From: Rhodocyclales bacterium
Lineage (GTDB): Bacteria > Pseudomonadota > Gammaproteobacteria > Burkholderiales > Rhodocyclaceae
Assembly (NCBI GenBank): GCA_016235165.1
Contig: JACRLX010000007.1
Coordinates: 124,001-188,000, forward strand
DNA: 64,000 nucleotides
Direction: 5' to 3'
Below the pieces are notes generated by a model, which worked only from the letters and a program-made list of their open reading frames with translations, was not told where the DNA came from and searched no databases. Below are positions 1 to 64,000 of this stretch, piece by piece. Each line of letters begins with the position of its first letter. The stretch's first letter is position 1. Made by a program: the position numbers and the translations under genes.

Positions 1-1
1 G

Positions 2-1339
2 GCCTTCATCGCCAAGCAGCCCGTATTCGACCGCAGTCTTTCCGTGGCCGACCTGATTTCCCTGGCAAATCAGGAGGCCTCTGGCGGTCGCGCCGATGCC
101 TATGCCGTGCCGGCATCAAGAAAGCTGGTTGGACAATACCTGATGCTTTATCCGCCCCAGGCCCTGGAGCCATTCGTCAGCCACGACATGCGCCGAGCCA
201 ATATCGTGGTTCGTCACACCGTCCGTGAGTCATCATTGCTGAACGCGCACATCCATGAATTGCGGCAGGCGGTATCGAGCTACGCAGGCCCCACCATGGT
301 AACCGCCGTGGTCGGGGAAAACCTGCTGATCAACGCGCCAGCCCAACGCATGCTGATCGACCTGGCCAAGGTTTCAGCCGCGATCCTGATCCTTGTATTC
401 ATTGGCGTATCGGCAACCTACACATCGATCAAGGGCGGCATCATCGCCTTGATGCCCAGCGTGCTGCCCATGGTCATCATCCTGGGCGGCATGAGGATCC
501 TCGAAATTCCGGTCAGCACGACCACCATACTCATCGCGGTGATCATCATGAGCGTGTCCATCGACGGCACGCTCCACCTGTTCTCCCGCTACAGTGAACT
601 CTGCCGCCGCACCCACGACTATCGAAACGCCGTGGTGGCGACCTTGAACAGTGAAGCCGCGCCGATGACAGCCATTTGCCTGGCCCTGGCGGCGGTCCTG
701 GGTACCTTGGCCTTGTCCGACTTTGCCTTGATCGCCCAGTTCGGCTTGCTGGCAGCCGCCGCCATGGCTGTGGCCCTGTTTGCCAACCTGCTGATGACAC
801 CGCTGGTCATGTCGCGTATCCGCCTGGTCGGCCTCTATGAAATTCTCGCCATGTCCATGGATCGCGACACCCTGACCAACAGTCCGCTTTTCCGTGGCAT
901 GAGCAACTACCAGATCCGCAAGACCATCCTCATTTCCGAACTTTGCAAGTTTCAGGACGGGGAGCGCCTGATCGAACAGGGCACGCGTGGGCGCAGCATG
1001 TACCTGGTGATACGCGGACAACTGGAAGTCGTGCGTCGCGACGATGGACGCAGCCGGCGCCAGGCCTTGCTAGGGCCGGGCGACGTCTTCGGCGAAATCG
1101 GCTTCGTCAACTCCACCTATCGAACCGCCGACGTCCGCGCACTGGGCGATGTCTCCACGCTGCGCTTCGACTACGATCGACTCGAGGGCGACCTGCTGCT
1201 CTTCCCGCGCATCATGGCGAAGTTGAATTTCAACATCAGCGGCATCCTTGGTCGCCGCCTGGCGGAGGTAGTCGAGGAAACGCAATCGCCCGCCGCCGAA
1301 GCGGCTGCATCCCAGGCGACACCCGCGCGCGGTTCCTGA
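2..1339 (+). CDS. RND/MMPL-type transporter C-terminal part fused to a cyclic nucleotide-binding domain (5' truncated by window edge)
   Basis: The frame is open to the left edge, so the N-terminal part is missing; the first in-frame ATG at 44 is probably not the start. The visible part has a periplasmic stretch, then several hydrophobic segments between roughly residues 105 and 265, as in the second half of RND/MMPL exporters ('SVSIDGTLHLFSRYSE' resembles the GxxxDY-type transmembrane motif). About 140 C-terminal residues form a cyclic nucleotide-binding (Crp-like) fold with 'GDVFGEIGF' followed by 'STYRTADVRA', matching a phosphate-binding cassette including its Arg. Known: such domains bind cAMP or related nucleotides. 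Inferred: transport or lipid/hopanoid export gated by a nucleotide. An adenylate cyclase lies 6.7 kb away. The substrate is unknown. Confidence 0.75.
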   Translation, partial: AFIAKQPVFDRSLSVADLISLANQEASGGRADAYAVPASRKLVGQYLMLYPPQALEPFVSHDMRRANIVVRHTVRESSLLNAHIHELRQAVSSYAGPTMVTAVVGENLLINAPAQRMLIDLAKVSAAILILVFIGVSATYTSIKGGIIALMPSVLPMVIILGGMRILEIPVSTTTILIAVIIMSVSIDGTLHLFSRYSELCRRTHDYRNAVVATLNSEAAPMTAICLALAAVLGTLALSDFALIAQFGLLAAAAMAVALFANLLMTPLVMSRIRLVGLYEILAMSMDRDTLTNSPLFRGMSNYQIRKTILISELCKFQDGERLIEQGTRGRSMYLVIRGQLEVVRRDDGRSRRQALLGPGDVFGEIGFVNSTYRTADVRALGDVSTLRFDYDRLEGDLLLFPRIMAKLNFNISGILGRRLAEVVEETQSPAAEAAASQATPARGS

Positions 1340-1345
1340 CCAAAC

Positions 1346-3418
<2,073 letters not shown>

Positions 3419-3520
3419 AGCCTACTCTCTTGTTTATTTATGGAAACCCGGCGAAATCCTGATGACGGGGCACCGCGGCTATCGGGTATTATTGCGCGCT
3501 TTGCGCTGGCGCAAGAAAAT

Positions 3521-3544
3521 CGCCGTCCCGCCAGCGCCGACTTT
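3521..3544 (+). repeat. Dispersed short repeat, copy 1
   Basis: Copy reading CGCCGTCCCGCCAGCGCCGA followed by CTTT. It lies 26 bases upstream of the aminotransferase ATG, in the uvrB/aminotransferase gap. The same core recurs at 20332, 24385, 38383, 41457, 49306 and 62136 (plus strand) and as a partial copy at 60871 (minus strand). Confidence 0.75.
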
Positions 3545-3570
3545 CACAATCTCAAGTATCCGGAGCCCCC

Positions 3571-4770
3571 ATGTCCTCACTCTTCGCCGCCGTCGAAATG
3601 GCCCCCCGCGACCCCATCCTGGGCCTCAACGAAGCCTTCAACGCCGACACGAATCCGAACAAGGTGAACCTCGGCGTCGGCGTCTATTTCGGCGACGACG
3701 GCAAGATCCCGCTACTGGGCGCGGTCAAGGCGGCCGAGAAGGCCCGCCTGGAAACCCAGCCGGCGCGTGGCTACCAACCGATCGAGGGTATCCCCGCCTA
3801 CAACAACGCGGTGCAGAACCTGCTTTTCGGCAAGGATTCGGAACTGCTCGCCGCCGGCCGCGCCATCACCTGCGAATGCCTGGGTGGCACCGGCGCGCTC
3901 AAGGTCGGCGCCGATTACCTGAAGCGCCTGCTGCCCGAGTCCAAGGTCTATATCAGCGACCCGAGCTGGGAAAACCACCGCGCCCTGTTCGAATCGGCCG
4001 GCTTCACGGTCGAAAACTACGCCTATTACGACGCGGCGACGCGCGGCGTGAACTTCGCCGGCATGAAGGCGGCGCTGGCCGCGATGCCGGCCAAGTCCAT
4101 CGTCGTGCTGCACGCCTGCTGCCACAACCCCACCGGCGCCGACCTGTCGGGCGAGCAGTGGAAAGAAGTCGTCGAACTGGTCAAGCAGCGCGACCTCGTC
4201 GCCTTCATCGACATGGCCTACCAGGGCTTCGCCGATGGCATCAAGCCCGACGCCATCGCGCTCGACCTGTTCGCTGCCTCCGGCCTGCAGTTCGTGGTTT
4301 CCAGCAGTTTCAGCAAATCCTTCTCGCTGTATGGCGAGCGTGTCGGCGCACTGACCATCGTCACCGCCGGCAAGGACGAATCGGCCCGCGTGCTGTCGCA
4401 GGTCAAGCGCGTGATCCGCACCAACTATAGCAACCCGCCGACCCATGGCGGCGCCGTGGTCGCCGCCGTGCTTGCCAGCCCCGAACTGCGCCAGCAGTGG
4501 GAAGATGAACTCGCCGGCATGCGCGAGCGCATCCGCACCATGCGCAACAGCCTGGTAGACAAGCTCACCGCCGCTGGCGCCGCCGGCTTCGACTTCATCA
4601 AGGTGCAGCGCGGCATGTTCAGCTACACCGGCCTCAGCGCCGCCCAGGTCGAACGCCTGAAGACTGAGTTCGGCATCTACGCCGTCAGCACCGGCCGCAT
4701 CTGCGTCGCCGCGCTCAACACGCGCAACATCGACTACGTGGCCAAGGCCATCGCCACCGTGATCAAGTAA
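3571..4770 (+). CDS. Class I aspartate/aromatic amino acid aminotransferase
   Basis: PLP-dependent transaminase of the AspC/TyrB family (aspartate or aromatic amino acid with 2-oxoglutarate). The 399 residues include 'CHNPTGAD', 'SFSKSFSLYGERVG' with the Schiff-base lysine at about residue 249, and the C-terminal substrate Arg region 'STGRICVAALN'. Length matches the 395-400 of the family. AspC and TyrB cannot be separated from sequence alone; betaproteobacterial members usually accept both aspartate and aromatic substrates. It stands alone, upstream of tRNA-Asn, and a dispersed repeat copy ends 26 bases before its ATG. Confidence 0.93.
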   Translation: MSSLFAAVEMAPRDPILGLNEAFNADTNPNKVNLGVGVYFGDDGKIPLLGAVKAAEKARLETQPARGYQPIEGIPAYNNAVQNLLFGKDSELLAAGRAITCECLGGTGALKVGADYLKRLLPESKVYISDPSWENHRALFESAGFTVENYAYYDAATRGVNFAGMKAALAAMPAKSIVVLHACCHNPTGADLSGEQWKEVVELVKQRDLVAFIDMAYQGFADGIKPDAIALDLFAASGLQFVVSSSFSKSFSLYGERVGALTIVTAGKDESARVLSQVKRVIRTNYSNPPTHGGAVVAAVLASPELRQQWEDELAGMRERIRTMRNSLVDKLTAAGAAGFDFIKVQRGMFSYTGLSAAQVERLKTEFGIYAVSTGRICVAALNTRNIDYVAKAIATVIK

Positions 4771-4780
4771 GGCTTTCGTG

Positions 4781-4809
4781 TTGCGGTGCGAGGCGGAAGC
4801 CCTTATAAT
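4781..4809 (+). promoter_or_regulatory. Sigma-70 promoter of tRNA-Asn
   Basis: TTGCGG, a 17-base spacer and a perfect TATAAT at 4804-4809. The -10 box ends 15 bases before the tRNA 5' end, as expected for a short leader. Confidence 0.75.
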
Positions 4810-4824
4810 TCGCCCCGCTTCAAT

Positions 4825-4900
4825 TCCTCGATAGCTCAGTCGGTAGAGCGCCGGACTGTTAATCCGTAGGTCCCTGGTTCGAGCCCAGGTCGAGGAGCCA
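4825..4900 (+). tRNA. tRNA-Asn (anticodon GTT)
   Basis: A 76-base cloverleaf with encoded CCA. The acceptor stem TCCTCGA pairs with TCGAGGA, the D arm is GCTC...GAGC, the anticodon loop CTGTTAA carries GTT, and the T arm contains GGTTCGAGCC. It closely resembles E. coli tRNA-Asn. It has its own promoter and a terminator just downstream, so it is a monocistronic unit. Confidence 0.97.
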
Positions 4901-4912
4901 TCCAATCCGATG

Positions 4913-4942
4913 ACGGGCACCTTTAACAGGGTGCCCGTTTTC
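4913..4942 (+). terminator. Rho-independent terminator of tRNA-Asn
   Basis: A perfect 9-bp stem (ACGGGCACC / GGTGCCCGT) with an 8-base loop runs into a T-rich tail. It starts 13 bases after the tRNA CCA. Confidence 0.88.
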
Positions 4943-5160
4943 TCTTGTTCCGCAACGAAAGATCGGCCCCGTCATCTGGAGCGAGGGCCAGCGCGGACGC
5001 GCTTGAGTTCATGCCAGGGTTCTCCAGCCCACCGACCGGCAGTGATATCCTTTCCCTGCAGTCTCATCCTCGCGGACAGGCGTGAAATTCCACCGGCAAC
5101 AATCGATTCCGAACGCTAGAATCCGCCACTCTTGGTTTTCTCGATAAGGAAAGGTCATCC

Positions 5161-5847
5161 ATGACTATGAACCTCATGCAGGGCAAGGCCGCGCGCTTCG
5201 TTCCCATCATTCTGGGCCTGCTGGCCCTGATATTCGCCGCACTGGCGGCCATGTTCGCAAGTCAGGCCGGCGATCTCGAAGCCTCTCTGGCCGAAGCCCA
5301 CGCCGGCGCAAGCAAAGCCCAGCAGGATGCGCAGGCGGCGAAGAAGAAGGCTGACGACGCGCTCAAGACTGCCAGCACAAAGATTGCCGCCCTGGAAGCC
5401 GAACGCGCCGAAGCCGAGAAACTGAAATTGCTCCTGGCCGCCATCGAGCCCCAGATTGCCCCCGCGCTTGAGGCAGCCAGCAGGGTACGTGTCGGCAAGC
5501 CTGATGCTCGTGCCGCCGGATTGGTTGGCCTCGGCCTGATCGGGCAAGTTGCCCACGGCACCAAGAATGAAACCGCACTCCAGACCCTTGATCGCGGACT
5601 CGCCATCGACCCGGCAAACTGCGCCGCGATCCACGCGGTCAACCTCGGAGGCGCGAAGAAGATCGACGTCACTCCTGAATGCGCTGCGCTTCTCCCCGCC
5701 GCGGCACCGGCACCCGCTGCCGCCGCAGCACCGGCAAAGGATGCCAAGGCGGCCGAAGCCAAGCCTGCCGCGGACGCCAAACCTGCCGCCGAAGCAAAGC
5801 CGGCAACACCGGCCGCCCCCGCCGCAGCGCCAGCCGCCAAGGGCTGA
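5161..5847 (+). CDS. Membrane-anchored coiled-coil protein with Ala/Pro/Lys-rich tail
   Basis: I do not recognise a family. The 228 residues start with a short basic N-terminus and one strong hydrophobic segment (about residues 13-35). An Ala/Glu/Lys-rich predicted coiled coil (about 38-105) and a small globular part with two Cys follow. The last 55 residues are a low-complexity tail built from 'AKPAA' units. The layout suggests an inner-membrane-anchored periplasmic protein with a flexible tail. An AAGGAAAGG ribosome-binding site precedes the ATG. The gene has its own upstream gap and is followed by phnA-like on the same strand. Confidence 0.75.
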   Translation: MTMNLMQGKAARFVPIILGLLALIFAALAAMFASQAGDLEASLAEAHAGASKAQQDAQAAKKKADDALKTASTKIAALEAERAEAEKLKLLLAAIEPQIAPALEAASRVRVGKPDARAAGLVGLGLIGQVAHGTKNETALQTLDRGLAIDPANCAAIHAVNLGGAKKIDVTPECAALLPAAAPAPAAAAAPAKDAKAAEAKPAADAKPAAEAKPATPAAPAAAPAAKG

Positions 5848-5942
5848 GCCTGCTTCGGCACCGCGCCATGGCCGGCGTGGTGCCGAATGCCCGACTCATG
5901 GCGCGTCGGGCATGAAACGCCGCAATCAACCCGAAAGACCGC

Positions 5943-6281
5943 ATGAACTCCCTGCCGCCCTGCCCGCAATGCAAATCCGAATTCACCTATGAGGACGGCG
6001 AGAATTTCGTCTGCCCCGAGTGCGCCCACGAATGGCCCAGGCGGCCGGCAAGCGCCACGGAGGAAATCCGCGTCGTGCGCGATGCCAATGGCAACGAACT
6101 GCATGACGGTGACAGCGTCACGGTGATCAAGGACCTCAAGATCAAGGGATCGTCCTCGGTGGTCAAGGTCGGCACCAAGGTCAAGAACATCCGCCTGGTC
6201 GATGGCGACCACGACATCGACTGCAAGATCGACGGCATCGGCGCGATGTCGCTCAAGTCGGAATTCGTGCGCAAGGCCTGA
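5943..6281 (+). CDS. PhnA/YjdM-family zinc-ribbon protein
   Basis: The 112 residues begin with a zinc ribbon ('[13 protein letters not shown]...CPECAHEW'). The conserved PhnA C-terminal domain with '[17 protein letters not shown]' follows. This is the E. coli YjdM (formerly PhnA) family. The name came from its position near phosphonate genes; its role remains unclear, although some members are linked to phosphonoacetate metabolism. No other phosphonate gene is nearby, so no pathway is assigned. Confidence 0.92.
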
Positions 6282-6434
6282 AAAGCACGCACACGCGCGA
6301 CTGATACTTTCCTGGCAGCCGTCACCCACCGGCATGTAAGGCGCCCAGAAGAAGGCCCTTACTCGCGATCCGCTTCCTGGAACTGACGATATCGGGAATA
6401 GTCGGGCGGTTGAATTCGCCTCAAGCTTCCGAAA

Positions 6435-6710
6435 TCATTTCCTGGGTGCTACCGGCGCATCCTGTTTTGCGTCGCCCGATTTTCCGTCGGTCTTGGTCTT
6501 GGCCTGATCGTCGGCCGGCGGATTCTTCTTGACGCTGCGGGTCGCGCCGCCCACCGTCTTGGTCGGCTTGCCCATTGCGGATGGCGCCAGCCCGGTCGAG
6601 GCATCGGCACCGGCCGGTGCCGCGTCCTTGCCGGCGGCTGGGGTCGTTTGCGCCAGAACGGAGGCCGAGGCAAGAACAGCACAGGATGCAACTATCGCAA
6701 GAACTTTCAT
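6435..6710 (-). CDS. Small secreted protein of unknown function
   Basis: A 91-residue protein with a clear Sec signal peptide (basic 'MKVLAIVASC' start, cleavage expected after 'VLAQ'). A Pro/Ala/Lys/Asp-rich, low-complexity mature part with no Cys follows. I chose the ATG at 6710 over one at 6737 because it places the signal peptide at the N-terminus. The gene starts 11 bases after the stop of the upstream kinase gene on the same strand, so it may be co-transcribed with it. The family is not recognised. Confidence 0.65.
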   Translation of the reverse strand: MKVLAIVASCAVLASASVLAQTTPAAGKDAAPAGADASTGLAPSAMGKPTKTVGGATRSVKKNPPADDQAKTKTDGKSGDAKQDAPVAPRK

Positions 6711-6720
6711 TGATTTCACC

Positions 6721-8067
6721 TTAACCACGTATGCCATTATCGATTTGACCGACTATCCGCACCAACTGGTCGCGGGTAGCCACCAAAGTCTCCTTGAAAA
6801 ATTCCGTTCCCCCGCCGGCGGATCCCGACCCGCGTCGCGAATGCGACGCCAGGTAGGTGGCCAGCCTGGGCAGGAGTTTGCCCAGCAGTTCTGGATTCTC
6901 GCATAGATCAAGCAAGGACAAAATGCCGATCCTGGCCTTGCTTTCCGGCTTGAAACCGCCTGGAACCGCGCCCTGTGGCTGGGTACCGCAAATCCATACC
7001 AGATCGCCACGCCCGGCACAAAAAGGGCCATCGCGGGTCGCGATGTCCACCCTGCCGTCAAGCACAAACGCCACGTCCGCCTGCCCCGGCTGGAACACGC
7101 CGACGTCGCCGGCATTCCACACGCGGTAGGCGTTGGCCAAACGCCGATACTCGGTTTGTTCCAGCCCCTCGAACAAGCCGATTCCCATCTGCCGGAAGGC
7201 TTCGGCGGCAACATCGCCAAGCGTCTCGCCCGCATGGGCGGAACTGCGCGGCGACAAGGCTGCGCCGAAGGCTTCCCAAGTCGGGAATCGATCCGAAGGC
7301 AGCTTGGCCAGGGCACGATTGATGGCTGCCGCCAGCCCCGCAGGCAAATCCGGGCGCAGGCTTTCGACCGGAGCGTGGGGCTCGTAGAGAATCCGGAACG
7401 AAACCGCCTGCGAATCCGGGGCATCGAAGGGAAGCTGCCCGGTAAGCAGCTGGTACAGCACCACACCAAAGGAAAACATGTCGGAGCGCGAATCCAGGTT
7501 GTCGCCGCGTACCTGTTCCGGCGACATGAAGGCCGGCGAGCCAAAGTTGGCGATGGCGGATTTGTCCAGGTTGCGAAAGATCGCGCCGCCGAAATCCGTG
7601 ATCCGGACTTCGCCCGGCGCCACGCGCAGGATGTTGGCCGGCTTGATATCACGATGGATAACCCCGCAGCGCGAGGCGTAGCCAAGCGCGGTGCAGCACT
7701 TGCGCGCGATTTCGACGATCTCGTCGAGCGGCAGGCGCCTGTCGGCCGTGGTGTAGGGTTGCAAGTCACCACCGCCGACATACTCCATCACCACGTAGTC
7801 GTATTCGTTGTCGTCGAAGGTCTCGAACACCGTGATCAAATAAGGATGGAACAGCTTCCAGCTCAGGGTGGTCTCGTTGGCCACCAGAATCCGCCGATGC
7901 TCGGAGTCCTGGCCGCCGCCCTCGCCGCGTATCACCTTGATCGCCAGCTGGGCCGAGGATCGCTCGCTGCTGGCGATGAATACCTTGCCGCTGGCGCCTC
8001 TGCCCAGTTCACGGCCAACGACATAACCGTGCTCGCGCAGCCTGGCTTCCAACTCGGCCATTTTCAT
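6721..8067 (-). CDS. Serine/threonine protein kinase with C-terminal degenerate cyclic-nucleotide-binding-like domain
   Basis: A 448-residue Hanks-type kinase. It shows the Gly-rich loop 'GRGASGKV' (22-29), the ATP lysine K44, the catalytic 'HRDIKPAN' (138-145), DFG at 158-160 and 'SPEQV' in the activation segment, so it should be active. From about residue 310 a beta-rich segment ('GVFQPGQADVAFVLDGRVDI') resembles a cyclic nucleotide-binding fold but lacks a clear phosphate-binding cassette. No transmembrane helix is seen. Its ATG overlaps the cyclase stop (ATGA), so cyclase and kinase are translationally coupled. I infer one signalling unit, with cAMP or another signal modulating the kinase. 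Confidence 0.9.
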   Translation of the reverse strand: MKMAELEARLREHGYVVGRELGRGASGKVFIASSERSSAQLAIKVIRGEGGGQDSEHRRILVANETTLSWKLFHPYLITVFETFDDNEYDYVVMEYVGGGDLQPYTTADRRLPLDEIVEIARKCCTALGYASRCGVIHRDIKPANILRVAPGEVRITDFGGAIFRNLDKSAIANFGSPAFMSPEQVRGDNLDSRSDMFSFGVVLYQLLTGQLPFDAPDSQAVSFRILYEPHAPVESLRPDLPAGLAAAINRALAKLPSDRFPTWEAFGAALSPRSSAHAGETLGDVAAEAFRQMGIGLFEGLEQTEYRRLANAYRVWNAGDVGVFQPGQADVAFVLDGRVDIATRDGPFCAGRGDLVWICGTQPQGAVPGGFKPESKARIGILSLLDLCENPELLGKLLPRLATYLASHSRRGSGSAGGGTEFFKETLVATRDQLVRIVGQIDNGIRG

Positions 8068-10016
8068 TTGGCGGCCTCCCGCGTATCCGCAACACGACCG
8101 AGAACATGGTGCACCTCGACCATTTCGCGCTTGCCGTGCAGGCGGAATTCGCCCAGCCGCTCGACGCTGAAGCTCGCATCGAGGCAATGGCGCGTGGTCT
8201 CGCTGATCAGGATGCGGCTCGACCGATCGCCGCGCCCACCCTTGTCCAGCCCTTCCAGGCGCGCCGCGACATTGACCGTATCGCCGATCACCGTGTATTC
8301 CATGCGCTGGGTGCTGCCGATGCTGCCCGCCACCACCGGCCCGGTGTGGATGCCCATGCGCACCGCGATGGTCGGCAACCCGGCGGCGACAAAGCCTTCG
8401 TTGAGCCTGTCGATCGCCGCGCCGAACTCGATGGCCGAGGCCACGGCGCGGCGCGCATCGGCAAAGATTTCCTCCTTGCTCAGGCGCGGAATCGGCACGC
8501 CGAAGACCGCCATCACGGCGTCGCCGATGAACTTGTCGATCGAGCCGCCATTGCGATGGATGATGGAAACGGCGGCCTCGAAGTAGGCGTTGAGCAAGCT
8601 GGTCAGTTCCTTCGGCGAGAGCACCTCGGCCTTGGAAGTAAAACCGGCCAGGTCGCAGAAGAACACCGTGGCGACCAGCTGTTGGGGCGCGGGCATGCCG
8701 CCGCTGCCGAGCACCTCGTTGCGCCGGGTCCAGATCTGTTCGGCGACATCGTGGGAAAAGTAGCGGCTGAACAGGCTCATCATCTGCCTGCGCAGTTGGG
8801 ACTGCGAATGCATGGCATAGGCGATGGCCCAACCGAGGCCGCCAACCCAGGCCAGCAATGCCGGCGTCAGCGCCAGCCACCATCCGGCCTGGAACAGGGC
8901 GGCATGGATGACCACAAGGGCCAGCACGCCACCCGATCCGGCGAGCAGCAACAACGGCAGGCGTTGCAGGCGCCAGCCGAGCGCCAGGGCCAGGGCGGCC
9001 AGCGCCAGAACCCAGGCCTGGCCGAGCGGGGCCGGCATGCTGAGAAGCTGACGCCCTTCGCCCTCGGCCAAACGCAGGAGCTGCGCCACGATCTGGGCAT
9101 GGACCTCGATGCCGAAGGCCTGGCGATCGCCAACGATCCGGTTCGACGGCACGGAAAAGAAATCCTTCACGCCCTGCGCCGCGGTACCGACGATGACCAG
9201 GCGTCCCTTGAAATTCTGCGCCGCGGCACGCCCCTCGATCACGTCGGCGACGCTGAAGCGGCGGAAACCGTCGACCGCATCGCGGTAGTCGATCAGGAGT
9301 TGATAACCCCCGTTATCGACATCGTGGTACGGACCTTCGCCGGCATCGATGGGGCGAATCGTGCGCGCGCCAAGCCGGATGCGCGCGGTATCGCCGACGC
9401 GCTCCGGCTTGATGCCTTTCGCTTCCAGCGCGCGAAGCGCCAGTCGCAGTCCGAACGAAGTCTGGCTACGGTTGCCATCCTCGGCAAACAGCAAGGCCCG
9501 CCGCGTCACGCCATCGTCATCGATCGGAATGTCGGCGAAGCCGATCTGGCTGGTACCGCGGATGCTCCGCGGCCCTTCGATGGCCACCTGCCGGCCCGAG
9601 GAAAGCTTGGATACGAAGACGACATTGCGTCGCTTGCGCAACAGCTCGGCCAGCACTTCCTCGTCGCCGCCAACCGGGCGATCCCGATACAGATCGACGC
9701 CGACGGCGACGGCGCCGGCGGCGACGACCTGCTCGATCACGGCCGCAAGCTTGTCGTCGGGCAGCGGCCAGCCGTATTTCTGCAAGTCCTCGTCGGTGGA
9801 CCCCACCAGCACCACGGGAAGTTCGCCGCGCGGCTGGCTTGACAGGGCAATTGCCGTGTCATACACCAGCAGCTCGATGCGCTCCAGCCAGCCCAGCCAG
9901 CCGGCGGCGCCGATCAGGCCGCAGATCATCAGCCAGGCCAGGGCCAGCTTTCCGGCCGCGCCGGCGCGCAGCGCCTGCACTACAGGTTTCAGGGATTTCA
10001 GCTTGGACAGGGACAC
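8064..10016 (-). CDS. CHASE2-domain class III adenylate cyclase
   Basis: A 650-residue membrane enzyme making cAMP from ATP. There is an N-terminal transmembrane segment (about 24-44), an extracytoplasmic CHASE2 sensor (about 45-330), three transmembrane helices (about 335-405) and a class III cyclase domain (about 450-615). Metal-binding Asp residues lie in 'FFCDLAGF' and 'DKFIGDAVMAVFG'. The Lys in 'DKFIGD' and the Thr in 'YTVIGDTVNVAARL' are the adenine-type pair rather than the Glu/Cys pair of guanylate cyclases. The gene is upstream of, and overlaps, the Ser/Thr kinase gene. The CHASE2 ligand is unknown. Confidence 0.93.
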   Translation of the reverse strand: MSLSKLKSLKPVVQALRAGAAGKLALAWLMICGLIGAAGWLGWLERIELLVYDTAIALSSQPRGELPVVLVGSTDEDLQKYGWPLPDDKLAAVIEQVVAAGAVAVGVDLYRDRPVGGDEEVLAELLRKRRNVVFVSKLSSGRQVAIEGPRSIRGTSQIGFADIPIDDDGVTRRALLFAEDGNRSQTSFGLRLALRALEAKGIKPERVGDTARIRLGARTIRPIDAGEGPYHDVDNGGYQLLIDYRDAVDGFRRFSVADVIEGRAAAQNFKGRLVIVGTAAQGVKDFFSVPSNRIVGDRQAFGIEVHAQIVAQLLRLAEGEGRQLLSMPAPLGQAWVLALAALALALGWRLQRLPLLLLAGSGGVLALVVIHAALFQAGWWLALTPALLAWVGGLGWAIAYAMHSQSQLRRQMMSLFSRYFSHDVAEQIWTRRNEVLGSGGMPAPQQLVATVFFCDLAGFTSKAEVLSPKELTSLLNAYFEAAVSIIHRNGGSIDKFIGDAVMAVFGVPIPRLSKEEIFADARRAVASAIEFGAAIDRLNEGFVAAGLPTIAVRMGIHTGPVVAGSIGSTQRMEYTVIGDTVNVAARLEGLDKGGRGDRSSRILISETTRHCLDASFSVERLGEFRLHGKREMVEVHHVLGRVADTREAAK

Positions 10017-10071
10017 GGCGGCTCCCGGGAATTTCAGCGGGCGATTATCACCCAGCCGCCCGACTTCGCGC

Positions 10072-12267
10072 TCAGGCCTTCAGTTCCTCGCTGCGAAAGG
10101 GCAGGCGCCCCGGAAACCTTCCGGTCGCTGCGCCGATGGCATTCGCCACGGCCGGCGCCAGCGGCGGCACGCCGGGTTCGCCGATGCCTGTCGGGTTGGC
10201 CTGCGAGGGCAGGATGTGCACCTCGACCCTGGGCATCTCGTTGATGCGCAGGATCGGGTAGGCGTCGAAGTTGCCCGCCGTCACCACGCCGTCCTTGAGC
10301 GCGATCTCGCCGTACAGCGCCGCCGAGAGCGCGAAGCCCACCGCGCCCTCGACCTGGGAGCGCACGTTGTCCGGATTAACGGCGATGCCGCAATCGACAG
10401 CGCAGACGACGCGGTCGACCTTGATCGTGCCGTCGGCGGCCAGCGTCACCTCGGCCACCTGCGCCACACAGGAGCGGAAGGACTCATGCACGGCGACGCC
10501 GCGCCCGCGCCGCGTGCCCGGCTTGCCCGCCGCCAGCGGCTTGTCCCAGCCGGCCTTCTCCGCCGCCAGGCGCAGCACGGCGGCATGGCGCGGATGCTTG
10601 CCCAGCAGATCGAGGCGCAGCGCCACCGGGTCCTTGCCCATGGCTTTCGCCACCTGGTCGAGGAAAACCTCGGTCGAGTAAGCGGTATGCGACGACCCAA
10701 CCGAACGCCACCACAGCACCGGCACCGGAATGTCTTCGGGCGTGTGCAGGTCGACGCGCATGTTGGGGATCGCGTAAGGCAGGTTGGCGGCGCCCTCGAC
10801 CGAAACCGCGTCGATGCCGTTCTTGACCATGCCCTCGAAGGGCGAGCCCTTGAGGATGGACTGGCCCACCAGCCGGTGGCGCCAGCCGGCGAGCCGGCCC
10901 TCGGCGTCGATCGCGGCTTCCAGCGCGTGGTGGAACAGCGGCCGGTAGTAGCCGCCGCGCATGTCGTCCTCGCGCAGCCAGACCAGCTTGACCGGCGCGC
11001 GGCCGTCGATCGCCTTGACGATGTTCGCCGCCTCGACCACGTAGTCCGACTTGGTATTGGCGCGGCGGCCGAAGCTGCCGCCGGCGTAGAGCATGTTGAT
11101 CTTCACCTGCTCCGCCTTGATGCCGAACACGCCCGCCAGCGCGTACTGGTCGCCGGTGTGCAACTGCTCGCCGTTCCACACCTCGCAGCCCTCGGCCGTG
11201 CGCTTCACGACGCAGTTCATCGGCTCCATCGCCGCATGCGCCAGGTAGGGAAAGTCGAATCCGGCGCGGATCACCTTGGCGGCTTTGGCGAAGGCGGCAT
11301 CGGCGTCGCCCGCGGTATGTGCGACCAGCCCCGGCGTCTTCGCCAGTTCCTTGTACTTGGCCAGGATCTCGTCCGTGCCGAGCTTGAAGGCCCTGGCTTC
11401 GTCCCAGTCGAGCTTGAGTGCATCGCGCCCCTTCTTCGCTGACCAGGTATCGGCGGCCAGCACGGCCACGCCCGAGGGGATCTGCACCACCTCGACCACG
11501 CCCTTGACGCGCTTCGCCGCCGCCGCGTCGAAGCCGCGCAGCACGGCGCCGTAGCGCGGCGCGTGGGCGACCACGGCGACCAGCATGCCGGGCAATTGCA
11601 CGTCCTGGGTGAACAGCGCCTTGCCATTGACCTTGTCGGCGCTGTCCAGGCGTCGCGCATGGCGGCCGACGAGGCGGAAGTCGGCGGGCTTCTTCAGCGC
11701 CACGTCGATCAGCAGCTTCTCCTGTGCCGCTGCCTCGGCCAGTTCGCCGAAGCGGGCCTTGCGCTTCGAGGCGGCGTGGCTGACCACACCCTCGCGCACG
11801 GTGATCTCGGCGCCCGGCACCTGCCAGCGCTTCGCCGCCGCCGCGACCAGCATGGCCCGTGCCGTCGCCCCGGCGGCGCGCAACTGGCCCCAGGAATTGG
11901 CGATCGCGGTGCTGCCGCCAGTGCCCTGCGCCGGGCCCCAGAACAGGTTGTTGTAGCGGCTGGCGTCGGCCGGCGCACCCTCGACGCGTACCGTCTTCCA
12001 GTCGGCGTCGAGCTCCTCGGCGAGTATCGTCGCCAGGCCGGTGTAAGTGCCCTGCCCCATTTCCAGGTGCTTGGAGATCACGGTCACGCTGTCGTCGCTG
12101 GCTATGCGCAGGAAGGCATTGAAGCCGAAAGTCGGCGCTGGTGACACGCCGATTCTGGCCAGCGCGGCCGGCGCGAAGGGCGCCGAGATGCAAAAGCCCA
12201 GCGTCAGTCCGCCGACCCCTTGCAGGAAGCCGCGGCGGCTCAGGTTCTCGATGGCGGGTGCGTTCAT
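10072..12267 (-). CDS. Molybdopterin-binding subunit of an isoquinoline 1-oxidoreductase/aldehyde dehydrogenase-type hydroxylase
   Basis: The large subunit (731 residues) of a xanthine-oxidase-family molybdenum enzyme of the IorB type. It begins with a twin-arginine signal ('RRGFLQ' near residue 11 followed by a hydrophobic stretch), so the complex is probably exported folded to the periplasm. Motifs include '[11 protein letters not shown]', 'GGSFGRR' and the C-terminal '[15 protein letters not shown]' with the likely catalytic Glu. It follows the 2Fe-2S subunit with an ATGA overlap. There is no separate FAD subunit, as is usual for Tat-exported two-subunit members, which pass electrons to a cytochrome. 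The substrate (aldehyde or N-heterocycle) cannot be told. Confidence 0.9.
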
Positions 12268-12737
12268 GCCTGCTTCTCCTTCGCCAGGTTGCGCGCCGCC
12301 TCGTGGATCGCGGCGCGGATGCGCTGGTAGGTGGCGCAGCGACAGAGGTTGCCCGACATCGCGTTGTCGATGTCGGCGTCAGAGGGCTTGCGATTGGTCG
12401 TCAGCAGCGCCACCGCGCTCATGATCTGGCCGGACTGGCAGTAGCCGCACTGGACGACGTCGAGCCTGCGCCAGGCCTCCTGCACCGCGCGGCCGACCTT
12501 GCCGGCATCGACGGCCTCGATGGTGCTGATGCTGCGCCCGGCCACGGCCGACACCGGGGTGACGCAGGCGCGCGTCGGCACGCCATCGACATGCACAGTG
12601 CAGGCGCCGCACAGCGCCTGGCCGCAGCCGTACTTGGTGCCCGTTAGTTGCAGCGTGTCGCGCAGCGCCCAGAGCAGCGGCGTGTCGGGGGCGACGTCGA
12701 TTTGGCGGGACTTGCCATTGACTTTCAGGCTGATCAT
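12264..12737 (-). CDS. 2Fe-2S subunit of the molybdenum hydroxylase (IorA/CoxS type)
   Basis: The 157 residues carry a plant-type [2Fe-2S] N-terminal domain ('[15 protein letters not shown]') and a helical second [2Fe-2S] domain ('CGYCQSGQI' and 'GNLCRC'). This small subunit carries electrons from the molybdenum centre. It has no signal of its own and would be co-exported with the Tat-tagged large subunit. Its TGA overlaps the large-subunit ATG, fixing a 1:1 operon. It is divergent from the Old Yellow Enzyme gene, with 67 bases between the starts. Confidence 0.94.
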
Positions 12738-12804
12738 GTGCGGCCTCCGTCGGGGATTTGCCAGCGGTTATGATGCACCGGTTTGCCACCCTTTGGATGA
12801 CCCG

Positions 12805-13875
12805 ATGACCAGCTTGTTCGATCCCCTGCGCCTCGGCGCCCTCAGCGTCCCCAACCGCATCTTCATGGCGCCGCTGACGCGCTGCCGCGCCGGCGAGGAA
12901 CACGTCGCCAATGCGCTGATGGCCGAATACTATGCGCAGCGCGCCGGCGCCGGCCTGCTGATCGCCGAAGCCACGATGGCCATGGAGGGCAACTCGGCCT
13001 TCTGGCGCGAACCGGGCATCTACGGCCCGGCCCAGGTCGCCGGCTGGAAGCTGGTCACCGATGCCGTGCATGCCGCCGGCGGGCGCATCTTCCTCCAGGT
13101 CTGGCATGGCGGCCGCGCCTGCCACCCGGATCTCAACGGCGATCGCCAGCCGGTGAGTGCAAGCGCGCTGGCGATCCGCAACGACACGGTGCATACGCCC
13201 AGGGGCAAGCAGCCCTACGTGGTGCCGCGCGTGCTCGATGACGCCGAGATTCCCGGCATCGTCGCCGGCTTCCGCAGCGCCTTCGACAATGCCAGGGCGG
13301 CCGGCTTCGACGGCGTCGAGGTGCATGGCGCCAACGGCTATCTCATCGACCAGTTCCTGCGCGACGGCGCAAACCAGCGCAGCGGCCCCTACGGCGGCCC
13401 GCGGGAGAACCGCGCACGCCTGCTGTTCGAGGTGCTCGATGCCGCCGCCGCGGTCTGGGGTGCCGACCGCGTCGGCCTGCGCATCTCGCCGCTCAACAGC
13501 TACAACGACATGATCGACAGCGATCCGGTCGGCCTCGCCACCTGGCTCGCGCAGCGGCTCAACGATTTCAAGCTGGCCTACCTTCATCTGATGCGCGGCG
13601 ACTTCTTCGGCAAGCAGCAGGGCGACGTGCTGACGCCGGTACGCGCCAATTTCAGGGGCGTGCTGGTCGGCAACATGGGCTACACGCCGGACGAGGCGCA
13701 GGCCGCGGTGGCCGCCGGCAAGCTCGATGCCGTGGCCTTCGGCAGCGGCTTCCTCGCCAACCCCGACCTGCCGGCGCGCATCAAGGCCGGCGCGCCGCTC
13801 AACGCGCCGGACCCGAAGACCTTCTACACGCCGGGCGCCGCGGGCTATACCGACTACCCGGCGTGGCAGGGATGA
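12805..13875 (+). CDS. Old Yellow Enzyme-family alkene reductase (NADH:flavin oxidoreductase)
   Basis: A 356-residue FMN TIM-barrel enzyme of the NemA/XenB class, reducing activated C=C bonds or nitro groups with NAD(P)H. Visible: the N-terminal FMN-binding 'NRIFMAPLTRCRA', 'LQVWHGGRACHP', the substrate-binding His/Asn pair in 'VEVHGANGYLIDQF', 'SGPYGGPRENR' and the phosphate-binding 'GFLANPDLPAR'. I chose the ATG at 12805 because it gives the family's normal N-terminus; longer upstream readings overlap the divergent 2Fe-2S gene. It may be co-transcribed with the two small genes that follow. Confidence 0.94.
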   Translation: MTSLFDPLRLGALSVPNRIFMAPLTRCRAGEEHVANALMAEYYAQRAGAGLLIAEATMAMEGNSAFWREPGIYGPAQVAGWKLVTDAVHAAGGRIFLQVWHGGRACHPDLNGDRQPVSASALAIRNDTVHTPRGKQPYVVPRVLDDAEIPGIVAGFRSAFDNARAAGFDGVEVHGANGYLIDQFLRDGANQRSGPYGGPRENRARLLFEVLDAAAAVWGADRVGLRISPLNSYNDMIDSDPVGLATWLAQRLNDFKLAYLHLMRGDFFGKQQGDVLTPVRANFRGVLVGNMGYTPDEAQAAVAAGKLDAVAFGSGFLANPDLPARIKAGAPLNAPDPKTFYTPGAAGYTDYPAWQG

Positions 13876-13885
13876 GGGGGACAGC

Positions 13886-14317
13886 ATGAGCGCATTGCGC
13901 CCCGAAGTCACGATCGAGATCCTCAACCAGCGCGGTGGCGAGTACCTGCCCGGCTACCTCGGCATCCAGATGCTCGAACTCGGCCAGGACTTCCTCAGGA
14001 GCCGCATGCCGGTGAAGAAGCTGCATTTCGCGCCCAACAACTTCCTCCATGCCGCGAGCATCGTGGCGCTGGCCGACACCACCTGCGGCTATGCCACGGT
14101 GGCCCACCTGCCGCAGGGTGCGCAGTCCTTCACCACCATCGAACTGAAGAGCAACCACCTCGGCACGGTCATGGAAGGCGCCATCGCCTGCCACGCCACG
14201 GCCCAGCACCTGGGCCGCAACACCCAGGTCTGGGACGCCGTGGTCACCGACGAGGCCAGCGGCAAGAAGATCGCGCTGTTCCGCTGCACGCAGATGATCC
14301 TCTGGCCCAGGGCCTGA
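13886..14317 (+). CDS. Hotdog-fold thioesterase-like protein (PaaI type)
   Basis: A 143-residue protein with a hotdog-fold pattern: 'HFAPNNFLHAASIVALADTTCGYAT' contains the conserved Asn/His-to-Asp region, and the beta strands read 'IELKSNHLG' and 'GRNTQVWDAVVTD'. Known relatives hydrolyse acyl- or aryl-CoA thioesters. The gene starts 11 bases after the alkene reductase stop and ends 6 bases before the PGDYG gene, so the three form an operon. The CoA substrate is unknown. Confidence 0.85.
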   Translation: MSALRPEVTIEILNQRGGEYLPGYLGIQMLELGQDFLRSRMPVKKLHFAPNNFLHAASIVALADTTCGYATVAHLPQGAQSFTTIELKSNHLGTVMEGAIACHATAQHLGRNTQVWDAVVTDEASGKKIALFRCTQMILWPRA

Positions 14318-14322
14318 CGCCC

Positions 14323-14766
14323 ATGCTCGAACTGCGCCACATCGATCTCGCCAACGATCCGCTGGCCGCGCGCTACGTCAAGGAGGAAACCGTCAGCGTC
14401 GAATTCGCCCGCGCGGCCGGCGAACTGATCAGCCTCGAAGGCCCCAATCGCTACCAAACCGGCGATGCCATCATCACCGGCAGCACCGGTACCCGCTGGA
14501 GCGTCGCCCGCCAGCGCTTCGAGGCCAAATACGCCGCGGTGGCGCCGACGCGGATGGGCGAGGACGGCCGCTACGCCGCACGCCCGGTACCGGTACTGGC
14601 GCGGCAGATCCATGAAGCCTTCAGCGCCGAACGCTCGACCGGCGGCGACCGCTTGACTGGCAAGGCCGGCGACTGGCTGCTGCAATACGGCCCCGGCGAT
14701 TACGGCGTCGCCGGGCAGGAACGCTTCGCGCGGATCTACCGCAAGCTGGACCAAGGGGCCGTTTAG
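14323..14766 (+). CDS. PGDYG-motif protein, copy 1
   Basis: The 147 residues contain the signature 'PGDYGV' near the C-terminus, which defines a small family of unknown function. The family resembles standalone domains predicted to bind a ligand rather than catalyse. It follows the thioesterase gene with a 5-base gap. About 440 bases of this gene and its 3' flank are repeated at 18306-18740, where the copy lacks its start. The last 90 coding bases are nearly identical between the copies, which suggests a recent duplication or gene conversion. The tail beyond the stop still carries the 3' end of a convergent gene that is intact only at the second copy. Confidence 0.75.
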   Translation: MLELRHIDLANDPLAARYVKEETVSVEFARAAGELISLEGPNRYQTGDAIITGSTGTRWSVARQRFEAKYAAVAPTRMGEDGRYAARPVPVLARQIHEAFSAERSTGGDRLTGKAGDWLLQYGPGDYGVAGQERFARIYRKLDQGAV

Positions 14767-14788
14767 TGCCCTTCCTTCTTCCGCCGCG
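14348..14788 (+). repeat. Long direct repeat, left copy (PGDYG segment)
   Basis: It matches 18306-18747 in the same orientation and covers most of the PGDYG gene plus about 22 bases past its stop (TTCCTTCTTC then GCCGCG shared). Just beyond 14788 the two flanks diverge, which marks the left edge of the inserted cassette. Confidence 0.7.
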
Positions 14789-14801
14789 ACGCGAAGGCCG
14801 G

Positions 14802-14855
14802 CTTGCGTGAAAACGTTCCACCGATGTTGCCAGTTCCAATGATCCCGATTTTCAT
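14802..14855 (-). pseudogene. 5' fragment of an NAD(P)-binding (F420-dependent NADP reductase-like) gene
   Basis: On the minus strand an ATG at 14855 opens 'MKIGIIGTGNIGGTFSRK', a classic Rossmann GxGxxG start of NADP oxidoreductase/F420-reductase-like proteins. It then runs straight into the repeated PGDYG flank. It would have been the last gene of the cassette operon behind the thioesterase at 14900. I read it as cut off when the cassette joined the chromosome. Confidence 0.65.
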
Positions 14856-14899
14856 TTGGTGATCACCCGATTCTCCAATACGGCTGCGCCCCACTTGCG

Positions 14900-15445
14900 T
14901 CAAGCCCCCGGCACATCGAAAACAAAGCAGGTGGTCGTCGCGTGGGCGTACAGCCTGCCTTTCTCGTCCTCGACACGAGCCTCCGCGGTAGCCATCTGAC
15001 GGCCGCCGTGGACCACCGTGGCGACGGCTCGCAACGGCCCCGTCTTGTGGGAAGCCGAGCGCACGATTTTCATGCCGAGATCTGCCGTCGTGTAGGAGCG
15101 CCCGGCTGGCAGCGTGGATTGCACTGCACAGCCGAGCGCCGAGTCCAGAAGCGTGGCGAACCAGCCGCCGTGCACCGTGCCCAGGGGGTTGTAGTGCTGC
15201 AGTAGCGGGATGCCCTGGAACACGGCGCGGCCGTCATCCACCTCGAGCAGTGTCATGTTCATGGTTTCGTTCATGGGCGGATACGGCAGCTCGCCCAACA
15301 TCATGGCGACGAGAATCTCTCGCCCGCTCTTGCCGGCGAGGTGCTCCATTCGGGCAAGGCCAGGCAATCCACCGCCAGCGCGCATCCGTTGATTGGCGTC
15401 CGACTGCTGGTTTGCCCAGTCAGATGGGTTCTTGTCGGTTTCCAT
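14900..15445 (-). CDS. PaaI-family acyl-CoA thioesterase
   Basis: A 181-residue hotdog thioesterase. Its core 'NPLGTVHGGWFATLLDSALG' matches the HGG...D/E catalytic motif of PaaI/4-hydroxybenzoyl-CoA thioesterase II. The start at 15445 is preceded by AGGAG at good spacing. It is the third gene of the cassette operon SDR-MFS-thioesterase. Its base composition looks lower in GC and less codon-biased than that of the surrounding genes, as expected for acquired DNA. The substrate is unknown. Confidence 0.88.
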   Translation of the reverse strand: METDKNPSDWANQQSDANQRMRAGGGLPGLARMEHLAGKSGREILVAMMLGELPYPPMNETMNMTLLEVDDGRAVFQGIPLLQHYNPLGTVHGGWFATLLDSALGCAVQSTLPAGRSYTTADLGMKIVRSASHKTGPLRAVATVVHGGRQMATAEARVEDEKGRLYAHATTTCFVFDVPGA

Positions 15446-15507
15446 GGTCTTCTCCTGTACGGTTGGTGAACATTGCGTGATGCAAAGTGTTTTGGCTCGG
15501 GATCGGC

Positions 15508-16932
15508 TCACGATCTTCTTGCAATGGTTGTGGGCGAGGTGTTGACGGGCAGGCACAAGGCTGCGGTCAGCAGTGCCAAAGTCACATGCCAGAGATAGAC
15601 GAAATTGAAATCGACACGCTGCAAACTGGAACTGCCGAGCAGAAGCACTGTGAGAGCGACCCCCATGACCGAGCCGATTTGCCGGATCGCCTGGTTGATG
15701 GCACTGCCTACGGCGTACTGGCTTGCCGGCAGGTGGCTGACGGCTGCGCCCGACAGCGAAGGCAGGACCATGCCCACTCCGATGCCGCCGAGCACCATGC
15801 CCGGCAGCCAATGCGTCAGGTACGCGGGTTCAAGGCCCGGTACCGCCAGAAACCACAATCCGCTGATGGCGTAGATCACACAGCCCGTCAGCAAGAGCGG
15901 GCGATGGCCATGCCTGCCCGCAAGCCGCCCCGACAGGGCGGCAACCGGAACCACCAGCAGCGGCCCAGGCGCAATCGCCAGTCCAGCCAGTGGCAATGGG
16001 TAATTCCAGATTGCATGCATGTAGAAAAAGAAGGCAAAAAACATCATCGAGAACGCCGTGCCGAAACTCAAGGTGGCGAGATTGACGTAGCGGTATGTGG
16101 GGTTGCGAAACAAGCCCAGGTCCACCAAGGGCGCCGTGGCAAACCGCGCCCAGGCGACGAAGCCGAGGATGCTCGCCAAGCCGATGCCGGCAATTCCCTG
16201 CAACTCATCGCGAGACCAGCCGGGGGACTCCGCTTGCACGATGGACAGCGCCAGGGCACCGATGCCAATGATCAGCAGGCCCATCCCCGCCAGATCCAAG
16301 GGGCGCCCACCGGTCGCTTGCTTCGCTTCCGTCAGCAGCCTTGCACCGCGCCATATGGCAAGAATGCCCAAGGGCACATTCAGGTAGAACGCCCATTGCC
16401 ATCCGAGTGAGGCAATCACGAACGCGCCCAGGCTGGGGCCCACCGCCGCAGCCAGACCACCGACCGCCCCCCAAAGACTGACAGCCACCGCACGCTTGTT
16501 GGTCGGGAACGCTGCCAGGACGAGCGAAAGCGATGCCGGCGTCAGCATTGCTGCGCCCATGGCCTGCAGGACTCGTGCCGCGACCAGCCACTCCACGCTG
16601 ACCGCCAGGCCACAGGCAACGGAAGCCACCAGAAACAGAGCAACGCCAGCGAGAAACACCCTCTTGCGCCCATGCTTGTCTGCCACGCCGCCGGACGGGA
16701 TCAGCATCGCGGCATAAACCACGGTGTAGGCATTGAGCACCCACGAAAGGTCTGCCGCCGTGGCCTGCGGAAATCCGGCCCGCAAGGCGCTGAAGGCAGC
16801 GAACAGCATGGTGCCGTCCATGGAGACCAGAAACACCGCCACGCTGGCCACCCAGAACACCGGCCATGGTGAGGTAGTGCCCAGGCGCGCGCCCGGCAAA
16901 GCCTGTGTTGAATCGATGATTGGCGAGGGCAT
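15508..16932 (-). CDS. MFS drug exporter, DHA2 family (EmrB/QacA type, 14 helices)
   Basis: A 474-residue integral membrane protein with about 14 hydrophobic segments. It shows the DHA2 motif A 'GGVADKHGRKRVFLAG' and motif C 'WGAVGGLAAAVGPSLGAF'. Known relatives export drugs or toxic aromatics using the proton gradient. I chose the ATG at 16932, 10 bases after the SDR stop; longer readings lie inside the SDR gene. Its divergent HxlR regulator suggests induction by the exported compound. Confidence 0.92.
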   Translation of the reverse strand: MPSPIIDSTQALPGARLGTTSPWPVFWVASVAVFLVSMDGTMLFAAFSALRAGFPQATAADLSWVLNAYTVVYAAMLIPSGGVADKHGRKRVFLAGVALFLVASVACGLAVSVEWLVAARVLQAMGAAMLTPASLSLVLAAFPTNKRAVAVSLWGAVGGLAAAVGPSLGAFVIASLGWQWAFYLNVPLGILAIWRGARLLTEAKQATGGRPLDLAGMGLLIIGIGALALSIVQAESPGWSRDELQGIAGIGLASILGFVAWARFATAPLVDLGLFRNPTYRYVNLATLSFGTAFSMMFFAFFFYMHAIWNYPLPLAGLAIAPGPLLVVPVAALSGRLAGRHGHRPLLLTGCVIYAISGLWFLAVPGLEPAYLTHWLPGMVLGGIGVGMVLPSLSGAAVSHLPASQYAVGSAINQAIRQIGSVMGVALTVLLLGSSSLQRVDFNFVYLWHVTLALLTAALCLPVNTSPTTIARRS

Positions 16933-16942
16933 GAGGCCTGAC

Positions 16943-17749
16943 TCAGGCAAGTCCGAACGTCTTGCGCAGACCTTTCTCCACCGGACCTGCAGGCATGAAG
17001 CGGCGCAATTTGGCCAGAAGAGACGCCTCGCCCCTGGGCGTGTGGCGCATTTTCCAAGCCCCCAACGCGGCATTCACAATCGTGGCGGCGACCCCATCTG
17101 GCTGGGGCGCTTTTTGGACACCGTTTTGAATGGCCCGGGAGACGACGCCTAGCTCCTTGCCGTAGTCAGGGATTCTGGAGACGGTCTCGGGTGCGTTGAG
17201 ATCCAGGCTGGTCTTGGTGAAGGAGGGTTCGACCAGCACCACGCGGATGCCGAATTGGCGCACCTCGTGATCCAGTGTTTCGGACAGTCCTTCAACGGCA
17301 TGCTTGGATGCCGAATAGACCGCCATGTACGGTGCAGGCAGGAAGCCCAGCACCGAGCTGACATTGACGATGCGACCGGAACGCTGCGCACGCATGTGCG
17401 GCAGCACCGCCTTGACCATGCGCAAAATGCCGAAGAGGTTGGTGTCGAACAGCGTCCGGGCTTCGTCTATCGAAGTTTCCTCCGCCGCACCCAGCAGGGT
17501 CACCCCCGCATTGTTGACCAGCACGTCGATTCGCCCGGCTTGAGCGATGATCGTCTGGATTCCGCGCTCGATGGACGCTTGGTCACGGACATCCATCTCG
17601 ATGAGTGCAACGCCGGGTATCGCCCCAGCTTTTGCCGTGTTGCGCACGGTGCCGAATACCCGGCAACCCTGGCTGGCAAACTTCATTGCGGCGGCACGCC
17701 CGATACCCGATGACACGCCGGTGACGACGACAACCAATGTTTCTGACAT
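16943..17749 (-). CDS. Short-chain dehydrogenase/reductase
   Basis: A 268-residue classical SDR: cofactor motif 'TGVSSGIGRAAA' near residue 10, 'NNAG', catalytic Ser in 'VNVSSVLGF' and 'YSASKHA' with the Tyr-x3-Lys pair. The start at 17749 is chosen because an AAGGAAGG sequence precedes it and it gives the usual SDR N-terminus. It is the first gene of the cassette operon and divergent from the HxlR regulator. Substrate not predictable. Confidence 0.92.
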   Translation of the reverse strand: MSETLVVVVTGVSSGIGRAAAMKFASQGCRVFGTVRNTAKAGAIPGVALIEMDVRDQASIERGIQTIIAQAGRIDVLVNNAGVTLLGAAEETSIDEARTLFDTNLFGILRMVKAVLPHMRAQRSGRIVNVSSVLGFLPAPYMAVYSASKHAVEGLSETLDHEVRQFGIRVVLVEPSFTKTSLDLNAPETVSRIPDYGKELGVVSRAIQNGVQKAPQPDGVAATIVNAALGAWKMRHTPRGEASLLAKLRRFMPAGPVEKGLRKTFGLA

Positions 17750-17842
17750 GGTGGTTCCTTCCTTTAGATTTTGAGAAGACAGGACGTTTCTCCCTTGCTT
17801 CCTGTTCATCGGGACCGCCGGGAGAGCGCACTTGTCATGTCG

Positions 17843-17857
17843 CTTGCAATACGCAAG
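17843..17857. promoter_or_regulatory. Candidate HxlR operator 1
   Basis: Inverted repeat CTTGC-AATAC-GCAAG in the divergent SDR/HxlR gap. An identical pair of arms recurs 34 bases away (centre to centre). Confidence 0.6.
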
Positions 17858-17876
17858 TCACATCCTACGCCAGTCA

Positions 17877-17906
17877 CTTGCTGTTTGCAAGCCGCTAAGC
17901 TACAAT
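17877..17906 (+). promoter_or_regulatory. Candidate HxlR operator 2 overlapping the regulator's promoter
   Basis: Inverted repeat CTTGC-TGTTT-GCAAG at 17877-17891. It overlaps a -35 box TTGCTG (17878-17883), 17 bases upstream of -10 TACAAT (17901-17906), which precedes the HxlR ATG at 17915. The geometry suits autorepression. Confidence 0.6.
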
Positions 17907-17914
17907 TCGTCTCC

Positions 17915-18304
17915 ATGAAGAAAGCAAACGCTGACGCTTCCTGTCCCGAGGGCTATCGCTCGACCTGTCCGATCGCGAACGTCCTGGACATCGTCGGGGA
18001 CAAATGGACCTTGCTCGTGGTGCGTGACCTGCTCATACTGGGCAAACACCGTTACGGTGAATTTCAGAATTCGCCCGAGGCAATTCCAACAAATATTCTG
18101 GCGGACCGCTTGAAGCGCCTTGAGGCGGCTGGACTGGTCAAGAAAGAGTTCTATCAGGACAATCCGCCGCGGGCGGAATACTTCCTCACTCGCAAAGGCG
18201 CCGATCTCGGCCCTGTCTTGAAAGCCATGGGGCAATGGGGTCAGCGCTACATTCCGGGCGTAGTCATCCCAAAGCAATTTGCGTCGGCCGAAATCAGGGA
18301 TTAG
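17915..18304 (+). CDS. HxlR-family winged-helix transcriptional regulator
   Basis: The 129 residues show the HxlR signature: 'CPIANVLDIVGDKWTLLVVRDLL' region, 'RYGEFQ', 'IPTNILADRLKRLEAAGLV' recognition helix and wing, and 'YFLTRKGADLGPVL'. Known members sense electrophiles, quinones or aldehydes, often through a Cys. It controls, by inference, the divergent SDR-MFS-thioesterase operon through the CTTGC-N5-GCAAG repeats. The ATG at 17915 is placed after a good -10 box. The gene ends where the right copy of the PGDYG repeat begins. Confidence 0.92.
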   Translation: MKKANADASCPEGYRSTCPIANVLDIVGDKWTLLVVRDLLILGKHRYGEFQNSPEAIPTNILADRLKRLEAAGLVKKEFYQDNPPRAEYFLTRKGADLGPVLKAMGQWGQRYIPGVVIPKQFASAEIRD

Positions 18305-18305
18305 C

Positions 18306-18718
18306 CGGATCCAGCCTGGGGGCGCCTGGCCGAGCGCTACGTCAAGGATGAAATGGTCAGCGTCGAATTCGCCCGCCGGGCCGACGAACTCCTGCGCCTG
18401 GAAGGCCCCCATCGCTACCGCGTCGGCGATGCTCTGATCACCGGCTTCACCGGCACGCGCTGGAGCGTGGCGCGCGAGCGCTTCGAGGCCAAGTATCGAG
18501 CGGTGGCACAAACGCCAATGGACGAGGATGGCCCTTACGCCGCGCGCCCGGTGCCGGTGCTGGGGCGACAGATCCATGAAGCCCTCAGCGCCGAACGCTC
18601 GACCGGCGGCGATCGCCTACACGGCCAGCCCGGCGACTGGCTGCTGCAATACGGCCCCGGCGATTACGGCGTCGCCGGACAGGAACGCTTCGCGCGGATC
18701 TACCGCAAGCTGCCCTGA
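18306..18718 (+). pseudogene. PGDYG-motif protein, copy 2 (5' truncated)
   Basis: Homologous to 14348-14766 in the same orientation, but its first dozen codons and its start are gone. Reading in frame from the HxlR stop gives 'DPAWGRLAERYVKDEMVSVEF', matching the beginning of copy 1. The first internal ATG is at 18353, so a 121-residue product is possible, but no ribosome-binding site is obvious. The downstream flank leads directly into the intact convergent Cys-rich gene. This may be the original locus, broken by the cassette, with copy 1 the duplicate. Confidence 0.65.
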
Positions 18719-18727
18719 CGGGCCGCG

Positions 18728-18994
18728 CTAGCGGCCTTCCTTCTTCTGCCGCGCTTCGAGGAAGCGAGTGTACTTCTCAGACACCAGCGCGGCGCAGGCC
18801 GGTTGCAGCTTGTCGCGCAGCTCGTACATGCACTTCATCTGCCGGCCCTCGCCCGGCTCGACATTGCGGCAATGCTTCTCCATGTCGGCACGGCAGGCGG
18901 CCAGCTCGTTCTTGCCATCGTCCTTGGCCTGTGCGGCGGTGGGCAGCATCAGGACGACGATGGCGGACAGCACGGCAGGAATGGCGTTTTTCAT
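18728..18994 (-). CDS. Small secreted Cys-rich repeat protein
   Basis: An 88-residue protein with a Sec signal peptide ('MKNAIPAVLSAIVVLML', cleavage after 'AQA'). The mature part has four Cys in a pattern 'ELAACRADMEKHCRNVEPGEGR...MKCMYEL...LQPACAALV', as in the cysteine-rich GLG1-like repeat family. It is probably periplasmic. The role is unknown. It is convergent with the truncated PGDYG copy, and its 3' end is also left as a remnant behind PGDYG copy 1. Confidence 0.75.
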   Translation of the reverse strand: MKNAIPAVLSAIVVLMLPTAAQAKDDGKNELAACRADMEKHCRNVEPGEGRQMKCMYELRDKLQPACAALVSEKYTRFLEARQKKEGR

Positions 18995-19060
18995 GATTTG
19001 TCTCCGGTTTTGATGTCAAGGTAAAGTGCGGCGGTCACTCGCGAGAATGCCTGAAACGTA

Positions 19061-19585
19061 TCACTCGGACGGGAAGCGCAGCCTGGAAAAGTTGCGCCCG
19101 GCCTGAATGGCGCGCCGCTCGATCTCTGCCGCCGACGCCAGCCAGCCTTGCTGTTCCAGGAACAGCAGGTAGGCACGGGTGCTGATCTTGCGGCAGTTGC
19201 CGGGCAGCAAAAAGCTGGCACGGGCGATTTTATGGTCCTCGAACAGAAACACGGCCGTTCGTTGCGGCTGGTCCAGGGCGAAGTCGTTCATGGCCTCCTG
19301 GATCGCCAGTTCGCCGAGATTGGCGCTGCGCGCAGCGGCGGGGTCAGTCAACGACCTCTGCTGGTAATTCCGGAAAGTGCGGGTCGCGCGCACCGATACC
19401 CGGCTGGCGGCGGCCCACTGCACCAGCTTCTCGCTGGTCGGCGTCTGGTTGCGCGTCACTTCGTGCAGCACCATATCGACCAGCACGATCGGCCAGCCGG
19501 GCTTGAACAGCAGGTCGAGCGCATCGGCATAGGCCAGCGTGATCAGCGGCCCGGCGTCGGGCAGCAGGGCGGTGTTTGCGGCCAC
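19061..19585 (-). CDS. PIN-domain-like toxin of a toxin-antitoxin pair
   Basis: A 174-residue protein beginning 'LLPDAGPLITLAYADALD', which matches the first acidic motif of PIN-like nucleases. A second acidic region is 'DMVLHEVTRN' and a third 'FLFEDHKIAR'. Known PIN toxins cleave RNA. It starts 10 bases after the stop of the ribbon-helix-helix gene, the usual antitoxin-toxin order. Target and activity are not predictable. Confidence 0.75.
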   Translation of the reverse strand: MAANTALLPDAGPLITLAYADALDLLFKPGWPIVLVDMVLHEVTRNQTPTSEKLVQWAAASRVSVRATRTFRNYQQRSLTDPAAARSANLGELAIQEAMNDFALDQPQRTAVFLFEDHKIARASFLLPGNCRKISTRAYLLFLEQQGWLASAAEIERRAIQAGRNFSRLRFPSE

Positions 19586-19595
19586 CGCGAAAGGC

Positions 19596-19943
19596 TCAGC
19601 CGGCCAGCGACTTCAGTTGATCGACCATGTCGCGCGTGTCGGCCTCCGGCAGGCGCGGCATCGGCAGATGGGCTTGCGCCATCAACAGGAAGAGGTCTTC
19701 CTCGCTGTCGATCCCCAGTGCGCGCATGGCCTCGTCGCCCGCGATCCGCCCCAGCGAAAAGTCGAGCAGCCGCCGGAAATTCTGGTTGCCCGTGGCTTCG
19801 GCCGCCTCGAAGGTTTCAACCAGATGGCGAAGCTCGGCATTGAACAAGGCATTCACCGAGGTGTCGGTCTTCGCGGCAATGATCTTGGCGCGCTTGAGCA
19901 GATCGCGATCGACGGCGCCGGTGAAATTGACGGTGCTGGCCAT
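19596..19943 (-). CDS. Ribbon-helix-helix-type antitoxin
   Basis: A 115-residue protein. Its N-terminus 'STVNFTGAVDRDLLKRAKIIAAKTDTSVNALFNAEL' region is a ribbon-helix-helix DNA-binding pattern (beta strand, then two helices). The rest is helical and likely binds the PIN-like partner. I chose the ATG at 19943 because it starts at the DNA-binding strand and an upstream palindrome lies 20 bases away. The pair would autorepress. Confidence 0.72.
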   Translation of the reverse strand: MASTVNFTGAVDRDLLKRAKIIAAKTDTSVNALFNAELRHLVETFEAAEATGNQNFRRLLDFSLGRIAGDEAMRALGIDSEEDLFLLMAQAHLPMPRLPEADTRDMVDQLKSLAG

Positions 19944-19963
19944 TTCTTGCCCCCATGGAATTA

Positions 19964-19979
19964 ACACATAATTAAGTGT
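19964..19979. promoter_or_regulatory. Candidate autoregulatory operator of the toxin-antitoxin pair
   Basis: AT-rich palindrome ACAC-ataattaa-GTGT, 20 bases upstream of the antitoxin start. It is one of the few AT-rich spots nearby. Ribbon-helix-helix antitoxins usually bind such sites over their promoter. Confidence 0.45.
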
Positions 19980-20386
19980 ATCACTCCAATATGTGCCCCA
20001 GTCATTCTCCTTGGTATTGACGGACTTTCTACCTTCAACTGGTTCGACCCAAAGGCGGCGGGTCACATTGGGCTAACGCCGCCCAAGGCCGAACGGACGC
20101 AGGAGGCTGCCGATTTGGCGGACGCCGCGGCGAGGAGTCGTGCCAGGGGTAGTCCGCTGGCGCTGTCCGACGACGACGCCCCGAAGGAAGTCCTCTTGGG
20201 GGATGCCAGCCTCATCGCCATCGGCTGGTTTCGCCAGCGGCCTGGCGCGGCCCCGTAGCAAGGGAACCCGCAGGGCGGAAGCCCATGAGGCAGCAGCCTG
20301 CGTCCGGCCGGCCGGGTTCATCCACGAAATTCGCCGTCCCGTCAGCGCCGACTCTTATGGCTTTACTTGCGCGGCAACGAGTTGCA
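19980..20386. other. Gene-poor stretch between the toxin-antitoxin pair and the HepT remnant
   Basis: No reading frame with recognisable homology, RNA or terminator is seen. It holds one copy of the dispersed repeat (20332-20353) and looks like decayed DNA between two toxin-antitoxin fragments. Confidence 0.5.
20332..20353 (+). repeat. Dispersed short repeat, copy 2
   Basis: CGCCGTCCCGTCAGCGCCGACT, one mismatch from copy 1 over this stretch. It lies in the gene-poor stretch. Confidence 0.7.
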
Positions 20387-20524
20387 TCAGTACGTGCAGG
20401 TCAGCACTGCGGTCCGGACAAGTTCATTGGCCAGAAAGCGGGGTTCGTCGAACCCGGCCACAAAGCGTTCAATGGCCTCGATGGCGTCAAGAATGTCCGC
20501 CAGATAAAGTGCGTCACTCCGCAT
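20387..20524 (-). pseudogene. Truncated HepT-like (DUF86) toxin gene
   Basis: The minus strand from ATG 20524 encodes 45 residues. The first 41 ('YLADILDAIEAIERFVAG', 'FLANELVRTAVL') fit the start of HepT/DUF86 RNases from MNT/HepT toxin-antitoxin modules. The frame stops where the catalytic R-x4-6-H region should follow, and no partner MNT nucleotidyltransferase is present. I read it as a decayed module. Confidence 0.6.
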
Positions 20525-20544
20525 GAATGATCAGCACGTTCACA

Positions 20545-21378
20545 TCACAGTCCGTCTGCCGCCAGCGCCCGCACGATGCCGGCAATCCCTTCCCGCGCCC
20601 CAACCGCCACCCCGACATCGCGCCGATGCGGCACCTGCGATTCGCGTGGATTGATGCGGATCAGCGGTGCGTCGAGGCTGTGCACGAAGGCACGCACCGT
20701 GGCCACCGTGCTGCCGGCGCCGACTTCCACCACCACCGGCCGCTCGACCGTTTGCAGCCAGGCCGCCAGCCGCCGTTCCTGTTCGCGGCTGCGTGCCTCG
20801 ATCCAGTCCCAGTCGCCGAACATCAGGATCGCCGGCCGCGCCAGGCCGCCGCACTTTGGGCAGCGCGGCAGCGGCGACGTCAGGCGACAGGTCTCCGTAT
20901 CCACCTCGGGCACCAGTTGGTCCGCGCTCCAGATCGCATCGCCGCAGGGCGCCAGGCATTGCAGCCAGTGGATAGCGCCGTGGCATTCGACGATGCACTC
21001 ATCGGTGAAGCCGGCGCGCTGGAACTGGCCGTCGACATTGCTGGTGAACACGAAGCCGCCGCGCGGCATGCTGGCGGCAAGATCGCGCAACTGAGTGAAG
21101 CCGTCGTGCGGCTGCGTTGCCCGGTAAAGATTGAGGCGATGGCCGTAGAAGCCCCAGGCCAGTTCCGGGTCGGCGCGGAAGGCCGCCGGGGCGGCGATCT
21201 CCTCGAAGAGCATGCGCGCCCGGCCCAGCGCCGGGTAGGCGCGCCAGAAACCTTCGGCGCCGCGAAAATCCGGCAGCCCGGAATCCACGCCGATGCCGGC
21301 GCCGGCGGCGATCACCAGCGCGTCGGCCTCTTCGATCAGGCGCGCGGCGGTAGCGTAGCCGGCAGGCAGATCGCTCAC
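20545..21378 (-). CDS. Sir2-family NAD-dependent protein deacylase
   Basis: A 277-residue sirtuin. It shows 'AAGAGIGVDSGLPDFRG' for NAD binding, 'TSNVDGQF' (variant of TQN-ID), the catalytic His in 'VECHGAIHWLQC' and a zinc site formed by Cys in 'LQCLAPC' and 'CPKC'. It removes acyl groups from lysines using NAD in the cytoplasm. Its ATG overlaps the TGA of the upstream ABC exporter gene (ATGA), so it is the last gene of an MFS-ABC-sirtuin operon. That pairing is unusual and its meaning is not clear. Confidence 0.92.
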   Translation of the reverse strand: MSDLPAGYATAARLIEEADALVIAAGAGIGVDSGLPDFRGAEGFWRAYPALGRARMLFEEIAAPAAFRADPELAWGFYGHRLNLYRATQPHDGFTQLRDLAASMPRGGFVFTSNVDGQFQRAGFTDECIVECHGAIHWLQCLAPCGDAIWSADQLVPEVDTETCRLTSPLPRCPKCGGLARPAILMFGDWDWIEARSREQERRLAAWLQTVERPVVVEVGAGSTVATVRAFVHSLDAPLIRINPRESQVPHRRDVGVAVGAREGIAGIVRALAADGL

Positions 21379-23117
21379 GCGGCGAACTGCAGCCGCGCCA
21401 GGTGGGCGTAGAGCCCATCCCGGCGCACCAGCTCGTCATGCGTGCCGGCCTCGACGATGCGCCCCTGCTCCATGACCACGATGCGATCGGCGCGCTGCAC
21501 GGTGGCGAGGCGATGGGCGATGACCAGGGTCGTGCGGTTCTTCATCAGGCCTTCGAGGGCCGCCTGCACCAGGCGCTCGCTTTCGGCATCGAGCGCCGAG
21601 GTCGCCTCGTCGAGCAACAGGATGGGCCGGTCGGCGAGCAGCGCGCGGGCGATGGCGATGCGCTGGCGCTGCCCGCCCGACAGGCGCACGCCGCGTTCGC
21701 CGAGATCCGTGTCGTAGCCCTGCGGCAAGGCGGCGACGAAGTCATCGGCATAGGCGGCGGCGCAGGCCGCGCGCACTTCCTCGGGACTGGCCTCGGGCCG
21801 CGCGTAACGCACGTTCTCCAGCACGCTGGTGGCAAAGATCACCGCCTCCTGCGGCACCAGGGCGGTGGCGCGGCGCACCGCCAGCGGGTCGGCCTCGGCC
21901 AAGGGCACACCGTCGAGCAGGAGTCGCCCCGATTGCGGATCGTAGAAGCGCAGCAGCAGCTGGAACACCGTGGTCTTGCCTGCGCCCGAAGGCCCGACCA
22001 GGGCCACGGTCTCGCCCGCGGCGACGGTGAGGCTGAAGTCCTCCAGGGCCGGCGTATCCGGCCGCGAGGGATAACGGAAGCCGACCGCCTCGAAGGCGAT
22101 CTCGCCGCGCGGGCGCGCCGGCAGCGGAGTCGGCGCTGGCGGTACGGCGACGTCCGGCCGCGCATCGAGCAGTTCCAGCAGCCTCTCGGTGGCGCCGGCC
22201 GCGCGCTGCAGGTCGCCCCAGGATTCCGACAGCGCGCCGACCGAGCCGCCGACCAGCGCCGCGTAAAAGACGAAGGCCGAGAGCTGCCCCGGCGTGATCT
22301 CGCCGGCCAGTACGTCGTGGCCGCCGACCCAGAGGATCAGCGAAATGGCGCCGAACACCAGCACCAGCACCACGGCCACCAGCGTGGCGCGGTTGCGGAT
22401 GCGCGCCAGCGCCGTGTTGAAGCCGCGCTCGATGAGGCCGGCGAATTCGCGCCGGTCGGCGGCCTCGTGGCCATAGGCCTGGACGATGCGGATTTCATGG
22501 ATGGTCTCGTCGATGCGGTTGCCCAGGTCGGCGACGCGGTCCTGGCTGATGCGCGACAGCCGCCGCACGCGACGGCCGAAGAGCACGATGGGCGCCACCA
22601 CCAGCGGCACGCCACCGAGCACCAGCAGGGTCAGCTTGAGGTTGGTGGTGAACAGCATGACCAGCCCGCCGACCAGGATCAGCAGGTTGCGCAGCGCGAT
22701 CGACAGGCTCGATCCCACCGCGTTTTCGATCAGCGCGGTGTCCGAGGTCAGGCGCGAAATCACCGCGCCGGTGCGCCCGGCCTCGAACCAGGACGGCGGC
22801 AGCGTCAGCAGGTGGTCGAAGACGCGGCGGCGCAGGTCGGCCGTGACCCGCTCGCCCAGCCAGGAGACGTTGTAGAAGCGCGTGTAGGTCGCCAGCGCGA
22901 GCAGCAGGATGATGCCGAACATCATCATCAGCGCGCGGTCCAGCCAGGCCGGGTCGCCGGCGGCAAAGCCACGGTCGATCACCGCGCGCAGGCCCTGGCC
23001 GACGCCAAGCATGGCCAGCGCCGCGACCACCAGGGCGATGGCGGCGACGACGACGCGGCCGCGATGCGGGCGCAGCAGCGACCAGGCGATGCGGGCGGGA
23101 GTCTTCAGGCTGGCCAT
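21375..23117 (-). CDS. ABC exporter half-transporter (permease-ATPase fusion, MsbA/LapB-like)
   Basis: A 580-residue half-transporter: an ABC membrane domain with about six helices (about 15-300) and a nucleotide-binding domain with Walker A 'GPSGAGKTT', signature '[16 protein letters not shown]' and Walker B '[12 protein letters not shown]'. It should work as a homodimer exporting lipids or drugs. The linker near residue 330 ('VPPAPTPLP') is encoded by a sequence matching the dispersed repeat core. It starts 3 bases after the MFS stop and overlaps the sirtuin gene by 4 bases. Confidence 0.95.
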
Positions 23118-23120
23118 GGG

Positions 23121-24335
23121 CTACCCCGCTTTGCGCCGCAACAGCCGCGGGCGCAGGACCAGGCCCACCGCCAGCGCCAGCAGGCCGCAGCCGAACAGCA
23201 CCGCTTGCACACCGACCCACTGGGCCAGTTGCCCGACCATGAAACTGCCCAGCGGCGCGATGCCGAGGAAGGCCATCGAGAAGATGCCCATCACGCGGCC
23301 GCGATAGGCGTCGTCTACCTCCAGCTGCACCAGGGTGTTGCTGCCGGCGATGAAGGCGATCACGGCGAAGCCTATTGTCATGACGACGGCGAAGCCGACC
23401 GCGAGCACGGTATTGAAGGCAAACAGCATCAGGCCGGCGGCGCCCAGCAGCATGGCATCGGCCACGCGTCGCGGCAGGCGTTCGGTGCCCTGGCGGCTGG
23501 CGAGATAGAGCCCGGCGAACAGGGCGCCGGCGCCGGCGCTGCCGATCAGCAGGCCGTAGGTGCGCGCATCGCCGCCGTAGATCGCGTTGGCGTAGAGCGG
23601 CATCATCACGGCATAGGGCGTGAGCAGGAAGCTCAGCGTCGCCACCGCCAGCAGGCGATGGCGGATGGTGGCGTGGCTCCAGGCGTAGGCCACGCCCTCG
23701 CGGAATGCCTGCCAGGCCGGTTCGCTCGCCCGCGCCTGGGGACCAAGCCGCATTGCCAGCAGGGCGAGGATCACGGCCAGGTAGCTGGCGGCATTGATGA
23801 CGAAGCACCAGGCCTCGCCGAAGGCCGCCACGGCAAAGCCGGCCAGCGCCGGGCCGATGAAGCGCGCCGTGTTCATCAGCAGCGAATTCAGCGCGATGGC
23901 GTTCGGCAGGTCTTCGCGCTTTTCCACCAGTTGGGCCGAAAACGCCTGGCGCGTCGGCAGATCCACGGCGTTGATGGCGCCGAGCACGAAGGCCAGCGCG
24001 ATCAGCCAGCCGGGCGTCGCTTCCCCGTGCCAGGCCAGCGCGGCCAGGGCCAGCGCCTGCCCCAGGGCGGCGCATTGGGTGGCGAGCAGGATGCGGCGGC
24101 GGTCGTAGCGGTCGGTCAGCACCCCGGCGATCGGCCCGATCAGCAGGATCGGGATCTGGCTGGCGAAGCCGACCATGCCCAGCACCGCGGCCGAGTTCGA
24201 CAGCCGCCAGGCCAGCCAGATCATGGCGATCTGCTGCATCCAGGTGCCGGCCAGCGAAACCAGTTGGCCAGCGAAGTAAAGGCGGTAGTTGCGCGAAGCC
24301 AAAGCGCGCGCGAACACGGCGTCGAGGAATCCCAT
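23121..24335 (-). CDS. MFS transporter (MFS_3/EntS-like)
   Basis: A 404-residue protein with about 12 hydrophobic segments, 'LYFAGQLVSLAGTWMQQIA' at the N-terminus and motif A 'GVLTDRYDRRRIL', typical of the MFS_3 group (enterobactin exporter EntS-like and macrolide exporters). The ATG at 24335 is chosen over one 27 bases upstream because it gives the family's usual short N-terminus. It heads the MFS-ABC-sirtuin operon and is divergent from the MoxR gene. Substrate unknown. Confidence 0.88.
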   Translation of the reverse strand: MGFLDAVFARALASRNYRLYFAGQLVSLAGTWMQQIAMIWLAWRLSNSAAVLGMVGFASQIPILLIGPIAGVLTDRYDRRRILLATQCAALGQALALAALAWHGEATPGWLIALAFVLGAINAVDLPTRQAFSAQLVEKREDLPNAIALNSLLMNTARFIGPALAGFAVAAFGEAWCFVINAASYLAVILALLAMRLGPQARASEPAWQAFREGVAYAWSHATIRHRLLAVATLSFLLTPYAVMMPLYANAIYGGDARTYGLLIGSAGAGALFAGLYLASRQGTERLPRRVADAMLLGAAGLMLFAFNTVLAVGFAVVMTIGFAVIAFIAGSNTLVQLEVDDAYRGRVMGIFSMAFLGIAPLGSFMVGQLAQWVGVQAVLFGCGLLALAVGLVLRPRLLRRKAG

Positions 24336-24384
24336 TGCCGCGATTATCGCCGACACGAGCATCCGGCTTGAGCCCGATCAAGAA

Positions 24385-24406
24385 CGCCGTGCCGCCAGCG
24401 CCGACT
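24385..24406 (+). repeat. Dispersed short repeat, copy 3
   Basis: CGCCGTGCCGCCAGCGCCGACT in the MFS/MoxR divergent gap, ending 21 bases before the MoxR ATG. Confidence 0.72.
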
Positions 24407-24427
24407 CCGGGCCTACAATTCCGCCCC

Positions 24428-25828
24428 ATGATGACCACTACCCTCCCCACCCGCCTGCGCGCCTTGCTCGACTGCCTCGAAGCCGGTCTGGTTGAGCGCC
24501 GCCAGAGCGTGAGACTCGCCCTGCTGGCCGCACTGGCCGGCGAACATACCCTGCTGGTCGGCCCGCCCGGCACGGCCAAGAGCGAACTGGCGCGGCGGCT
24601 GCACGCGGTGTTCCGCGATGCGCGCTACTTCGAGCGCCTGCTGACCCGCTTCTCGGTGCCCGAAGAGCTGTTCGGCCCGCTCTCGATCAAGGCCCTGGAA
24701 GAAGACCGCTACGAGCGCCATACCGCCGGCTTCCTGCCCGATGCCTCGATTGCCTTCATCGACGAGGTGTTCAAGGCCAACAGCGCCATCCTCAATGCCC
24801 TGCTGACGCTGCTCAACGAGCGCGAGTTCGACAACGGCGCCGGGCGCCAGCGCTGTCCGCTGATCAGCGCCATCGGCGCCACCAACGAGGTGCCCGAGGA
24901 CGAAGTCGGCGAAGCCTTTTTCGACCGCTTCCTTGTGCGCCTGCCGGTTTCGCCCGTGAGCCAGGAGGCCTTCGGCGCCCTGCTCGCCGCCGGCAGCCTG
25001 CGCTCCTGGCAGGCGCCACCGGAGGCGCAGCGGCTCGACCCGACCGAGCTTGCCGCCCTGGGCCAACGCGCCGCGCAGGTCGCGCTGCCGGCAGGCATCA
25101 CCGCCGTGATGGCCGAGCTGCGCCGTCACCTGGCCACGCTGCCACTGGTTGTCTCCGACCGCCGCTGGGTGCGGATCGTCTGGCTGCTGCGCGTGGCCGC
25201 CGCCAGCGAAGGCCGGCCGCGACTCGATGACTGGGACCTGCTCCTGCTGCCCTGGCTGACCGCACCCGACGCACCGCGCCAGGCCATCGTCGCCGACTGG
25301 CTGGCGGCGCGTCTCGGCGTGCGCGAAGCCTTCGCGCCCGAGCGCCTGTCGCGCGTGGTGCAGGCCTTCGAGGCCCAGTTGCAGGCTGAGCGGGAAGCCA
25401 ACGACCTCGATTACGACGAGCTCGGCCGGCTGCGCTTCTCGGCCGTGGAACTCGCCGGCGAGGTCGGCGACGCCAAGGGTGGCGCCTCCGCGCCGCGCAT
25501 GAAGTACAGTCGGCGCCGGCGCTACGGCGAAAGCCACGTCCGGGCCCGCCTGCGCCAGATCGACGAGCTGCTGGCGCGCATCGCCGCCTATGCCGAGGAG
25601 ATTGCCGCCCGGCGCGCGGAACTCGCCGCCTTCGCCGCCACCAGCCTGTGGCTCAACGAAGCCCTCACGGCGCGCGCCCAGGCCTGCCTGGAGGCCACCG
25701 CCGGCGCCATCGCCGAACTCTCGGCGCGAACACGCTCCGCGCGCCAGGGTTTCGTCGACCTGCCGCGCCTGGAAGCCGACGACGGCCACGTGCCCGAGCC
25801 GATAGCGCACGACGAGCTCGCGGCGTGA
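24428..25828 (+). CDS. MoxR-family AAA+ ATPase (RavA-like)
   Basis: A 466-residue ATPase with Walker A 'GPPGTAKSE' (about 43-51), Walker B 'IAFIDEVFKA', sensor 1 'ISAIGATNE' and the arginine finger region 'FFDRFLVRLP'. A C-terminal extension of about 180 residues resembles E. coli RavA. MoxR proteins act with von Willebrand A partners to remodel or insert metals into proteins. Its stop overlaps the GTG start of the VWA gene (GTGA). Two ATGs at 24428 and 24431 are possible starts. Confidence 0.92.
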   Translation: MMTTTLPTRLRALLDCLEAGLVERRQSVRLALLAALAGEHTLLVGPPGTAKSELARRLHAVFRDARYFERLLTRFSVPEELFGPLSIKALEEDRYERHTAGFLPDASIAFIDEVFKANSAILNALLTLLNEREFDNGAGRQRCPLISAIGATNEVPEDEVGEAFFDRFLVRLPVSPVSQEAFGALLAAGSLRSWQAPPEAQRLDPTELAALGQRAAQVALPAGITAVMAELRRHLATLPLVVSDRRWVRIVWLLRVAAASEGRPRLDDWDLLLLPWLTAPDAPRQAIVADWLAARLGVREAFAPERLSRVVQAFEAQLQAEREANDLDYDELGRLRFSAVELAGEVGDAKGGASAPRMKYSRRRRYGESHVRARLRQIDELLARIAAYAEEIAARRAELAAFAATSLWLNEALTARAQACLEATAGAIAELSARTRSARQGFVDLPRLEADDGHVPEPIAHDELAA

Positions 25829-27405
25829 CGACTCCGGCCACCGCGCCTGCCCCCGCCCTGCCCCCGCCGCGGCTGTTCGCCGCCGGCGAAGCGCGTCTCG
25901 CCGCGCTCGACGGGCTGGCCCGCGCACAATGGCTGGGCAGCCTGACGAATTCGCAGGGCTGGCTGGAACCGCGACTTGCGGCCCTCGCCGACTTGCGTCG
26001 GGCCTTGCACCAGGGTCGCGGCCCCGAGGCCGGCGCACGCGACTGGCCACCCGCGCCGGTCGCCACGGCGGTCACGGCCACCTTTGCCGAGCTCGACCTG
26101 CCGCGCTACTGCCAAGGACAGGCCGAACTCACCGACACGGTGCTGATGAGCCTGCTGTTCCAGCTCGACCTGATCGTCGATTACATCGACCGCGGCGCCA
26201 GCGAGGCCGAAGCGCTGGCGATGGCCATGCAGGCCTTCCGCGAGGACTGGGCCAAGCACTGTGGCGAGATCGACGAATTGGTCGAGGTCTTCGGCATGGT
26301 GCCCGACGACTGCGAGCACAGCCGCTGGGACGAGCTGCGCGGCCTGTTGCACTCGGCGGGCTGGCAGGAAATGCTGCGCATCCGGCGCCTGATCGCCGGC
26401 CTGCCCGAGCTGGTGAAAATCATCCGCGAGCTGGGCCGCGCGCGGCCCACCGACGAGGACGACGTGGCCAGCCAGTCGCTGGTCGAGGTGATGGAACAGG
26501 CGCTCGCCCTGCGTGCCGAGGCGCGCAGCGTGCGCGTGCCGGACATGCCGGGCGAGACGCGCGGCATCCACCGCGCCGACCGCCTGGCGCGCATGCTGCC
26601 GGCCGAAGCCATGCTGCTCGGCCATCCGCGCCTGCGCCTGGTGTGGCATGCGCGCCGCGCCGAGCGCACGCTGCTTTGTTACGAAGACGACGACCGCATG
26701 ACCGAGACGCGTCTGCACGAGGCCCCGGTGCTGCAACCGCGCCCCGGCCTGATGCCGGCGAAGAAGCTGGAGCTGGGCCCGATGCTGGTCTGCGTCGATA
26801 CCTCGGGCTCGATGCAGGGCGGCTCCGAGGCGGTGGCCAAGGCCGTGGTGCTGGAAGCCATGCGCGCCGCCCATGCCCGGGGGCGGGCCTGCCGCGTGTT
26901 CGCCTTTGGCGGCCCCGAAGAAGTGATCGAAATGGACCTGCCGGTGGACCGCGCCGGCATCGAACGCGCGACACGCTTTCTCGGCCAGTCCTTCCGTGGC
27001 GGCACCGACATCTGCGCACCGCTGGAAAAGGTGATCGCCGCCGTCGAGCAGGAGCGCTGGCGCCAGGCCGACCTGCTGCTGGCCACCGACGGCGAGTTCG
27101 GCGCCACCCCGGCACTCGCCGCGCGGCTCAATGCGGTGAAGCGGGAACTCGGGCTACGCGTGCAGGGCGTGCTGATCGCCGACCGCGAGACCGTGGGCCT
27201 GCTGGAAATCGCCGACCACATCTTTCCGGTGCGCGACTGGCGCCGCTTCGGCGGCAGCGATGCCGAATCGCCGATCCATTCCCACCGCCTCACCGCGCTC
27301 TATTTCCCCGGCGCGCTGCGCAACGAGGCCACGCGCGAAGGCACGGTGGACGGCGCCACGGCCTCCGCCGCGCTGCGCTCCGGCCAGCACCAGGACATCA
27401 AATGA
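25825..27405 (+). CDS. VWA-domain protein, MoxR partner (ViaA-like)
   Basis: A 526-residue protein. The N-terminal part is helical, and the C-terminal von Willebrand A domain carries the metal-ion site 'DTSGSMQGG' (near residue 323), 'GGTDICAPL' and 'LLLATDGEFG', so it should bind Mg or Ca. Start is GTG, overlapping the MoxR stop. In E. coli the RavA-ViaA pair acts on respiratory complexes and iron-sulfur targets; whether that holds here is inferred. It overlaps the next gene by 4 bases (ATGA). Confidence 0.9.
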   Translation: MTTPATAPAPALPPPRLFAAGEARLAALDGLARAQWLGSLTNSQGWLEPRLAALADLRRALHQGRGPEAGARDWPPAPVATAVTATFAELDLPRYCQGQAELTDTVLMSLLFQLDLIVDYIDRGASEAEALAMAMQAFREDWAKHCGEIDELVEVFGMVPDDCEHSRWDELRGLLHSAGWQEMLRIRRLIAGLPELVKIIRELGRARPTDEDDVASQSLVEVMEQALALRAEARSVRVPDMPGETRGIHRADRLARMLPAEAMLLGHPRLRLVWHARRAERTLLCYEDDDRMTETRLHEAPVLQPRPGLMPAKKLELGPMLVCVDTSGSMQGGSEAVAKAVVLEAMRAAHARGRACRVFAFGGPEEVIEMDLPVDRAGIERATRFLGQSFRGGTDICAPLEKVIAAVEQERWRQADLLLATDGEFGATPALAARLNAVKRELGLRVQGVLIADRETVGLLEIADHIFPVRDWRRFGGSDAESPIHSHRLTALYFPGALRNEATREGTVDGATASAALRSGQHQDIK

Positions 27406-28250
27406 ACTTCGCCAGCGACTACCTCGCCCAGCTCGACGCCTTCGCCGCCGCCGTGCCGTTACCGCGCGTGCGCGCCCTGCACCTGCCGCCGCCGCCCAGC
27501 GCCGACGCCAGCGCCAACAAGGGCGAATTCTGCGCGCTGGAACTCGATGACGGTTCGCTCGGCCTCTCCTATGTGCTGTTCGACGACACGCTGGCCCGGC
27601 TGCGCGCCGCCGGCGACGGACTCGGCCTGGCCGGCGCCGACGCGCTGGCCGTGGCACGCCGTTACGCCAGCGCCGACTCTTTCGGCCGCACCGTCGGCTT
27701 TGCCGCCGCCAATGCGCTGACGCGTTGCCTTTACGATCGCGCCGGCTTTGCCCCCCCGGCCAGCCGCGATTCGATAGGCCAGATGGAGCCGCGCGCCGGC
27801 GAGCACATCGGCATGATCGGCCTGTTTCGCCCACTGCTCGGTCGCGTGCTGGAAAGCGGCGCGCGCCTGACGGTGGTCGAGCTGAATCCGGCGCTGGCCG
27901 GCGCGGCCGAGGGCTACCGCGTCACGCTCGATGCCGGCGAACTGGAAACTTGCGACAAGGTCGTCTCGACCAGCACCCTGCTGCTCAACGACACCCTTGA
28001 CCGCATGCTCGGCCACTGCAGCCAGGCGCGCTGGTTCGCCATGGTCGGCCCCGGCGCCGGCTGCCTGCCGGACGCGCTGTTCGCGCGTGGCGTGACGCTG
28101 ATCGGCGGCAACCGGATCGACGACGGCGCGGGCTTCGTCGCCGCCCTGTGCCGCGGCGAATCGACCAGCGCCTTCAGCACCAAATCGGCGCTGACGCCGG
28201 ACGGCTATCCAGGCTTCAGCGCCCTGCTCGAACGCGCGAAACGCGCCTGA
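27402..28250 (+). CDS. DUF364/DUF4213 putative metal-chelating protein
   Basis: A 282-residue protein of the DUF4213/DUF364 type. It shows 'SIGQMEPRAGEHIGMIGLFRPLL' region, 'VSTSTLLLNDTLDRML' and 'MVGPGAGCLPDALFARGVTLIGG', which match the Rossmann-like C-terminal domain predicted to bind heavy metals. In some bacteria the family is near nitrogenase or molybdenum genes. Here it is coupled by an ATGA overlap to the MoxR/VWA pair, which fits a metal or metallocofactor maturation role (inference). Confidence 0.82.
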   Translation: MNFASDYLAQLDAFAAAVPLPRVRALHLPPPPSADASANKGEFCALELDDGSLGLSYVLFDDTLARLRAAGDGLGLAGADALAVARRYASADSFGRTVGFAAANALTRCLYDRAGFAPPASRDSIGQMEPRAGEHIGMIGLFRPLLGRVLESGARLTVVELNPALAGAAEGYRVTLDAGELETCDKVVSTSTLLLNDTLDRMLGHCSQARWFAMVGPGAGCLPDALFARGVTLIGGNRIDDGAGFVAALCRGESTSAFSTKSALTPDGYPGFSALLERAKRA

Positions 28251-28252
28251 GC

Positions 28253-28585
28253 ATGCCGACACCCGAACTCGTCGGCCTGGCGCTGCTGGGCGCCCTGGCC
28301 TGGCTCTGGTACGACAGCGTGCATGTGCGCGAGATCGGCATCCGCGCGGCGAAGGCCGCCTGCCGCGCCGACGAATTGCAATTGCTCGACGATACCGTGG
28401 CCATTGCCAGCCTGAGCCTGGCGCGCGACGACGAGGGTCGGCTGCGCCTGCGCCGCGCCTACGGCTTCGATTACAGCGATACCGGGGACAACCGGCGCCG
28501 GGGCAGCCTGGTGATGCTGGGGGAAGAGGTGCTGGTAATCAACACCGGGCCGCGACTTGTGGTCACCAAGCCGACGCTGCATTGA
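28253..28585 (+). CDS. DUF3301 small membrane-anchored protein
   Basis: A 110-residue protein with one N-terminal hydrophobic helix (about 5-20, 'LVGLALLGALAWLWYDS'). A soluble part with 'AAKAACRADELQLLDDTVAI' and 'RRAYGFDYSDTGDNRRRGSLVMLG' follows, as in the proteobacterial DUF3301 family of unknown function. It starts 2 bases after the previous stop and ends the MoxR operon. Confidence 0.85.
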   Translation: MPTPELVGLALLGALAWLWYDSVHVREIGIRAAKAACRADELQLLDDTVAIASLSLARDDEGRLRLRRAYGFDYSDTGDNRRRGSLVMLGEEVLVINTGPRLVVTKPTLH

Positions 28586-28594
28586 CGGCCCGGA

Positions 28595-29032
28595 TCAGAA
28601 ATGGGCGAACTGGTTGTGCGGCGCCCCGGTTCCCATCCGCGCGTGGACGTCGAGCGCCATCTTGCGGTCGGTATGCAGGATGTGCTCCATCAGCCAGGCG
28701 GTGAGGAAGGCCAGCAATTCATCGGCGGCAGTGTCGCTGCCGGCGAGATGGCTGCCCCACAGCTCGTCGATGCGCATCACGAAGTTGTCGTGGGCGGCAC
28801 GGTGGCGGGCAATGTAGGCTGCATCGAGGCCGGATTCCGTCATGAAGCGTTCCTCCAGGGCGAAATGCTCGCGCACGTAGTCGCGCAAGTCGGCAAAGGC
28901 CTGTTCGAGAAGCTCCGCGCGCTGGCCATTGGCGTCATGCAGCCGGTTGGCGAGGGCAAACAGCGCCTCGTGCTGCCGGTCTACCTCGGGCAATCCGGTA
29001 AAGAAATCGACACTCCATTGCATCACGGTCAT
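28595..29032 (-). CDS. Bacteriohemerythrin
   Basis: A 145-residue four-helix O2-binding protein with a diiron site. 'MQWSVDFFTGLPEVDRQHEALF' region gives the first His, 'HFALEERFM' and 'YIARHRAAHDNF' further ligands, and 'WLMEHILHTDRKMA' the last His and Asp. It stores or senses O2, useful at oxic/anoxic borders. I chose the ATG at 29032 because GGAGAG precedes it at 7 bases and it begins at the normal hemerythrin start. It is convergent with DUF3301, with 9 bases between stops. Confidence 0.92.
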   Translation of the reverse strand: MTVMQWSVDFFTGLPEVDRQHEALFALANRLHDANGQRAELLEQAFADLRDYVREHFALEERFMTESGLDAAYIARHRAAHDNFVMRIDELWGSHLAGSDTAADELLAFLTAWLMEHILHTDRKMALDVHARMGTGAPHNQFAHF

Positions 29033-29519
29033 GCGCGCCCTCTCCTCTTGTCTTGTCATCGGCATCGTCCGCCGTGGCGGCAAGGCCTGTTCGGGCGAGT
29101 ATCCCGCAGCCCCCGCCCCGGCGTCAAATGCCCTGAAGGCCGTGTGCGATGAACCCGCAAAGAGCATTTGGTCCGCAGATTTCGCCGATTACCGCTCGGG
29201 GATGGCGAGGCGCCACGAATGCAAAAGCCCGTTGCGGCGACGTGCCGGAACGGGCTTTTTCGCTTTAGCCGGATTTATTTTGCGCCCGCAAGCTGTGTCT
29301 CAAATCGGCGCGGCCCGTTGGGGCCAGGGTCCGCAATCAGCGGACCGGTCTTGGAAGCATTAATCGCGGAAAGGGTTTCAGCGCTAAGGTCCTCCGTCGG
29401 GTAGCTCCATGCTCGAAGCGGTTCCACTGTATGCCCGCATCGGGGTAAAGTCAATCGTAAAGTCCGCAAGCTTGGCACTGGTTTTCTGGTGTCTAATTGG
29501 CGGTTTCGCGCTTCCTGAC
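29033..29519. other. Long gap between hemerythrin and YaeQ
   Basis: Holds one strong terminator-like hairpin (29223-29260) and a second perfect 7-bp hairpin (GGTCCGC/GCGGACC, 29328-29346) without a T run. No gene or tRNA is seen. Confidence 0.55.
29223..29260 (+). terminator. Bidirectional rho-independent terminator-like hairpin
   Basis: AAAAGCCCGTT pairs with AACGGGCTTTT over 11 bases with a 15-base loop, T-rich at the 3' end on both strands. No plus-strand gene ends nearby, so it may be orphan or mark a small unrecognised transcript. Confidence 0.6.
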
Positions 29520-30071
29520 ATGGCCCTCAAGTCGACCATCTTCAAGGCGGAACTCCAGATCGCCGACCTGGACCGCAACTACTACGCGACGCATGCGCTG
29601 ACGCTGGCACGGCATCCCTCGGAAACCGACGAGCGCATGATGGTGCGCCTGCTGGCCTTCATGCTCTGCGCCGACGAGGATCTGGTGTTTGGCAAGGGCC
29701 TCTCGGCGGACGACGAACCCGACCTCTGGCGCAAGGACCTCACCGGCGCCATCGAACTCTGGATCGAGGTCGGCCTGCCCGACGAAAAGCGCCTGCGCCG
29801 CGCCTGCGGCCGCGCCAGCCGGGTGCTGGTGCTCAACTATGGCGGCCGCATCGCCGAGATGTGGTGGCAGCAGAACCAGTCCGCCCTGCGCAAGCTGGAC
29901 AAGCTGACGGTGCTCGATCTGGCGGCCGAGGAAACCATGGCGCTGGCAGCGTTGGCGCAACGCGGCATGAGCCTGCAATGTACCGTACAGGAGAAGGAAA
30001 TCTGGCTGATCGCCGCCGGCGAAAGCCTGCACATCGCGCCCCGAATCCGCCTGGCGCCGGGAAGCGAATAA
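29520..30071 (+). CDS. yaeQ: YaeQ family protein
   Basis: A 183-residue protein with YaeQ features: 'STIFKAELQIADLDRNYYATHALTLARHPSETDERMMVRLLAF' region and 'GLSADDEPDLW', giving a PD-(D/E)xK nuclease-like fold. E. coli YaeQ suppresses loss of RfaH in hemolysin expression; its molecular role is not settled. The ATG at 29520 gives the family start. It is convergent with the deoxyribosyltransferase-like gene, 3 bases apart. Confidence 0.93.
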   Translation: MALKSTIFKAELQIADLDRNYYATHALTLARHPSETDERMMVRLLAFMLCADEDLVFGKGLSADDEPDLWRKDLTGAIELWIEVGLPDEKRLRRACGRASRVLVLNYGGRIAEMWWQQNQSALRKLDKLTVLDLAAEETMALAALAQRGMSLQCTVQEKEIWLIAAGESLHIAPRIRLAPGSE

Positions 30072-30074
30072 GGC

Positions 30075-30542
30075 TCAGGCGCGGCCGAGTGCGTGCAGGG
30101 CTTCGGCCAAACCGCCCTGCACCAGCTGCACCGGCACCGCCAGCATCAGGTTCAGCGGCAGGCCGAAATCCTCCACCACCAGCCCCTCGCCATCGCGACA
30201 ACAACCGTCGCCGGCCGCCACCGCATGCAGGCGTTCGCGCAAGGGTCGCAGATCCGTCGCATAGCCGATGATGGGCTTGCCCAGCGCCAGGGCATAGCCG
30301 ATCTCGACGCAGGTGCCCGAATCGGGCTCGGCGCCGCGAAAGGGGTTCAGGTTGGCCAACACGGCGTCGGCCTCGGCCAGCAGGCGCAGGTTGTTGCGGT
30401 AAATGGCATCGGCGCCGGCCAGGCCTTCATCCAGCGGCAGGAGCGCCCGATGACCGGCGTCCGCGCACAGCACCTGTGATCGATCCGCCCACTGCCGGGC
30501 ATCGGCACGGAACACGTCGGGACCGGCAAGATAGAGCTTCAT
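30075..30542 (-). CDS. Nucleoside 2-deoxyribosyltransferase-like protein
   Basis: A 155-residue protein with the family pattern 'KLYLAGPDVFRADA', 'DAVLANLNPFRGAEPDSGTCVEIGYALALGKPIIGY', which includes the D-x-GT-E active-site region. Known enzymes swap bases on deoxynucleosides or cleave nucleotides in purine salvage. It is the last gene of a minus-strand run behind the ankyrin and dienelactone-hydrolase genes. Confidence 0.88.
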   Translation of the reverse strand: MKLYLAGPDVFRADARQWADRSQVLCADAGHRALLPLDEGLAGADAIYRNNLRLLAEADAVLANLNPFRGAEPDSGTCVEIGYALALGKPIIGYATDLRPLRERLHAVAAGDGCCRDGEGLVVEDFGLPLNLMLAVPVQLVQGGLAEALHALGRA

Positions 30543-30558
30543 GCAGGCGGCAACCGGA

Positions 30559-31017
30559 TCACTCGCGGTTTTCTTCCTGGCCGAGCATCATCAGGTCGTA
30601 GATGACCTTGGGCGTGCCTGGCAGCTGCGCCAGATGCACCGCCGTCATGCCATCCAGGCGCGCAATGTCCATGTCGGCGCCCACCGCCAGCAGCAGTTCC
30701 ACCGGGCCGGCCTGGCCATGCAGCACGGCGGCGATCAGCGGCGTGTTGCCGTCCTCGTCCTGCGGATCGATCTCGCAGCCGGCGCTGACCAGGGTGGCAG
30801 CGAGGTTGGTATGGCCATTGGCCGCCGCCGCATGCAGCGGCCGTTCGCGGCGCGGCCCCAGCACTTCGAGATGGGTGCCGGCTTCGGTCATGACGCGCGT
30901 CGCGGCGACGCAGCCGAGCTTGGCGGCGACATACAAGGGCGGGCCATCGCGCGCCAGCATCGCCTCGGTGAGGCTGATATTGACCCAGTCGGCGGGGGTG
31001 AGTTCGGGTGTGGCCAT
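30559..31017 (-). CDS. Ankyrin-repeat protein
   Basis: A 152-residue protein made of about four ankyrin repeats ('RPLHAAAANGHTNLAATLVSAG', 'DEDGNTPLIAAVLHGQAGPVELLLAVG' regions). No signal peptide is seen, so it probably acts as a protein-binding adaptor in the cytoplasm. It overlaps the upstream dienelactone-hydrolase stop by one base (TGATG) and is thus coupled to it. Partner unknown. Confidence 0.85.
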   Translation of the reverse strand: MATPELTPADWVNISLTEAMLARDGPPLYVAAKLGCVAATRVMTEAGTHLEVLGPRRERPLHAAAANGHTNLAATLVSAGCEIDPQDEDGNTPLIAAVLHGQAGPVELLLAVGADMDIARLDGMTAVHLAQLPGTPKVIYDLMMLGQEENRE

Positions 31018-31682
31018 CAGGCGAGGTTCTTGGCGAGGAATGCCATCATGCGTTCCCAGGCTTGGTTGGCGCAGGCGGCGTCATAGACCTCAGGCCGCCG
31101 TTCGTTGCAGAAGGCGTGGTCGGCCACGTAGCTGTAAAGCTCGGGCGGATTGCCGGCGCCGCGCATGGCGGCTTCCAGTGCATCGACGGCGGCCGGCGTG
31201 CACCAGTCGTCCTTGCTGGCGAAATGGCCCTGGAAGGGAATCCGTATGTTGACCGGGTCGGCGAATTCCGCGGGCGGAATGCCGTAGAAGCAGACCCCGG
31301 CGGCAAGGTTCGGCACATGCACGGCGGCGGCGATGGTCAGCGCGCCGCCCATGCAAAAGCCCATCGCCACGACCTTGCCGCCCAGCCCACGGAGGTGATC
31401 GACGGCGCCGCGAATGTCCTGGTGGGTGGCGCCGGGGAAATCCAGGCCGTTCATCAGGTGGCTGGCCTCGTCGGGCTGCTGGGTCACGCGCCCTTTGAAC
31501 AGGTCCGGCGCCAGCGCGTTGTAGTCGGCGCGGGCGAAGCGGTCGGCGACGCCGCAGATCTGGTCGTTCAGCCCCCACCACTCCTGGATCACCACCACAC
31601 CGGGCTTGCCGTGACCGGCGCTGGCGAGGTAGCCGCGACAGGCGCTGCCGTCGGGCCGCTTGAAGTCGATCATCTGTCCCAT
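31017..31682 (-). CDS. Dienelactone hydrolase family protein
   Basis: A 221-residue alpha/beta hydrolase with nucleophile Cys in 'GFCMGGAL', Asp region 'FASKDDWC' and catalytic His in 'ADHAFCNE', the Cys-His-Asp triad of dienelactone hydrolase. It may hydrolyse lactones of aromatic degradation, but many members act on other esters. GGAGGAGAG lies upstream of the ATG at 31682. It is first in a TGATG-coupled pair with the ankyrin gene. Confidence 0.9.
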   Translation of the reverse strand: MGQMIDFKRPDGSACRGYLASAGHGKPGVVVIQEWWGLNDQICGVADRFARADYNALAPDLFKGRVTQQPDEASHLMNGLDFPGATHQDIRGAVDHLRGLGGKVVAMGFCMGGALTIAAAVHVPNLAAGVCFYGIPPAEFADPVNIRIPFQGHFASKDDWCTPAAVDALEAAMRGAGNPPELYSYVADHAFCNERRPEVYDAACANQAWERMMAFLAKNLA

Positions 31683-31778
31683 GCCGCTCTCCTCCGAGGT
31701 AGAGAGAGCGGAATTTACCGGAAATCGCAAAGCATCGCCCTCGTATAATGCCGGCTCGCTTTCCCGTCGAAAAATCCA

Positions 31779-32984
31779 GTGAATTCCGACCTCGCCCTGC
31801 TCCAGCCCTACCCGTTTGAAAAGCTCCGGCAGCTGTTTGCCGGCGTAGTGCCAGCGCCGACTGTTAAAGAAATCAAGCTCTCGATCGGCGAGCCGCAGCA
31901 CGAAACACCGCCCTTCATCAAGCAGGCGCTGGCCGACAAGCTCGCCGGCCTGGCCAATTACCCGACCACCCAGGGCAGCGACGCCCTGCGCCAGGCCATC
32001 GCCGGCTGGATAGCCCGCCGCTATGGCGTGCCCACTCCCGATGCGGCGACCCAGGTGATCCCGGTGAATGGCTCGCGCGAAGCCCTGTTCGCCTTCGCCC
32101 AGACCGTGATCGACCGCCGCCGGGCTGCGCCCAAGGTGGTCTGTCCCAATCCCTTCTACCAGATCTACGAAGGCGCGGCCCTGCTCGCCGGGGCGCAGCC
32201 GGTGTACCTCAATACCCTGGCACACACCGACTTCGCCATGGAATGGGCCGATCTGCCGGAAGCCACCTGGCGCGAGGTGCAGCTGGTGTATGTCTGCTCC
32301 CCCGGCAATCCGACCGGCAAGGTGATGGACCTCGCGGCGTGGAAGACATTGTTCGAGCTGTCCGACCGTTACGGCTTCGTCATCGCCTCGGACGAGTGTT
32401 ACTCCGAAATCCATTTCGACGAAGCGAACCCGCCGCTGGGCGGCCTCGCCGCCGCCGCGCAGCTCGGCCGCCACGACTACCGCAAGCTGGTGATGTTCTC
32501 CAGCCTTTCCAAGCGCTCCAACGTGCCCGGCCTGCGTTCCGGCTTCGTCGCCGGTGATGCCGCAATCCTGAAGAATTTCCTGCTCTACCGCACCTACCAC
32601 GGCGGCGCCATGAACCCGGCGGTGCAGGCGGCCAGCATTGCCGCCTGGAACGATGAAGCCCATGTGCGTGACAACCGCCGCCTGTATGCCGAAAAGTTCC
32701 ACGAAGTGACGCCGCTGATCGCGCGCCACCTCGACTGCCGCATCCCCGATGCCGGCTTCTACCTCTGGGCCTCGGTTGCCAAGTTCGCGCCGATCGCCGA
32801 CACCGACTTCGCGCGCGAGCTGCTGCGGCAGAAGAACGTTGTCGTCCTTCCTGGCAGCTACCTGGCGCGCGACAATGCCGGCATCAATCCCGGCGCCGGC
32901 TTCGTCCGCATCGCCCTGGTCGCCGGCCACGAGGAATGCCGCGAGGCCGCCGCGCGCATCAACGATTTCTGTCTTTCCCTTTGA
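31779..32984 (+). CDS. dapC: N-succinyldiaminopimelate aminotransferase
   Basis: A 401-residue class I PLP transaminase starting at GTG. It shows '[17 protein letters not shown]', '[10 protein letters not shown]', '[11 protein letters not shown]' and '[19 protein letters not shown]' with the PLP lysine. Placement directly before dapD and dapE makes DapC (lysine/meso-diaminopimelate synthesis, succinylase route) the best call over other aminotransferases. The start region has 'VVPAPT' encoded by a sequence that matches the dispersed repeat core. Confidence 0.93.
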
Positions 32985-32994
32985 GGCCAAGATC

Positions 32995-33813
32995 ATGTCC
33001 GAACTCCAGCAAATCATCGAACAGGCGTGGGAAGACCGCGCCAGCCTGAGCCCCAGCGCCGCCCCGGCGCGCATCCGCGACGCCGTCGGCCATGTGCTGG
33101 GCGAGCTCGACGCCGGCAGCCTGCGCGTCGCCGAGAAGATAGCCGGCGACTGGGTCACCCATCAATGGATCAAGAAGGCGGTGCTGCTGTCCTTCCGCCT
33201 CGAAGACAACGTGTTGATGGACGGCGGACCGCAGCGCTGGTACGACAAGGTGCCGACCAAGTTCGCCCAGTACGATGCCCAGCAGTTCCAGAAGGGCGGC
33301 TTTCGCGTCGTGCCCGGCGCGGTGGTGCGTCGCGGCTCCTTCATCGCCCCCAGTGCGGTGCTGATGCCGAGCTTCGTCAACATCGGCGCCTATGTCGGCG
33401 AAGCCACCATGGTCGATACCTGGGTCACCGTCGGCTCCTGCGCCCAGATCGGCAAGAACGTGCATCTGTCGGGCGGCGTCGGCATCGGCGGCGTGCTGGA
33501 GCCCTTGCAGGCCAATCCGACCATCATCGGCGACAACTGCTTCGTCGGTGCCCGCTCCGAGGTGGTCGAGGGCGTCATCGTCGAGGACAACTGCGTGATC
33601 TCGATGGGCGTCTTCATCGGCCAGAGCACCAAGATTCTCGACCGCGCCAGCGGCGAGATCATCTACGGCCGCGTTCCCGCGGGTTCGGTGGTGGTCAGCG
33701 GCAACCTGCCGTCCAAGGATGGCAGCTACAGCCTCTACTGCGCGGTGATCGTCAAGAAGGTGGACGCGCAGACCCGTTCCAAGACCAGCATCAACGAATT
33801 GCTGCGCGACTGA
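32995..33813 (+). CDS. dapD: Tetrahydrodipicolinate N-succinyltransferase
   Basis: A 272-residue left-handed beta-helix acyltransferase using succinyl-CoA in lysine synthesis. Hexapeptide repeats are visible from about residue 105 ('[20 protein letters not shown]', '[11 protein letters not shown]'). Length matches the DapD family (270-275). It starts 10 bases after dapC and is followed by pilU. Confidence 0.97.
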
Positions 33814-33843
33814 TTCCGCAGCCTCAGGCAAAGAGGAGACACC

Positions 33844-35004
33844 ATGGGCACGATGCAACGACTGTTCCAGTTGATGGCCGAGAAAAAGGCTTCCGACCTC
33901 TTCGTTTCGGTCGGTTCGCCGATCAACATCAAGATCAACGGCAATGCCGTGCCGATCAACCAGACCATCATGGATTCGGCGACCATCATGGGCCTCTTCG
34001 CCGAGGTGCTGACCGAGAAGCAGATGAACGAGTTCATCGAGGAACTTGAGTTCAACGGCGCCTACAACATGCCCGGCACCGGCAATTTCCGCCTCTCCTG
34101 CTTCCGCCAGAAAGGCTCGCCGGCGATGGTGGTGCGTTACATTCCGGCCGACATCCCGGCCTTCGAGACCCTGCACCTGCCGCCGGTGCTGACCGAAGTG
34201 ATCATGGAGAAACGCGGCCTGATCCTGATGGTCGGCGCCACCGGCTCGGGCAAGTCCACCACCCTGACCTCGATGCTCGATTTCCGCAACGCGCGCAAGG
34301 CCGGCCACATCCTGACCTTGGAAGACCCGGTCGAATTCATCTTCCAGAACAAGAAATCCATCGTCAACCAGCGCGAGGTCGGCTCCGACACCAAGGCCTT
34401 CCACATCGCGCTGAAGAACGCCCTGCGCCAGGCCCCGGACGTGATTTTCATCGGCGAAATCCGCGACAAGGACACCATGAGCCAGTCCATCGCCTACGCC
34501 CAGTCCGGCCACTTGTGCATCGCCACGCTGCACGCCAACAACAGCTACCACGCGATGAGCCGCATCATCAGCTTCTACCCGCTGGAAAACCGCCCGGCCC
34601 TGCTCGCCGACCTCGGCGTGACGCTGAAGTGCGTGATCTCCCAGCGTCTGGTGAAGAAGCCGGACGGCGGCCGCGCCCCGGCGGTCGAAGTGCTGCTCAA
34701 TTCGCGCTACATCGCCGAACTGATCGAAAAGGGCGAGTTGGGCGAGATCAAGGACGCGATGGAAAAGTCCATGGTGCCCGGCAGCCAGACCTTCGAGCAG
34801 TGCCTCTACCAGCTCTACGCCACCGGCATCATTACCCTGGAAGAAGCACTCAACAACGCCGACTCGGCCAATAACCTGCAGCAGGTGATCAACAACGCCG
34901 CCGCCCCCGCCCCGGCCAGCGGCGACACGCCGGCGCAGGACATGACCAAGTCGGTGGCGCCCGGCTCCTTCAGCGAATTCAAGCTGGACATGCCCTCCGA
35001 ATGA
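33844..35004 (+). CDS. pilU: Type IV pilus retraction ATPase PilU
   Basis: A 386-residue secretion-type ATPase with Walker A 'GATGSGKST', Walker B-like '[13 protein letters not shown]' and '[19 protein letters not shown]', all typical of PilT/PilU. The Asp/Pro-rich C-terminal extension and '[20 protein letters not shown]' start favour PilU over PilT. It powers retraction with PilT. It sits between dapD and dapE, with the dapE ATG overlapping its stop (ATGA), although the functions are unrelated. Confidence 0.93.
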
Positions 35005-36161
35005 GCGTGCTGGAAAAAGTCCAGGCCCTGATCGCGCGACCCTCGGTCACACCCGACGATGCCGGTTGTCTGGAACTGATTGGCTCCTGGCTGACACCCC
35101 TCGGCTTCACGCTCGAACGCATCGACGCCGGCGGCGTGTCGAACCTCTGGGCGCGACGCGGCACGGCCGGGCGCCTGATCTGCTTCGCCGGCCACACCGA
35201 CGTGGTGCCCAGCGGCCCGCTGGAGAAATGGACTTCGCCGCCCTTCGAACCGACGATCCGCGACGGCGTGCTCTACGGTCGCGGCGCGGCGGACATGAAA
35301 TCCTCGATCGCCGCCTGCGTGGTGGCCATGGAGCGCCTCATAAATCGCCGTACCACCAGCGCCGTCCCGCAAGGGGATACCGCTGCGCATAACTCCCATT
35401 CCCTGGCCTTGCTGCTGACCTCCGACGAGGAAGGCGATGCCGTAGACGGCACGGTGCGCGTGGTCGAGGCCTTGAAAGCGCGTGGCGAAACCATCGACTT
35501 CTGCATCGTCGGCGAGCCCACCTGCGTCAGCACCCTGGGCGACACCATGAAGAACGGCCGTCGCGGCTCGCTTTCGGCCAGGCTCACGGTGCGCGGCGTG
35601 CAAGGCCATGTCGCCTATCCCGAACAGGTAAGGAATCCCGTGCATCTGGCCGCGCCGGCGCTGGCGGAGCTGGCCGCCACGCGCTGGGACGAAGGCAACG
35701 AGTATTTCCCGCCGACCAGCTTCCAGATCTCCAACGCCCATGCCGGCACCGGCGCCGGCAATGTCGTGCCCGGCACGTTCGTCATCGACTTCAACTTCCG
35801 CTTCTCCACCGCCAGCACGGTCGATGGCTTGCAGGCGCGCGTCCATGCCCTGCTCGACCGCCACGACCTCGAATACGACATCGCCTGGACCCTGGGCGCC
35901 AAGCCTTTCCTGACGCCACGCGGCGAGCTGTGCGACGCGCTCACGGCGGCCGTCGCCGCCACCAATGGCGTTGCGGCGCAGCTCTCCACCACCGGTGGCA
36001 CCTCGGACGGCCGCTTCATCGCCGACATCTGCCCGCAACTGGTCGAATTCGGCCCGGTGAACGCCAGCATCCACAAACTCGACGAATGCATCGCGGTGGC
36101 CGACCTCGAACCGCTGGCGAAAATCTACGAACTGAGCTTCGAGAAGCTCTTGTCAACATGA
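35001..36161 (+). CDS. dapE: Succinyl-diaminopimelate desuccinylase
   Basis: A 386-residue zinc peptidase family member completing the succinylase step of lysine synthesis. Metal and catalytic motifs are 'FAGHTDVVP', '[10 protein letters not shown]', 'TSDEEGDA', 'VGEPT' and 'GTSDGRF'. Compared with E. coli DapE there are about 11 extra residues around 115-135 ('[18 protein letters not shown]'), just before the TSDEE motif; this stretch is encoded by DNA resembling the dispersed repeat (35346-35366). It overlaps pilU upstream and prmB downstream, each by ATGA. Confidence 0.96.
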
Positions 36162-37054
36162 TCCACGGCGCCACCGACGAACTGATCACCCTGCGCGACT
36201 GGCTGCGCTGGGCCGTCAGCCGCTTCAACGAGGCCGGACTGCATTTCGGCCACGGCACCGACAATGCCTGGGACGAAGCCGTCTGGATCCTGCTCGCCAC
36301 GCTGCACCTGCCGCGCGACACCCTGGAGCCCTTCCTCGACGCCCGCCTCACCAGCAGCGAAAGGCACGTACTGCTGGAACGCCTGCAGCGGCGCGTGGTC
36401 CATCGCCTGCCGGCCGCCTACCTGCTGAACGAGGCCTGGCTGGGCGAGTTCCGCTTCCACGTCGATCCGCGCGTGATCGTGCCGCGTTCCTACTTCGCCG
36501 AGTTGCTGGAAGACGGCTTCGCGCCCTGGATCGCGGATCCGGAAGCCGTGGAATCCGCGCTCGACCTGTGCACCGGCTCCGGCTGCCTGGCCATCGTCAT
36601 GGCGCACGCTTTTCCCAATGCCGCGATCGATGCCATCGACATCTCGGCGGAAGCACTTGACGTCGCCCGCCGCAACATCGCCGACTATGGCCTCGACGAT
36701 CGCGTGCGCGCCATCGAGTCCGACCTCTTCGCCACGGTGAAGAAGAAGCGCTACGACCTGATCATTTGCAATCCGCCCTATGTGACGGCGGCGGCGATGG
36801 ACGCCCTGCCCGCCGAATACCGCCACGAACCGGCGCTGGCGCTGGCGGCCGGCGCCGACGGCCTCGACGTGGTGCGGCGCATCCTGTCCCAGGCGCACAA
36901 GTACCTGAGGCCCGGCGGCGTCCTCGCCATCGAGGTCGGCCACAACCAGGATCTCGTCACCACGGCCTTCCCCGAGCTGCCCGCGGTCTGGCTCGACACT
37001 GCCAGCGCGGAAGGCAAGGTCTTCGTGCTGACCCGCGAGGACTTGCCCGCTTAG
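36158..37054 (+). CDS. prmB: Ribosomal protein L3 N5-glutamine methyltransferase
   Basis: A 298-residue SAM-dependent methyltransferase of the HemK/PrmB family, modifying Gln150 of L3. It shows the SAM motif '[16 protein letters not shown]' and the signature 'NPPYV'. The '[16 protein letters not shown]' N-terminus identifies PrmB rather than PrmC. It is the last gene of the dapC operon, overlapping dapE. Confidence 0.95.
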
Positions 37055-37182
37055 GCCGCTCCTGTTCGTTCTCACGGATGCCGCAGGTATTCCTGGAATA
37101 CATCCACCGCAAGCCGGTTGCCGCTATCCTCGGCTAGCCCGCAGGCTGCAGCGCTCGCCGGTGAGACAGCGTATCGAACTAC

Positions 37183-37890
37183 TTACCGGCTTTCGCCGAA
37201 ACGCTGCGAGTGTTTTCCTGCGCAGGCCGGCGGACAGGCATCCTCGCCGACAAAGCCGACCACCGGCTGGCCGAAGCCTTCACGGGCGCGCCAGCCCGGG
37301 GCCTTCAGGAACAGGTTGCTGATCATGCCACCGGGATCGTAGTTCGCCCGCGGCCGCCCGGGAAACCTCGCCTCCCAGTCGCGGCGGACATCGGCCGTGT
37401 TCTTGTACCACGCCACCTTGTTCGCGTAACGCTTGAGGCTCTGCCAGCGCCAGCCCTCGGCGCGCGATTCCGGCCAGACCTCGTCGCCGTGGCGGATGTT
37501 CCATGCCGGATCGATGCTCCAGGCCTCGTGGCCGACGACGTCGCCAAAAATGTAGAGCTTGCCGCCGACGATTTCGAACTCGGTCGGATCGCTGCCCAGC
37601 TTCAGGGCGAAAGCGGCCCCCGAGGCACAGAAGCCGCCGTATTGCGGCTCGTATTTTTCCGGCGCGGCGTCGAACAGCTGCTTGTTGGCAGCGCTGGCGA
37701 AGTAGTAGGTCCGCTCCGGCAGCGTGCTCTTGATCGCCGGATCGCCGTAGGTCGGCTTGCCGACGATGAAATACGCCACCGGATCGTGACCGAGCAACAT
37801 CACCTCTTCGCCCCGAGAGTTCCTCAGCGTCGCGTAGGGTGTGCCGCAGCCTTGCAGCAGCAAGACGAGCAACAATGCGCCCCGGAACAT
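37183..37890 (-). CDS. YHS-domain lipoprotein
   Basis: A 235-residue protein with a lipoprotein signal ('LLLVLLLQGC', acylated Cys at 15). A YHS-like segment follows ('GHDPVAYFIVGKPTYGD', 'YYFASAANKQLFDAAPEKYEPQYGGFCASG'). Such domains may bind metal ions or act near cation transport. The ATG at 37890 is chosen because it places the signal at the N-terminus. It is on the same strand as, and 50 bases after, the methyltransferase pseudogene. Confidence 0.82.
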   Translation of the reverse strand: MFRGALLLVLLLQGCGTPYATLRNSRGEEVMLLGHDPVAYFIVGKPTYGDPAIKSTLPERTYYFASAANKQLFDAAPEKYEPQYGGFCASGAAFALKLGSDPTEFEIVGGKLYIFGDVVGHEAWSIDPAWNIRHGDEVWPESRAEGWRWQSLKRYANKVAWYKNTADVRRDWEARFPGRPRANYDPGGMISNLFLKAPGWRAREGFGQPVVGFVGEDACPPACAGKHSQRFGESR

Positions 37891-37940
37891 GCCGTGCCGC
37901 CAAGTAATCGGGCCCGGCGCGGCGCGGCTACCGGGCGACA

Positions 37941-38326
37941 TCATGGTTTGCGGGCCACCATGCCGATCAGCGCCGAGCGACCGCTGTGGCCGCGGCCTTC
38001 GCTGACATCTTCCTCATACTCGACCAGTTCCTCGATCTCCCAGTCGTTGAAGGCGGCGCGCAGGATCTGCGGCGTATAGAGGTTCTCCAGCACGCCGGGG
38101 CCGCCGGTAGCGTAGTCGATCTGTTTCGGCGTATAGCCCTGGAGCAGGACACGGCCACCGCGCCGGGTGAGTTGTTTCATCCCTCGCCATCGGCCACGCA
38201 CAGAGCTGTGCTGCCGTTGCGCAGCGGGTCGGCGCGATGGGCGAGAAAGCGGTTGGGTTCGGTGCCGAAGAGTTAGTCGTCGCCGGCATCGCTGTAGCGC
38301 AGATTCCATCGGGTCAACTGGTCCAT
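37941..38326 (-). pseudogene. Decayed TehB/SAM-dependent methyltransferase gene
   Basis: The N-terminal part ('MDQLTRWNLRYSDAGDD', a stop codon, then 'LFGTEPNRFLAHRADPL', 'STALCVADGEG') matches class I methyltransferases near tellurite/thiopurine types. It then jumps, in another frame, to a C-terminal part ('GGRVLLQGYTPKQIDYATGG', 'SGRSALIGMVARKP'). The central SAM-binding half, roughly 100 codons, is deleted. An in-frame stop plus an internal deletion make it a clear pseudogene. A 79-residue C-terminal product from the ATG at 38180 is possible but unlikely to work. Confidence 0.8.
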
Positions 38327-38646
38327 TTTCGGTCCCTGAAGACGTGGTTCGTCGGGACCAATCTTAACCCCTGACTCAAAATCACCGTGCCGCCGGCGCC
38401 GACTTTTCAAAACGCTGATCCCTCGCATGCTCGCTTTCTCCCTGTTCATATGATTCATCCTCATCACTTCCTGAAAACCCGTTTTTGCGTTCAATCGGTC
38501 CCCCTCCAGGAACGAAAGTTCGGCTCACGCCCCCTATGGGGCACGATGGATATGTTTGGATCTGAATGGCTTTGTCGTATGTCGATGACACGGCACCGCT
38601 GGCCGGGCGCCAGCGGCAAACGCCGCTGCGCTTGACCCCGGCCGCC
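38327..38646. other. Gap between the methyltransferase remnant and the next gene
   Basis: Contains one dispersed repeat copy (38383-38407). No gene, RNA or terminator is recognised in the rest. Confidence 0.5.
38383..38407 (+). repeat. Dispersed short repeat, copy 4
   Basis: CACCGTGCCGCCGGCGCCGA then CTTTT. It lies about 55 bases upstream of the pseudogene start, facing away from it. Confidence 0.65.
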
Positions 38647-38913
38647 TTACGCGGCAACCATGTCCATCAGGTCCTCGACGCGATAACGCGTGCCATCCGC
38701 GAACTCGACCGCTTCGACGTCGCTGCCCATGGCGCCGACCAGGGCGACCAGGAGTTCGCCGCACTTCAGCATCAGGTATTGGCCGCAGTCGCTGGATTCC
38801 ACGGCCAGGTCCGCCAATCCGATACCGGCGGCGAGGCGCAGGGTGCCGCTGGCATCGGCGGCAGGCAAACCGCCGGTCGGCTCGTCCTCATCGAGGGTTG
38901 CGTTTTCCCACAT
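38647..38913 (-). CDS. Small acidic protein of unknown function
   Basis: An 88-residue acidic protein with two Cys ('SSDCGQYLMLKCGELLVAL') and a C-terminal 'ADGTRYRVEDLMDMVAA'. No family recognised. I chose the second in-frame ATG (38913) because GGGAGAG lies 6 bases before it. It stands alone downstream of the flavoprotein gene at 39052 on the same strand. Confidence 0.6.
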   Translation of the reverse strand: MWENATLDEDEPTGGLPAADASGTLRLAAGIGLADLAVESSDCGQYLMLKCGELLVALVGAMGSDVEAVEFADGTRYRVEDLMDMVAA

Positions 38914-39051
38914 GTTGTTCTCTCCCATAGTGCGCCGGCATCGCGACCAGCCTTGCCGGTCGCATACGGCCGAACGAACATAACAGCTTGTCTGGAAGAA
39001 AACACCTGTCAGAAATGACAGGTTTTTGTCGAATTTTTACGATTTATTGCG

Positions 39052-39512
39052 TCAGGACGGCAAAAACTCGTCCCGATGGCCGAAGCCCTTGCCGTTGTCG
39101 ATGAAGTACATGCGCTCCGGCACCAGCCGGTACCAGGCGATGCGCGCCAATGCCTCGACGATGGCAGGCGGGATTTTCGCCAGCGGGCTGATGATGGGAA
39201 ATTTCCCGGCGTAAGCGGCGCGGGCACGACTTGCCTCTTCGCCTTGCAGCTGTTCGACCCGGCCTTCGAGCTGGACGCCCTTGATCTGCCGCCAGTCGTC
39301 GTAGTCTTCCTGTATCGTCGCCGCGCAGCGGCCATCCTGCGCCAGGTTGGCGCCGTGGCGCGATTTGGGCGATGACAGGAAGATCAGCGCGCCATCGACC
39401 CAGGCATAAAACACGGCGGCGGCCCAGGGGCCATCCGCGCCCTGCGTCGCCAGGGTCATGACCTTGTGGTTCGCCAGATAGGCGGCAAGCTCGGGCGGCA
39501 GCGGTGCCGCCA

Positions 39513-39513
<1 letters not shown>
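39052..39513 (-). CDS. Pyridoxamine 5'-phosphate oxidase-family FMN-binding split-barrel protein
   Basis: A 153-residue split-barrel protein: 'HKVMTLATQGADGPWAAAVFYAWVDG', 'SRHGANLAQDGRCAATIQED' and 'VQLEGRVEQLQGEE' are typical of small FMN- or F420/heme-binding members. Its ATG overlaps the stop of the sigma-54 regulator by one base (TGATG), so it is made together with the phenol regulator. A role in flavin handling or redox sensing is possible but unproven. Confidence 0.82.
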
Positions 39514-41264
<1,751 letters not shown>

Positions 41265-41376
41265 ACTCTCACTCTCCTCCTCGCGGCCCGCCCTTTTACA
41301 AGGCGATGCTGCACCCTGCCTTGATGGATGTCAAACGGTCCGCGGGACACCCCCGATCCGCCAGGCATCACCGTCC

Positions 41377-41392
41377 CTGATCGAAACATCAA
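41377..41392. promoter_or_regulatory. Upstream activating sequence 1 (weak)
   Basis: CTGATCGAAACATCAA matches the XylR/DmpR-type palindrome TTGATCAATTGATCAA at 11 of 16 positions. Its centre lies 41 bases (about four helix turns) from the strong site. Confidence 0.5.
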
Positions 41393-41417
41393 AACCACTC
41401 CGCGGACGGCACGAAAT

Positions 41418-41433
41418 TTCACCAATTGATCAA
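41418..41433. promoter_or_regulatory. Upstream activating sequence 2 (strong)
   Basis: TTCACCAATTGATCAA matches TTGATCAATTGATCAA at 14 of 16 positions, the consensus bound by XylR-class regulators. It lies about 165 bases upstream of the sigma-54 promoter, a normal looping distance. Confidence 0.72.
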
Positions 41434-41456
41434 GCGTCGATTTTCAGCGTCCGGAT

Positions 41457-41480
41457 CGCCGTAGCGCTGGCGCCGACTTT
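41457..41480 (+). repeat. Dispersed short repeat, copy 5
   Basis: CGCCGTAGCGCTGGCGCCGA followed by CTTT. It lies between the activator sites and the sigma-54 promoter, about 110 bases before the -24 box, so it may set the looping distance. Confidence 0.65.
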
Positions 41481-41593
41481 CGCATGGCATTTTTGCTGCA
41501 CCCGCATATACGCCGCACCCCCATACCCACCGAGGGCTGCCCGCCACGGCTGACGCGGTGCACGAGCGAATGCGGCATTGCATCAAGCGCCGC

Positions 41594-41609
41594 TGGCCCA
41601 AGCCTTGCC
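41594..41609 (+). promoter_or_regulatory. Sigma-54 (-24/-12) promoter of the pps-ppc operon
   Basis: TGGCCCAAGCCTTGCC matches TGGCAC-N5-TTGC with GG and GC exactly 10 bases apart. Transcription would start near 41621, about 63 bases before the ppsA ATG. The nearby XylR-type activator supports it. Confidence 0.78.
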
Positions 41610-41683
41610 TTATGTCGTCTGCTCCGGCCACATGACCGGGACCCATCAACCGCAGGCTCAGAACAATTCCGAGGAGACACTCC

Positions 41684-43519
41684 ATGAAGTTTCCAGTTCC
41701 GCATGACGTGAAAGCCGCCACCATTCCCGGTACCGAAGGCTGGGAAAGGATGTACCCGTATCAGTACCAGTTCGTCACCGACGACCCGGAACGCAACCAG
41801 TACGAGAAGGAGACCTTCTGGTTCTACGACGGCCTGCACTATCCCGAGCCGCTCTACCCCTTCGACACCATCTGGGACGAGGCCTGGTTCCTCGCCCTGT
41901 CGCAGTTCAACAACCGCATCTTCCAGGTGCCGCCGGTGCGCGGCGTCGATCACCGCATGATCAACGGCTACGTCTATATCTCGCCGGTGCCGGTCAAGGA
42001 TGGCGCCGAGATCGGCAGCCGGGTGCCCAATTTCATGGAGCGCGCCGGCTACTACTACAAGAACTGGGATGCGCTGGAGGCCAAGTGGAAGACCAAGATG
42101 GAGGCCACCATCAAGCAGCTCGAGGAACTGAAGATCGAGGGCCTGCCCGAGCTGGAAGACATCTCGGTGGTGAATGACGCCATCGGCGAATCCAAGGGCT
42201 ACCACCTGATCAAGAACTACGACGACTTGATCAACCTCGGCATCAAGTGCTGGCAGTACCACTTCGAGTTCCTCAACCTCGGCTATGCGGCCTATGTCTT
42301 CTTCATGGACTTCACGCAGAAGCTGTTCCCCTCGATCCCGCTGCAACGGATCACGCAGATGATCTCGGGCATCGACGTGATCATGTACAAGCCGGACGAC
42401 GAGCTCAAGGAACTGGCGAAGCAGGCCGTGGCGCTGGGCGTCGATGGCGCCGTGGTCGGCAACCGCGACTGGGTCGCCGTCAAGCTGGCCGTCGAGAAGC
42501 TGCCCAAGGGCGCCGAATGGCTGGCGGCCTTCGAGAAGGCCCGCTACCCCTGGTTCAACATCTCCACCGGCACCGGCTGGTTCCACACCGACCGCAGCTG
42601 GAACGACATGCTGGACATTCCGCTCTCCGGCATCCAGACCTACATCGGCAAGATCAAGGCCGGCGTCAGCATCGACCGTCCGGTCGAGGAAGTACGCGCC
42701 GAACGCGACCGCATCACCGCCGAATATCGTGCGCTGATCACCAACGAAGCCGATCTCAAGCAGTTCGATGAGCTGCTGGGCTGCGCCAAGACCGTGTTCC
42801 CCTATGTCGAGAACCACTTGTTCTACGTCGAGCACTGGTTCCACTCGGTGTTCTGGAACAAGATGCGCGAAGTCGCCGCGATCATGAAGGACCACGGCAT
42901 GATCAATGACATCGAGGACATCTGGTACCTGCGCCGCGACGAGATCAAGCAGGCGCTGTGGGACGTGGTCACCGCCTGGGCCACCGGCGTCAAGCCGCGC
43001 GGCAGCTTCACCTGGCCGCCGGAAATCGAGTGGCGCAAGGGCGTGATGGAGAAGTTCCGCCAATGGAGCGCGCCGCCGGCCATCGGCATCGCGCCCGAGG
43101 TGATCCAGGAGCCCTTCACCATCGTGCTCTGGGGCGTCACCAACAAGTCGCTGGCCGACTGGGCCTCGGTGCAGGAGGTGTCCGATCCGGATAGCATTTC
43201 CGAGCTCAAGGGCTTCGCCGGCAGCCCCGGCATCGTCGAGGGCAAGGCCCGCGTCTGCCGCAGCGCGCAGGACATCCGCGACCTGCTGGAAGGCGAAATC
43301 CTCGTCGCACCGACGACTTCGCCGTCCTGGGCGCCGGCCTTTGCCAAGATCAAGGCCTGCGTCACCGACGTCGGCGGAGTCATGAGCCACGCCGCCATCG
43401 TCTGCCGCGAATACGGCATGCCGGCCGTGGTGGGCACGGGCCACTCGACCAAGGTGATCAAGACCGGAATGATGCTGCGGGTCGACGGTTCGTCGGGCGC
43501 CATCACCATCACTCGCTGA
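41684..43519 (+). CDS. ppsA: Phenylphosphate synthase subunit A (phosphotransferase, PEP-synthase C-terminal-like)
   Basis: First step of anaerobic phenol breakdown: phenol plus ATP gives phenylphosphate, AMP and Pi. The 611 residues match the central and PEP-utiliser mobile part of PEP synthase. The phosphoryl-carrying His lies in 'GGVMSHAAIVCREYGMPAV', which I count as His569, the residue known for the Thauera enzyme (from memory). GGAGACAC precedes the ATG. It is the first gene of the operon, driven by the sigma-54 promoter. It is separated from ppsB by a REP-type inverted pair. Confidence 0.93.
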   Translation: MKFPVPHDVKAATIPGTEGWERMYPYQYQFVTDDPERNQYEKETFWFYDGLHYPEPLYPFDTIWDEAWFLALSQFNNRIFQVPPVRGVDHRMINGYVYISPVPVKDGAEIGSRVPNFMERAGYYYKNWDALEAKWKTKMEATIKQLEELKIEGLPELEDISVVNDAIGESKGYHLIKNYDDLINLGIKCWQYHFEFLNLGYAAYVFFMDFTQKLFPSIPLQRITQMISGIDVIMYKPDDELKELAKQAVALGVDGAVVGNRDWVAVKLAVEKLPKGAEWLAAFEKARYPWFNISTGTGWFHTDRSWNDMLDIPLSGIQTYIGKIKAGVSIDRPVEEVRAERDRITAEYRALITNEADLKQFDELLGCAKTVFPYVENHLFYVEHWFHSVFWNKMREVAAIMKDHGMINDIEDIWYLRRDEIKQALWDVVTAWATGVKPRGSFTWPPEIEWRKGVMEKFRQWSAPPAIGIAPEVIQEPFTIVLWGVTNKSLADWASVQEVSDPDSISELKGFAGSPGIVEGKARVCRSAQDIRDLLEGEILVAPTTSPSWAPAFAKIKACVTDVGGVMSHAAIVCREYGMPAVVGTGHSTKVIKTGMMLRVDGSSGAITITR

Positions 43520-43542
43520 TGCAATGACACACCAAGGCTAAC

Positions 43543-43623
43543 CGTCATACCGGCGAACGCCGGTATCCAGTGGGCAAGGCAATGTGCTTCGTCGCCTGGA
43601 TTCCGGCTTTCGCCGGAATGACG
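43543..43623. repeat. REP-type inverted pair inside the pps-ppc operon, copy A
   Basis: Two 28-base units face each other: CGTCATACCGGCGAACGCCG...CCAG and CTGG...CGCCGGAATGACG. Each carries its own hairpin (ATACCGGCG/CGCCGGTAT and ATTCCGGC/GCCGGAAT). A like pair is at 46916-46988. The CGTCATTCC...GGAATGACG ends mark a common dispersed palindrome of proteobacteria. Confidence 0.8.
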
Positions 43624-43649
43624 AACCTTGGGTACGGAAAGGTTCAAAC

Positions 43650-44777
43650 ATGGGTAGCGTTTCGGCAGTGATGGAAGCCCGACTGGAGGCTGGTATGGAC
43701 TGTGCCAAGCCCATCGTGTGCTGGTTCGAGGAGGTCAACAAGGACTCCGTGGCCCTGGTGGGGGGCAAATGCTCCTCGCTCGGGGAACTCATCAACGCGG
43801 GGGTGCGGGTGCCGCCGGGCTTTGCCCTGACGACACGCGGCTACGCGCAGTTCATGCGCGATGCCGGCATCCAGTCCGAGGTCAACGGCCTGCTCGCTGG
43901 CCTCGACCACCAGGACATGGACAAGCTGGAGGAAGCCTCGCGCCTGATCCGCGAGATGATCGAGTCGCGCCCGATGTCCATCGAGCTGGAGGACCTGATT
44001 GCCGAGTCCTACCGCAAGCTGTCTGTCCGCAGTTGCATTCCGGCGGTCCCGGTCGCGGTGCGTTCCAGCGCCACGGCCGAGGACCTGCCCGGCGCCAGTT
44101 TCGCCGGGCAGCAGGACACCTATCTCTGGATTCGCGGTGTCGACAGCGTGATGCATCACGTGCGGCGCTGCATTTCCAGCCTCTACACCGGGCGTGCCAT
44201 CGCCTACCGCATGAAGATGGGCTTTCCGCACGAACAGGTGGCGATCAGCGTGGGCATCCAGAAGATGGCCAATTCGCTGACCGCCGGCGTGATGTTCACG
44301 ATTCACCCGACCAACGGCGACCGCTCGGTAATCGTCATCGATTCGAATTTCGGCTTCGGCGAGTCGGTGGTTTCCGGTGAGGTGACGCCGGACCATTTCG
44401 TCGTCAACAAGGTGGCGCTGGACATCCTTGAAAGAACCATTTCGACCAAGACGGTCTGCTATACGGTGGACTTCAAGGAACAGAAATCGGTGGCCCTGGA
44501 AGTGCCCTTCGAGCGCCAGAACATCCAGTCGATCGTCGACGACGAAATCACCGAACTGGCCTGGATGGGCAAAAAGATCGAGCAGCACTACGGCCGCCCG
44601 ATGGACATCGAATGGGCCATCGACAAGGATCTGCCGGCCGGCGGCAACATTTTCATCCTGCAGGCGCGGCCGGAAACCATCTGGAGCGACAAGCCGAAGG
44701 CGCCCGCCAGCAGCGGTGCGATGTCGGCCATGGATTTCATCGTCTCCAGCCTGATCGCCGGCAAGAAAGTGAGTTGA
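43650..44777 (+). CDS. ppsB: Phenylphosphate synthase subunit B (PEP-synthase N-terminal-like)
   Basis: A 375-residue protein matching the N-terminal ATP-binding domain of PEP synthase: 'VALVGGKCSSLGELINAGV', 'VPVAVRSSATAEDLPGASFA', 'GVMFTIHPT', 'GESVVSGEVTPD' and 'LQARPET'. It binds ATP and passes the beta-phosphoryl group to the catalytic His of PpsA. Together A and B mimic one PEP synthase split in two. The ATG at 43650 follows the REP pair; the ppsC ATG is 3 bases after its stop. Confidence 0.93.
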   Translation: MGSVSAVMEARLEAGMDCAKPIVCWFEEVNKDSVALVGGKCSSLGELINAGVRVPPGFALTTRGYAQFMRDAGIQSEVNGLLAGLDHQDMDKLEEASRLIREMIESRPMSIELEDLIAESYRKLSVRSCIPAVPVAVRSSATAEDLPGASFAGQQDTYLWIRGVDSVMHHVRRCISSLYTGRAIAYRMKMGFPHEQVAISVGIQKMANSLTAGVMFTIHPTNGDRSVIVIDSNFGFGESVVSGEVTPDHFVVNKVALDILERTISTKTVCYTVDFKEQKSVALEVPFERQNIQSIVDDEITELAWMGKKIEQHYGRPMDIEWAIDKDLPAGGNIFILQARPETIWSDKPKAPASSGAMSAMDFIVSSLIAGKKVS

Positions 44778-44780
44778 ACC

Positions 44781-45449
44781 ATGATCGTCAGAAACTGGAT
44801 GCAGCCCAATCCGATGGTGATCAACAGCGACACCCTGCTGTCGGAAGCCAAGCGCATCCTCACCGAACACAATCTGCACGGCCTGCCGGTGGTCGACGGC
44901 GGCCGCCTGCGCGGCCTCATCACGCGCGCCAATTGCCTGCGTGCCGCGCATTTCGCGCTGCGTACGCAGAACACCGACGAGCTCAATTTCTTTTCCAACC
45001 GGCTCAAGGTCAAGGATCTGATGGTGCGCAACCCGGCCACCATCGACGCCAACGACACCATGGAGCATTGCCTGCACCGCGGCCAGGAACTCGGCGTGGC
45101 CCAGTTTCCCGTGATGGACGAGGGTCAGGTGGTGGGCATCATTTCCGCCAACGAGATCTTTTCCCTGGCCGCCCATTTCCTCGGCGCCTGGGAAAGGCGC
45201 AGCGGGGTGACCCTGGCACCGCTGGAGATGAAGCCGGGACTGATCGGCCGCATCACCGACATCGTCGAAGCCGCCGGCGCCGAAGTCCAGGCCGTCTACC
45301 CGATCGGCAAGCCCGAGGACATCAATCTGCAGGAGCACCACCGCAAGAAAGTCATCATCCGCTTCCACTGCGCGGATACCCCGAACGTGGTCAGGGCACT
45401 TGAAGACGCCGGATTCCCGGTCGTCGAGTCGGTGCAGGCCAAACACTGA
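44781..45449 (+). CDS. ppsC: Phenylphosphate synthase subunit C (CBS-domain activator)
   Basis: A 222-residue protein with two CBS motifs ('WMQPNPMVINSDTLLSEAKRI' region at the N-terminus; 'DLMVRNPATIDANDTMEHCL' region in the middle) and an ACT-like C-terminal part. In Thauera the third subunit strongly stimulates phenylphosphate synthase. CBS pairs usually bind adenine nucleotides, which suits an ATP/AMP-using enzyme. It starts 3 bases after ppsB and is followed by the first carboxylase subunit after 37 bases. Confidence 0.92.
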   Translation: MIVRNWMQPNPMVINSDTLLSEAKRILTEHNLHGLPVVDGGRLRGLITRANCLRAAHFALRTQNTDELNFFSNRLKVKDLMVRNPATIDANDTMEHCLHRGQELGVAQFPVMDEGQVVGIISANEIFSLAAHFLGAWERRSGVTLAPLEMKPGLIGRITDIVEAAGAEVQAVYPIGKPEDINLQEHHRKKVIIRFHCADTPNVVRALEDAGFPVVESVQAKH

Positions 45450-45486
45450 AGCGCATTCCGAATTTTCCACAAAGGAGTCTGACCCC

Positions 45487-46905
45487 ATGGACTTGAGGTA
45501 CTTCATCAACCAGTGCGAAGCCGCCAACGAGCTGAAGCGGGTCGCCGCCGAAGTCGACTGGAACCTGGAAATCTCGCACGTCTCGAAGCTGACGGAAGAA
45601 AAGAAGGGCCCGGCCCTGCTGTTCGAGAACGTCAAGGGCTACAACTCGCCGGTGTTCACCGGGGCGTTTGCCACCACCAAGCGCCTGGCCATCATGCTCG
45701 GCCTGCCGCACCACCTGTCGATGTGCGAATCGGCCCAGGCCTGGATGAAGAAGACCATCACCTCCGAGGGTCTGATCAAGGCCAACGAGGTCAAGGACGG
45801 TCCGGTGCTGGAGAACATCATCTCCGGCGACAAGGTCGACCTCAACATGTTCCCGGTGCCGAAGTTCTTCCCGCTCGACGGCGGGCGCTACATCGGCACC
45901 ATGGTCTTCGTCGTATTGCGCGACCCCGAGACCGGCGAGACGAATCTGGGCACCTACCGCATGCAGATGCTCGACGAGAAGACCTGCGGCGTGCAGATCC
46001 TGCCCGGCAAGCGCGGCGAGCGCATCATGAAAAAATACGCCAAGCTGGGCAAGAAGATGCCGGCCGCCGCCGTGATCGGTTGCGATCCGCTGATCTTCAT
46101 GGCCGGCACGCTGATGCACAAGGGCGCCAATGACTTCGACATCACCGGCACGGTGCGCGGCCAACCCGCCGAGTTCCTCATGGCGCCGCTGACCGGCCTG
46201 CCGATCCCGGCCGGTGCCGAGATCGTGCTCGAAGGCGAAATCGACCCGAACAACTTCCGCCTCGAAGGCCCCTTCGCCGAATACACCGGCTACTACACCG
46301 ACGAACTGCACAAGCCCATCCCCAAGCCGGCGCTGGAAGTGAAGCAGATCCTCCACCGCAACAACCCGGTGCTGTGGGCCACCGGCCAGGGCCGCCCGGT
46401 CACCGACGTGCACATGCTGCTGGCCTTCACCCGCACCGCGACGCTGTGGACCGAGCTGGAGAAGATGAAGATTCCAGGCGTGCAGTCGGTCTGCGTGCTG
46501 CCCGAATCCGCGGGCCGCTTCTGGGCCGTGGTCTCGATCAAGCAGGCCTACCCCGGCCATTCGCGCCAGGTGGCGGATGCCGTGATCGGCAGCAACACCG
46601 GCTCCTATGGCATCAAGGGGGTGATCACGGTTGACGAAGACATCATGGCCGACGACCTGCAGCGCGTGTTCTGGGCGCTCTCCTGCCGCTACGACCCGCT
46701 GCGCGGCACCGAGATCATCAAGCGCGGCCGCTCGACGCCACTCGACCCGGCGCTCGATCCCGACTCGAACAAGCTGATCACTTCGCGCATCCTGATGGAC
46801 GCCTGCATTCCGTATGAATGGAAGCAGAAGCCGGTCGAAGCGCGCATGGACGAGGAAATGCTGGCCAGGATCAAGGGCCGCTGGACCGAATATGGAATTG
46901 ACTGA
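45487..46905 (+). CDS. ppcB: Phenylphosphate carboxylase, UbiD-like subunit (beta type)
   Basis: A 472-residue UbiD-family decarboxylase/carboxylase subunit. Carboxylation of phenylphosphate at the para position gives 4-hydroxybenzoate. The conserved Arg region is 'GTYRMQMLD' and the Glu motif 'LEGPFAEYTGYY', as in UbiD enzymes that use prenylated FMN. Length (about 53 kDa) and place as the first ppc gene fit the beta subunit; the alpha and beta labels could be swapped. AAAGGAG lies upstream of the ATG. A REP pair separates it from ppcD. Confidence 0.9.
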   Translation: MDLRYFINQCEAANELKRVAAEVDWNLEISHVSKLTEEKKGPALLFENVKGYNSPVFTGAFATTKRLAIMLGLPHHLSMCESAQAWMKKTITSEGLIKANEVKDGPVLENIISGDKVDLNMFPVPKFFPLDGGRYIGTMVFVVLRDPETGETNLGTYRMQMLDEKTCGVQILPGKRGERIMKKYAKLGKKMPAAAVIGCDPLIFMAGTLMHKGANDFDITGTVRGQPAEFLMAPLTGLPIPAGAEIVLEGEIDPNNFRLEGPFAEYTGYYTDELHKPIPKPALEVKQILHRNNPVLWATGQGRPVTDVHMLLAFTRTATLWTELEKMKIPGVQSVCVLPESAGRFWAVVSIKQAYPGHSRQVADAVIGSNTGSYGIKGVITVDEDIMADDLQRVFWALSCRYDPLRGTEIIKRGRSTPLDPALDPDSNKLITSRILMDACIPYEWKQKPVEARMDEEMLARIKGRWTEYGID

Positions 46906-46915
46906 TTGCAAGCTC

Positions 46916-46988
46916 CGTCATTCCGGGGCGGCGCAGCCGAACCCGGAATCCAGGCGGCTTCTGGATTCCCGCTTGCGCGGGAATGACG
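46916..46988. repeat. REP-type inverted pair inside the pps-ppc operon, copy B
   Basis: CGTCATTCC...GGAATCCAG faces CTGGATTCC...GGAATGACG, with the inner hairpin ATTCCCGC/GCGGGAAT. It is the same arrangement as 43543-43623 and lies in the ppcB/ppcD gap. Confidence 0.8.
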
Positions 46989-47004
46989 AGCAAAACTCAA
47001 GGAA

Positions 47005-47520
47005 ATGAACATGGACAAGGCAAAAGACATCAAGCTGTGCATCCTCGACGTCGATGGCGTGATGACCGACGGCCGCATCGTGATCGACGACAACGGCGTC
47101 GAGACGCGCAACTTCGACATCAAGGACGGCATGGGCGTCGTCGTCATGATGATGAGCGGCGTCGAAGTGGCGATCATCACCTCGAAGAAGTCCGGCGCCG
47201 TGCGCCACCGCGCCGAGGAACTCAAGATCAAGCGCTTCCACGAAGGCATCAAGAAGAAGACCGAGCCCTACGAGGCGATGCTCGCCGAGATGGGCATCAC
47301 CGACGCACAGGTGGCTTACGTCGGCGACGACCTGGTGGACCTGTCGATGATGAAGCGGGTCGGCCTGCCCATCGCGGTGAATGACGCGGTCGAGGACGTG
47401 AAGAAGCACGCCGCCTACGTGACCCAGGCGCGCGGCGGCCACGGCGCGGTGCGCGAAGTGGCCGAAATGATCCTCAAGGCCCAGGACAAGTGGGACAAGG
47501 TCCTGGCCAAGGTGGGCTGA
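47005..47520 (+). CDS. ppcD: Phenylphosphate carboxylase delta subunit (HAD phosphatase-like)
   Basis: A 171-residue (about 18 kDa) HAD-family protein with motif I 'LDVDGVMTDGR', 'IITSKKSGAVRHRAEEL' and motif IV 'YVGDDLVDLSMM', close to KdsC-type phosphatases. In Thauera the 18-kDa subunit is needed for net phenylphosphate carboxylation, likely freeing phenolate from phenylphosphate next to the UbiD core. It lies between the two UbiD-like subunit genes. Confidence 0.92.
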   Translation: MNMDKAKDIKLCILDVDGVMTDGRIVIDDNGVETRNFDIKDGMGVVVMMMSGVEVAIITSKKSGAVRHRAEELKIKRFHEGIKKKTEPYEAMLAEMGITDAQVAYVGDDLVDLSMMKRVGLPIAVNDAVEDVKKHAAYVTQARGGHGAVREVAEMILKAQDKWDKVLAKVG

Positions 47521-47530
47521 GGAAACAACG

Positions 47531-49018
47531 ATGAATTCAACCCAGGAGCACCAACACGTGTCGAAGATATCCGCACCCCGCAGCAACCGCGAGTTCATCG
47601 AGGCCTGCGTCCAGGCCGGCGATGCCGTGCGCATCAAGCAGGAAGTCGATTGGGAGAACGAGGCCGGCGCCATCGTCCGTCGCGCCTGCGAACTCGGTGC
47701 CGCCGCGCCCTTCATGGAAAAGATCAAGGACTATCCCGGTTTCAGCTACTTCGGCGCGCCGCTGTCCACCTACCGGCGCATGGCGATTTCGCTGGGCATG
47801 GACCCGGCATCGAGCCTGCCCGAGATCGGCAAGGAATACCTGAAGCGCACCAACAGCGAACCGATCGCGCCGGTGGTCATCGACCGCAAGGACGCGCCCT
47901 GCAAGGAGAACATCCTGATGGGCGCCGATGTCGACCTGTGCAAGCTGCCGGTGCCATTGGTGCATGACGGCGACGGCGGCCGCTACGTCGGCACCTGGCA
48001 CGCCGTAGTGACCAAGCATCCGGTGCGCGGCGACGTGAACTGGGGCATGTACCGGCAGATGATGTTCGACTCGCGCACCATGTCGGGCGCGGTCTTCCCG
48101 TTCTCCGATCTCGGCAAGCAGCTCACCGAGTACTACCTGCCGCGCGGACTCTCCTGCCCTTTCGCCACCGCCATCGGCCTCTCGCCGCTGGCGGCCATGG
48201 CGGCCTGCGCGCCCTCGCCGATCCCGGAACCGGAACTGGTCGGCATGCTCTCCGGCGAACCGGCGCGGCTGGTCAAGTGCGAGACCAACGACCTCGAAGT
48301 TCCGGCCGATGCCGAGATCATCATCGAAGGCGAGATCTGCCCCGACTACAAGGTCGAGGAAGGCCCCTTCGGCGAATACACGGGCTATCGCACCAGCCCG
48401 CGCGACTTCCGCGTCACCTTCCGCGTGAATTGCATCACCTACCGCAACAACGCGACCATGACGATTTCCAACATGGGCGTGCCGCAGGACGAAGGCCAGT
48501 TGCTGCGTTCCTTCTCGCTCGGCCTGGAACTGGAAAAGCTGCTCAGGAGCCAGGGCATCCCGGTCACCGGCGTGTACATGCATCCGCGCTCGACGCACCA
48601 CATGATGATCGTCGGCGTCAAGCCAAGCTATTCCGGCATTGCCCAGCAGATCGGCCAGCTCGCCTTCGGCTCCAAGCTCGGCCCCTGGTTCCACATGGTG
48701 ATGGTGGTCGACGACCAGACCGACATCTACAACTGGGACGAGGTCTATCACGCCTTCTGCACGCGCTGCCATCCCGAGAACGGCATCCACGTCTATCGCA
48801 ATACCACGGGCACGCCACTCTACCCTTTCGCCACGCCGCAGGAACGCAAGTACTCGATCGGATCCAAAGTGGTCTTCGACTGCCTGTGGCCGGTCGACTG
48901 GGACAAGGTCAACGACGTGCCGACCCTGGTCAGCTTCAAGAATGTCTATCCCCAGGACATCCAGGATCGCGTGCTGGCGAACTGGACGGCCTACGGCTAT
49001 CCCGAAGTCAAGAAATAA
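47531..49018 (+). CDS. ppcA: Phenylphosphate carboxylase, UbiD-like subunit (alpha type)
   Basis: A 495-residue UbiD-family protein. Motifs: 'NWGMYRQMMFD' (catalytic Arg region) and 'EEGPFGEYTGYRTSP' (Glu pair region), 'SYSGIAQQIGQLAFGSK' and 'IYNWDEVYHAFCTRC'. The ATGAATTC start comes 10 bases after ppcD. At about 55 kDa it fits the alpha subunit. It pairs with PpcB, PpcC and PpcD in the carboxylase complex. The downstream ppcC starts 6 bases after its stop. Confidence 0.9.
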   Translation: MNSTQEHQHVSKISAPRSNREFIEACVQAGDAVRIKQEVDWENEAGAIVRRACELGAAAPFMEKIKDYPGFSYFGAPLSTYRRMAISLGMDPASSLPEIGKEYLKRTNSEPIAPVVIDRKDAPCKENILMGADVDLCKLPVPLVHDGDGGRYVGTWHAVVTKHPVRGDVNWGMYRQMMFDSRTMSGAVFPFSDLGKQLTEYYLPRGLSCPFATAIGLSPLAAMAACAPSPIPEPELVGMLSGEPARLVKCETNDLEVPADAEIIIEGEICPDYKVEEGPFGEYTGYRTSPRDFRVTFRVNCITYRNNATMTISNMGVPQDEGQLLRSFSLGLELEKLLRSQGIPVTGVYMHPRSTHHMMIVGVKPSYSGIAQQIGQLAFGSKLGPWFHMVMVVDDQTDIYNWDEVYHAFCTRCHPENGIHVYRNTTGTPLYPFATPQERKYSIGSKVVFDCLWPVDWDKVNDVPTLVSFKNVYPQDIQDRVLANWTAYGYPEVKK

Positions 49019-49024
49019 GGAGCG

Positions 49025-49285
49025 ATGGCAATGAACCAATGGGAAGTGTTCGTCATGGACATGGCGGAGCTCGCCGAGGGCAAGGACCTCGCGCTGTCGA
49101 TCCGCACGCTCAATCCGGGCCGCCACAAGTACACCTACAAGCACGTCAGGTGCCAGGTATCGACGGATCTCGACAAGCATCCGGATCGCCTGCAGGTGCG
49201 CATGGGGCGCGGCCAGTTGAGCACGGCAAAGTTCTCGATCCAGGTGATCGAGGAAATCCGGCGCCTGCCGCCGCAATACGCATAA
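49025..49285 (+). CDS. ppcC: Phenylphosphate carboxylase gamma subunit (10 kDa)
   Basis: An 86-residue protein with no known fold name: 'NQWEVFVMDMAELAEGKDLALS' start, 'RCQVSTDLDKHPDRLQVRMG' middle. Size (about 10 kDa) and place right after the UbiD-like subunit match the gamma subunit of the Thauera carboxylase. Its only Cys is in 'HVRCQV'. The role is structural or regulatory. Confidence 0.85.
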   Translation: MAMNQWEVFVMDMAELAEGKDLALSIRTLNPGRHKYTYKHVRCQVSTDLDKHPDRLQVRMGRGQLSTAKFSIQVIEEIRRLPPQYA

Positions 49286-49305
49286 CCAGGGAGGAACGGC
49301 GCTGG

Positions 49306-49329
49306 CGCCGTGGTGCCAGCGCCGACTTT
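49306..49329 (+). repeat. Dispersed short repeat, copy 6
   Basis: CGCCGTGGTGCCAGCGCCGA followed by CTTT, ending 17 bases before the third UbiD gene. Here it forms a hairpin with an upstream inverted arm (GGCGCTGGC at 49298 with GCCAGCGCC). Confidence 0.75.
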
Positions 49330-49346
49330 CGATTCAAGGCAATGCC

Positions 49347-50699
49347 ATGAGCTACCGCGACCTGCGCGCCTATCTCGACGATCTCGGCGCCGATCTGCTG
49401 CGCGTCGCCGCGCCGCTGGACCCGAAGTTCGAGGTCGCCGCCGTGCTGCGCGAGGTGGCGGCACAGGGCCGCAGCGTGTTGTTTGAAAATGTGCCGGGCC
49501 ATCCCGGCATACGCATTGCCGGCAACCTGCTGGCCAGCCGGAGCCTGGCAGCAAAGGCTCTGGGGACGAGCGAGGACAAGCTGTTCGAGGTCTACGCCGA
49601 GCGCGGAGCAAGAGGTATCGCGCCGGTGGTCGCCGGCGAAGTGCCGGTGCAGGAAGTGGTGCATCGCGAGCCGACCGATGTCGGCGCCCTGCTGCCGCTG
49701 CTGACCCACCACGCCGAGGACGCCGCGCCCTTCCTCACCTGCGGCATGGTGCTGGCGCGCGACCCGGCCAGCGGCATGCGCGGCATGGGCGTGCATCGCA
49801 TGATGTACAAGGGCGGCCGGCGCTTCGGCATCCTGCTGGCCAACCCGCCGCTGTCACTGTTCCTCGCCAACGCCGAGCGCGACGGCGAGGCGCTGGAAGT
49901 GGCGATTGCGCTGGGCGTCGACCCGGCCATGCTGCTGGCTTCGATCGTCAAGACCGGACCGCTGGGCCCGGACAAGATGGAGGTCGCCGGCTCCCTGCGC
50001 GGCGCGCCGGTGGAACTGGCTCGCGCCCTGAGCGTCGATCTGGACATCCCGGCGCGCGCCGAAGTCATCATCGAAGGCCGCGTGTTGCCGGGAGTTCGCG
50101 AAGCGGAGGGCCCTTTCGGCGAAAACACCGGCGCCTATTTCTGCAACCAGAGCCCGGTGATCGAAGTCAGTGCGGTGACCCATCGCCGCGACTTCATCTT
50201 CCCGGCACTGGTGCCGTGGACCGCCGACGTCGACACCCTGCTGCAATTGGCCGGTGGCGCCGAGTTGCTGCGCCAGTTGCAAGCCCAGGTGCGGGGCGTG
50301 GCCGATCTCGAACTGGTGCCCGGCACCAGCAGCTTTGCCGCCGTGATTGCCGTGCGTGACTGTCCGCGCCACGAGGTAAGGCGCCTGATCCACCTGGCAC
50401 TCAACCTCGACCGGCGCCTGAAGGTGCTGACCGTGGTCGATGACGACGTCGATCCGCGCAATCCGCGCGAAGTGGCCTGGGCCATGTCGACGCGCTTCCA
50501 GCCGGCGCGCGACACGATCATCGTCGAGGACTGCGAAGGCTATATCATCGATCCTTCGTCGGCCGGCGGCAGCGGCTCGAAAATGGGATTCGACGCCACG
50601 CGCGGCAGCGGCAAGGCTTTCGACAAGATTTCGCTGCCGCCGGCGGCAGTGGCAAGGGCAAGGGCCGTATTGGCCGAACTCGGGTGTGTTTCCGGCTGA
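49347..50699 (+). CDS. Third UbiD-family decarboxylase-like protein
   Basis: A 450-residue UbiD homologue with 'GVHRMMYKGGRRFGI', 'EGPFGENTGAYF' and the C-terminal 'KMGFDATRGSGKAFDKI', which is closer to ordinary UbiD/decarboxylases than the two Ppc subunits. It is not one of the four carboxylase subunits. It is the start of a coupled run with ubiX-like and ribK-like genes. It may carboxylate or decarboxylate an aromatic acid of the pathway, or help load prenyl-FMN; not known. The dispersed repeat is 17 bases upstream. Confidence 0.88.
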   Translation: MSYRDLRAYLDDLGADLLRVAAPLDPKFEVAAVLREVAAQGRSVLFENVPGHPGIRIAGNLLASRSLAAKALGTSEDKLFEVYAERGARGIAPVVAGEVPVQEVVHREPTDVGALLPLLTHHAEDAAPFLTCGMVLARDPASGMRGMGVHRMMYKGGRRFGILLANPPLSLFLANAERDGEALEVAIALGVDPAMLLASIVKTGPLGPDKMEVAGSLRGAPVELARALSVDLDIPARAEVIIEGRVLPGVREAEGPFGENTGAYFCNQSPVIEVSAVTHRRDFIFPALVPWTADVDTLLQLAGGAELLRQLQAQVRGVADLELVPGTSSFAAVIAVRDCPRHEVRRLIHLALNLDRRLKVLTVVDDDVDPRNPREVAWAMSTRFQPARDTIIVEDCEGYIIDPSSAGGSGSKMGFDATRGSGKAFDKISLPPAAVARARAVLAELGCVSG

Positions 50700-50747
50700 A
50701 CCATGCGTGCGCCATCCCGGAAAGAACCCTCAAACGGGGACAGGAAA

Positions 50748-51341
50748 ATGAAGCTGGTGGTCGGAATTTCCGGAGCAAGCGGCGCGATCTACGGACTGCG
50801 AACCCTGGAGGTATTGCAGCAGGCGGGAATAGAAACCCATCTAGTGATGTCGGACTCGGCCAAACGCACCATCGTCTATGAAACCGACTACACGATCGAG
50901 CAGGTCAAGGGTTTGGCCAGCTACGTGCATGACATCAACGACGTCGGCGCCTGCATATCCTCGGGTTCGTTCAAGACTGCCGGCATGGTCATCGCGCCCT
51001 GCTCGATCAAGACGCTTTCGGCGCTGGCCAACTCCTTCAACACCAACCTGCTGATCCGCGCCGCGGACGTCTGTCTCAAGGAGCGCCGCAGGGTCGTGCT
51101 GATGCTGCGCGAGACGCCCCTCCACCTCGGCCACCTCCGTCTCATGAGTCAGGTCACCGAGGCCGGCGCGGTGCTGGTGCCTCCCCTGCCCGCCTTCTAC
51201 CACCGGCCGAAGACACTGGAGGACATCATCGACCAGTCGGTGAACAAGGCGCTCGACCAGTTCGACCTCGGCGTCGAACTCAATCTGTTCAGGCGCTGGA
51301 CCGGCAACGAAGAGCGCGAGAAAGCCAAGTCATCGTCGTGA
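50748..51341 (+). CDS. UbiX-like flavin prenyltransferase
   Basis: A 197-residue flavoprotein of the UbiX/Pad1 family, which joins dimethylallyl phosphate to reduced FMN to make prenylated FMN, the cofactor of UbiD enzymes. It shows 'GISGASGAIYGLR', 'CSIKTLSALANSF' and 'LMLRETPLHLGHLRLM'. The ATG at 50748 is preceded by ACAGGAA. It lies between three UbiD-type genes and a riboflavin kinase gene whose GTG start overlaps its stop (GTGA), tying prenyl-FMN and FMN synthesis together. Confidence 0.94.
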   Translation: MKLVVGISGASGAIYGLRTLEVLQQAGIETHLVMSDSAKRTIVYETDYTIEQVKGLASYVHDINDVGACISSGSFKTAGMVIAPCSIKTLSALANSFNTNLLIRAADVCLKERRRVVLMLRETPLHLGHLRLMSQVTEAGAVLVPPLPAFYHRPKTLEDIIDQSVNKALDQFDLGVELNLFRRWTGNEEREKAKSSS

Positions 51342-51739
51342 ACTGCGGCGCCGTGGTGCTCGAAGGCTGCCTGCGCAGCGGGCTCGGTGAAGGCGCCGGC
51401 TTCACCAGCCTGGATTGGGTGACGCGCCAGTTCCACAGCAAGCTCGGTTTTGTTCCCCATCCCGGCACCTTGAACCTCAGCCTGAAAGGCGGCGACTGGG
51501 ACGCTGCCCGGGCCGACATGGAACAGGCCCCCGGCATCGCCATCGAACCGCCGCCGGGCTTTTGCGCGGCGAAATGCTTCACCCTGGTGATCGACGGCCG
51601 TATCCAGGGCGCCGCCGTGATTCCCGAGGTTCCCGACTATCCCGCCGACAAGCTGGAGATCGTGGCTCCGGTGGCGCTGCGCGACGCGCTGCGCGTCAGC
51701 GACGGCGATTGCATCACCCTGCATCTGCTCATCGTATGA
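51338..51739 (+). CDS. DUF120 CTP-dependent riboflavin kinase (archaeal RibK type)
   Basis: A 133-residue protein starting at GTG (overlapping the ubiX stop). It carries the motifs of archaeal RibK: 'GLGEGAGF' (15-22), 'QFHSKLGFVPHPGTLNL' (31-47) and the C-terminal 'SDGDCITLHL' (121-130). Archaeal RibK phosphorylates riboflavin with CTP instead of ATP. Bacteria normally use the unrelated RibF, so this is unexpected here. Placed between ubiX and a Nudix gene, it probably supplies FMN for prenyl-FMN. Family assignment is strong from the motifs; CTP use is inferred. Confidence 0.88.
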   Translation: MNCGAVVLEGCLRSGLGEGAGFTSLDWVTRQFHSKLGFVPHPGTLNLSLKGGDWDAARADMEQAPGIAIEPPPGFCAAKCFTLVIDGRIQGAAVIPEVPDYPADKLEIVAPVALRDALRVSDGDCITLHLLIV

Positions 51740-52257
51740 GTAGCGCCTTCTGCAGCCGCTGTGCGACGCCGATGGCCGCGGCGACGGTGGGCGGCAAGGA
51801 GCGCCCGCGGTGTCCGGCCTGCGGCTTCGTGCTCTGGCGCAACCCGGCCCCGGTGGCCATGGCCCTGATCGAGCATCACGACAAGCTGGTATTGATCCGC
51901 CGCGGCGCCGCACCACTGGCCGGTTATTGGGCGCCACCGGCGGGCTACGTCGAATGCGGCGAATCGGTGCCCGAAGCCGTGGTGCGCGAAGCCGGGGAGG
52001 AATGCGGCCTGCGGATCCAACTCGGCGGCCTGGTCGGCGTGTACTCCCAGGCCGATGTCGATGTCCTGATCGTCGCCTATGCCGCGCATTCCGCCGGCGG
52101 CGAACTGCGGGCCGGCGACGACGCCAGCGAGGTGCGGTTGTTCGCCGCCGAGGATCTGCCGCAACAGCCCCCGCCCCGCGACGGGACCGCCACCGACCTG
52201 TGGTTGCATGGCGTGGTCGAGACCACGCTACGGTACTGGCAGCACACGCACGCCTGA
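51736..52257 (+). CDS. Nudix hydrolase with N-terminal zinc ribbon
   Basis: A 173-residue protein with an N-terminal four-Cys ribbon ('CSRCATPM' and 'CPACG') and a perfect Nudix box ('GYVECGESVPEAVVREAGEECG'-like, GX5EX7REUXEEXGU). Nudix enzymes split X-diphosphate-Y bonds. The ATG overlaps the RibK stop (ATGA). In this place, likely substrates are FAD (giving FMN) or dimethylallyl diphosphate (giving the monophosphate used by UbiX); both are inference. Confidence 0.88.
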   Translation: MSSAFCSRCATPMAAATVGGKERPRCPACGFVLWRNPAPVAMALIEHHDKLVLIRRGAAPLAGYWAPPAGYVECGESVPEAVVREAGEECGLRIQLGGLVGVYSQADVDVLIVAYAAHSAGGELRAGDDASEVRLFAAEDLPQQPPPRDGTATDLWLHGVVETTLRYWQHTHA

Positions 52258-52279
52258 ACAAAACAACGAGGAGAAGCAA

Positions 52280-52741
52280 ATGATCGGCAACATCACCCCA
52301 AACCTGCCGACGAAGCTGCTCGGCTACCTGCGTCCCGGCGCGCCGGCCCTGATGCTGAGCTGCGGCGCCGACGGCTATGCCACCTCCGCCTATACCTGGG
52401 CCATCGCCATCGACGACACACATATCCGCTTCGCCGTCGACGTCGGCGGCTCGTCGATGGCCAACCTGCAACGGACCGGCCAGGCCTCGATCCAGGTCAT
52501 CGGGCCGGGCAACGTCAGTTTCCTGGTCAAGGGCAAATCGCGCCTGCTCAAGGAGCGCATCGATGCCGCCGCACCCTACTCGATCATGATCTGGGAAATG
52601 GAGGTGATGGGCGCCAAGGACCAGTCCTGGACAGGGGTTTCGACCACCGCACTGATGTATGAATGGCCTGCCGAGCAACGCGAAGCCATGCTCAGGATGG
52701 AACAGGCGGTGTATGCCGAGATGCGTGACTGGACAGCATGA
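52280..52741 (+). CDS. FMN-binding split-barrel (pyridoxamine phosphate oxidase-like) protein
   Basis: A 153-residue protein with 'GYLRPGAPALMLSCGADGYATSAYTW' and 'SMANLQRTGQASIQVIGPGNVSFLVKG' typical of small split-barrel flavoproteins. GAGGAG lies upstream of the ATG. Its stop overlaps the phosphatase gene by ATGA. A second such protein is coupled to the phenol regulator at 39052. It may carry or reduce FMN for UbiX, but this is speculation. Confidence 0.75.
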   Translation: MIGNITPNLPTKLLGYLRPGAPALMLSCGADGYATSAYTWAIAIDDTHIRFAVDVGGSSMANLQRTGQASIQVIGPGNVSFLVKGKSRLLKERIDAAAPYSIMIWEMEVMGAKDQSWTGVSTTALMYEWPAEQREAMLRMEQAVYAEMRDWTA

Positions 52742-53472
52742 TTCCGCGCACGCCGGATGGCACGGTGATCTATGCCATCGGCGACATCCATGGCCGGCTC
52801 GACCTGCTCGATGAACTGCATCAACGCATCCTCGACGACGCCGCGCGGCGGTCTGCACAAGGCCGGCTGCTGATCTACCTCGGCGACCTGGTCAGCCGCG
52901 GGCCCGATTCGCGCGGCGTGGTCGAGCGCGTGCGCAACTGGCTTCCCGCCGGTTTCGAACGCGTGGTGCTGCGCGGCAATCACGAAGAGCTGCTGCTGCG
53001 TACCCATGCCGGCGAGTTCGCCGCTGCGCGCCACTGGCTGGATTACGGCGGCATCGAAGCCATGGCCAGCTATGGCGTCGAGGTATCGGATGCGATCATC
53101 CGCGACGAAGCCGGCATCGGCGAACTATGCCACCGCTTTGCCGCCACGCTGCCGCTCGAACAACTCGAATTCCTCGAAAACCTGCCGCTCAGTCATCGTG
53201 CCGGCGACTACTACTTCGTCCATGGCGGCGTGAGGCCCGGCGTCCCGCTGGAGGAACAGAACCCGCGCGACCTGATCTGGATCCGCAAGACCTTCCTCAA
53301 TTCCGAAGCCGACCACGGCGCGGTGGTGGTCCACGGGCACAGCATCAGCCGCCAGCCCGAACCCAGGCACAACCGCATCGGCATCGACACCGGCGCCTAC
53401 CACAGCGGCGTGCTGACCTGCCTCGCGCTCGACGGCGCCGACCGACTTTTTCTGCAAACTGAAGTCGTTTAG
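52738..53472 (+). CDS. PPP-family serine/threonine protein phosphatase (PrpA-like)
   Basis: A 244-residue metallophosphatase with the PPP signatures 'AIGDIHGRLDLLDEL' (GDxHG), 'YLGDLVSRGPDSRGVVE' (GDxxDRG type) and 'LRGNHEELL' (GNHE), and 'VHGGVRPG'. It binds two metal ions and removes phosphates from proteins. It ends the ppc/ubiX/ribK run through an ATGA overlap with the flavoprotein gene. Its target is unknown; the CHASE2-linked kinase far upstream is one possible source of substrate. Confidence 0.9.
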   Translation: MIPRTPDGTVIYAIGDIHGRLDLLDELHQRILDDAARRSAQGRLLIYLGDLVSRGPDSRGVVERVRNWLPAGFERVVLRGNHEELLLRTHAGEFAAARHWLDYGGIEAMASYGVEVSDAIIRDEAGIGELCHRFAATLPLEQLEFLENLPLSHRAGDYYFVHGGVRPGVPLEEQNPRDLIWIRKTFLNSEADHGAVVVHGHSISRQPEPRHNRIGIDTGAYHSGVLTCLALDGADRLFLQTEVV

Positions 53473-53544
53473 GCCTATATATTGCCGACGCGGACCCTTG
53501 CCAATACTGGGTTCATCAGGCTTTTGTGATGGACAACAAATCGT

Positions 53545-53573
53545 TTGACTTCCAGCATTTCAGCGTATATCCT
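53545..53573 (+). promoter_or_regulatory. Candidate sigma-70 promoter of the kor operon
   Basis: TTGACT, 17 bases, TATCCT, in the 195-base gap before korA and 95 bases from its ATG. The -10 box is weak. Confidence 0.4.
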
Positions 53574-53667
53574 GCGTTCCCATCAGGGTTTGGAATTCGC
53601 GACCCGACCAGCGATTGAAACCGCCGCGCGGCAACACCCGTAGCGCGCGAAACAAGGGAGGAAACGC

Positions 53668-55404
53668 ATGACTGTGCAAAGTGTTTCGCTGACCATCGCC
53701 GGCAGCGGCGGCGCCGGGGTGGTTACCGCCGGCTCGCTGCTGCTCGATGCCGCCGCCCGCGCCGGCTGGTATGCGCTGATGAGCCGCTCCTCGGGGCCGC
53801 AGATCCGCGGTGGCGAAGCCGCCGCCATGCTGCGTTTCGCCACCGAGCCGATCATGTCGCATGACGACAGCTTCCATCTGCTGATGGCCATTGACTGGGA
53901 CAACATCACGCGCTTCGCCGCAGAAATACCGCTCACCGCCGCCAGCCTGATCGTCGGCGATCCGGCCCACGGCGATGCGCCGGCCGGCCTGCTGAAGAAC
54001 ACGCCGCGGGTCGCCGCCCTGCCGATGTCGGACATCGCCGGCACGATCGAGAACGGCCGCCCCAACATGGTCGCCCTTGGCGCGATCGCCGCGATGATCG
54101 GGCTGCCCCCCGCGGCGATGCGCATCGTGGTCGAAAGCGCGCTGAAGAAGAAGGGCCCCGCCGCGATCGAGGCCAGCATGGCCGCCTTTTTCGCCGGCAT
54201 CGATGCCGCCAAGTCCCTGCCCGCGATCCCGCGCCTCCCTGCCGTCGCCGCCGACAGCACGCCGCGCTGGAGCATCACCGGCAACGAGGCCACCGGCCTC
54301 GGCGCCATCCGCGGCGGCGTGCGCTTCGTCGCCGCCTATCCGATCACCCCGGCCACCGAAGTCCTCGAGTGGCTGGCGCCCTCGCTGGCCAAGGTTGGCG
54401 GCATGCTGGTGCAGGCCGAGGACGAACTGGCCTCGATCAATCAGATCATCGGTGCCTCCTACGGCGGCACGCCGTCGATGACCGCCACCTCCGGCCCCGG
54501 CCTCTCGCTGATGATCGAATCGCTGGGCCTCGCCGTCGCCGCCGAAGTGCCGCTGGTAGTGGTCGACGTGATGCGCGTCGGCCCCTCCACCGGCATCGCC
54601 ACCAAGTCCGAGCAGAGCGACCTCAACATCGCGGTCTACGGCCTGCACGGCGATGCGCCGCATGTCGTGGTCGCCGCCAATTCGGTGGCCGACTGCCTGT
54701 TCACCACGCAATGGGCGGTGCATCTGGCCGAAGCCATGCAGGTGCCGACCCTGGTGCTGACCGACCAGGCCATGGGCCAGGCCCGCGCCATCCTGCCCAA
54801 GCCCGCCGAACTGACTTTCATCGGCCAGCGCGAAGTAGCGAAGGCCGCCGTCGAAGGCCAGCGCTACAAGCGCTACGCCATGACGGGATCGGGCGTCTCG
54901 CCGATGGCCATCCCCGGCACGCCGGGCCTGACCCATACCGCCGACGGCCTGGAGCACAACGAATTCGGCACGCCGTCTTCGCAGGCTTCCGACCACCAGG
55001 CGCAGATGGACAAGCGCCAACGCAAGATCAGCCAGTTCAACTATGGCGACCACTGGGCCGACATCGAAGACTCGGAAGTCGGCGCTGGAGAGACGGCGAT
55101 CATCACCTGGGGTTCCGCCACCGGGCCGGCGCGCGAAGCCCTGCAACGCCACGCCGATGCCGGCGGCAAGGCGCGCCTGATCTCGCTGCGCCTGATCGCC
55201 CCGGTGCAGCCGGAAAAAATGGCCGAAGCCCTGCGCGGCATCAAGCGCGCGGTGGTCGTCGAGCAGTCGCACAGCGGCCAGTTCCATCGCATGCTGCGCG
55301 CTTTCTACGATCTGCCGGCGGAAACCGTGTCCCTGCACCAGGGCGGCCCGCTGCCCTTCGGCCCCAAGCAGATCCTCGACCAACTCAACGCCTGGAGCGC
55401 ATGA
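53668..55404 (+). CDS. korA: 2-oxoacid:ferredoxin oxidoreductase, fused gamma-alpha subunit
   Basis: A 578-residue protein. The N-terminal gamma-type domain (about 1-180, 'TIAGSGGAGVVTAGSLLLDAA') is followed by the alpha domain ('GNEATGLGAIRGGVRFVAAYPITPATEV' region, 'SYGGTPSMTATSGPG'). With the TPP subunit KorB it oxidises a 2-oxoacid (2-oxoglutarate most likely) to the acyl-CoA and reduces ferredoxin. In Thauera such a two-subunit enzyme feeds benzoyl-CoA reductase. A GGAGG site precedes the ATG. Overlaps korB by ATGA. The substrate is inferred by analogy. Confidence 0.88.
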   Translation: MTVQSVSLTIAGSGGAGVVTAGSLLLDAAARAGWYALMSRSSGPQIRGGEAAAMLRFATEPIMSHDDSFHLLMAIDWDNITRFAAEIPLTAASLIVGDPAHGDAPAGLLKNTPRVAALPMSDIAGTIENGRPNMVALGAIAAMIGLPPAAMRIVVESALKKKGPAAIEASMAAFFAGIDAAKSLPAIPRLPAVAADSTPRWSITGNEATGLGAIRGGVRFVAAYPITPATEVLEWLAPSLAKVGGMLVQAEDELASINQIIGASYGGTPSMTATSGPGLSLMIESLGLAVAAEVPLVVVDVMRVGPSTGIATKSEQSDLNIAVYGLHGDAPHVVVAANSVADCLFTTQWAVHLAEAMQVPTLVLTDQAMGQARAILPKPAELTFIGQREVAKAAVEGQRYKRYAMTGSGVSPMAIPGTPGLTHTADGLEHNEFGTPSSQASDHQAQMDKRQRKISQFNYGDHWADIEDSEVGAGETAIITWGSATGPAREALQRHADAGGKARLISLRLIAPVQPEKMAEALRGIKRAVVVEQSHSGQFHRMLRAFYDLPAETVSLHQGGPLPFGPKQILDQLNAWSA

Positions 55405-56246
55405 TGGAATGCACCGCGCAGAAGAAGAAATACCTGGCCAAGGACTACAAGTCCGAGCTGAAGCCGATCTGGTGTCCGGGTTGCGGCGACTACACGGTGC
55501 TCAACGCCATTACCCGCGCCCTGGCTGAGATGGCCCTGCCGCCCGAGCAGGTCGCGGTGGTTTCCGGCATCGGCTGCTCCTCGCGGATTCCGGCCTACAC
55601 CAGTGTCTACGGCTTCCACGGCGTGCATGGCCGCGCCCTGCCGGTCGCCACGGGCTTGAAGCTGGCCCGCCCCGACCTCACGGTGCTGGTCACCGGCGGC
55701 GACGGCGACGGCTTCTCCATCGGCGGCAACCACTTTCTCCACGCCTGCCGGCGCAACGTCGACCTGACCTACATCGTCATGGACAACCAGGTCTATGGCA
55801 TGACCAAGGGCCAGGCCTCGCCGACCACCGCGCCGGACTGGGAAGGCAGCAAGCTGACGCCGGAAGGCACCGGCATCAATCCCTTCCAGCCGCTGGTGGT
55901 GGGCCTCGCCTCGGGCGCCAACTTCATCGCCCGCGTCTCGGCCAGCGACCCGGTGAACATGGCGCAGATCATCGTCGAAGCCGTGCGCCACCCAGGCTTT
56001 TCGCTGGTGCAGGTACTCAGCCCCTGCGTCACCTTCCGCCCGGAACAGGCCGTATGGCGCGATACCGTGCGCACCGCGGTGGTCGATTACACCGATGACG
56101 CCGCGCGCGCCGCGCGCCGCCTGATGACCGACGACGGCTTCAACGTCGGCAAGGTGCTCTACAAAGGATCACGGCCGCCCTACCGGCCCGAATTCGAAGC
56201 CTCCAACGGCTCGATCGGCGAGCTCGAAGCGAGGTTCGCACTATGA
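55401..56246 (+). CDS. korB: 2-oxoacid:ferredoxin oxidoreductase beta subunit (TPP-binding)
   Basis: A 281-residue TPP subunit. It carries 'WCPGCGDYTVLNAI', 'GIGCSSRIP' and 'SPCVTFRP', giving Cys ligands for one [4Fe-4S] cluster, and 'TGGDGDGFSIGGNHF' for Mg-TPP. These match 2-oxoglutarate:ferredoxin oxidoreductase beta subunits. It overlaps korA upstream and the rubrerythrin-like gene downstream (ATGA each). Confidence 0.9.
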   Translation: MMECTAQKKKYLAKDYKSELKPIWCPGCGDYTVLNAITRALAEMALPPEQVAVVSGIGCSSRIPAYTSVYGFHGVHGRALPVATGLKLARPDLTVLVTGGDGDGFSIGGNHFLHACRRNVDLTYIVMDNQVYGMTKGQASPTTAPDWEGSKLTPEGTGINPFQPLVVGLASGANFIARVSASDPVNMAQIIVEAVRHPGFSLVQVLSPCVTFRPEQAVWRDTVRTAVVDYTDDAARAARRLMTDDGFNVGKVLYKGSRPPYRPEFEASNGSIGELEARFAL

Positions 56247-56773
56247 GCGAGGCAACGCCGCAGGATCAGCCGATCAACAGCCTGGGGGTATTGCTCGCTC
56301 ATGCGCTGGCGATGGAAAACGATGCCGCCGACCGCTATGGCGAACTGGCCGACCAGATGGAAATGCATCGCAAAAAAGAGGTCGCCGGCATCTTCCGTCG
56401 CCTCCATAACGCGGAACAGAAGCACCTCGCCGAGCTGGAGGAACTGACCGCCGAGATGGATCTGCCACACATCGCGCCCTGGGATTTCAAGTGGGGCGGT
56501 GAAAGCCCGGAAGCCATCGCCGTCGACCGCGTCAGCTACCAGATGAGCGTCAAGGGCGCGGTACTGCTGGCCCTGCAACACGAGAAGCAAGCCTACGGCT
56601 TTTACAGCCGCGTCGCCAACCAGACCAGCGACAGCGAAGTCAGGCGGCTGGCCAGGCAGTTCGCCGACGAGGAACTGCAGCACGTCGCCTGGCTGGAGGA
56701 ATGGCGCGACAAGTGCGGGCCGGACGACGAAATGCCGCTCGACGATCCCGACCCGCCATTGAGCCAGGAATAA
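56243..56773 (+). CDS. Rubrerythrin/ferritin-like diiron protein
   Basis: A 176-residue four-helix protein with a ferritin-like diiron pattern: 'AHALAMENDAADRY', 'RLHNAEQKHLAELE', 'LALQHEKQAYGFY' and 'FADEELQHVAWLEEW' give the Glu and His ligands. There is no rubredoxin-like Cys domain. It is coupled to korB by ATGA. I infer peroxide or oxygen protection of the oxygen-sensitive oxidoreductase. Confidence 0.88.
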   Translation: MSEATPQDQPINSLGVLLAHALAMENDAADRYGELADQMEMHRKKEVAGIFRRLHNAEQKHLAELEELTAEMDLPHIAPWDFKWGGESPEAIAVDRVSYQMSVKGAVLLALQHEKQAYGFYSRVANQTSDSEVRRLARQFADEELQHVAWLEEWRDKCGPDDEMPLDDPDPPLSQE

Positions 56774-56811
56774 GGACGCTCATGACTTCGATTGCCCCTT
56801 TCCCAACATGA

Positions 56812-57210
<399 letters not shown>

Positions 57211-57232
57211 AAACACACACCGAGGAGCAAGC

Positions 57233-59557
57233 ATGGGCATCAGAGACAAGCTGGACCGGCTGGCCGCGCGCCTGCACGACGCGCCGCAGTACAACTCGCA
57301 GGGCGCCGTACTTTTCGTCGACCTGGAAAAGCGCCAGACGCTGAAGAAGTACCTGCCGCTGGAGGTGATGCGTAACTTCCTCGGCGGACGCGGCGCCAAC
57401 ATGTGGCTGCTCTACAACCTGCTGGAGGATGAGCGCGCAGCGCTCGATCCGGAGATCCCGCTGATCTTCGGCGCCGGCATCCTCACCAGCAGCATGCCCT
57501 CGGCCACACGCGGCAATTTCAGCAGCATCTCGCCGGAATCCGACGCCATCCTCGACGCCAACGGCGGCGACTACTTCCCCTCCTTCCTGCGCACCCACGG
57601 CTACGACCACATCGTCATGTTCGGCCGCGCGCCGTCCTGGACGCTGCTGAAGATCGCCTACGAGAAGGTCGAATTCGTCGATGCCGCGCCCTATGTCGGC
57701 ATGGACAACCTGGAACTCGCCGCCGCCGTCGAACGCGACTTCGACTGCGTCGAGCGCGAGACCATGGCCATGGCGCGCATCACCACGGCCGGCGAGAACC
57801 AGGTGCTCTCCGCCGGCATCATGGGCGGCATCAAGGCGATCTGGGCGCGCGGCGGCGGCGGCGCCAAGATGGGCTCGCTCAGGCTCAAGGCCATCATGGT
57901 CCATGGCGCGCCGCGCGAGCTGCAGCCGGTCGAGCCCATGGCCAGGTACAACAAGGTGATCGGCAAGAAGATCATCACCACCAGCGTGATCAAGAACGCG
58001 CTGAAAATGGTCGGCACACCCTTCCTCTACAAGCCCAGCCGCGTGCTCTGCGCGCTGGGCGCCAAGAACCACCAGGAAACCAGTTGGAAGGAAAGCCTCG
58101 ACGCCGACAACTTCGATCCCTACCGGCCCGGCATGGACGGCTGCTACCTGTGTCCCGTGCATTGCCGCAACCAGAACGACATGCTGCCCGACGGCCACGG
58201 CGGCTGGGGCGCGGCGGCGCTCAAGGGCCTTACCGGCAATGCCAGTTACGACAAGGCCCAGGCCGAAGTCGAACATGCGGCGGCGCGTGATTACAAGGGC
58301 GTCAAGGGCGACGGGCATTTCGACAAGTACGACAAGGGTGACGGTCCCGAGTACGTCACCCTGGGCAAGTTCGGCCCGCTGATCGGCATCGCCGAACCGG
58401 AGCAGGTGCTGCGCCTGAACAACATCCTCAACGACCTCGGCCTCGATTCTTCCTCGACCGGCAGCTCCATCGCCTGGGCCATGGAGCTCTACCAGCGCGG
58501 CATCATCACGCAGAAGGACACCGGCGGACTCGACCTGTCCTGGGGCAACTACGAGGCGATCGAGAAGCTGCTGTTCATGACCGCGAAGCGTGAAGGCTTC
58601 GGAGACACCATCGCCGACTCGGCGCGCGCCGTCGAACGCGGCAAGTACCCGAAGGAAGCGCTGGACTACCGCCTGACCGTCAAGGGCCTGTTCCAGTCCG
58701 ATCCGCACGACGCCCGCATCCTCAAGGCCTTCGCGCTGGGCCTGTCGGTGGCCACGCGCGGCATGGACCACCTGCGCAACCGCGTCACGCTGGAAATCAA
58801 CGCCCGCATCAACGACGATCCGGCCTTCAAGACCGCGCTTTACAACGGCGTGGTTTCCGCCGCGCCGAACAGCTACGAGGGCAAGGAATACGCGGTCAGG
58901 AAGTGCGAGAACAACTACGCCGTCGGCGACTCGGTCGGCATGTGCCGCTTCAACACCAAGCTGTTCAACTCGCCGACCCTGCCCGATCCCGGCGATTTCG
59001 CCGTGCAACTGAGCTCGCTGACCGGCCAGAAGTTCGAGGAAGCCGGCATGGACGAGATCGGCCGCAACATCTCGGGCATCGAGCACATGCTCAACTTCCG
59101 CCGCGGCCTGCGCGCCAAGGACGACACCCTGCCCCGCCGCTGGTTCGAGGAGCCGCTGACCGAGGGACCGTTCAGGGGCGAGAAGATCGACCGCGAGCAA
59201 TTCGAGGCGATGAAGCAGCGCTTCTACCAGATCACCGGGCTCAATGCCGAGGGCCTGCCGGCCGCCGAGTGGCACGAAAAGCTGTCGCGCCTGATCACCG
59301 GCTTCGCCGTCCGCGTCGAACTGCCCAGGCCGCTGCCGGGCGCGCCGGACAAGGAAGTGGTGATAGACGAGCCGGTGGCCGACGTCGGCGCGCTGCGCCG
59401 TGCCATCCAGCACAAGCTGCCGGAAGCGGCGGAGGACCTCGCCGACAAGTCGTGGAACGTCGCGGTCAATGGCGAAATGCTGCTTTCGGGCGAAGCGGCA
59501 AAACGCATCGCCAGTGGCGACCGCGTGGCGCTGGTTCCCATCATTGCCGGAGGCTGA
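57233..59557 (+). CDS. Aldehyde:ferredoxin oxidoreductase (tungsten, AOR family) with fused C-terminal MoaD/ThiS-like domain
   Basis: A 774-residue enzyme, about 150 longer than usual AORs. The AOR domain spans about 20-690, with 'GGRGANMW' and 'ATRGNFSSISPESD' for bis-pterin binding. [4Fe-4S] ligands are C304, C307, C311 ('CYLCPVHC') and C571 ('GMCRF'). Residues 693-774 form a beta-grasp sulfur-carrier domain ending in 'VALVPIIAGG', with the Gly-Gly end that MoaD uses for sulfur transfer. It would oxidise an aldehyde to an acid, or run in reverse, with ferredoxin. GAGGAG precedes the ATG. It is part of a ferredoxin-AOR-CoA ligase operon. Substrate not known; aryl aldehyde is a guess from the context. 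Confidence 0.88.
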   Translation: MGIRDKLDRLAARLHDAPQYNSQGAVLFVDLEKRQTLKKYLPLEVMRNFLGGRGANMWLLYNLLEDERAALDPEIPLIFGAGILTSSMPSATRGNFSSISPESDAILDANGGDYFPSFLRTHGYDHIVMFGRAPSWTLLKIAYEKVEFVDAAPYVGMDNLELAAAVERDFDCVERETMAMARITTAGENQVLSAGIMGGIKAIWARGGGGAKMGSLRLKAIMVHGAPRELQPVEPMARYNKVIGKKIITTSVIKNALKMVGTPFLYKPSRVLCALGAKNHQETSWKESLDADNFDPYRPGMDGCYLCPVHCRNQNDMLPDGHGGWGAAALKGLTGNASYDKAQAEVEHAAARDYKGVKGDGHFDKYDKGDGPEYVTLGKFGPLIGIAEPEQVLRLNNILNDLGLDSSSTGSSIAWAMELYQRGIITQKDTGGLDLSWGNYEAIEKLLFMTAKREGFGDTIADSARAVERGKYPKEALDYRLTVKGLFQSDPHDARILKAFALGLSVATRGMDHLRNRVTLEINARINDDPAFKTALYNGVVSAAPNSYEGKEYAVRKCENNYAVGDSVGMCRFNTKLFNSPTLPDPGDFAVQLSSLTGQKFEEAGMDEIGRNISGIEHMLNFRRGLRAKDDTLPRRWFEEPLTEGPFRGEKIDREQFEAMKQRFYQITGLNAEGLPAAEWHEKLSRLITGFAVRVELPRPLPGAPDKEVVIDEPVADVGALRRAIQHKLPEAAEDLADKSWNVAVNGEMLLSGEAAKRIASGDRVALVPIIAGG

Positions 59558-59560
59558 GCC

Positions 59561-60859
59561 ATGGCCTATTTCGACCAGGCAACGGAAACCCTGCCGCGCG
59601 AGCAACTGGCAGGCCTGCAACTGAACAAGCTGCAGTCGATGGCCAGGGAGCTGTGGGGCCGCAACGCCTTCTACACCGGCAAGTGGAAGGCCGCCGGGGT
59701 CTCGCCCGACGACATCCGCAGCCTCGACGACCTCGTCCGCTTGCCTTTCACCAAAAAGGGCGAGCTGATGGACGACCAGGCCGCCAACGGCCCCTTTGGC
59801 AGCAACCTGACCTATCCGCTGGAAGCCTACGTGCGCATGCACCAGACCTCGGGCACCACCGGGGTGCCGCTCAAGGTGCTCGACACCAGCGAGTCCTGGG
59901 ACTGGTGGGGCCGCTGCTGGGGCCACGTGCTGGCCGGCGCCGGCGTCACCGCTTCGGATCGCCTGTTCATGGCCTTCGCCTTCGGCCCCTTCATCGGCTT
60001 CTGGGCCGCCGTCGAAGGCGCGCGCAAGATCGGCGCGGTGATGATTCCCGGCGGCGGGCGCGACTCGCTGCAACGCCTGGAACTGATGCGCGAAACCGGC
60101 ACTACGGTGCTCTGCTGTACGCCTACCTACGCCTTGCGCCTGGCCGAAGTCGCCACCGAGCTCGGCTTCGACCTGGCGCGCATCCCGATGAAGGCCACGG
60201 TGCACGCCGGCGAACCGGGCGCCAACATTCCCGCCACCAAGAACCGCATCGAGACCTCCTGGGCGGCCAAGTGCTTCGACCATGCCGGCGCCTCGGAAGT
60301 CGGCGCGCATTCCTTCGAATGCCAGCACCAGCCGGGCGGCACCCACCTGATCGAAAGCGAATACATCGCCGAGGTGATCAATCCCAAGACCGGTGAACAC
60401 GTCCCGCCCGGCGAGCGCGGCGAACTGGTGCTGACCAACCTCGGGCGCTGGGGCTTCCCGGTGATCCGCTACCGCACCGGCGACCTGGTCAAGGCCAACC
60501 ACGGGCGCTGCGACTGCGGCAGGACCTTCATGCGCTTCGAGGGCGGCATCCTCGGTCGCGCCGACGACATGGTCACGGTGCGCGGCGTCAATGTCTTCCC
60601 CGCCGGCGTGGAGAACATCATCCGCAAGTTCGCCGAAGTCGACGAGTTCCGCATCACGGTGAACAAGGTCAAGCAGATGGACGAGATGGACATCGAGGTC
60701 GAGCTCTGCGAAGGCGCCGACCCCGAGGTGGTGCATCAACTGGCGGTCAAGCTCGATTCCATGCTGTCGTTTCGTCCGCGGGTGCATCACGTGGCGCGCA
60801 ACACCCTGCCGCGCTTCGAGATGAAGGCCAAGCGTTTCCACGTCAAGCTGGATAGCTGA
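59561..60859 (+). CDS. Phenylacetate-CoA ligase-family AMP-forming CoA ligase
   Basis: A 432-residue PaaK-type ligase. It shows 'QTSGTTGVPLKVLD' (ATP loop), 'VGAHSFECQHQPGG', 'VIRYRTGDLVKAN' and 'GRADDMVTVRGVNVFPAGVE', followed by the C-terminal small domain. Acid plus ATP and CoA gives acyl-CoA. The 'GRCDCGRTF' segment is typical of PaaK. It starts 3 bases after the AOR, so it likely activates the acid the AOR makes (aryl acid inferred; the substrate could be phenylacetate, an indole acid or a hydroxybenzoate). Confidence 0.9.
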   Translation: MAYFDQATETLPREQLAGLQLNKLQSMARELWGRNAFYTGKWKAAGVSPDDIRSLDDLVRLPFTKKGELMDDQAANGPFGSNLTYPLEAYVRMHQTSGTTGVPLKVLDTSESWDWWGRCWGHVLAGAGVTASDRLFMAFAFGPFIGFWAAVEGARKIGAVMIPGGGRDSLQRLELMRETGTTVLCCTPTYALRLAEVATELGFDLARIPMKATVHAGEPGANIPATKNRIETSWAAKCFDHAGASEVGAHSFECQHQPGGTHLIESEYIAEVINPKTGEHVPPGERGELVLTNLGRWGFPVIRYRTGDLVKANHGRCDCGRTFMRFEGGILGRADDMVTVRGVNVFPAGVENIIRKFAEVDEFRITVNKVKQMDEMDIEVELCEGADPEVVHQLAVKLDSMLSFRPRVHHVARNTLPRFEMKAKRFHVKLDS

Positions 60860-60870
60860 AGGCGACGGGC

Positions 60871-60886
60871 AAAAGTCGGTGCCAGG
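60871..60886 (-). repeat. Dispersed short repeat, partial copy 8 (minus strand)
   Basis: On the minus strand it reads CCTGGCACCGACTTTT, a partial match to the repeat's 3' half, in the ligase/MarR gap. Confidence 0.45.
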
Positions 60887-60999
60887 GACACGCCGCCGCG
60901 GCAATGAAACTGCCATTTGACGGTAGGGCACGGCCGCGGCGATAATCCCGCCGCGGTGCCTTGCCGGCCGTACAGTCACGGAAGCCTTCCCGCCCTGCC

Positions 61000-61461
61000 A
61001 TGCCCGCCCAAGCCAAACGGTCCAAAACCTCCCTCCACTACGGCATCCTGCCCGACCTGATCGGCTACCAGCTGCGCATGGCGCAGATCGCCCTGTTCCG
61101 CGACTTCGCCCAGGGCCCCGGCGCCGAAGACGTTACCCCCGGCCTGTTCGGCGTGCTGGTGATCATCGAGGCCAACCCCGACCTCAAGCAAAGCGAGCTG
61201 GCGCGCGCCACCCATCTCGACCGCTCCACCGTAGTGACGGTGATCGACAACCTCGAGCGGCGCGGCCTGGTCGAGCGCCGCGTCGCCCTGCACGACCGCC
61301 GCTCCAACGCCATTCGCCTTACCGAGGCCGGTACCACGCTGTTGAAGAAGCTCAAGCGCCAGGTCACGCAACATGAAAAGCGCCTGATGGCCAACTTCAG
61401 CGCGGACGAGCGCGACAGCTTCATCCGACTGCTGCAAAAGGTTTTCCCGGAACACCGTTGA
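61000..61461 (+). CDS. MarR-family transcriptional regulator
   Basis: A 153-residue winged-helix regulator. The MarR core reads 'LKQSELARATHLDRSTVVTVIDNLERRGLVER' region with the wing 'HDRRSNAIRLTEAGTTL'. Relatives include regulators of aromatic acid or aldehyde genes. The ATG at 61000 fits the family N-terminus. It follows the CoA ligase on the same strand (gap 140 bases) and probably controls the ferredoxin/AOR/ligase set. Confidence 0.88.
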   Translation: MPAQAKRSKTSLHYGILPDLIGYQLRMAQIALFRDFAQGPGAEDVTPGLFGVLVIIEANPDLKQSELARATHLDRSTVVTVIDNLERRGLVERRVALHDRRSNAIRLTEAGTTLLKKLKRQVTQHEKRLMANFSADERDSFIRLLQKVFPEHR

Positions 61462-61480
61462 ACCGCCCCGACGCACGGCG

Positions 61481-62125
61481 ATGAAATCCATCGATTTCCA
61501 CTTCGATTTCATCTCGCCCTATGCCTACCTGGGCTTCGAGGCCCTGCCCCAGGCGCTGGCCGGACTATCCTGCCAAGTGAACTACAAGCCGGTGCTGTTT
61601 GCCGCGCTGCTCAAGCACCACGGCCAGCTCGGTCCCGCCGAAATCGCCGACAAGCGCGACTGGACCTACCGCCAGGTGCAATGGCTGGCCCATATCAACG
61701 GCCTGCGGCTCGACCTGCCCGCCGCCCACCCCTTCAACCCCCTGCCCCTGCTGCGCCTGGCGCTGGCTACCGTGAACGAGGGCGACCCCGGCCGCGAGGC
61801 CTGCGCCGCCATCTTCGAACATGTCTGGCAGGGCGGGGAGGACGCCGCCGACCCGCAGCGCATCGCCGAACTCACGCGCCGCCTGAACCCGCTGCGCGAC
61901 CCGGCGGGAGGCGAGGTCAAGGTCGAACTCGGCAACAACACCGATGCCGCGATCCGGCAAGGCCTGTTCGGCGTGCCTGCCTTCACGGTCGACGACAAAT
62001 CTTTCTGGGGCTTCGATTCCCTGCCCATGCTGCGCGCCTGGCTACAAGGCGATCCATGGTTCGCCGGCGGCGCCTGGGAAGCGCCAGGGAAGATCGCGGT
62101 CGGCGCAGCACGCAGGCGGCCATAG
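61481..62125 (+). CDS. 2-hydroxychromene-2-carboxylate isomerase-like DsbA-fold protein
   Basis: A 214-residue member of the DsbA-like HCCA isomerase family: 'FHFDFISPYAYLGFEAL', 'KPVLFAALLKHHGQLGP', 'FGVPAFTVDD' and 'FWGFDSLPML'. Relatives isomerise ring-cleavage intermediates or act as kappa-type glutathione transferases. It starts 19 bases after the MarR stop. Role here unknown. Confidence 0.9.
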   Translation: MKSIDFHFDFISPYAYLGFEALPQALAGLSCQVNYKPVLFAALLKHHGQLGPAEIADKRDWTYRQVQWLAHINGLRLDLPAAHPFNPLPLLRLALATVNEGDPGREACAAIFEHVWQGGEDAADPQRIAELTRRLNPLRDPAGGEVKVELGNNTDAAIRQGLFGVPAFTVDDKSFWGFDSLPMLRAWLQGDPWFAGGAWEAPGKIAVGAARRRP

Positions 62126-62135
62126 CCACCATAGC

Positions 62136-62160
62136 CGCCGTTCCGCCAGCGCCGACTTTT
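62136..62160 (+). repeat. Dispersed short repeat, copy 7
   Basis: CGCCGTTCCGCCAGCGCCGA then CTTTT, just past the isomerase stop and before the convergent meaB end. Confidence 0.72.
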
Positions 62161-62170
62161 GCGCCGGCCG

Positions 62171-63220
62171 TCAACCCGCCCGGCGCAATTCCAGTCCGAG
62201 TTCCGTACCGCGCGGATCGATCCTCGCGATCGTAATCCGCAGTCCCCGAATGTCGGCGAGCATGATCAGCGCCCCGGCAAGCTGACCGAGCAAAAAGCCG
62301 CAGCCCACTCCCCGCGGCAAGACGCGAAACCTCAACACCTCGCCATGGTGTTCACCTGTCTCGCAACTCAAGCCTGCCAGCTCCGGCATGCGTTGCAGCA
62401 ACTGGCCCCACATGTGATCCAGGTTCGCCGCCAGGGTCGCGGATGAGTCGGCCAGGCCGGCATCCCGCTCCCGCCGCGAAGATGCCTTCTCCCCGACCCG
62501 CTGCAACACGGCTGCGACCAGTTCCTCCAGTCCATGCCCGCTCAGCGCGCTGACGGCATGCACCGGCGGCGCGCGGCGCCACAGGTGGGCGGCACTCGCA
62601 AGCGACTGGCAGGCCTGGGCGGCGGCAGGCGTATCGCTCTTGGTCACCACCAGCAGGTCAGCCAGTTCCAGGATGCCGGCCTTGATCGCCTGCATCTCGT
62701 CGCCCAGCGCCGGAGGAAACACCACCGCCAGCGTGTCGGACAAGGTGGCGACGTCAATCTCGGACTGGCCGGTGCCCACGGTCTCGACGATCACCAGGTC
62801 GTAACCGGCGAGATCCATCAGCCGCACCATTTGCCGCGCGGCCGCCGTCAGCCCGCCCAGGCTGCCGCGCGTGGCGGTGGAGCGGATGAAGCAGCGCCCC
62901 GCGGCGGCCTCGCCAATGCGAAAGCGGTCGCCGAGCAGCGCACCGCCGCTGACCGGGCTGGAGGGGTCGACCGCCAGCACGGCGACGCCCATGCCCTTGC
63001 CGAGCAGGATGCGCAGCAGAGCCCCGACCAGGGTCGACTTGCCGGCGCCCGGCGGCCCGGTAATCCCCAGCACATGGGCATGGCCGCTGCTGGCGGACAA
63101 TTGCCGCATCAGCCCTGCGGCGGCGGCCGGGTCTCGCTCGGCCAGCGACAGGGCCCGCGCCAGGGCCGGCTTGTCACCGGCGAGGAGGCTGGCGGAGAGT
63201 TGCGGGAGGGAATGGCTCAT
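62171..63220 (-). CDS. MeaB/ArgK-family GTPase (methylmalonyl-CoA mutase chaperone)
   Basis: A 349-residue G3E-type GTPase with Walker A 'GPPGAGKST', 'AVDPSSPVSGGALLGDR', 'IVETVGTGQSEID' and the NKxD-like 'VVTKSDTP'. MeaB loads and protects the B12 cofactor of methylmalonyl-CoA mutase or related mutases. No mutase is in the window; it may lie further on. It is divergent from the GntR gene. Confidence 0.92.
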   Translation of the reverse strand: MSHSLPQLSASLLAGDKPALARALSLAERDPAAAAGLMRQLSASSGHAHVLGITGPPGAGKSTLVGALLRILLGKGMGVAVLAVDPSSPVSGGALLGDRFRIGEAAAGRCFIRSTATRGSLGGLTAAARQMVRLMDLAGYDLVIVETVGTGQSEIDVATLSDTLAVVFPPALGDEMQAIKAGILELADLLVVTKSDTPAAAQACQSLASAAHLWRRAPPVHAVSALSGHGLEELVAAVLQRVGEKASSRRERDAGLADSSATLAANLDHMWGQLLQRMPELAGLSCETGEHHGEVLRFRVLPRGVGCGFLLGQLAGALIMLADIRGLRITIARIDPRGTELGLELRRAG

Positions 63221-63226
63221 CTTCTA

Positions 63227-63257
63227 TTGACACTCGCAATGTACTGCGTATACAGTA
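63227..63257 (+). promoter_or_regulatory. Promoter and candidate operator of the GntR gene
   Basis: A -35 TTGACA (63227-63232) lies 16-17 bases from TATACA (63249-63254). The inverted repeat TACTG-N6-CAGTA (63242-63257) overlaps the -10 box, as expected for self-regulation. Confidence 0.6.
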
Positions 63258-63302
63258 TCCAGTATTCCACAAGCCGAGCGCAACAGCGCGAACGATTCTG
63301 CC

Positions 63303-64000
63303 ATGAACACGTCAATCAAGCCCCTTGAACGACCGGCAGGCCTCGCCGACCGGGTCTATAACCAGCTGCGCGACAACATCGGCAGCCACCAGATCCGACC
63401 CGGCGAGCGCCTGCAGGAAGTCAGCCTCGCCGCCCAGCTCGGCGTTTCCCGCACACCCGTGCGCGAGGCCCTGGCCCGGCTGGAAAGCGAAGGCATGATC
63501 GTGGTCGAGGGCCGCGGCTTCGTGGTGCCGGAACTGACCGATGCCGACATCGAAGAGATCTACCAGTTGCGCTTCCTGCTCGAACCGGCGGCGGTCAGCC
63601 TGGCCGTCGGTGAAGTGAGTAGCCCGACCGACCTGGCGAGCATGTCGGCGGCGGTCGATGAGGCCATCGCCGCCGAGAAGGCCGGCGATTTCCGCGCCTT
63701 CCTCGAAGCCAACAGCCGCTTCCACCATGCCTGGCGCGCCCTGGTTCCCAACCGCCGGATGTCCAAACTGCTCGACCAGTACGTCGGCCACGTGCGCTTC
63801 CTGCGCGTGCTGACCCTGGGCGATGCTACTGCGCGCAAGGCCGCGCTGACCGGCATGAAGGCCATCCACGCCGCCTTCCGCAAGCGTGATGCCGAAGCCG
63901 CAGCCACGGCCATGCACAAGCACCTCGAAGCCGCAAAACGCTTCCTCGTCGAAGCCATCGCCCAGATCGAGACGGAAAAGGCGGCCGAAGTCGCCGTGGC
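63303..64000 (+). CDS. GntR/FCD-family transcriptional regulator (3' truncated by window edge)
   Basis: An open frame from ATG 63303 runs to the right edge, at least 232 codons without a stop. The GntR winged helix is 'ERLQEVSLAAQLGVSRTPVREALARLESEGMI' region. The FCD domain ('IEEIYQLRFLLEPAAVSLAV', 'FLEANSRFHHAW', 'AMHKHLEAAKRFL') binds a metal and a small acid. It controls a nearby set, perhaps with meaB (inference). Confidence 0.88.
   Translation, partial: MNTSIKPLERPAGLADRVYNQLRDNIGSHQIRPGERLQEVSLAAQLGVSRTPVREALARLESEGMIVVEGRGFVVPELTDADIEEIYQLRFLLEPAAVSLAVGEVSSPTDLASMSAAVDEAIAAEKAGDFRAFLEANSRFHHAWRALVPNRRMSKLLDQYVGHVRFLRVLTLGDATARKAALTGMKAIHAAFRKRDAEAAATAMHKHLEAAKRFLVEAIAQIETEKAAEVAV

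Follow-up and report, generated by a model that had tools for sequence, protein, structure and literature searches.

Prenyl-FMN enzymes are sought as a means of fixing CO2 on aromatic compounds. Many enzymes of the UbiD family resist being activated by co-expression of UbiX alone (PMC10865409). The placement of UbiX beside UbiD-family genes is shared between the described UbiX-UbiD prenyl-FMN system and the locus analyzed here. Among phenylphosphate carboxylase clusters, plasmid pAZKH of Azoarcus sp. KH32C carries the order ppcB-ppcD-ppcA-ppcG-ubiD-ubiX-DUF120-nudix. The same order is found in the window, by which we mean the whole 64,000-nucleotide stretch of Rhodocyclales bacterium DNA that was analyzed. 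Here we consider what the DUF120 gene of this run, hereafter ribK, may contribute to the cluster.

The alpha, beta, gamma and delta subunits of phenylphosphate carboxylase encoded in the window all score above the NCBIfam equivalog cut-offs (TIGR02723, TIGR02724, TIGR02725 and TIGR02726; Table 1). Three UbiD-type genes, encoding PpcB, PpcA and a third UbiD-family protein, lie upstream of ubiX with the PpcD and PpcG genes interspersed among them. Behind the Ppc genes come, in order, the third UbiD, UbiX, RibK, a Nudix hydrolase, a PNPOx-like protein and a metallophosphatase. The GTG start of ribK falls within the ubiX stop in a GTGA overlap (51338-51341), and ribK is joined to the Nudix gene by an ATGA overlap (51736-51739). 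Profiles and sequence therefore agree with the first-pass annotation, which had described a ubiX-DUF120-Nudix run with these overlaps behind three UbiD-type genes. The third UbiD-family protein is a probable client of a prenyl-FMN module. Further downstream, at 53668-59554, the window encodes a 2-oxoacid:acceptor oxidoreductase pair, a YfhL-type ferredoxin and a distant member of the aldehyde ferredoxin oxidoreductase family, which are perhaps the electron source for later steps of aromatic degradation.

Table 1. Features of the phenylphosphate carboxylase region in window coordinates. The start of PpcB was set at the beginning of the profile match.
Feature	Position	Strand	Evidence
Second PNPOx/YhbP-like gene	39052..39513	-	44-46% identity to relatives in L038, L039
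Phenylphosphate carboxylase beta (PpcB, UbiD family)	45487..46905	+	TIGR02724 1039.5 bits
Phenylphosphate carboxylase delta (PpcD, HAD family)	47005..47520	+	TIGR02726 303.5 bits
Phenylphosphate carboxylase alpha (PpcA, UbiD family)	47531..49018	+	TIGR02723 1064 bits
Phenylphosphate carboxylase gamma (PpcG)	49025..49285	+	TIGR02725 137 bits (cut-off 135.6)
Third UbiD-family protein	49347..50699	+	TIGR00148 270 bits
UbiX flavin prenyltransferase	50748..51341	+	NF004685 261.5 bits (cut-off 188), TIGR00421 240.4 (cut-off 108.9)
DUF120 / CTP-dependent riboflavin kinase-like RibK, 133 aa, GTG start	51338..51739	+	PF01982 104.3 bits (cut-off 25)
Nudix hydrolase, zinc-ribbon-like N-terminal part	51736..52257	+	PF00293 57.8 bits (cut-off 21.1)
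Weak PNPOx-like split-barrel protein	52280..52741	+	PF01243 21.8 (below 28.1), NF005232 32 (below 93)
Calcineurin-like metallophosphatase, overlaps PNPOx-like gene	52738..53472	+	PF00149 55.7 bits

Sequence searching matched the window RibK to the archaeal protein MJ0056 with an E-value of 7.6e-13. The protein missed the NCBIfam equivalog cut-offs of NF040694 (ribK_Meth; 63.8 versus 168) and NF010762 (90.0 versus 279), and these two models place it as related to the archaeal enzymes without being their equivalog. An AlphaFold model of RibK had a pLDDT of 91.3. When this model was submitted to Foldseek, all seven chains returned at E<=0.001 were RbkR or MJ0056, with E-values of 2.2e-10 and 8.2e-10, respectively, and among the matched chains are riboflavin kinase structures containing CTP, CDP or FMN. 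The predicted fold of RibK thus matches that of the archaeal riboflavin kinases MJ0056 and RbkR.

Alignment of 82 distinct bacterial DUF120 domains revealed that T43, N45, P96 and E107 (MJ0056 numbering) are invariant in all of them, and the window RibK retains GLGEG, T43, N45, E107 and R115, which we take to bind CDP/nucleotide, Mg and flavin. Among the 49 betaproteobacterial RibK domains, E17 of GLGEG is present in 45 and R115 in all; outside this group E17 is found in only 14 of 33 and the GEG motif is loose. In the same alignment the Thr at position 99 of MJ0056, presumably an FMN contact, is not kept, being Pro in the window RibK and variable in the bacterial rows. Cys73 occurs in 82/82 bacterial domains and is absent from the four archaeal rows aligned, and Trp26-Val27 also belongs to the bacterial signature. 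Four pairwise NG86 comparisons gave dN/dS ratios of 0.14-0.33 for RibK, 0.02-0.09 for UbiX and 0.21-0.36 for Nudix; by these ratios RibK is under purifying selection, faster-evolving than UbiX yet constrained. A viral origin was not indicated, as no RibK relatives were found in viral_contigs and there were no PHROG matches.

The DUF120-bearing bacteria surveyed have, with one exception, a riboflavin kinase of their own. A RibF kinase domain was found in 47 of 48 DUF120-bearing bacterial genomes, the exception being G812, a genome whose completeness is not given. The window genome contains a single DUF120 gene, and its RibF scores 440 bits against a cut-off of 306. Replacement of RibF by RibK is ruled out by these counts, and RibK would be an extra rather than the housekeeping riboflavin kinase because RibF accompanies it. 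Since RibF could supply FMN, its presence leaves the need for RibK unexplained.

A search of genome_contigs returned 39 relatives of the window RibK, and 36 of these, all betaproteobacterial, share the layout of the window. Ppc genes can be seen in 31 of the 36 loci, the remaining five being short or cut. UbiX lies directly upstream of RibK in 35 of the 36, the gap to the closest candidate start being -35 to +208 bp; the one exception is a contig that starts 24 bases before the RibK match. The adjacency noted in the window is thus conserved in related phenol clusters, and at this frequency it is not due to chance. The exact 4-base overlaps are not general, as many relatives have gaps. Every relative with enough upstream DNA (34/34) carries the third UbiD upstream of UbiX-RibK. 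Aromatoleum buckelii (L015) has two RibK copies approximately 9 kb apart, in the stretches 7954-10983 and 19384-20215. The first belongs to a UbiD-UbiX-RibK-Nudix run with no Ppc genes upstream, and the second sits beside a Ppc gamma gene of the opposite strand.

The family of the window was surveyed with 199 genomes picked regardless of UbiX. DUF120 was found in 21 and PpcG in 17 of these, and all 17 PpcG genomes carry DUF120. The four remaining DUF120 genomes represent one genus, whose DUF120 is joined in one protein to a HAD phosphatase domain; no UbiX was found in the stretches fetched around any of these four fusions. UbiX lies within 1.5 kb of DUF120 in 15 of 20 family loci, the window excluded. 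In one family member (G004) a divergent UbiX (59%) is located downstream, past RibK and Nudix, and RibK still follows the third UbiD. DUF120 is rare beyond the family: phylum-wide it was detected in 2 of 398 genomes (the window's own and one weak match), and order-wide in 3 of 399, namely the window's own, G912, which has UbiX and Ppc genes, and G888, whose two matches fall below the cut-off. No module genes were found near the two G888 matches or near a match in G333 (23 bits; 30 with in-frame neighbours); the locus L069 was judged from its open-frame listing.

One of the relatives (L039) comes from a Binatia MAG, which led to a survey of its phylum. DUF120 occurs in 25 of 247 genomes, at 27 places, and PpcG in 15, of which 13 also have DUF120. 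Of the 27 DUF120 places, 13 (12 of 26 when the Binatia genome is left out) have UbiX no more than about 1.5 kb away. DUF120 is found near UbiX outside archaea in this phylum as well as in the family of the window. Wider stretches, fetched for 20 places, added five with UbiX for a total of 18/27; no UbiX was found in them at the other nine. We estimate the chance of either of two UbiX genes lying so near in a 3-5 Mb genome at well under 1%. Fisher values of 3.6e-21 and 3.3e-13 overstate independence, since the genomes within the family and within the phylum are related. Four second-phylum loci (L129-L132) have the phenol-type order PpcB-PpcD-PpcA-PpcG-UbiD-UbiX-RibK; two PpcD-like HAD genes are present in these carboxylase clusters.

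RibK and UbiX also occur together with no phenol cluster in view, at four loci (L038, L128, L039 and L124). The order in L038 and L128 is XdhC, RibK, UbiX, type-2 IPP isomerase and two PNPOx-like genes, and L039 is similar but lacks the isomerase. L124 reads UbiD, HAD, RibK-HAD, UbiX, a second (partial) RibK and type-2 IPP isomerase. Also with no phenol cluster in view, L122 has RibK with the isomerase and UbiX approximately 8.5 kb away, L114 has the isomerase immediately before RibK, and L127 has UbiD immediately before RibK with UbiX nearby. The isomerase is therefore by RibK in five genomes, where it scores 413.7 (L038), 413.1 (L128), 387.1 (L124), 367.8 (L122) and 351.2 bits (L114) against the TIGR02151 cut-off of 281.3. 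Type-2 IPP isomerase uses FMN, which would be a possible second reason for a flavin kinase beside it. Nothing speaks more strongly for a supply module than the gathering round UbiX of both the isomerase, a source of DMAPP, and RibK, a predicted source of FMN. Fusions of DUF120 to HAD phosphatase domains were seen in L065-L068, L040, L115, L119, L121, L123, L125 and others; the neighbours of those in L065, L119 and L123 resemble, by eye, molybdenum hydroxylase genes.

The prenyl donor of UbiX bears on what else such a module would need. According to published work, Gln203 is found in the DMAPP-specific A. niger UbiX, His164 in the E. coli O157 UbiX, which uses both donors, and Phe at this position in the DMAP-specific P. 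aeruginosa UbiX, and the residue is not the sole determinant of DMAPP/DMAP specificity (PMC6541611). The window UbiX has Gln at PaUbiX position 181, equivalent to A. niger Q203, and so carries the DMAPP-type residue there. The 70 UbiX rows collected, which include a few double fragments of one gene, have Gln in 62, His in seven, Tyr in one and Phe in none; a recount on a 120-residue core gave Gln in 60 of 68, His in seven and Tyr in one. UbiX genes away from RibK account for the Tyr row and for L072 and L073, two His rows from a single gene. With Gln in the window UbiX and no Phe in the collected rows, conversion of DMAPP to DMAP is probably unnecessary. The window UbiX is the only UbiX in its genome, the second PF02441 match being CoaBC, whereas UbiD-family genes number five, including a ubiquinone-type UbiD elsewhere. 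As the sole UbiX, the enzyme of the phenol cluster probably serves ubiquinone synthesis too, and loss of the cluster would probably affect quinone synthesis as well.

The first-pass annotation had offered the Nudix protein as a maker of DMAP from its diphosphate. This role is disfavoured both by the Gln of UbiX and by the inconstancy of the gene, which is absent from 4 of 31 betaproteobacterial clusters and from all second-phylum loci scanned. The other role offered in that annotation, making FMN from FAD, may be open to the protein. The window protein has, by eye, a complete Nudix box, and its closest PDB match is 3cng. It scored 47.4 bits against the NF001299 cut-off of 158 for NudC (NAD(+) diphosphatase). 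Type-1 IPP isomerase is a Nudix-fold family, and no type-1 isomerase model was among the 17 NCBIfam families listed at E<=0.01; neither identity is supported. Of the 31 betaproteobacterial loci with at least 3.4 kb of downstream sequence, 27 have the Nudix gene, and the PNPOx-like gene and the metallophosphatase gene occur in 22 each. No Nudix relatives were found in the second-phylum loci scanned; many of these loci have HAD domains, and it is a guess that these do the work of the Nudix protein there. On this distribution the Nudix protein is an accessory hydrolase of the cluster and not a constant one, and RibK, constant beside UbiX, is the steadier UbiX partner.

The PNPOx-like protein possibly binds flavin, as judged from its fold class. 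A 45% relative of the gene behind the Nudix gene lies beside a RibK-HAD fusion in L115. The relatives of the second gene of this kind are the first of the two PNPOx-like genes next to RibK-UbiX in L038 and in L039; in the window this gene adjoins, from behind, a sigma54-type regulator gene.

Judged from gene order, the pairing of RibK with UbiX is recurrent and functionally meaningful, as no fewer than two phyla show it, in several arrangements of the genes, and its repetition in distant bacteria suggests a dedicated cofactor supply line for anaerobic phenol breakdown. We consider it probable, with some reserve, that RibK supplies UbiX with FMN as a second, specialised riboflavin kinase, one of the CTP-using type found in archaea. 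Counting against this reading are the missed equivalog cut-offs, the loss of the presumed FMN-contact Thr, the loose GEG motif beyond the betaproteobacterial group, the nine second-phylum places and four HAD fusions with no UbiX in the stretches fetched, and RibF as another source of FMN. In the scheme that we propose, in which the reactions of RibK, the Nudix protein and the PNPOx-like protein are predicted ones, RibK would convert riboflavin and CTP to FMN and presumably hand it to UbiX. UbiX would then join the FMN, once reduced, to DMAPP to give prenyl-FMN, which PpcA, PpcB and the third UbiD would take up to carboxylate phenylphosphate. The PNPOx-like protein might carry or reduce flavin. 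The prenyl-FMN supply module put forward in the first-pass annotation is supported by genome context in its core, the RibK-UbiX link, which recurs in two phyla and in varied contexts with an isomerase in five genomes; its DMAP-making Nudix step is not. A wider reading is offered tentatively. Bacterial DUF120 proteins in general could be prenyl-FMN pathway enzymes, not housekeeping ones, and near-obligatory for phenylphosphate carboxylase. With type-2 IPP isomerase, UbiX and UbiD they would form a portable unit that makes the cofactor locally from riboflavin and isopentenyl diphosphate, paid for by CTP and set apart from the ATP-driven FMN/FAD pool, perhaps with channelling from RibK to UbiX.

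RibK might instead have retained the barrel that binds flavin and nucleotide but act chiefly as a carrier or chaperone, shuttling FMN or prenyl-FMN from one to the other of UbiX and UbiD. Another UbiD system has such a chaperone for prenyl-FMN, LpdD, whose fold is Pba3/4-like and so differs from that of RibK (PMC10865409). LpdD-like folds were likewise absent from the Foldseek matches at E<=0.001. A riboflavin kinase already present as RibF, the signature Cys73 of the bacterial domains that the four archaeal rows lack, and the loss of the presumed FMN-contact Thr would all suit a carrier, but the invariant T43, N45 and E107, presumed Mg and nucleotide residues, would be superfluous in a protein that merely carries, and we regard this reading as unlikely. 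The same residues would be expected of a CTP-dependent kinase acting on another pathway substrate, such as prenol, to give DMAP, or prenylated riboflavin, in a salvage of dephosphorylated prenyl-FMN. Retention of the CTP/Mg residues without the presumed flavin contact, the redundancy of plain FMN synthesis next to RibF and the HAD phosphatase domain fused to many RibKs point this way. Set against them, DMAP seems unneeded, as UbiX has Gln or His in all rows but one, a DMAPP-making isomerase adjoins in five genomes, and the overall predicted fold is that of riboflavin kinases; we think such a kinase quite improbable.

That UbiX, RibK and Nudix are mere neighbours spread with phenol clusters, RibK having no part in prenyl-FMN supply, is in our judgement very improbable. 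The betaproteobacterial loci are not independent, since their RibKs form one group with a support of 94 in a tree that was quick, with 60 rows and many weak branches, and from which every other betaproteobacterial row had been removed, together with four rows that were partial or duplicates. The Nudix, PNPOx-like and phosphatase genes also come and go. RibK, however, keeps company with UbiX, UbiD or IPP isomerase in both phyla, in varying gene arrangements and also away from phenol clusters, and in G004 it stays behind the third UbiD while the divergent UbiX has its place downstream.

If RibK, and elsewhere IPP isomerase, is a regular partner of UbiX, precursor supply becomes a concrete factor to test when active enzymes are to be made, beginning with phenylphosphate carboxylase. 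A kinase family known from archaea, for which DUF120 is often the sole annotation, would also gain a role in bacteria. The first-pass annotation had considered the link of such a kinase to a UbiD/UbiX system possibly undescribed. A literature search that covered few subscription papers found no paper that connects either DUF120 or riboflavin kinase in bacteria to UbiX, UbiD or phenylphosphate carboxylase, and the original Thauera cluster papers may depict the ORF. No mention of ubiX, Nudix or riboflavin was found in the available part of the EbN1 phenol paper, and ubiX and riboflavin kinase are absent from the Dechloromonas paper. The gene order itself already stands in public records, with the product given as a DUF120 domain-containing protein. 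What is new is only the reading of the DUF120 gene.

With MJ0056 and with RbkR of Thermoplasma (TA1064), RibK shares the Pfam family, the predicted fold and T43, N45 and E107, and the window RibK also GLGEG. It differs from the archaeal kinases in that its host is a bacterium with its own RibF and in its signature of Cys73 and Trp26-Val27, and from RbkR in being a stand-alone protein of 133 residues without the HTH part. RibK adjoins UbiX, whereas two haloarchaeal plasmid copies, the only ones viewed, adjoin the riboflavin gene ribB. LpdD of gallate decarboxylase is likewise small and accessory to a UbiD enzyme, but RibK is a riboflavin-kinase-like barrel to which the LpdD fold, as described, is unrelated (PMC10865409). 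Compared with the phenylphosphate carboxylase clusters of Aromatoleum and Azoarcus, the window is a further member with no essential difference. Relative to the UbiX-UbiD system, a flavin kinase-like gene is added here and, in other genomes, a DMAPP-making isomerase too.
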